Below, one piece after another: positions 1 to 25,307 of a stretch of 25,307 nucleotides of DNA. The DNA lies in IMG/VR virus record IMGVR_UViG_3300021373_000740, positions 1-25,307 of that record; one strand, given 5' to 3'. Below the pieces are notes generated by a model. It ran no database searches and was not told the DNA's origin. It saw only the letters and a program-made list of their open reading frames with translations. Made by a program: the position numbers and the translations under genes. Every line of letters begins with the position of its first letter. Positions within the stretch are counted from its first letter, which is position 1. This DNA is from a virus.

Positions 1-1
1 T

Positions 2-208
2 TATTACTCTGCTCCCGAACTGCGCGCTAAGTTCTTGGAGATGAGGGAAGAGTGTGACGAGCTGATGAACAAGTACCAGACGTTGCGTGAGCGCATCAAG
101 TACGAGCACCGGCTAGAGCCACTCATCGATATGGTTCGCATGCGCACCAAGCGTGGCACGGAGGAGGAGGTGTACAACAAACTCAACAGGATATACAACG
201 GGTTATGA
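2..208 (+). CDS. Partial hypothetical protein, C-terminal part, helical and charged
   Basis: An open plus-strand frame enters from the left edge and ends at TGA 206-208, giving 68 visible residues; the start lies outside the window. The visible part is rich in Glu, Arg, Lys and Leu with no Pro, which suggests long helices, perhaps a coiled coil. I recognise no family. Its stop codon overlaps the ATG of the next plus-strand gene (the two share ATGA at 205-208), a translational-coupling arrangement that supports both being real. The competing minus-strand frame over 4-252 has a biased Ser/Arg composition typical of a shadow. The gene belongs to a module transcribed towards the virion operon, so it is probably not itself a structural gene. 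Confidence 0.7.
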   Translation, partial: YYSAPELRAKFLEMREECDELMNKYQTLRERIKYEHRLEPLIDMVRMRTKRGTEEEVYNKLNRIYNGL

Positions 209-360
209 AGTGTCCGGAGTGCCGTAAGAACATGATGTGGACGGGCGACCACGACTCCGATGAGGATGACCGCCCGGGACTCATGATTTCATGGCGCTGC
301 GTCAACGAGGAGTGCGAGGTCCGCGCCGTCGATGTGCATTGGTCACTCGGGTCTAGCTGA
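205..360 (+). CDS. Small zinc-ribbon protein (51 aa)
   Basis: This short gene starts at ATG 205 inside the stop of the preceding gene and ends at TGA 358-360. The protein opens MKCPEC and has a second cysteine pair CVNEEC about 30 residues later, so CxxC-(~30)-CxxxxC can bind one zinc ion as a small zinc ribbon. An acidic loop (GDHDSDEDD) separates the knuckles. Small phage zinc ribbons with a CPxC, Trp, GDHD pattern are common, but their role is usually unknown; DNA or protein binding is the general expectation for the fold. Its last 18 bases overlap the 3' end of the giant minus-strand gene in convergent orientation, and I see no hairpin terminator between them. Confidence 0.72.
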   Translation: MKCPECRKNMMWTGDHDSDEDDRPGLMISWRCVNEECEVRAVDVHWSLGSS

Positions 361-3300
361 CTTCGGTACTCCAATCAGGTTGTAAAGCTCTGGCTCGATA
401 GGTTCTCCCTGAGTGATGTTGATGAGGGAAAGTCCGGGGTCAAAGTTGGTACCTAATGCCAGCTCACCCACCTCTTTTATCGCTGGAGCAACCTCTCCTT
501 TGGTGGCCACCTTCTTCACGTCCCGCATCACTTTTCCGAGCGGGTTGATAGCTACGTCAGTGGGATACTTGTTGCCCACGAACAGGTTGTAGAACTCTTC
601 TATCGCAGCTCCAAATATTGGGATAGCAAAAAAGTTCTTGACGGGCGATGCCAGCGTATCGTAGAATGCCCTCTCTTTTTCTTCGTCGTTGCCAAACAGG
701 AGCACGAAAATATTCGATGCCAGCGTGAACAGCACCGACGACATTACCGCATTGAAGATGAAGCCACGAGAATCTTCGGCCTTCACCTTCTCTCCCTTAC
801 GTATCGACTTGTTGATATTGTTCGCGTGGCGAAGGGTGTTGTTGAGGTATAGAATCTGCGAGCTGGTAAACGCCATGAACGCACGGGTCAATCCGTTCTG
901 ACGGATTTGAAGAGGGGTACGCTCGCCGGGTCGGCGCGACTGCTGCGTCTCGTTGTACTCGTTGAACTTATCGATGGCTTCCTCCTGCGACATGCCCCGC
1001 ATCCTGTTGCGGTTGTATGCAGGCAGGTATCCGAGCACACCCAAGATGTCTCCAAACGCAGTAGCTGAGCCGCTGGCTTTACGCAACGTAGCTCCGGCCC
1101 TTCTGTATAGGGTGTAGTCCTTCGCGCTCACCTTGCGCGGACGACCCGAGACACCGGCTGTCAGTCCGTATACGTCACCACTGAAGTTGGATTCCAGACG
1201 TGCGCGGAACGTAGCGGAGTCCTTGGCAATGGATGCGATAGGCCCCTTGTACTTCCCGAGGCTAACTCCCTCAAGCAAAATCTGTGGCAAAAGGACAGTA
1301 TAGTCGAAGGCGAACATGATGAGGTCCTTCACCGGGTTGGGCTTCTCCCCGAACCGGTACTGTTGGAACCCAGCGAAAAGCGACGTTGCCTGCTTGGGGA
1401 TTTGCATCAGCTTGAAAGCCAATGACGCACCCGTGTACTTGGAAATGAGGGTGTCTATGCCTTTGAACGACATATCCGACATGAACATATCGGGTGTCAC
1501 GCCATGGGCGATGAGCATATTCAGCATCGAGTCGGCGCTGAGCCTTCCCGATAGGGCTACGGTATAGTCGCTACTTAGGATAGCGTTCATCTCCTGCACC
1601 CCCTCGGCGTAAGCTTTGAACCGCTCCATGGTATTAAAGTGGTTTCCGAGTTCGCCGTGGAACCCAAGGTCTTGGGTCATCAGGATTTCTCCCTTCTGGT
1701 CGGTACGTTCCTTGAGCGCATCAGCTACCTGTGCGTTGGGACCAAAGAAGGTTGAGCTCAGCGTCTCTTCCTTGCTCTTGACGGACAGGTCTCCCTTCAC
1801 CTGCGTGCGTGTCGGGAAGTAGTTCTCGATGTAACCAAGGTTGATATCGTTGACCTTGCTGTACACATCGTTGATGCCCTCGTAGTAATCGTTGGCGAGG
1901 TAGTCTACCGTCTTATCAACGAACTCGAGGAGCCTGTCGTCTACGGTATCTACAATCTCGTTCATCACCTCGTCCGTGAATCCCATGGCTTCGAGCTTGG
2001 CTCGCTGCACGGGGTTTTTACTGAGCGCATAGATGCGCATCATCTCATCGGTAGATAGCTTGCGCCGCCCCGTAGCTTTCGTGTTCACCACCAAGCCATC
2101 GGGGTTGCTGGTGAAGATGAGGTCGGTGATATCCTTGTAGTTCTTTATGCCCTCGATGGTAGAGGCCATCTCATCGAGCTTGTCTTTCGTTTCGAAGACG
2201 CCCTTCAGGTGCCGCTCCTCCATTTTGCCGAGCCTCTTGTACAGGTTCTCACGGAAGTACTCTCCCATGATTCCCGTCAGGGCTCCGACGTGCGTGATGT
2301 GAGAGCCGCTCTTAGCCATACCGGCTGGCGTCAGGCGCTTGCCTTCCTTCGCCCACTCTACCAGAGCGTCGTACTTGGCACGCAAGCCGTTCTCTCTGAG
2401 TGCATCGCCGATGGTTTTCTTCTGAGTCTTATCGGCTTCGAGTTGGTTGCGCGTCTTCGCTGACCCGTCCTCGTTGGTCGCGAATCCAGCCCAGTTGTCC
2501 TGCACCTCGGCCTTGGCTCCCTCCCGAAGCTCAGCCATGCGTGCTGCCCGCGCTGCCCGCGTGGCCTTGAGGTTGGCGCGGGAGAACCCGACGTCTACCT
2601 TCAAGTCTTCGAGGATAGCTTCCACCTCTTCGAGACTTTTGTCCTGTATGCCAGCGAACATATCGAGGGCAGACTTCTGGTCTACGAGCTGCTGCTCCCG
2701 CATGGTCAGCTTCTCCCCGTTCAGCATCTTCTGCGTCGCCACATCGACCATAGGGTTGTTGGCGAGGTTGGATGCGATATCCATGATAAGGCTCTGGTCC
2801 TTGTTTAGGATAGCTCGGAGGATGCGGTTGGCCTCACGGAAGTACGCCTGACCGGGGGCATCGAGGCTACGCGGGCGGACCTTACCTGACGGGGTGCGAC
2901 TTGTCTTGGCAGACTTGGCAACGAGCTTGGCTATGTCCCGGATGACGCTGTCACGAATCTGACCGCGCTTCTTCTCTACAATTTTCAGTACCTCTTCGGC
3001 TTTGGCTTCGTAGTTGTTTTCGTTTACGCTGGCTACGAGGTTCGTTAGCTTGGCGATATCTGCCTTGCCGTAGTCGGTACGTGGGATAACCTCGTTGATT
3101 AGCTTTCGTAGGCTATTCTGGACCTTACGCGCCTCACGCTCGGCATACTTCCGCTCCGAACGAATGCGGCTGTCGAGCTTCTTGATTTCGCGGAGCTCAG
3201 CCTTGATGTCTGCTTTGGCTTTCTTCTCCAAAAGGTCTGTTACCTTCTGAATCTGGACAAGCATATTCTTTTCAGTGACGTTGCTTACAAGCCTTGCTAT

Positions 3301-6300
3301 AGCCTTGGCTTCTGCCTTGGTATACTTTCCTGCTGGCAGCATTTCGTTAATCACCTTCCTCAACTCATTGCGCACAGCCTTGGCACTGGACTCTCCCTTC
3401 CTCCGCTGACGAATGTTGTTACGGATTTGTGCCATGAGCGTATTGACACGCTTGTTGGCACTCGTCTGCAACGTCTTATCGAATGCCAGCAGCAGTTGCT
3501 CCTGCACCTCCTTCGTCTGCTCGTTGAACGAGCGGTTGTTGCGCAGAAGGTTGAGGGCCTCGGCCCGAACCTCAGCGATAGACGGGGCCACAGCTTGGCG
3601 CGGGTGCTTACGGAGAAGCTCGGTATCGGATAGGTTCTTCTGCTCCGGGAACTTGGCTCGCAGCTCTTCGATGCGGTCGGTACGCTCCCGCGTAGTCATC
3701 CGCCCCGGCTTCTTCGGGCGAGCGAACTCATCGAGCTGCCGGCGTACGTCGTCGTAAATCTCCCTACCTACCTCGATGCCACCCTCCACGTTTCCGAACG
3801 CTTCGGGTATAGCGCGGAACATATCGAAGTACTCGGTCAGCGCGGTATCGATAGCATCGGCATTGTCTTTCCCGAACCTCTTGAGTAGGACGGAGCGGAT
3901 AGATGCGTCGCGCAGGCCCAGCTCCCGACCTTTAGCCACGAGCTCGGCGATGGTTCCCGGCTCGGCCATAGCTGCTGCGGCTACGCGCTGCTCTGGGGCA
4001 CGGGACTCAAAGTCTTTGCCCGTAAACGGGCGCTCATCGGCGTTGTAGATTTCGATGATGCGCTGCTCCAGCTCGCGCTGACGCTCCATCTCGACCATGC
4101 GGCGGTCCTCTTCTAGCCTTGCCGCCCTCTCCTCTACGCCTGCTGCGATAATCTCTTTCGGGTCTACGGCACGGCCCGTATCCAAGGACACCACACGGAA
4201 GTCATTCATCCGTGTGCCATACTGCTTGACGCCATACCCAAACCGCTGCAAGTTGCGGTTCAACTCCGGAGCCAGCTCAGCGTTCTTCAGGCTCTTGTTG
4301 GGCTTGAACTCGTACCGCTCCAGTACATCCACCACGCCGGGGTCTACGACCCGCTGCTCGGCAGCCTTGGGCGTAAACATCCCCTCCATTGGCGTGCCCT
4401 TCGCACGGAAGTAAGGTGTCAAAGGCTCCACGCTAAGTATGTCGTCCTTAGTGACCTCGTCTTGAGTAAAGACACCAGACCCCAAGAACACGGAGGGGTC
4501 TTTGTCAAATACCTTATCACCCCTTCGAACTGCAACCAGAGCAAGCGGATTGTCCGGGAACATGTCCTTGCTCATCTGAGCCCAAGCCAATGCGTCTGTC
4601 AAATCCTCGAACGCAAAGGTTTTCCCTGCGGTATCGAACTGCCCCCCTGTCTTTCTTTCGAAAGTCCCCGGCCTGTCTTTCATCAAGCCATTGTTCCTGA
4701 TTCCTTCAGCGTTTTCTTCGAACGTAACGTGGTATACGACGCGCTGCTCGGCGGCCTCTCCTCTACGTCCAGCTTGCCTAGCTTCAGGCGTCTGCATGAA
4801 GATAGACTCGTAGGAGTTCTCGGCACGCTGCTTCTTGGTCTCCTCTAGCGTAGCCTCGGTACCGTCTTCTGGCTTGTAGTACCTCATGCCAAGCCTGTAG
4901 TTGATGTCGATAGCAGCGTCCTTGGACGCCATACCCACCAACTTCCCGTCGGCTTCCTCTATGGCTCGCTCAACGAGCCGCGTTCCAATGCCTTGACGAC
5001 GGCTCTCTTCTGGTACAAACAACTCAATAATACCAGACCTATCAAAGGTTTTGTTTCCCGCAATCTCGATGCGACCACCGTCTATGCGAATCATCTTCCG
5101 TGTGCCCGGAGCAAAGTCGCCGTACTTATCCTCTACCTCTTCTACAGTAACCCGCTGCTCGGCAGCCTTGGGCTCAGTGCTAACATCGTAGATGACCGTG
5201 CCATAGGTGGAGTTGTCCAGCTCAGTCCCAACGGCGTTGACACCCTCGTACCCAAGGGCTTTCATTATAGACGTGGACACGCTGTCTATGTTCCCCTCCT
5301 CGTTATACAGGCGAGTAGCCTCAGCCGCAATGCGCTTGGCCTCTGCTGTCGGCAACATCATCCTGTAGTACTTATCAAATACCACATCGAACAGGTCTGG
5401 CACAGGGATACGGCGACCATTGTCGTCCCGCCGTATCCGCATTCCGCCCCTATTCCTCTCAATTTTGTTGGCCGCCTCAACAAGCCTTACCTCCTCCACG
5501 CCAATGGTATGTGGCTCGTCATTGAACATTGCCCGCCCCCCTTTCCAATTAGCGTACTCTAGGGCATCGTGCAGGCTGTACGTAGCAGGTGCAAGGTTGT
5601 AGTCGCTAATGTCCACCGCCGTTACATCGCGGTCGTCATACTTCTCCGCGCTCTCTCGGTCCCCAAAGAAATACGCGCCAGTACCGAAGTGTCCCGTACT
5701 TCGGCCACCATCCATACGGCCCCGCGACTCGGCCTTGGATTCCACTGCCCCAGACCGATAGACAATGTTCGGACCCTCGGTCTCTACATCGACCCGCTGC
5801 TCGGCGGCCTTTAGGTCATCGTTTGTGACCTCTTCTCGGATGCTGAGGATGCGGTCTCGGAGTTGGCTAGTCGCTTCATCGTCTTCAAGAAGCTCCGCCG
5901 CTCGCTGTTGGTCAGTGTCTCGAGCGGTGTCGTCTCGTTCAATTTGTCTTCCATCGATTTCTTCTTTGGTTACGCCCTGCTTCTCTACGAGCTTGCGTGC
6001 TGCGCTCTCGTAGTCGGGCTGTTCGTTGTCGCTGGTCTCAGTCTTCGCGCTCTTCTGGGTCTGGTCCGCCTTGAACGTTTGGTACAGGGCCTTCTCCGGA
6101 TACCAGTTTACGGCCTGAAGGTCAGCGATGGTAATGTCGATACCATTCTCGTCCTTCAATTTCTGCTGTAGCTCGGAGAAAACCTCGTTGATGAACCTTC
6201 GTTTTGCTGGCGTCGGAGCCTCGACCTCAGCCTCAAGGAGCTTAGCCAAGTTGTTGGACGCCTTACGGAACTCATCCAACTTTGGATTGGACTTCAGTAC

Positions 6301-9300
6301 CGCCCGCTTCTTGATATCCATGCTGGCTTTCTGCACCTTCTGTGCCAGCTCGGCATCGCTCAGGTTCTCGAACGCTCCGATAAGACCCTCCACCTTGGCG
6401 CTGTTGCGCTGAAGCAAAGCCTTGCGTGCCCGAGCCAAACGCTTGGTGGCGGTATCGACCTTCTTTTGGTTGAAGTCGAGGAGCGTACCGGTAAGGCGAC
6501 CGTACTGCCGCATGAACCAACGGTCCATGGTAAGCTGGTCGAAGACTCCGTACAAGTTCATGAAGAACCCGTTGCCAATCTTCGGTCCGAAGACAGCAGC
6601 TCCGTACACCTCCTCGTTGACTCCGAAGCCAGAGATAAGGTTCTTCTTATTGCCTGCCGAGTCACGGTACGAGAGGCTACCAACCTTATGCTTGGTGGTG
6701 AGGAACCGGGTCAGCTCCTCCATAGACATTACGCCAAGGGCTTCGTTAGCAAACTTCAGGTTGGACAAGATTCCGCCCACTTGGTTTCCGATGGAGCGGG
6801 ACTCATCGAACCTTCCGTTCTCTTTGTAGTACTTGTACTGGCGGTTGGCTTCGACGAAGTTGTCGTAGACCTTGTTTCCGTTGGAGGTAATAGCCAATCC
6901 AATCTTGAATGCCGAGGCAGCATCGGGGTCCGTCGCCAGCTCGGGATGGAGCAGAGACATAAGCGACATGGCACCCGTGATGCGGGAGTCATACCAACCC
7001 AAGGCATCAGGGTATGCAGCGATGGCGTTCAGCGTCTCGTTCATGTACGCATCGACCAAGTACTCCTTTAGGTTGTCGTTCAGCTCACTGCTATCGGTGA
7101 TGCCATAGCGGGCCTCGAGCTCTGGAAGCACGAGCTGATTGAACCGCTCTTGCAGGGCACGCTTGAACTCAATCTTGTTATCGAACGTAGACTCCTCGGC
7201 AAACTCGACAGACTTCCCAATGCTGGTCTCCAAGTCGGCCACCCGCTGCTCGGCGGCGCCGATGCCTTCAGTCGCAGACGTCAAGTTCTCCGCGCTGATT
7301 CTACTAAGGTCTTCGTCGGTGATAGTCTCGCCACTGACCACCTTCTGCGCCAAGGCGTTTAGAGCGTCCTGAACGTACTGCTCAAACTTGTCGAGCTGTA
7401 TCTTGCTCCGTTCCTGTGGCTTGAGGTTAAAGATTTCGTACACCGCGTCTACGAACCGGTTGACGAGGGCACGAGCCTCGGCAGACATGGACCGGTAACC
7501 TGAAGCAAGCTGACCAAAAAAGTCCACGACGAACTCTTCGTCCATCCTTTCTTTAGGATAGTTAGACAGGAACTCGTCGAAAGCCTGCTCCATCTCGGCA
7601 GACATGGCATACTCTAACCCATCAAGCCCATCGCGCAGAAGTCGGGCCGCCTCAGTGACCTTCGCCCTGTCCATGTTGTTGGCCACGTTCAAAAGACCGT
7701 GAAGCACCTCATGGTATAGGACCCGGTTGCTGGCCGAGGCGTCTGTTTTTGAGACAGCGAAGTGGATTTGGTCGCCTATGGCAAAGCCATAGGTTCCCCG
7801 GCGTATTTTCCTGTTCCCCCTCGTCGCATAGAAGTACCCGTCCGCCATAACGTCCGTGTTTTCGTATGCGGTATACTGGAGACCATGGCGCCGGGTGGAT
7901 TCGTATGCGTCCTGAGCGTCAAGAAGGGCTTGCTTCTGAGCCTCCGTGAGAGGGGTCAAAACAATTTCAAATCCCCCTCCACGTACAGCCTGAACCTCAA
8001 GGTTTGGCATCCACTGCACGTCATCGGTCCGCAAGCCAGCATGCTCCCGAAGCAGGTCACCAGCCATTCTCCTAGCGTAATCCCTACCAAGAAGCTCTTT
8101 GGCAACGTCTCGACGCACGTTCTCTCGCGTGCCCTTGAACCACTCTTGGGCGATTTCTTTTAGGTCGCCTTCGAACAAGTCGTCTTCAAGGAACTCATTA
8201 AGTGACGGGTCATTGGAGACGACCTTGATTTGAGACGCCCGCTTAACGGACTGCTCTGCGTCCTGCCCGATGCCAAGTAGACCACGGTTAATGATGCTAT
8301 CGAGGGTTTCTTGCTCACCCCTGTAACCGATGGTACGCTGCTCGGCGGCGCGGGTCGGCTCCTGCCCCGGCTGAATGATGGCGCGGTCGATTTTGGGGAA
8401 GTTCCATACCACGGTGATGGCGCCGGCTTTCTTTCCCACCATATCAGCTCCGTACACCACACCATCGAAGCCTAACATCTCTTGGACAATACGGGTGGGA
8501 ACCTCTAGTTGCTCGTCAACAAGGGCCGCTACAATACTGCGGTCATCACTGCGGGAATTAGTGAAGGTATCTACCCACGACTCACCGGCTTTGGTGTCCG
8601 AGAGTGAAATCAAGACCTGTTCAATCTCAAAGCGAAGGAGGTAGTCGTCATATTCCTCCACCTCCTCCAACTCCATCTTGGCTGCATCACGAATAGCCTT
8701 GGCCTGCTCCTCAGTAATCGTCTGGTCCCCGTCAAGCAGGTTAAAATCCTCAGCATTGACCATAGTGAATCGGTCGCCGAAACTGCGGTAGACAGAATCT
8801 GAGAGCGCGTAGCCGGTGAAATAGAAGCCATAGCCCAATGCGAATCGCTTGAGCTTTTCGGGCAACACCTTTGTGATGTCCACCTCGCTGAAGTGGAAGA
8901 TGACCCCCTCGTCAGCCATGGCCTGAATCTGCTCGTCGGAGAAGTCGTCGACCCGCTGCTCGGCAGCACTGAGGTTGTCATCAGTCTGCTTCCGGCTCGT
9001 TGAACGAGCCATCTCTGCCAGCTCACCCGTCTCCCGAGCGGTGATGGTTTCGCCACGCGACACCTGCCCAGCGAGGCGCTCAAGCAAAGACAGGACCTGT
9101 TGGTCCCGCTTGGTGAGGTCGGACGGAAGCGTGATATCCAGACCCAGAAGCTTGGACAGCCGCTCGAGGAAGCGGGCGATAACGCTCTTGCCCTTCTTGT
9201 CCAGCGTGGGGTATGCCGCAGCCAGCTCACCGAAGAACTCAGCTACATACTCCTCGTTCATCTGCCCCGCCTCGTACAGCTTTTGGAACTCGTCCAGCTT

Positions 9301-12300
9301 GGCAGCCAATTTCTCTGCCCCCTCTTGGGAAAGAACCTTCCTCAAGGTGGTGACGAACTCACCCATGAGTGCATTCACATCAGCCCTATCGACGCTGTTA
9401 CGCAAGACAACGTGGAACGTCTCGTGCGCAATGGTGGTACCCGAAGCCAGTGGCGCGAAGATGTGTACCGTCTTGTTGTCCTGAGCGAGGAATCCAGCGG
9501 ACCGCTCTCCAGTCAGGCCGTTCTCTTGTGCTGCCTGCTGGTACGAAGCCTTGTCATTGTGGATGATGATGTTGGCGCCCTCGAAGTTCTTCGCCATAGC
9601 CTTCTTGGCGTTGGCAGCCAAACGCTTCAAACGCTTCAATGGCACACGCCCCTCCACCTCCGGCTCACCACGCACCTCTACGTCAGCAGACGCTTGGTCG
9701 AGGGTTGCAAGCCGTTTCTGATTGGCCTCGATATCCTTCTTGTTGTCCTCAAGGAAAGACTGCTCCACCTCCGTCAGCTCTACCTCATCGTTGAGCTTCT
9801 CGGCGATGGTCTCAAGGATAACGCCCTTGCGGTCTGGGTCTAGGCTCCCGTCCTCTTCGGCTTGGAGGTCTTCTTGGGTTGCCTCCCGTACCTCTTCGTC
9901 CACTTCCGTGCCAAATCCGGCTCGTTTGCCCACAGGTACCTTCGTTGTTCCTCGCTCTTGAACGGCATTGTCTTGTCTACGTTTTGCTAGTTCTAATGCA
10001 GCCTCTTGGTCGTTGTATACCCGAGCCTTGCGCAGCTGCCGTGGTGTGGCCTCTTGAATCTTGTTAAGGAAGTCCTGCTTACTGACGCTCTTGCCGTTGA
10101 ACTTGTATGCCCCGGGAGTATCGTATGTGGTGCGCAATGCAATCCCCTCAAGGTTGACCTGCTCACTAGGTAGAGATTGATTCTCTGCTATGTACGCAAT
10201 CTCGTCATTGATTTCGGTGATGCGCTTCCCAAAGACAAGCTTGGCATTACGTCCCCTTGACTCCAGAACTTCTTTGGCTTCGAGCAACTGCATAAGGCGA
10301 CCGAGGACGACACCCTGACTACCGGGCCTAGCTCCGGGCTTGCGACCAAGCAGTTCATTAGCATCACGACGAAGGCCCGTGTTCTTCCTAATGGCGTTGG
10401 CCTGCTCCGGCGTAAGCTTGCCGAGCTTCTCCATATTATCGGCCCAGTTCATGATGCGCTCGTTAGAGACATTCTCTCTAGCGAGGTTCATGGGGTCCAT
10501 AAGCTTAATGGCCAATTCGAATCCGGACTCGCTCACCTTCTGCTTAGCATAACCAAGAGAACCAAAGGCAGCACCCATACTGACACCCATACCGACAGCT
10601 CCGATGGCCTCGGCCATAATCTCTCTGAAGTTGGCGGTAGAGCCAGTGTATTCTCCGGTGGCTCCGATAGCTATGCGCTCGCCCAAAGCTTCGGTAAGTG
10701 GCTCAACAACAAGTCCGGTCGCAGCACCACGACCGATACGCTCTCCGGTACTGGCTATGCTTGCCGCTCGGCCAGCAACCTTACCGATAACAAAATTGGA
10801 CAGAGCCCCAGTAAGAGCGATAGGGATACCGCGCTTGTAACCGCGTTCCGCTGCCTTATCCCACAGCTCTTGGTCGTTCAATGCTTTGAGTGCAGAGTTT
10901 GGGTCCGCCCAATCGTAACCCATGCGCTCGCCCACCTCCAGCGTAGCGTTGCCCATCTCCAAAGCCAGCTCGGAAATAGGCATGCCGATATTAAACACTC
11001 CGATGCCCATACCCGCAAGTGCCCCGCCAAAGAAACCCAGAGCCGAGCCCGGAGCAGAACCCACAGCACCACCAATAGCTCCTCCAGCAACGGCGGCAGC
11101 AGGCAGCACCCGTGCCCAGATAGGTGCAAGCTGAGCCAAAGATTCCGCCGTAATGGCTGCGGTATACATACCGGGATTGTTGGCAAGGGCAGCGAGGTAG
11201 GAGTCCGTTGTGCCAGTCATATTGGCACGCGATACCACGCGCCCACGGCGCGGGTCTTGACTGTCCATAATCTCCGCGACCTCACGCATGGCTTGCTCCT
11301 CGGCGCCCTCGTCACCGATGGCATCGTAGTACCCGTACTGCATGAGGAGCAACCTAGACATAGCTCTACCGCGCTTCAGTCCGTTGGACAATGCAACCAT
11401 AACCTCTTCAATCCCATCGACATATTCTTGGGTGATTCCTTTGTCGTGCTGCTTGTCGTAGTACGTCTGAGCTTTCTCGTAACCGAGGGCGGCGGCCTGA
11501 CGCTGCGACGCAGTCTTGTTGTACCTAGTGTACAGGTCAATCATACCAGCCAGCTCGGCCTCAGTCTTCGGCTCGTAGTCAACAAGGTCTTCGAGGCGGA
11601 CGCCATACAGGTTCAGCGACTCTACTTGCAGCCTGTTTTGCTCGGCCTTGGCATCGCGGTTGATAGCGGCAGACTCCTCGCTCAACTCTTGGTACCTCTT
11701 GCCTAACGCCACATCGCGGTCCTCCTTGAACCGAAGCAACACGTTGTCCGCATCGAAAGCAGACTCTAGCCTAGACAGCTCCGCTTCCTTTTCATCACGC
11801 AACGTATTGATGTCGTCGCGCACCAAGTTGCCATCGATGAAATACTTCTGGTAAGATGCAGGTATCTCCTTTTCGTATCGCTTCCCCGGGGCCAGCTCCT
11901 CAAGGAACTTGAACTCCGAGCGCCTAGTGTCGAGCTCGTCCAAGAAAGCCATGTCGGCATCGTAGTCGCGCCCTAACTCCTGCGCCCTTTGCTGAAACGA
12001 AAGGTCCATAGGGGTCACGTTCTTCCAAGCTCCTGCCCCAAACTCTCGAGCCTCCTTTTCAGTATCAAAATAAAATACCTCGCCCCTTTTGAACGCCTCG
12101 TTTTGAGCCTCAATACCGAAGTCCAACTCCATCCAATCGTCAGGGTTGGTAGACGTAGTTCCTTTGGGGTCTTTCGGAAACAACGTGGGGTATGCAATAA
12201 ACTTTCCGTCAACATCTGCCGACGCCATCTTCACTGTCGATACGCCACTGGAATCTATGCGAGGTACAGGGCGTAACTCTTGCACCCGCAAGGATTTCTC

Positions 12301-13086
12301 TACGAAGGTCTGGTCGGTATCGCCTACATACGTGGCGTTCTCCCTAATCAGCTTTTCTAGCTTGGCTGCCTCGGTCTGCTTTATGTTTCCGTCCTCGTCG
12401 AGTTCAAGGCGTATCTCGACAGGCTTTCCGTCTACCCCGCTTGGGGCCATAGCCTTTACCACCTTAGACCCCGCTCGGGTCATAGCAAAAGGAACCTTGT
12501 CCTCCTCGAACTTGATTCCGTACGGTCCGTACGTTGCTTGCAGTTGTGACACCGCACTGGTGACGGAGCCCTCGGGGATGGTTACCGGAGGTAGGTCTGC
12601 GGTTATGCGCTGGGCCTCCTCCTCCCTTAGCTTACGTCGCTGCTCCTCAATCTCAGCTTCACGAGTATTGATGGCGGTAACGGCAGAGTCACGCTTGGCC
12701 TGTTCGGCAGGCGTTTCATACGGTGTGGGGGCCAGTTGCTGCCCGGTCAGTCCACGTACACGAGCGGCATAAGACTCTTGAAACGGTTGTCTAGCTGCAA
12801 TCCGTTGCTCCGAAGAACCAGCGTCCGAAACAGATTCCGTAACGACGGGCTCCTCTTTTTTTTTTACGTTGCCGATGAAGTCGTCAAGCGACAAATTGTT
12901 GACCAGCTCAGGGTCGGCATCAGCCAAAAGAGCATACGCCTTAGCGGCATACTCAGGGCTTTGAAGGTTCTCAAAAAAAGTCTCGACACTTACGTTCTCA
13001 GGAAAGGCCGGGTCATACTTGGAAAGGATATCATACGCCGTCGCGGAATAGTCTCCGGGGTTAACACGAGTAGGGTCTTGAGCCAT
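343..13086 (-). CDS. Giant polyvalent internal virion / ejection protein (4,247 aa) with multiple effector domains
   Basis: One uninterrupted frame of 4,247 codons starts at ATG 13086. Order by residue: 12-73 a pair of ~37-residue repeats; ~96-1140 helical body with a Gly/Ala-rich hydrophobic stretch (~660-700); 1148-1340 metallopeptidase with HETFH at 1221; 1379-1575 ADP-ribosyltransferase-like; ~1700-1920 second metallopeptidase with HEVLH at 1792; 1949-2340 phage domain with FGPKIG at 2166; 2432-2638 second ART-like; 2646-2777 GNAT; 2783-2907 third ART-like; 2913-3029 unrecognised; 3035-4247 helical region with ENYFPTR at 3754 and a membrane-like segment ~4108-4131. Near-identical AAEQRV linkers separate the modules. 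The gene follows two internal-protein-like genes, as gp16 follows gp14 and gp15 in T7. Hydrophobic segments plus peptidase and ADP-ribosylation modules are typical of phage polyvalent proteins packaged in the capsid and ejected with DNA (known for the class, inferred here). The length is extreme. No RNA-polymerase DxDGD motif was seen. Confidence 0.9.
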   Translation of the reverse strand: MAQDPTRVNPGDYSATAYDILSKYDPAFPENVSVETFFENLQSPEYAAKAYALLADADPELVNNLSLDDFIGNVKKKEEPVVTESVSDAGSSEQRIAARQPFQESYAARVRGLTGQQLAPTPYETPAEQAKRDSAVTAINTREAEIEEQRRKLREEEAQRITADLPPVTIPEGSVTSAVSQLQATYGPYGIKFEEDKVPFAMTRAGSKVVKAMAPSGVDGKPVEIRLELDEDGNIKQTEAAKLEKLIRENATYVGDTDQTFVEKSLRVQELRPVPRIDSSGVSTVKMASADVDGKFIAYPTLFPKDPKGTTSTNPDDWMELDFGIEAQNEAFKRGEVFYFDTEKEAREFGAGAWKNVTPMDLSFQQRAQELGRDYDADMAFLDELDTRRSEFKFLEELAPGKRYEKEIPASYQKYFIDGNLVRDDINTLRDEKEAELSRLESAFDADNVLLRFKEDRDVALGKRYQELSEESAAINRDAKAEQNRLQVESLNLYGVRLEDLVDYEPKTEAELAGMIDLYTRYNKTASQRQAAALGYEKAQTYYDKQHDKGITQEYVDGIEEVMVALSNGLKRGRAMSRLLLMQYGYYDAIGDEGAEEQAMREVAEIMDSQDPRRGRVVSRANMTGTTDSYLAALANNPGMYTAAITAESLAQLAPIWARVLPAAAVAGGAIGGAVGSAPGSALGFFGGALAGMGIGVFNIGMPISELALEMGNATLEVGERMGYDWADPNSALKALNDQELWDKAAERGYKRGIPIALTGALSNFVIGKVAGRAASIASTGERIGRGAATGLVVEPLTEALGERIAIGATGEYTGSTANFREIMAEAIGAVGMGVSMGAAFGSLGYAKQKVSESGFELAIKLMDPMNLARENVSNERIMNWADNMEKLGKLTPEQANAIRKNTGLRRDANELLGRKPGARPGSQGVVLGRLMQLLEAKEVLESRGRNAKLVFGKRITEINDEIAYIAENQSLPSEQVNLEGIALRTTYDTPGAYKFNGKSVSKQDFLNKIQEATPRQLRKARVYNDQEAALELAKRRQDNAVQERGTTKVPVGKRAGFGTEVDEEVREATQEDLQAEEDGSLDPDRKGVILETIAEKLNDEVELTEVEQSFLEDNKKDIEANQKRLATLDQASADVEVRGEPEVEGRVPLKRLKRLAANAKKAMAKNFEGANIIIHNDKASYQQAAQENGLTGERSAGFLAQDNKTVHIFAPLASGTTIAHETFHVVLRNSVDRADVNALMGEFVTTLRKVLSQEGAEKLAAKLDEFQKLYEAGQMNEEYVAEFFGELAAAYPTLDKKGKSVIARFLERLSKLLGLDITLPSDLTKRDQQVLSLLERLAGQVSRGETITARETGELAEMARSTSRKQTDDNLSAAEQRVDDFSDEQIQAMADEGVIFHFSEVDITKVLPEKLKRFALGYGFYFTGYALSDSVYRSFGDRFTMVNAEDFNLLDGDQTITEEQAKAIRDAAKMELEEVEEYDDYLLRFEIEQVLISLSDTKAGESWVDTFTNSRSDDRSIVAALVDEQLEVPTRIVQEMLGFDGVVYGADMVGKKAGAITVVWNFPKIDRAIIQPGQEPTRAAEQRTIGYRGEQETLDSIINRGLLGIGQDAEQSVKRASQIKVVSNDPSLNEFLEDDLFEGDLKEIAQEWFKGTRENVRRDVAKELLGRDYARRMAGDLLREHAGLRTDDVQWMPNLEVQAVRGGGFEIVLTPLTEAQKQALLDAQDAYESTRRHGLQYTAYENTDVMADGYFYATRGNRKIRRGTYGFAIGDQIHFAVSKTDASASNRVLYHEVLHGLLNVANNMDRAKVTEAARLLRDGLDGLEYAMSAEMEQAFDEFLSNYPKERMDEEFVVDFFGQLASGYRSMSAEARALVNRFVDAVYEIFNLKPQERSKIQLDKFEQYVQDALNALAQKVVSGETITDEDLSRISAENLTSATEGIGAAEQRVADLETSIGKSVEFAEESTFDNKIEFKRALQERFNQLVLPELEARYGITDSSELNDNLKEYLVDAYMNETLNAIAAYPDALGWYDSRITGAMSLMSLLHPELATDPDAASAFKIGLAITSNGNKVYDNFVEANRQYKYYKENGRFDESRSIGNQVGGILSNLKFANEALGVMSMEELTRFLTTKHKVGSLSYRDSAGNKKNLISGFGVNEEVYGAAVFGPKIGNGFFMNLYGVFDQLTMDRWFMRQYGRLTGTLLDFNQKKVDTATKRLARARKALLQRNSAKVEGLIGAFENLSDAELAQKVQKASMDIKKRAVLKSNPKLDEFRKASNNLAKLLEAEVEAPTPAKRRFINEVFSELQQKLKDENGIDITIADLQAVNWYPEKALYQTFKADQTQKSAKTETSDNEQPDYESAARKLVEKQGVTKEEIDGRQIERDDTARDTDQQRAAELLEDDEATSQLRDRILSIREEVTNDDLKAAEQRVDVETEGPNIVYRSGAVESKAESRGRMDGGRSTGHFGTGAYFFGDRESAEKYDDRDVTAVDISDYNLAPATYSLHDALEYANWKGGRAMFNDEPHTIGVEEVRLVEAANKIERNRGGMRIRRDDNGRRIPVPDLFDVVFDKYYRMMLPTAEAKRIAAEATRLYNEEGNIDSVSTSIMKALGYEGVNAVGTELDNSTYGTVIYDVSTEPKAAEQRVTVEEVEDKYGDFAPGTRKMIRIDGGRIEIAGNKTFDRSGIIELFVPEESRRQGIGTRLVERAIEEADGKLVGMASKDAAIDINYRLGMRYYKPEDGTEATLEETKKQRAENSYESIFMQTPEARQAGRRGEAAEQRVVYHVTFEENAEGIRNNGLMKDRPGTFERKTGGQFDTAGKTFAFEDLTDALAWAQMSKDMFPDNPLALVAVRRGDKVFDKDPSVFLGSGVFTQDEVTKDDILSVEPLTPYFRAKGTPMEGMFTPKAAEQRVVDPGVVDVLERYEFKPNKSLKNAELAPELNRNLQRFGYGVKQYGTRMNDFRVVSLDTGRAVDPKEIIAAGVEERAARLEEDRRMVEMERQRELEQRIIEIYNADERPFTGKDFESRAPEQRVAAAAMAEPGTIAELVAKGRELGLRDASIRSVLLKRFGKDNADAIDTALTEYFDMFRAIPEAFGNVEGGIEVGREIYDDVRRQLDEFARPKKPGRMTTRERTDRIEELRAKFPEQKNLSDTELLRKHPRQAVAPSIAEVRAEALNLLRNNRSFNEQTKEVQEQLLLAFDKTLQTSANKRVNTLMAQIRNNIRQRRKGESSAKAVRNELRKVINEMLPAGKYTKAEAKAIARLVSNVTEKNMLVQIQKVTDLLEKKAKADIKAELREIKKLDSRIRSERKYAEREARKVQNSLRKLINEVIPRTDYGKADIAKLTNLVASVNENNYEAKAEEVLKIVEKKRGQIRDSVIRDIAKLVAKSAKTSRTPSGKVRPRSLDAPGQAYFREANRILRAILNKDQSLIMDIASNLANNPMVDVATQKMLNGEKLTMREQQLVDQKSALDMFAGIQDKSLEEVEAILEDLKVDVGFSRANLKATRAARAARMAELREGAKAEVQDNWAGFATNEDGSAKTRNQLEADKTQKKTIGDALRENGLRAKYDALVEWAKEGKRLTPAGMAKSGSHITHVGALTGIMGEYFRENLYKRLGKMEERHLKGVFETKDKLDEMASTIEGIKNYKDITDLIFTSNPDGLVVNTKATGRRKLSTDEMMRIYALSKNPVQRAKLEAMGFTDEVMNEIVDTVDDRLLEFVDKTVDYLANDYYEGINDVYSKVNDINLGYIENYFPTRTQVKGDLSVKSKEETLSSTFFGPNAQVADALKERTDQKGEILMTQDLGFHGELGNHFNTMERFKAYAEGVQEMNAILSSDYTVALSGRLSADSMLNMLIAHGVTPDMFMSDMSFKGIDTLISKYTGASLAFKLMQIPKQATSLFAGFQQYRFGEKPNPVKDLIMFAFDYTVLLPQILLEGVSLGKYKGPIASIAKDSATFRARLESNFSGDVYGLTAGVSGRPRKVSAKDYTLYRRAGATLRKASGSATAFGDILGVLGYLPAYNRNRMRGMSQEEAIDKFNEYNETQQSRRPGERTPLQIRQNGLTRAFMAFTSSQILYLNNTLRHANNINKSIRKGEKVKAEDSRGFIFNAVMSSVLFTLASNIFVLLFGNDEEKERAFYDTLASPVKNFFAIPIFGAAIEEFYNLFVGNKYPTDVAINPLGKVMRDVKKVATKGEVAPAIKEVGELALGTNFDPGLSLINITQGEPIEPELYNLIGVPKSARPE
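4000..4350 (-). other. Domain: unrecognised ~117-residue module between AxEQRV linkers
   Basis: Residues 2913-3029. It starts with VVDVLERYEFKPNKSLKNAEL, has a short central portion with Gly/Tyr turns (FGYGVKQYG), and ends in a highly charged helix (EERAARLEEDRRMVEMERQ). I recognise no family. Its boundaries are set by the linkers on each side, which suggests an independent cassette. Confidence 0.4.
4366..4740 (-). other. Domain: ADP-ribosyltransferase-like module 3 (short)
   Basis: Residues 2783-2907. VYHVTFEENAEGIRNNGL has the YHxT...NA..I...GL pattern of ART/KptA-like folds, then FAFEDLTDALAWAQM and a final DPSVFLGSG...ILSVEPL core. At about 125 residues it is compact but complete-looking. 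It lies between AAEQRV linkers. Assignment is by pattern only. Confidence 0.45.
4756..5151 (-). other. Domain: GNAT-family N-acetyltransferase
   Basis: Residues 2646-2777. IIELFVPEESRRQGIGTRLVE contains the acetyl-CoA-binding motif RRQGIG (2696-2701) after a beta strand, and INYRLGMRYY is a plausible motif B end (the usual ...N.FYEKLGF... position). The module is about 130 residues, the normal size of a single GNAT. It sits between AAEQRV linkers. The substrate could be a host protein, an antibiotic-like small molecule or a nucleotide base; the sequence does not say. Confidence 0.75.
5173..5793 (-). other. Domain: ADP-ribosyltransferase-like module 2
   Basis: Residues 2432-2638. VYRSG (2442-2446) and the turn GHFGTGAYFFG (2465-2475), followed by a distal LGYEGVN...YGTVIYDV segment, match the layout of ART-like domains in large phage proteins. 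It differs enough from the first ART-like module to be a separate acquisition rather than a recent copy. It is flanked by AAEQRV linkers. Confidence 0.55.
6067..7242 (-). other. Domain: FGPKIG / TMDRW conserved phage domain
   Basis: Residues 1949-2340. FGPKIGNGFFMNLYG (from 2166) is followed by LTMDRWFMRQYGRLTG, then a helical part ending at NWYPEKALYQTF near 2326-2338. This combination recurs in phage proteins, and I recall it as a DUF7178-like domain; the exact family name is from memory. Its biochemical function is not known to me. A charged, disordered tail (~2340-2426) runs to the next AAEQRV linker. Confidence 0.5.
7327..7989 (-). other. Domain: polyvalent-type zinc metallopeptidase 2 (HEVLH)
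   Basis: Residues ~1700-1920. VLYHEVLHGLLN gives HExxH at 1792-1796, and EEFVVDFFGQL follows at 1850-1860, 58 residues downstream. Spacing and flanking text (EEFVVDFFGQLASGY, VSGETIT) parallel the first peptidase, so the two look like diverged copies of one module. Preceding residues 1585-1700 are helical and unassigned. Confidence 0.75.
8362..8952 (-). other. Domain: ADP-ribosyltransferase-like module 1
   Basis: Residues 1379-1575, bounded on both sides by AAEQR linkers. It shows an FHFSEVD strand (His 1398), the glycine-aromatic turn GYGFYFTG (1418-1425) and a distal strand pair around GFDGVVYG and VVWNFPKID. That order matches ART domains of phage polyvalent proteins (H, then Y in a G-x-Y-F-T turn, then a C-terminal core strand). 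The catalytic glutamate cannot be assigned with confidence, so activity is inferred from the fold pattern. Confidence 0.6.
9067..9645 (-). other. Domain: polyvalent-type zinc metallopeptidase 1 (HETFH)
   Basis: Residues ~1148-1340 of the giant protein. The motif TTIAHETFHVVL puts the zinc-binding HExxH at 1221-1225. About 57 residues later, EEYVAEFFGEL (1278-1288) offers the glutamate expected as third zinc ligand of a gluzincin-type fold. The module closes with VSRGETIT, which recurs after the second peptidase. It could trim partner domains, the internal proteins or host proteins; the substrate cannot be read from sequence. Confidence 0.8.
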
Positions 13087-13090
13087 CGGT

Positions 13091-13098
13091 TAAATATA
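13091..13098 (-). promoter_or_regulatory. TAnnTTTA element 4 bases before the giant gene
   Basis: On the minus strand TATATTTA lies in the 17-base gap between the 677-aa gene and the giant gene, ending 4 bases before ATG. It resembles the Bacteroidota -7 box (TAnnTTTG), but no -33 TTTG is visible upstream. It could equally be an AT-rich translation-initiation signal. No Shine-Dalgarno sequence is present. Confidence 0.3.
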
Positions 13099-13103
13099 AA
13101 GCC

Positions 13104-15137
13104 TTATCCGCCGGGAGTGTATAGCTGTTGAGCTGCCCCTGCTCCACCGCCACTTCTGCTGCTCGTTGGACGAGCCGCTTCGGTAATGCCGAAATTCTTC
13201 CTCATTGTATCACCAAACTTTTTCCCGTTGTAGTCCTTAAACTTGGGCACGCTGGAGAACATCTTTAGGGCTTGTTCGACAGTAAGCTGCTCCCTGTTTT
13301 TAATTAGGTCGGGGAGCATACCCATAATATCTGCCAAGGCATTGATGCCAGCTTGGTTGTTGGGGACGAAGATGGACTGCGGGGTTACGCCCGGGATATG
13401 GAACCTAATGGTTTCCTGTTCGGCGTAATCCCAACCACTCGCAAACTCCTCACTTGCAGCCTCAGTAATCTGAGTAACGTTAGAGGCGTCTACACCCATA
13501 GCTCCCAACGCAGCTTTTACTGCGGCTGTTGTCTTGGCTGCCTCAGCCTCTGCGTTTCCGGGGTCCGAGTTCTCTTGGAAATAGACAGGCGCTGACGCCG
13601 CACTTTTGCCGGTTCCGATAGTGGCTTCCCCGAACGGGATAATGTCCACCACCTCTTCAGCAAGGGCTGCGCCTGAAGACCTGACGCCAAGAGTCATGTC
13701 CCCATACAACGGTCCCTCTTCTCGACGTTGCTTCGAATACACGAAGGCCTCAGCTATAGATGGGTCTTCGTAGAAGAAGTTGCCCTGAGACACCCATTGC
13801 TGTGGGGTGGGGCTGTCTGCATACACTCGGTCCACAGTGGTCTCGTTCCCATCGGCGTCGCGCAACGTAAGCACCACCCTGTCTTCGAAAGTAAGTGGGT
13901 CTACACCCACGATAGTCTGTCGAGAACCATACTCGTCCTCAAACTTCAAACCCTGCAAGGCACGGGCAGATGTAGTCTTTTGCTCCGCAGTTGGTGCAAA
14001 CGCCAAGTTCATCCAGTGGCCGGCAGCATTGCTAGTCCTGTCTATAACGCCCTGACGCTTGATTTGCGTATCAGTAGCCCCGGTTCTAGATGCAAACTCC
14101 TGACGGGCCGTCTCAATCCTATCCAGTCGGAAATTCAGGTCTTTCTTAGCCCATTGCTTAGCATCTTCCCGCTGGGCTTTCGCGACACGGATAAGGGCTT
14201 CTATGTCGGCGTTTTCGCTGAAAATCTTACGGCGCTCGGTGGGGTCCATCTTCTCCACCTGCTCCACCACCTCGACCAGAGGGACTTGCGCCCCGCTGCC
14301 CGGCTGACGCGGGTCGAGGATAGAAGTAAGGACCTTGTTGGGGTCATTGCCGGGAGAAAAGGAGGTGCTGTAACCCGGAAGGTCTTTCAACAGAATCGTG
14401 CTGGTAGCCAAAGGACCTTCTAAGGTCTCAGCAACGAGGTCATCCATGTATTTTATAAAACCATCCTGCCTACGGACATCATCTATAGTCTTGGTATTGC
14501 CCGTCATCTCTACCGTGAGGTATTGCCCAAGCTGGTCCTTCTGCTTTTCCATCGCCCCATCTATGTCATAAGCATTGAAGTACTGCTTAGTGATAGCTCG
14601 CTGCTCGGCCACGCTCATCGTTTCTCCCGTATCGTCGTTTACCATGGTTACGTTGCCGTACATGTCGATGACGGGCGTCGTATTCGCGAAGTTCCCGAAG
14701 CCCTCTACGGCAGCCATGCCCTCCCACTCAAACGCAAGGGAATCACCGTCCTGCATGCGCTTCATCTTGTCCGTATATACGCTTTGGTAGTCGGTGACCA
14801 TGTCGTACAGGCCCGTTACGCTGGACTTTTGGTTCTCGATATAGTTCATGTACTCCGACGGCTTGATATCGCCGGACTTGAGAAGCTTGTTCATCCGGAG
14901 CGTGTCCTCCGTCGTTTGGTCTACGAGCTGCGAGGTGAAGAGGTTGGCGTTCTTATGCTGCCCCAGCGGGGCCTCATTAATCTTGGTCACCAACTCATCG
15001 GTGGCCTTGTCTATCTCCGCCCGCTTCTTGTCGCGCTCGACGCCAATCTTCCCAATCTCATCGGAGAACTTCTTGCTGACGTCAGCCCAGTTGACCTGCG
15101 ACGTAGCGTCGCGTTCTGCATACTTGTAATAGGTCAT
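13104..15137 (-). CDS. Internal virion protein, T7 gp15-like position (677 aa)
   Basis: This 677-residue protein starts at ATG 15137, whose ATGA overlaps the stop of the previous gene, and ends at TAA 13104-13106. It has no signal peptide. The N-terminal ~130 residues are charged and helical (KKFSDEIGKIGVERDKKRAEIDKATDEL), the middle is mixed, and the end is a Ser/Gly/Ala tail (RSGGGAGAAQQLYTPGG). It sits between a small Ala-rich protein and the giant protein, the same order as gp14-gp15-gp16 in T7. That position and composition suggest an inner-core or ejection-complex component. A single SVAEQRAI (Glu-Gln-Arg codons at about 14599-14607) resembles the linker motif of the next gene. Sequence similarity to T7 gp15 itself is not evident; the call is by position and style. 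Confidence 0.65.
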   Translation of the reverse strand: MTYYKYAERDATSQVNWADVSKKFSDEIGKIGVERDKKRAEIDKATDELVTKINEAPLGQHKNANLFTSQLVDQTTEDTLRMNKLLKSGDIKPSEYMNYIENQKSSVTGLYDMVTDYQSVYTDKMKRMQDGDSLAFEWEGMAAVEGFGNFANTTPVIDMYGNVTMVNDDTGETMSVAEQRAITKQYFNAYDIDGAMEKQKDQLGQYLTVEMTGNTKTIDDVRRQDGFIKYMDDLVAETLEGPLATSTILLKDLPGYSTSFSPGNDPNKVLTSILDPRQPGSGAQVPLVEVVEQVEKMDPTERRKIFSENADIEALIRVAKAQREDAKQWAKKDLNFRLDRIETARQEFASRTGATDTQIKRQGVIDRTSNAAGHWMNLAFAPTAEQKTTSARALQGLKFEDEYGSRQTIVGVDPLTFEDRVVLTLRDADGNETTVDRVYADSPTPQQWVSQGNFFYEDPSIAEAFVYSKQRREEGPLYGDMTLGVRSSGAALAEEVVDIIPFGEATIGTGKSAASAPVYFQENSDPGNAEAEAAKTTAAVKAALGAMGVDASNVTQITEAASEEFASGWDYAEQETIRFHIPGVTPQSIFVPNNQAGINALADIMGMLPDLIKNREQLTVEQALKMFSSVPKFKDYNGKKFGDTMRKNFGITEAARPTSSRSGGGAGAAQQLYTPGG

Positions 15138-15889
15138 CCTCCGAAGGAACTAAAGATGCTACCAAATCGAGTGCCACCCTCGTCAAAGTACTGTTGGCGC
15201 CTTTCTGCCCGATTTTCCCGAAGAATATCCCTCACCCCCAGTTTCTCAAACGCCTGTCTTCGCGTTAAGCCCCGGTTGATTTCTGCGTTAAGCATTTCCT
15301 GTTGGCCGGGACTCAGCCCTCTCACGTTTGACTGGCCAGCCCCATACAATGGCGCCATGGTCATTGCAGTGGTACCCGCCTGTACCAGACCCTCGAATCC
15401 CTGTTGGACAGCCTGTGCTCGCAACGCCTCTGCGTTAGCGGCGGCCTCCTGAGCACCAGCTACTTCTTCAAGGTTAATACCCATACCGATATCGGCGAGA
15501 CGTCCCTCCTCAGCCACAATGGCTTTCTCAATTCCGCTGAGCTCCTGCCCCATAGCGGAACGGACCCGCTCTTGACCGGCTAGTTGACCCATATAGGTTC
15601 GACCCGCTGTAGCTGCGGCGCCACGGGTGTCACCCTCGACACCAGCCTGTAGACCTGCCTGACCTTGCGTCAGTAGTGCCATCACCTGCTGCTCATACGG
15701 TTCCTTTTGGATGGACAGCCCCTTCATAACATTGACCTCAAGGCGCTTCTTAGCTTCTTTCATCGCCTCTGCCGCCTTGCGCTCAGCCGCCTGCATTCTT
15801 TTCTTCTGCTTTGCCGCCTGACTGAAGGAACTGATAGAGCCGGCTACAGCAGCCGTACCTGTTGCGATAGCAGCAATTAAACCTGACAT
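15134..15889 (-). CDS. Internal virion protein, T7 gp14-like (251 aa)
   Basis: The frame starts at ATG 15889, inside the end of the cupin-like gene (13-base overlap), and stops at TGA 15134-15136 within the start of the next gene. The first ~22 residues are hydrophobic (GLIAAIATGTAAVAGSISSF). A long Ala/Lys/Glu coiled-coil helix follows (QAAKQKKRMQAAERKAAEAM), then Ala/Gly/Gln-rich helices (GRTYMGQLAGQERVRSAMGQ) and a short Arg-rich C-terminal part. A hydrophobic start plus an Ala-rich helical body of ~200-250 residues is typical of gp14-type internal virion proteins of podoviruses, which insert into the outer membrane during ejection. Alternatives are another core protein or a small minor tail protein. 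Confidence 0.68.
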   Translation of the reverse strand: MSGLIAAIATGTAAVAGSISSFSQAAKQKKRMQAAERKAAEAMKEAKKRLEVNVMKGLSIQKEPYEQQVMALLTQGQAGLQAGVEGDTRGAAATAGRTYMGQLAGQERVRSAMGQELSGIEKAIVAEEGRLADIGMGINLEEVAGAQEAAANAEALRAQAVQQGFEGLVQAGTTAMTMAPLYGAGQSNVRGLSPGQQEMLNAEINRGLTRRQAFEKLGVRDILRENRAERRQQYFDEGGTRFGSIFSSFGG

Positions 15890-16356
15890 AATTTCTTTTG
15901 GATTACAGACTCCGGGAGTTCCCGAAAGTCCATGGTGTAAACTTCTTTCTCTGCCTCCTCAACCGTCTCCGCATCGGTGCGGTATACGCACGTCCATGTT
16001 ACGTCCTCGTGGATGTATGCCACCCGCTGCGTACCCACCTCGGTATGGACTACCATAGGCGCTTTGACGCGCTTGACCTCACCCGTATCCATTAGCAAAG
16101 ACATCTCGCCCGACATAAAAAAAGACGGGTGGTTCTGCTTGTGGATGAAGCTCACGACAAGCATACCCGCTGGCATAAAAACCTCGCGTGTATACAGACC
16201 GTTCTCAAGGTGGTGGGTAACCGGACACACCGCCTGCATAGCTTCGGTGTGGTGCTCTACAGTCTCATCCAATCCGCCGAGGGCCTTGTGCAAGTCCTCA
16301 ATGGATTCCCAAAGCAAACCGCGTTCGGTATGGATGTTATGCAGAATCTCTTCCAT
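15877..16356 (-). CDS. Cupin-like protein (159-160 aa)
   Basis: I place the start at ATG 16356; the codon just upstream, TTG 16357-16359, is also possible. An N-terminal helix (~residues 1-45) leads to a beta-rich part with NGLYTREVFMPAGMLVVSFIHK, HPSFFMSGEMSLLMD, and GTQRVAYIHEDVTWTCVYRT. The spacing of H-x-H-like residues, the G-x-x-x-L turn and the PAG motif are those of a small cupin barrel. Cupin-like proteins of this pattern occur in phage structural regions, but their virion role is unclear; metal or sugar binding is possible. The gene is followed by an overlap with the gp14-like gene, so it is translated as part of the same operon. Possible metal ligands are His/Glu; the exact set is not assignable. 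Confidence 0.65.
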   Translation of the reverse strand: MEEILHNIHTERGLLWESIEDLHKALGGLDETVEHHTEAMQAVCPVTHHLENGLYTREVFMPAGMLVVSFIHKQNHPSFFMSGEMSLLMDTGEVKRVKAPMVVHTEVGTQRVAYIHEDVTWTCVYRTDAETVEEAEKEVYTMDFRELPESVIQKKLCQV

Positions 16357-16362
16357 CAACTA

Positions 16363-16370
16363 TAAAAGTA
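16363..16370 (-). promoter_or_regulatory. TAnnTTTA element before the cupin-like gene
   Basis: TACTTTTA on the minus strand lies within the 18-base gap, 6 bases before ATG 16356. It matches the elements at 13091 and 24416. No -33 box or Shine-Dalgarno is apparent. It may mark a short-leader promoter or a Bacteroidota-style initiation region. Confidence 0.28.
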
Positions 16371-16374
16371 AGGC

Positions 16375-17211
16375 TTAGCCGGGATACGACTTCATCACCT
16401 CACTCTTGGCTACGAACATCTCCACAGCTTCAGTGTCTTCGTTGGTCAAAGTAAAGACACCATAGTGCCCAAGCAGACCATTCGACTCGGCCTGTTGGTT
16501 CTTGATGCCCAACCAAAGCGGGTCGTTGATGCCGGGAGCAGCCCCACTACCGTCATGGGTGACGCGGTTGATTCCGTTAGGGATATCTACCTCGATGCTA
16601 TTGACATACCCCGCGAAAGTGATGGCGGGGTATTCGACCCCCACAGGCAACGCGAAATAAAAGGCGTCACCGCTGCCTGCCTCAAGCGGGTCACCCGCAC
16701 TAAGGATGCTGCCGATATCTGTGGTAAGCGGGAAGTTGACTACGTTGCCCACTACCGTTTGGCTCAAGCCAATGCCATTGAGTGAGCGCAAGGCATAGTC
16801 GTCAGGCTCAGCGGGGTTGTTATTGACCGTACGCACGAAAGCAAACCAGTCGCCCTCCTTCTTCTCAAAGAACTCTACGTCCATAAACCTCCCGTCCTGC
16901 TGGTCGGATACGAACGTAGCAGCCCAAGGTCGGTTGCCCTCTACAGACAACGTCTTGAAAATCTTGTTGACAATGGGCTCGTCGTTGAAGACACTCGTGA
17001 TGGTGCTGGGGTATGCTGCCGGCTCGCCCTCCCCGTCTACGGGTAGGCCGTAGAAGTTGTTGCGAACCTCGTTGGTATTGTGCCGGAAGATATTCCCGCC
17101 ACTAAACGTATACAGGTACTGGTTCATACCCTGAATCCACTCAGGCTCAAACGAGTAGAACGAAGGCCACCCCTCAGCAGGTGGGCTATATGTCAGCGTG
17201 TAGTTAGGCAT
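16375..17211 (-). CDS. Virion structural protein, tail-associated (278 aa)
   Basis: Start ATG 17211 overlaps the stop of the previous gene as TAATG; the stop is TAA 16375-16377. The N terminus has GWPSFYSFEPEWIQGMNQYL, then YTFSGGNIFRHN and RNNFYG, then TSVFNDEPIVNKIFKTLSVEG. This series (W-S-F-x-S-F-x-P, Y-x-F-x-G, H-N, N-x-F-Y-G, F-N-x-x-P) is one I associate with a conserved structural protein of Bacteroidota podoviruses, including crAss-like phages. The rest is beta-rich. No signal peptide or membrane segment is seen. It probably belongs to the tail or the stabilisation collar; its precise place is inferred from neighbours only. Confidence 0.6.
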   Translation of the reverse strand: MPNYTLTYSPPAEGWPSFYSFEPEWIQGMNQYLYTFSGGNIFRHNTNEVRNNFYGLPVDGEGEPAAYPSTITSVFNDEPIVNKIFKTLSVEGNRPWAATFVSDQQDGRFMDVEFFEKKEGDWFAFVRTVNNNPAEPDDYALRSLNGIGLSQTVVGNVVNFPLTTDIGSILSAGDPLEAGSGDAFYFALPVGVEYPAITFAGYVNSIEVDIPNGINRVTHDGSGAAPGINDPLWLGIKNQQAESNGLLGHYGVFTLTNEDTEAVEMFVAKSEVMKSYPG

Positions 17212-18140
17212 TACGGACAGGGGGTTCCAACAACAGTTACAATACCGTTAGCTATGGTGTGTGGCGTTCCATTAGCTCCATCAGCGAAGATGTAGTCGCC
17301 GTCAGGTAATGGCGTAGAGGCGTTCTCGTCCAAGAAAATCCAGTCGTACAGTGCAGGATTACCAGATGTCCCGGTTACAGGCACGTTGTAATATGTGTTG
17401 CTTTGTGACGCCCCACATGCTGCACCAACGTCAGAGCCTAGAAACGAACTAAGCCTAACTGGGCAGGCCACGTCAAGGGTGGCTGTACCCGTACAAGAAG
17501 CGGGCTCGACAACTTCCACAAGAAGAGTTTGTGAGCCTGTAGTAATCTTAGGGACCACCATAACAGCATTTCCAACCGAGGTTCCGGTGGTAAAGCTTGC
17601 GTCGCCAGCATCCACCACAACACTAACGGCGTCTCCCGTATCGTAAAACGAAGTGTTGTGCCAGTTGTACTCAGTGACCTGACCGTAAGGCGAATTGGAA
17701 ACCAACGTAGAGGCACACGGGTCAGAGCCGTTTCCGATATAGGTGGGGTTGGTTAATGATGTGGCGCGGTGATACCCGTCTACAGGTGAGCTCAAGGCGT
17801 TGAACGTGTTACTCCCCAATATGGCCCGGATGCCATAGGGCGTGCTGCTTGGGGCGAACGTAATAATCGTAGCGCCCGTATCGGACCCTAACTCTACGTT
17901 TATTTGATACAACCCCGTCGAGGTCATAGACGATGTGATGGTAAGAGGGCATGTCGAGACACACCCATTGCAAACCAACACAGGACCCAGCAGTCCCGTT
18001 CCGCCCGTAGCCTGTCGGTATATGCCGTCGGCGGCGTAGAACCCGTTAGGCGCAGGGGTAGTCAATGTAGCGTCGGTATACACATGTGTAGACGTGGTCA
18101 GCGTAGCGCCATTCAGGTAATAGTTTGAGATAACGCCCAT
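17211..18140 (-). CDS. Beta-rich virion protein with repeated end motifs (309 aa)
   Basis: Starts at ATG 18140, one base after the stop of the large tail protein gene, and ends at TAA 17211-17213 in a TAATG overlap. It is rich in Ser, Thr, Gly and Val with scattered cysteines (VLVCNGCVSTC, SDPCAST, EPASCTG, DVACPV, GAACGAS, GTPCP) and almost no Lys, as in extracellular beta-sheet proteins. A similar unit appears at both ends: YTDATLTTPAPNGFYAADG...C near residues 21-60 and LDENASTPLPDGDYIFADG...C near 270-309. Short units of this D-x(6-9)-G-x-Y type occur in Bacteroidota phage surface proteins (from memory). It may be a tail spike-like or adhesin-like component. No enzyme motif is seen. Confidence 0.55.
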   Translation of the reverse strand: MGVISNYYLNGATLTTSTHVYTDATLTTPAPNGFYAADGIYRQATGGTGLLGPVLVCNGCVSTCPLTITSSMTSTGLYQINVELGSDTGATIITFAPSSTPYGIRAILGSNTFNALSSPVDGYHRATSLTNPTYIGNGSDPCASTLVSNSPYGQVTEYNWHNTSFYDTGDAVSVVVDAGDASFTTGTSVGNAVMVVPKITTGSQTLLVEVVEPASCTGTATLDVACPVRLSSFLGSDVGAACGASQSNTYYNVPVTGTSGNPALYDWIFLDENASTPLPDGDYIFADGANGTPHTIANGIVTVVGTPCP

Positions 18141-18141
18141 A

Positions 18142-21100
18142 TCAGCAGTCGCAATTAGTGGTTATTATTTCTACGTATCCAGCCTCACCAGCAATGACGG
18201 CGGGGTAGGTGTCCGAGCATACCGTAGTGGATTGCTTCCCGGCAATGGTTATGTACGAGATAGAGCCTCCACACGCAGTGTATTGCATCGTTACGTTCTC
18301 GTTGTCACCGTTGTATATTCTGTATTCCTGACAGTTTGCGGCATCGCATACGCACGCGCAGCACGCATCCTCCGCGCGGGTGGCGTCGAAACACAGTGGG
18401 GTGGGAAGAACCGAAGAGTAGTCCCAGATGAGGTACAGATAATCTCCTGTATTCGGCATGGCAAAGTCAGCGGAATACAAGCTCGGTCCACCCACAGGGA
18501 TAATCTCAGTGGACGCGGACAGGATGGCGGTCAAGTCAGCCTGACCCCAGTCGTTGGCGCTACGGACATACCTAAACCGGTCCGAAGGCTTCAGGATGTA
18601 TGTGTCGTTACCAAAGCGGTTAGACCTCATCTCCACAGTAGAAGCGTCGGTAGGTATTACGCCACCGCCCTGTGGACCAGAGAATTCTGTGAACTGACTT
18701 ACGACGGGTACCGTAGCTCCGCTTACGAACTTTATTTGCTGGCTGTGCAGCGGAGAGACAAACGCCCCCTGCTCCCACCGATACTCGTTATGAATCAATT
18801 GACCGGATTCAGATGGGCGCGTCAGGGTGATGAGCTTAATAGTAATCTGGTCTGCATCTGGGCACGACACAGTGATGCTCAATACAAACCTATCAACACC
18901 GGCGTAGTCAATGTCAATGCCAACTTGGTTCTCCTGCACCAAGTCCTTATCTATAAGGGGTATAGGTGTCGGTGAGCTTTGGCTGATGTTCGCAGTAACA
19001 ACTGTATTGTTGTCATACGTGGTAGAAATGTCGATAGTGTCGGCGGGATTCGCTTGAGCAACAATCTCATAGGACACCGTAACATCACCAACTGAAGAGC
19101 CGACGTCAACGCAAAACGATGTGCCCGGTCGCTCAAGCAGAAACGTCTGCGTTACGCCACAGTCAATACACTCGATGGGCCCGCGTAGCTGGTTCTCGTT
19201 GCTGGCCAAGACGTACTCGTTCATATACGGGTCGTATCCGCCTAGCTTCTGCGTATTGAAGCTCTCGATAAACTCATCGCGGAACCAGCTCCGCATACCG
19301 TTTTCACTGATGACCTCGAGCTGCTCTTTTTGCTCATCGCCGTACAGGTGTATGACGGCACCGCGCTTGGCGTCAGTAAAGAACTTATGCGGTCCCCACT
19401 CCGCAAAGCTCTCGGGGTTGTTGCTGATACCAAAGTCCTCGATGCGGGCCACCTGCGTACCCAACACCTCAGGCACCGAAGCCACAACGCTCTCACCAGT
19501 GGTGTCTGTAAGGAGGTTCTTACCCGCCAAGACGTAGCTAATCTTATCCTCCTGCAACGTGAGGATATCGGTGCGCCTACCGAACAGCTTCTCTACAGGC
19601 CCATAGCTATCCTCCAGTGGCTTGAAGTTGAGCAAGCCAAGGTTGAACTCATTGAGCTTGTTGAGGTTCGTCTCATCGTTGTATACGCCGCTGTACGTCA
19701 GGTCGGCAAAACGCCGAATCTCTTTGTAGTCCTGCTCGCTGACGGTAGTCACCCTGTTCCCAAGAGTGATGGGCTTACCATTGATTGAGTCACGAATCTT
19801 ATAGCTCTCTACGCCATTGCCAAACGCGATACAATTGAAGAACCCCGTGTCAATGATGGCGTTCTGCGTAGCTGATTGGTTCTGTAGGTTTCCGGTGTGG
19901 TACCTATTGCCTGTGCCGGAATCCAATACAATATTATAAGAGGTAGGGGACTCATACCACAGGTCAGCGAGGGCATCTTGTGGAAGCGTTTCAAGGATGA
20001 GCGCGTCGTTGACCGTAACAATCTGCACGCGGAGCTTGACGCACGATTTCCTTCCGCCGCCTATGTTGGCTCCAGTTAAACCATTGCACGACGCTGTTCC
20101 TTTGATGACGAGTTGCGGTATGGCGCCGAGCGTATCTACCTTCAGCCTAACCGAAGACGCAAAATCGCCAGTGTCAAAAGCGGGCCAAGAGGTGTTTTCA
20201 GGGTCTACAACAACATCATATTCGCTGGTGTCACCGCCTTGAACAAACTGAGACGTTAGCCTAGTTATGACGTCGTCTTGGTTGTAGAAGAAGTCAGTGA
20301 AGTCGGTGTAGTCCTGCTGAGCGGTAAAGTATTCTTTGACGAGCAAAAACCTCGATTCACAGCTATTGTTTCCGTCTCCGACGCCCCTCCTGTCGACCTT
20401 AAATCCGATAAAGATTCTTGAGCCTGCACCAATAGAACCCGATAAAGTATCTACGGATACAAATGGATACTGATTAGTTACCCCCGAAATGATGCCTCCG
20501 AGAGGTCCTACGCATCCTTTCTGCCACTTTGAGTCGTATACCGCATTGGCGTCCGCATTGATGTCTATGTCGTCAGACTCAAACAACATATACGTACCGG
20601 CAATAGCAGGAATATCAGAGGGGTTTTCAGACAACTCTCCGACAGCGTATACCTTTTTCTCTTTTACCGTTACGTAAGTGCAGTCACCAATAGCGCCTTG
20701 ACAATCGGCCTTTACGACATACCTATCTCCCTTCTCCACCTTAGCGGCCTGCTCTCCCTCAAGGAGGCAGTACTTGCCACCGGCAAAATCAAAGAAGAAC
20801 TGACTGTAGATGGTCTCGTACCCCTCGCGGTCTGGCTTGATAACAAGCTTGTATCGGTCGGCCCAATATGGCGCTGGGTTCCAGAATGGAATCTGCACCC
20901 GCAGTTGATTGCGCATAATGGAATCTCCACACGGTATGTGTATCTGATTACGCTCGCTAACGAGCGCCGTACTGGAACGACCATACTCGTCCATATACAC
21001 GATGCCCACCTCATAGCTTCGGTTGCTGTGCAGGCTGCGCTGAGACCCTATAGAAAAGTAGTTGACGTACGTCTTTGCTGTATCCAGCTCTAAAACCTCA

Positions 21101-21480
21101 AAGGAATTGGTGGCCCCGCTACTATACTGAGGTATGGGAAACACCAACTGAAAGGTGTCATCGCTGATGACGGTACCACGGACAGGGTCGCCAAGGGCGT
21201 CAATTCCCGTGCCCAACAAGTTTTGCGGGTCCGGCGTACCTCCGGTAGCTGTAAGCGGGAAAGAGGCATTCCACGCGTTGGTGAGGATAGACTGGTTGGA
21301 GTTAGCAAACTGAGCTGGGTCAGTCTCGATTTGATAAGGCCACCCAATAGAATTTGAGAACCCCGGGCTAAGACACATATCGGACAAGGTGGCGTAGTCA
21401 CTGTCCAATACATAGCTCCACTGCACGGTACTCTCTGGGTAGTGGAGGTGGGTACAGCGCCGCCCCCTGATAAACTCCAA
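18142..21480 (-). CDS. C-terminal part of stabilisation / tail-tube-like protein (frameshifted; 1,112 aa as read)
   Basis: The frame is open from about 21525, but its only early starts are TTG 21480 and ATG 21378, neither with a ribosome site, so it is better read as the continuation of the gene at 22775. The protein includes SYEVGIVYMDEYGRSSTALVSE, a long beta-rich middle, and a segment SYGPVEKLFGRRTDILTLQEDKI...GYDPYMNEYVLA that looks like the beta-propeller-like part of large phage stabilisation / tail tubular B proteins. The last ~85 residues carry ten cysteines (DACCACVCDAANC ... TACGG ... TVCSD ... NCDC), a compact, probably metal-bound or disulfide-bonded end. The stop is TGA 18142-18144. 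Joined to the upstream part, the protein is about 1,540 residues. Confidence 0.75.
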   Translation of the reverse strand: MEFIRGRRCTHLHYPESTVQWSYVLDSDYATLSDMCLSPGFSNSIGWPYQIETDPAQFANSNQSILTNAWNASFPLTATGGTPDPQNLLGTGIDALGDPVRGTVISDDTFQLVFPIPQYSSGATNSFEVLELDTAKTYVNYFSIGSQRSLHSNRSYEVGIVYMDEYGRSSTALVSERNQIHIPCGDSIMRNQLRVQIPFWNPAPYWADRYKLVIKPDREGYETIYSQFFFDFAGGKYCLLEGEQAAKVEKGDRYVVKADCQGAIGDCTYVTVKEKKVYAVGELSENPSDIPAIAGTYMLFESDDIDINADANAVYDSKWQKGCVGPLGGIISGVTNQYPFVSVDTLSGSIGAGSRIFIGFKVDRRGVGDGNNSCESRFLLVKEYFTAQQDYTDFTDFFYNQDDVITRLTSQFVQGGDTSEYDVVVDPENTSWPAFDTGDFASSVRLKVDTLGAIPQLVIKGTASCNGLTGANIGGGRKSCVKLRVQIVTVNDALILETLPQDALADLWYESPTSYNIVLDSGTGNRYHTGNLQNQSATQNAIIDTGFFNCIAFGNGVESYKIRDSINGKPITLGNRVTTVSEQDYKEIRRFADLTYSGVYNDETNLNKLNEFNLGLLNFKPLEDSYGPVEKLFGRRTDILTLQEDKISYVLAGKNLLTDTTGESVVASVPEVLGTQVARIEDFGISNNPESFAEWGPHKFFTDAKRGAVIHLYGDEQKEQLEVISENGMRSWFRDEFIESFNTQKLGGYDPYMNEYVLASNENQLRGPIECIDCGVTQTFLLERPGTSFCVDVGSSVGDVTVSYEIVAQANPADTIDISTTYDNNTVVTANISQSSPTPIPLIDKDLVQENQVGIDIDYAGVDRFVLSITVSCPDADQITIKLITLTRPSESGQLIHNEYRWEQGAFVSPLHSQQIKFVSGATVPVVSQFTEFSGPQGGGVIPTDASTVEMRSNRFGNDTYILKPSDRFRYVRSANDWGQADLTAILSASTEIIPVGGPSLYSADFAMPNTGDYLYLIWDYSSVLPTPLCFDATRAEDACCACVCDAANCQEYRIYNGDNENVTMQYTACGGSISYITIAGKQSTTVCSDTYPAVIAGEAGYVEIITTNCDC

Positions 21481-22775
21481 GACGTATGGCGTATGCGAAG
21501 AGACATGCTCAATGAGTCTCCAATCTCAAGGTTCGCGAAGTTGTTGATGGTAAACTGAAGGGTAAGCTCAGGCTGCAAGCTCAATCCACCCAACAGGTAA
21601 GTCGTGGCGTTGGATACCGCGTAGGTAAACGTGCTAGACCCTAGGTCTTCCTTAATGTGTGTGGCAAAATAGTTGAGGCGGATAGGAACTCCGGGACGCT
21701 CAATAAGGTCGTAGCCCTCAAGGTAATTCCCATAGACAAGTCTGTTGCCCATAAGCGTCTGCGCTTTAGCCAACCGAGGCACATTGTCGTACAGACGAAG
21801 TATCTCGCTCTCATTAAGAATGGTGAAGATTTTGCTGTTGTCAAACTCATACGCAAACGTGGAGTTGTCCGCTATGCCGTCTTGCTGTTTGTTAAACTTT
21901 TCAATGACGCGGATGATGTTGTCATCCATCTCCTTGAATAGGATATCGAAACCCTTAACAAGGTTACCGCCAGTATTTATAGTGACGATGGCATTGTTGA
22001 TAGCGTTCTCCATACCCTCATTGGTGAGGCTTTCAGGAGAGAAAAAGAACCCTTGAGCAGAGAAGGCAGGGCCAGAAAACTGTGAGGTGGCAGAGTACTC
22101 GTCCTCTTCGTACCGATACCGATATCCGAAGCAGATGAATCTCTCCTCCATGTAGTTGTTCTCGGACTGAGTGTTAGAGACCGATACCAAAGGGGCCGTC
22201 CTTGGAGCAGCCTTAATCACAAGAATGCGCTCACCAATCTCCCCATTGTCTATGAATGCAGTGGGCTGCGGATAGGAGCGCGTAACATTGATGCGCCGTG
22301 GGGGGTTGATGTCGTCTGTGAAGAACAGCAGGTCGTCAACCAAGTTGATTCCCGTGAATAGATACTGAGGGTTGAAGTTCAGCGTTGTGTTTAGCCCGCC
22401 TCCGTCATCAATACTGACCACGTGATAGGTCAGCACATCGCTTGTAGTGTTGTACGAAACAACGAGGTCGAGCCTGCCAGTGGCCCCCTCAGTAAACGCC
22501 GGGTCATGCACAAACCAGTACATGGTCTCGTTGGCCCCGTCGCTATACGCCCCCAAACAGGTGGCGTTATCACTCAAGGGCGTGCCCGTAGGTGGGTAGA
22601 CCAGCGTAGTGAGCTGAGTGTTGCCCTTGCTATTCTCTACGGCACCAATCTCGGAGTCCTCGGTAGAACCCATGCGGATGTTCTGAGCATCGATATACTC
22701 TCCGTTCGGAACAAGGCGCTCGTCAACGCTCTTGTTCATCCGGCCCTTGATGAAGTTCCTTACCAGATTTGCCAT
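21090..22775 (-). CDS. N-terminal part of stabilisation / tail-tube-like protein (561 aa as read; true sequence to ~residue 436)
   Basis: Starts at ATG 22775 in a TAATG overlap with the preceding gene. The opening, VDERLVPNGEYIDAQNIRMG then SEIGAVENSKGN, is the classic start of large podovirus stabilisation / tail-tubular proteins, which wrap the neck and tail. YLFTGINLVDDLLFFTDDINPPRRINV is a further family hallmark. After about residue 436 (GGGAVPTSTTQRV onward) the text becomes Ser/Thr/Arg/Leu-rich and loses family character, so residues ~437-561 are a shadow frame. The true continuation is in the -1 frame, beginning RRCTHLHYPESTVQWSYVL. A single missing base at the G5 run explains this. 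Confidence 0.8.
   Translation of the reverse strand: MANLVRNFIKGRMNKSVDERLVPNGEYIDAQNIRMGSTEDSEIGAVENSKGNTQLTTLVYPPTGTPLSDNATCLGAYSDGANETMYWFVHDPAFTEGATGRLDLVVSYNTTSDVLTYHVVSIDDGGGLNTTLNFNPQYLFTGINLVDDLLFFTDDINPPRRINVTRSYPQPTAFIDNGEIGERILVIKAAPRTAPLVSVSNTQSENNYMEERFICFGYRYRYEEDEYSATSQFSGPAFSAQGFFFSPESLTNEGMENAINNAIVTINTGGNLVKGFDILFKEMDDNIIRVIEKFNKQQDGIADNSTFAYEFDNSKIFTILNESEILRLYDNVPRLAKAQTLMGNRLVYGNYLEGYDLIERPGVPIRLNYFATHIKEDLGSSTFTYAVSNATTYLLGGLSLQPELTLQFTINNFANLEIGDSLSMSLRIRHTSWSLSGGGAVPTSTTQRVPCSGAMYWTVTTPPCPICVLARGSQILLGGLIKSRLTQLSLLTPTSLSSPTRGMPLSRLQLPEVRRTRKTCWARELTPLATLSVVPSSAMTPFSWCFPYLSIVAGPPIPLRF
21463..21467 (-). other. Frameshift site: G5 run (C5 on plus strand)
   Basis: On the coding strand the run TCAGGGGGCGG marks the switch from the 22775 frame to the frame of 18142-21480. 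Inserting one G gives the smooth reading TSWSLSGG-RRCTHLHYPE. A canonical X-XXY-YYZ slippery heptamer is absent (A-GGG-GGC fails at the first base), which favours a homopolymer sequencing or assembly error, or a real deletion, over programmed frameshifting. Confidence 0.65.
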
Positions 22776-23698
22776 TACTTAATCCACTTGTCGCGACCAC
22801 GCAGGTTCATAAGCAACCGTCCCGGGTGGATGTTGCTGATGCGAATCTTAGCGTTGCGTAGAAGCGCGTTCTTCTTTTTGCGGGCCCGGCTTACAATGTA
22901 TTCCTGTACGCCGAGCTTGGCGTCAAGGATAGCGTATTGGATATACGCATATACGTAGTCCTCAAACAGCTTATTGACCGTGATAGCGGTATTGTCACCA
23001 CCCTCCATACCGTCGCTGACGTACTCGAGGATGCACAGCTCGTCAGCCATATCAGAGCTGAAGTTGATGACACCACCCTTACGGTCGATGCTGAAGGTGG
23101 GGTTGGCGTTAGCCGTCTCCGTATTCAATCCATACCGAGCGCCGATATTGTAATCGAAATACCAATCGCCATCGCAGCAGTATCCAAACTGGCCATCGAA
23201 CTGGCTGTTGCCGTTGATGTAGATGCTCTTCTTGGTTCCCGTGATGCGTTCGTAATCGATGGTAGAATCCTGAGGGCGTAGCGTAGCTCCCGTCTCATCG
23301 AATAGGATGCGGCAGTTGTTGTCCTGTAGGTATGCTGAACTCCAGTTCGTCTGAATATTCTCCGTTAACGGTCGGAGGATTCCGTCCTTATACAGGGAGA
23401 TGCGGACCCAGTTGACATAGTCGGGAGGAAGCACAAAGCGGAGCCTATCGCATACGCTAAGCTCGAGAATCTTAACCTCCTTGAACGCATCGTAGTTGAG
23501 CTCTTGGATAGCTCGCTTGGCATGGAACAACACCTTGTACCGCTCCTCGTTATTGACCAAGGAGTGGTTGCCGTTATACATCAACAGGAAGTTGTTGACG
23601 ATATCCTGCAACGAGACGTACTGGTAGCTGCCCCAGTTGGCATCCTCGGGAGCGATGCCCCCGTTCTCATAATACTGGTAGTCTGTGATGTATGCCAT
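22775..23698 (-). CDS. Neck / ring-like structural protein (307 aa)
   Basis: The ATG at 23698 overlaps the previous stop (TAATG) and the TAA at 22775-22777 overlaps the next start in the same way. Sequence marks are VSLQDIVNNFLLMYNG, LFHAKRAIQELNYDAFKE, and LPPDYVNWVRI in the first 110 residues, and a basic C-terminal end (RARKKKNALLRNAKIRI ... LRGRDKWIK). This arrangement (F-H-A-K-R-x-I-Q-E-L-N-Y-D, L-P-x-D-Y-V-x-x-V) recurs in structural proteins of crAss-like and other Bacteroidota podoviruses, where it is placed in the portal-proximal ring or neck. It precedes the stabilisation protein, as an adaptor would. Alternative: tail tubular protein A-like. Confidence 0.68.
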   Translation of the reverse strand: MAYITDYQYYENGGIAPEDANWGSYQYVSLQDIVNNFLLMYNGNHSLVNNEERYKVLFHAKRAIQELNYDAFKEVKILELSVCDRLRFVLPPDYVNWVRISLYKDGILRPLTENIQTNWSSAYLQDNNCRILFDETGATLRPQDSTIDYERITGTKKSIYINGNSQFDGQFGYCCDGDWYFDYNIGARYGLNTETANANPTFSIDRKGGVINFSSDMADELCILEYVSDGMEGGDNTAITVNKLFEDYVYAYIQYAILDAKLGVQEYIVSRARKKKNALLRNAKIRISNIHPGRLLMNLRGRDKWIK

Positions 23699-24411
23699 TA
23701 CTGCTGTTCTTCTGCGTTAGCGTACTGATAGACATCGCCCTCGCGGATGCTCATGCCTGCCATCTGCAAGATGCGATAAACCAATCGGGGCTCGTCATCG
23801 ATGGGAAGCTCAAAGTCTTGGTAGTCGGTAGACGACTGATTGAATACAGGCTCTCCGTTAGCGAGCGTGATGTACGTCCACTTCGGGTCGAAGGGATACC
23901 GCACATACTGAGCCACCACATCGCCCGGTGCATACGTCGTTGCCGTAGGGTAGATGGTCACGACCTGCCCGGCAGCGGGGTTGTCGATGGTATACGCGGG
24001 GTACTGCGCCGACGGAGCCGTCAAGTTTGAGTTGGCCAGCAGGGTGATGCGGCTGTGCGTAACGGGCTCAGCCTCAGCGCCATTGACCAATACCTTGTTC
24101 AGCAGGTAGTAGTCGTCACCTGTGGTAGCTTGACTAGGGGTGAAGAACAGGTTGTTTGAATCCTGCGTCAGGGGACCAGACACGGAGAAGATGTCGATGT
24201 CTTCGTTGATGCCCTTGGTCATATTGGCATAGTCCGTACCAGACATACGCGCGTTCTCTGCGTTGATGGCTTGGTTGAGACCCGTGAAGTAGTTCTCGAA
24301 AATCTCTAGCTGCGCCTGCTTAGCAAACAGGTTGAAGTCGGAAGGAGAGACGTAACCGTAATTGTTCTTGTTGAGAATCGACAATACGGTTTGACGGACT
24401 GAATCAATCAT
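23698..24411 (-). CDS. Neck / adaptor-like structural protein (237 aa)
   Basis: Starts at ATG 24411, 13 bases after the stop of the CHU_C gene, and ends at TAA 23698-23700. The first 60 residues (MIDSVRQTVLSILNKNNYGY, SPSDFNLFAKQAQLEIFENY) form helices typical of a phage head-tail connector or ring protein; NKxNxGYxSPxxFNxFAxQAQ is a pattern I recognise from Bacteroidota phage structural proteins. The middle is Thr/Pro/Ala-rich and beta-like (TIYPTATTYAPGDVVAQYVRYP), and the end is acidic and helical. Together with the next gene it likely forms the ring below the portal. The portal itself is not in the window. Confidence 0.66.
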   Translation of the reverse strand: MIDSVRQTVLSILNKNNYGYVSPSDFNLFAKQAQLEIFENYFTGLNQAINAENARMSGTDYANMTKGINEDIDIFSVSGPLTQDSNNLFFTPSQATTGDDYYLLNKVLVNGAEAEPVTHSRITLLANSNLTAPSAQYPAYTIDNPAAGQVVTIYPTATTYAPGDVVAQYVRYPFDPKWTYITLANGEPVFNQSSTDYQDFELPIDDEPRLVYRILQMAGMSIREGDVYQYANAEEQQ

Positions 24412-24415
24412 TCCC

Positions 24416-24423
24416 TAAAGATA
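24416..24423 (-). promoter_or_regulatory. TAnnTTTA element before the 237-aa gene
   Basis: TATCTTTA on the minus strand lies in the 13-base gap after the CHU_C gene stop and 4 bases before ATG 24411. It is the third copy of this pattern among the three real gaps. No -33 element is visible; GGGA follows directly but is too close to the ATG for a Shine-Dalgarno site. Confidence 0.28.
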
Positions 24424-24424
24424 A

Positions 24425-25307
24425 CTATCTCAAGACCACTAAGTGGCCGAGGCGCTCCACCCACCGAAGCGTATGCTTATTGCGAGCCACAAAGCTGTAG
24501 GTGTATATATCGTCGCGAACCATAGCCCGCTCGTAGCCACCGTCCCAAACGGAATCGAAGCTATTGGAACTCCAAACCAAATCGCCCCATCGCGAGAAAA
24601 CCTTGACCTGTACGTTGTCCCAGCAGTCGGGTGGCGTCTCAACTTTCCACGCATCATTGACGCCGTCGTTGTCTGGCGTAAAGCCATTGGGGATATATAC
24701 CGGGCACTCGATGACATCCAAGCATGGCTCACCCGTGGCGCAATCGACCTCCATAATCAGTGTGTCTATGACCGTGATGTAGGTGGTGTCATAGAAATAC
24801 CAGTTGATAGGAACCACGATGGTATCGGGAGGTAACTCCACGTATACAGTCTCCGTAACGACAACGGTATCGGGGGGCAGCTCGACATACACGGTATCGA
24901 TAACCACCTCGGGCACAGGGTCGCCGCAGTCGCCCACTACCACCCAGTTGTCCAAAAAGTTTTGGTCTTCATACAGTCCCGAACCCCACGGGGTGCCGTC
25001 CCCATTTACTCCTACCTCGGCCCAACCTCCGTCAGACGCATACATAGTTTGCCCGTAGCTAATCTGCCAGATGACAGCTTGGATGCTATACCCTTCCGTA
25101 ACCCAGTACGTGATGACGCTCTCGAGGTTGCAGTACATCTGTCCCGATGTAGGCCCGTCGACACAATCAGCTTGGTATGGATTGAATATCGGAAACGTAA
25201 CCGTATCGCCAGCATAGTAAGGCGGCACAAGCGATTCGTCGTACAGGTTGGTCCAGTTCGTTGGCGACTCCGTAGTAGTGGCGGTATATATCCATCCCGG
25301 GTGGTTG
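24425..25307 (-). CDS. Partial protein with C-terminal CHU_C / T9SS type B sorting domain (294 aa visible)
   Basis: The frame is open to the right edge, so the N terminus (and any signal peptide) lies outside; GTG 25228 is only an internal codon. The stop is TAG 24425-24427. The visible N-terminal part is aromatic and beta-rich with a few cysteines. Next comes a Pro/Val linker holding a 14-residue tandem repeat (TVYVELPPDT). The last ~90 residues read YIPNGFTPDNDGVNDAW, VQVKVFSRWGDLVW, DSVWDGG, DDIYTYSFVA, GHLVVLR. This is the gliding-motility-associated C-terminal domain (CHU_C, TIGR04131/PF13585 type), which marks T9SS type B cargo in Bacteroidota. The gene sits 13 bases upstream of neck genes, so it belongs to the virion operon. 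It may be a head fibre or surface adhesin; alternatively it is exported by the infected cell. Confidence 0.85.
   Translation of the reverse strand, partial: NHPGWIYTATTTESPTNWTNLYDESLVPPYYAGDTVTFPIFNPYQADCVDGPTSGQMYCNLESVITYWVTEGYSIQAVIWQISYGQTMYASDGGWAEVGVNGDGTPWGSGLYEDQNFLDNWVVVGDCGDPVPEVVIDTVYVELPPDTVVVTETVYVELPPDTIVVPINWYFYDTTYITVIDTLIMEVDCATGEPCLDVIECPVYIPNGFTPDNDGVNDAWKVETPPDCWDNVQVKVFSRWGDLVWSSNSFDSVWDGGYERAMVRDDIYTYSFVARNKHTLRWVERLGHLVVLR
24812..24898 (-). repeat. Tandem 14-residue repeat (DTVYVELPPDTVVV / ETVYVELPPDTIVV)
   Basis: Two copies lie at 24857-24898 and 24812-24853, separated by one codon, and differ by D/E and V/I. The period is 45 bases. They join the N-terminal region to the CHU_C domain and probably form an extended linker. 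DNA identity is lower than protein identity, so the repeat is not recent. Confidence 0.8.

What the first reader, a model, noticed from the sequence alone, without database searches (positions are those of the whole stretch)
24425..25307. T9SS type B / gliding-motility sorting domain in a phage morphogenesis operon
The right-most gene ends with a complete CHU_C domain (PNGFTPDNDGVND, RWGDLVW, WDG, GHLVVLR), the tag by which Bacteroidota export proteins through T9SS. It lies 13 bases upstream of neck genes. A phage could use the host surface-display route to place a protein on the infected cell (for example superinfection exclusion), or carry the domain on the virion to mimic host surface proteins and dock on the gliding machinery.
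Basis: partly seen in the sequence, partly recalled or inferred. Interest (0 to 1): 0.82.

Follow-up and report, generated by a model that had tools for sequence, protein, structure and literature searches.

The report
Phage proteins tagged for host export
A marine relative of crAssphage carries, at the head of its late tail ("neck") genes, a protein built to be pushed onto the surface of the infected bacterium by the host's own type IX secretion machine; it belongs to a large, previously undescribed family in which phages keep swapping the payload and the export tag.

Summary
Window 24425-25306(-) ends in a complete CHU_C / type B T9SS sorting domain (Pfam E 1e-15; TIGR04131 E 7e-13), 13 bp before the neck genes of a crAss-like phage. 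The gene is cut by the contig end. Forty-four IMG/VR loci carry relatives, and full copies begin with a Sec signal peptide followed by a ~200-aa domain (NT) that matches no Pfam, PHROG or PDB family. The contig is not chimeric. Of 174 NT proteins found, all 164 not cut by a contig end finish in CHU_C; 89 of 91 distinct complete ones have a signal-peptide pattern just before NT (virion-gene controls 12 of 462). The gene is accessory: L048, 95.6% identical upstream, lacks exactly this gene. It sits before neck genes, before terminase, or elsewhere in several unrelated phage types. Signal peptide, NT and CTD recombine as modules (NT 94-96% identical with CTD 38-40%, and the reverse). No phage record checked carries a PorP/SprF shuttle. 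Best reading: a late-expressed effector exported to the infected cell's surface using a host shuttle, possibly for superinfection exclusion (untested); virion display is unlikely. Phage-encoded T9SS cargo was reported before (Cryophage type A; BACON gut phages), so this is a new variant.

The parts
24425..25306 (-). T9SS type B cargo gene, 5'-truncated by the contig end (about 85 codons incl. signal peptide missing)
   Evidence: complete homologues L002, L004, L005
24902..25306 (-). C-terminal two thirds of the new NT payload domain (about residues 85-219 of the full protein)
   Evidence: alignments A1 and A4; AF2 model pLDDT 87 / pTM 0.88; no Pfam, PHROG or PDB match
24695..24901 (-). D-T-V-Y-V-E-L-P-P-D-T linker, where module crossovers fall in relatives
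24428..24694 (-). CHU_C / TIGR04131 type B C-terminal sorting domain
24412..24424 (-). 13-bp gap to the neck gene, same length in all 18 distinct neck-slot copies; no terminator
23698..24411 (-). neck/ring protein (phrog_14543); gene that directly follows the empty site in L048
22775..23698 (-). neck/ring protein (phrog_13977)
21090..22775 (-). muzzle protein, N-terminal part (PF25731; phrog_14478)
18142..21480 (-). muzzle protein, second part in another frame (phrog_14478)
16375..17211 (-). muzzle C-terminal-domain protein (PF25729)

Best explanation
It is an accessory (moron-type) late gene of crAss-like and other Bacteroidota phages. It encodes a modular secreted effector: Sec signal peptide, NT payload domain, extended linker, type B T9SS signal. 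Steps: (1) transcribed together with the neck or terminase genes late in infection (inferred from the gap, orientation and lack of a terminator); (2) exported by Sec and the signal peptide removed before Q-C-D (inferred from sequence); (3) the CHU_C domain is taken up by the host T9SS and a host PorP/SprF shuttle, because the phage encodes none (inferred from homology and the absence of PF11751); (4) the NT domain is displayed on, or shed from, the surface of the dying cell. The payload most likely changes the surface to the phage's benefit, by masking a receptor or occupying or titrating the scarce shuttle/gliding-adhesin machinery, so that rival or progeny phage do not adsorb. Export is the well-supported part (about 0.8); superinfection exclusion is only the leading guess for function (about 0.35).
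For: CHU_C above both curated cut-offs. Signal-peptide pattern directly before NT in 89/91 distinct complete members versus 12/462 virion proteins. All 164 NT ORFs not cut by a contig end finish in CHU_C. Purifying selection on both domains, median dN/dS 0.06-0.17. Exact presence/absence of this one gene between near-identical phages: L048 versus L137, 95.6% identity upstream, 94.6% downstream, only the gene missing. Same family in several phage types: neck slot 18 copies, terminase slot 42, opposite-strand slot, and phages with other terminase, head or DNA polymerase genes. Modules swap: NT 94-96% with CTD 38-40%; CTD 100% with NT 49%; signal peptides also exchanged at the QCD boundary. No PorP/SprF in 14 phage records, 10-15 in each of 3 Bacteroidota genomes. 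[quoted passage not shown] the two shuttles examined were scarce at native level (PMC12618676); type B proteins anchor through PorP/SprF (PMC9143113).
Against: No secretion, expression or phage-exclusion data exist for any member; no cultured phage with it was found. Phage CTDs are at most about 40-47% identical to host CTDs over their length, so recognition by a host shuttle is not assured. Late timing is inferred only, and late expression is unusual for classical superinfection exclusion. A terminator hairpin stands directly upstream of the gene in the neck-slot phages checked, so its promoter is unclear. The NT fold gives no functional hint.
Confidence: 0.6

Rival explanations
1. Virion decoration or head-fibre protein: the gene lies among capsid and neck genes because the product is built into the particle, and CHU_C is kept as a host-surface mimic or docking module.
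For: Location between head auxiliary and neck genes; BACON-domain proteins of gut phages near head genes were proposed as capsid decorations, some beside T9SS-tagged proteins (PMC6949934).
Against: Sec signal peptide in 89/91 distinct members versus 12/462 virion proteins; the same protein also sits before terminase or on the opposite strand, so no fixed structural-gene neighbour; close relatives with the same neck genes lack it.
Confidence: 0.1
2. T9SS decoy: overproduced CTD occupies scarce PorP/SprF shuttles or the translocon and stops export of host gliding adhesins, with the payload secondary.
For: Native levels of two F. johnsoniae shuttles are low and limit secretion of overproduced type B substrates (PMC12618676); phages bring a CTD without a shuttle.
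Against: NT is present in every complete member retrieved by NT and is under purifying selection like the CTD; a pure decoy would not need it. The CTD is swapped while NT stays 94-96% identical, which points to the payload as the selected function.
Confidence: 0.2
3. Secreted or surface adhesin that benefits the infected cell or virocell (attachment to particles, polysaccharide binding), i.e. an auxiliary host-function gene rather than an exclusion factor.
For: Type B cargo are mostly known or predicted adhesins (PMC12618676); NT is predicted to contain an immunoglobulin-like beta core; long extended linker typical of surface proteins.
Against: NT is nearly absent from host genomes (1 hit in 399 Flavobacteriales, 0 convincing in 395 phylum genomes), unlike ordinary host adhesins; co-location with late genes suits a lytic-phase role.
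Confidence: 0.25
4. Artefact: chimeric contig joining phage and host DNA.
For: CHU_C is normally a host domain, present in 398 of 399 Flavobacteriales genomes searched.
Against: Dozens of independent contigs show the same junction, with the same 13-bp gap in 18/18 distinct neck-slot copies; NT-CHU_C genes recur in large phage contigs of 42-199 kb.
Confidence: 0.01

Closest known systems
Cryophage T9SS type A cargo genes (Bellas et al. 2020, PMC7468147)
   Same: phage-encoded proteins with a T9SS sorting domain, variable between near-identical phages; [quoted passage not shown]
   Different: type A (not type B) signals; three different enzyme or PA14 payloads in one phage; here one new payload family shared by several phage types, with type B tags and traceable module swaps
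T9SS sorting-domain proteins near head genes in BACON gut phages (de Jonge et al. 2019, PMC6949934)
   Same: T9SS-tagged proteins next to the head-gene block of Bacteroidota phages
   Different: BACON payload, discussed as possible capsid decoration; sorting-domain type not examined here
Host type B cargo such as SprB, Fjoh_3952, PG1035 (PMC12618676, PMC9143113)
   Same: Sec signal peptide, variable body, CHU_C/TIGR04131 at the very C-terminus
   Different: host cargo is commonly paired with an adjacent PorP/SprF shuttle gene; the phage genes are orphans, short (about 340-600 aa typically) and carry the NT domain
Predicted protein A0A7S9STS8 of Virus NIOZ-UU157, annotated 'gliding motility-associated C-terminal domain-containing protein'
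   Same: NT-like fold by Foldseek (E 3e-10, 25% identity) plus the CHU_C annotation; an existing database entry of the same kind
   Different: only an automatic annotation; its genomic setting and family were not examined here

Membership tests
T9SS type B (CHU_C/TIGR04131) cargo | CHU_C domain above the curated cut-off | tested here: met
   PF13585 58 bits vs 27; TIGR04131 48.5 vs 35
T9SS type B (CHU_C/TIGR04131) cargo | domain at the extreme C-terminus | tested here: met
   domain region runs to the stop codon at 24425
T9SS type B (CHU_C/TIGR04131) cargo | N-terminal Sec signal peptide | tested here: met
   window copy truncated; complete near-identical copies have MKRWLLLLYxPFSSYA|Q; 89/91 distinct members (own pattern heuristic, not SignalP)
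T9SS type B (CHU_C/TIGR04131) cargo | adjacent PorP/SprF-like shuttle gene (common, not obligatory: F. johnsoniae has orphan substrates) | tested here: not met
   PF11751 in 0 of 14 phage records; positive control 3/3 Bacteroidota genomes
T9SS type B (CHU_C/TIGR04131) cargo | T9SS-dependent export shown by experiment | not testable with these tools
   needs a secretion assay
Crassvirales (host genome of the gene) | crassvirus muzzle and neck genes in crAss order | tested here: met
   PF25731, PF25729, phrog_14543/13977/14478 in the window; TerL-portal-MCP order in L007
virion structural protein | present in purified virions | not testable with these tools
   needs proteomics; signal peptide argues against it
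superinfection exclusion protein | blocks a second infection when expressed alone | not testable with these tools
   no assay available; inference only
phage-encoded T9SS cargo (Cryophage kind) | sorting domain in a phage gene that varies between near-identical phages | tested here: met
   type B here; L048 empty site, module swaps

The most novel reading that the evidence does not exclude
A dedicated family of phage surface effectors that, late in infection, ride the host T9SS. The payload domain is almost confined to phages, and phages exchange the C-terminal signal as a 'shipping label', perhaps to fit the PorP/SprF shuttle of each new host, while keeping the payload, thereby closing the infected cell to other phages or disabling gliding adhesins.
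Probability: 0.35. Interest if true: 0.82.

Novelty: new variant of a known kind. Interest (0 to 1): 0.64.

Why it matters
It would show that phages of Bacteroidota, including relatives of crAssphage, recruit a secretion system limited to their hosts' phylum to place proteins on the infected cell. The natural swaps between payload and tag give ready-made pairs to test which CTD fits which PorP/SprF shuttle, an open question in T9SS biology, and offer a new NT domain whose target may be a phage receptor or the gliding apparatus.

Tried and rejected
Chimeric contig: rejected (many independent contigs). Tandem repeats in the window's linker: none found. First AF2 job on full-length proteins: poor (pLDDT 56), not used. 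Fold search of the good NT model: best PDB matches are lamin-type Ig folds at Z 5.7, within the level that unrelated models reach, so no fold claim; a family not listed there is not excluded. Close NT homologues in 84,980 species genomes by peptide pattern: none confirmed; a second scan returned host proteins that match only the CHU_C and linker part. Marginal NT hit in G706 (E 6e-4) is spurious. One real NT hit in a Flavobacteriales genome (G043) lies about 1 kb from a contig end in a frame fused to a hydrolase; it could be a host gene or an assembly join. In the 400-genome searches only the top few candidates per genome were scored, so rare host copies could be missed. Phage CTDs against sampled host CTDs on a tree: 3 phage/host changes versus about 46 in shuffles, so few acquisitions and long residence in phages (short domain and biased host sample, so only suggestive). 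Isolate phages in INPHARED carry no NT gene; CHU_C was found only in two uncultured huge phages and one faecal contig.

Full report
Observation. The minus-strand ORF 24425-25306 is open at the contig end and ends in a complete CHU_C domain (Pfam 58 bits against a cut-off of 27; TIGR04131 48.5 against 35). Thirteen bases after its stop codon starts a phage neck gene (phrog_14543), followed by phrog_13977 and the crAss-type muzzle (PF25731, PF25729).

The missing part. IMG/VR holds 44 loci with relatives of the protein. Contigs 95% identical to the window in DNA (L002, L004) contain the whole gene, 377 aa in L002: signal peptide MKRWLLLLYLPFSSYA before Q-C-D, a domain of about 200 aa (here called NT), a linker of repeated DTVYVELPPDT-like units, and CHU_C. 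In the wider family 89 of 91 distinct complete proteins have a signal-peptide pattern directly before NT; the same rule rings in 12 of 462 TerL, portal, capsid and neck proteins from the same loci. It is a home-made rule, not SignalP. In the two exceptions (L140, L201) the NT lies inside a longer protein.

A family, not a single gene. A pattern scan for NT and one for CHU_C brought further loci. Of 174 ORFs with NT, all 164 not cut by a contig end also have CHU_C; the other ten run off their contigs. NT has no convincing match in Pfam, PHROGs or PDB sequences. AlphaFold2 predicts it well (pLDDT 87, pTM 0.88), but fold searches give only weak Ig-like matches. Among viral models two match well: an unnamed one (A0A516LPX6) and one from Virus NIOZ-UU157 already annotated as gliding-motility C-terminal-domain protein. 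Both NT and CTD are under purifying selection (median dN/dS 0.06-0.17).

Where it sits. Among 93 distinct complete genes, 18 lie before the neck gene with the same 13-bp gap, 42 lie before terminase, some overlapping it by a few bases, and others are elsewhere, including on the opposite strand beside a divergent terminase. Terminase and portal of the second and third settings belong to the same PHROGs (6681, 6547), while other loci have unrelated terminase, head or DNA polymerase genes. The three isolate or complete genomes inspected that share the neck gene (Elemovirus, Maribacter phage Panino, MW202828) have other genes or nothing in that slot.

An exact empty site. L048 is 95.6% identical to L137 (the contig of L004) over 5.4 kb up to a terminator hairpin, then resumes at 94.6% thirteen bases before the neck gene; the only thing missing is the cargo gene. 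L048 also aligns to the window from 24423 onwards, just behind the cargo stop codon. So the gene is a clean accessory insertion between a terminator and the neck operon. Of the nine loci with the most similar neck gene (88% or more) six have it and three do not.

Module swapping. L025 and L022 share NT at 94% but CTD at 38%; L172 and L342 96% and 40%; L131 and L159 have identical CTD and adjoining linker but NT at 49%. The breaks fall in the linker, and signal peptides are exchanged at the cleavage site. One NT cluster pairs with six CTD clusters. CTD cluster 3, that of the window, occurs only in the neck slot (18/18). This suggests that NT is the payload and the CTD an exchangeable address. 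On a tree with sampled host CTDs the phage CTDs change label only three times (shuffles about 46), so most CTD diversity may have arisen in phages; the domain is short and the host sample biased.

Export route. Published work shows that type B CTDs carry motifs necessary for secretion and rely on PorP/SprF-like shuttles; the two shuttles whose native levels were examined were scarce, and a shuttle can accept a substrate that resembles its own (PMC12618676). Type B proteins are thought to be held at the surface by PorP-like proteins (PMC9143113). The phage records have one CHU_C each and no PorP/SprF (0 of 14), while three Bacteroidota genomes have 10-15 shuttles. The phage cargo must therefore use a host shuttle, if it is exported at all. 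This step is inference.

Host counterpart of NT. In 399 Flavobacteriales genomes one has an NT domain (G043), on a contig with ordinary host genes but close to its end and in a frame fused to a hydrolase; in 395 genomes of the phylum the single weak hit is spurious. NT is therefore largely, though perhaps not strictly, confined to phages in what was searched; in those searches only a few candidates per genome were scored.

Prior art. Phage-encoded T9SS cargo was described for Cryophage (three type A genes, with superinfection exclusion suggested; PMC7468147), and T9SS-tagged proteins near head genes in BACON gut phages (PMC6949934). No paper in the library searched describes type B cargo in phages or this NT family. 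Hence 'new variant of a known kind'.

What is shown and what is inferred. Shown: domain architecture, recurrence, empty site, module swaps, selection, lack of a shuttle in 14 records. Inferred: late transcription, Sec and T9SS export, surface location. Guess: superinfection exclusion or interference with the gliding machinery.

Noticed in passing
window 21420-21438: The muzzle gene, one 1801-aa frame in relative L007, is split into two overlapping frames here (21090-22775 and 18142-21480); either a sequencing error or a real frameshift.
   Followed up: partly
window 343-13086: A single 4247-aa ORF at the end of the late genes; Pfam finds only a weak GNAT acetyltransferase match, and two HExxH-like motifs are visible by eye.
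   Followed up: partly
L137:11281-11310, L007:9708, L238:6487: A UUCG-type terminator hairpin (GCCACCTTCGGGTGGC plus T run) stands about 20 bases before the cargo start codon; in L048 and L047 the same hairpin stands before the neck gene instead.
   Followed up: partly
L043:13147-15219 (-): Next to the NT-CHU_C gene lies a second secreted-looking protein with a weak type A T9SS tail (PF18962, E 4e-4), so this phage may export more than one T9SS cargo.
   Followed up: no
LR745206.1 and LR756502.1 (634 and 642 kb uncultured phages): Each of two huge phages has three places similar to the CHU_C part of the window protein.
   Followed up: no
MT839536.1:274-549: A 4.2-kb phage record from human faeces encodes a CHU_C-like domain.
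   Followed up: no
L385 (G043:C47), about 1 kb from the contig end: A Flavobacteriales genome has an NT domain in a frame fused to a hydrolase beside ordinary host genes; host copy or assembly join.
   Followed up: partly
L004:8231-9686: Three small genes of unknown function (100, 112, 273 aa) lie between the head auxiliary gene and the cargo gene; L048, which lacks the cargo gene, also has a 273-aa gene just before the neck gene, inside the 95.6%-identical stretch.
   Followed up: no
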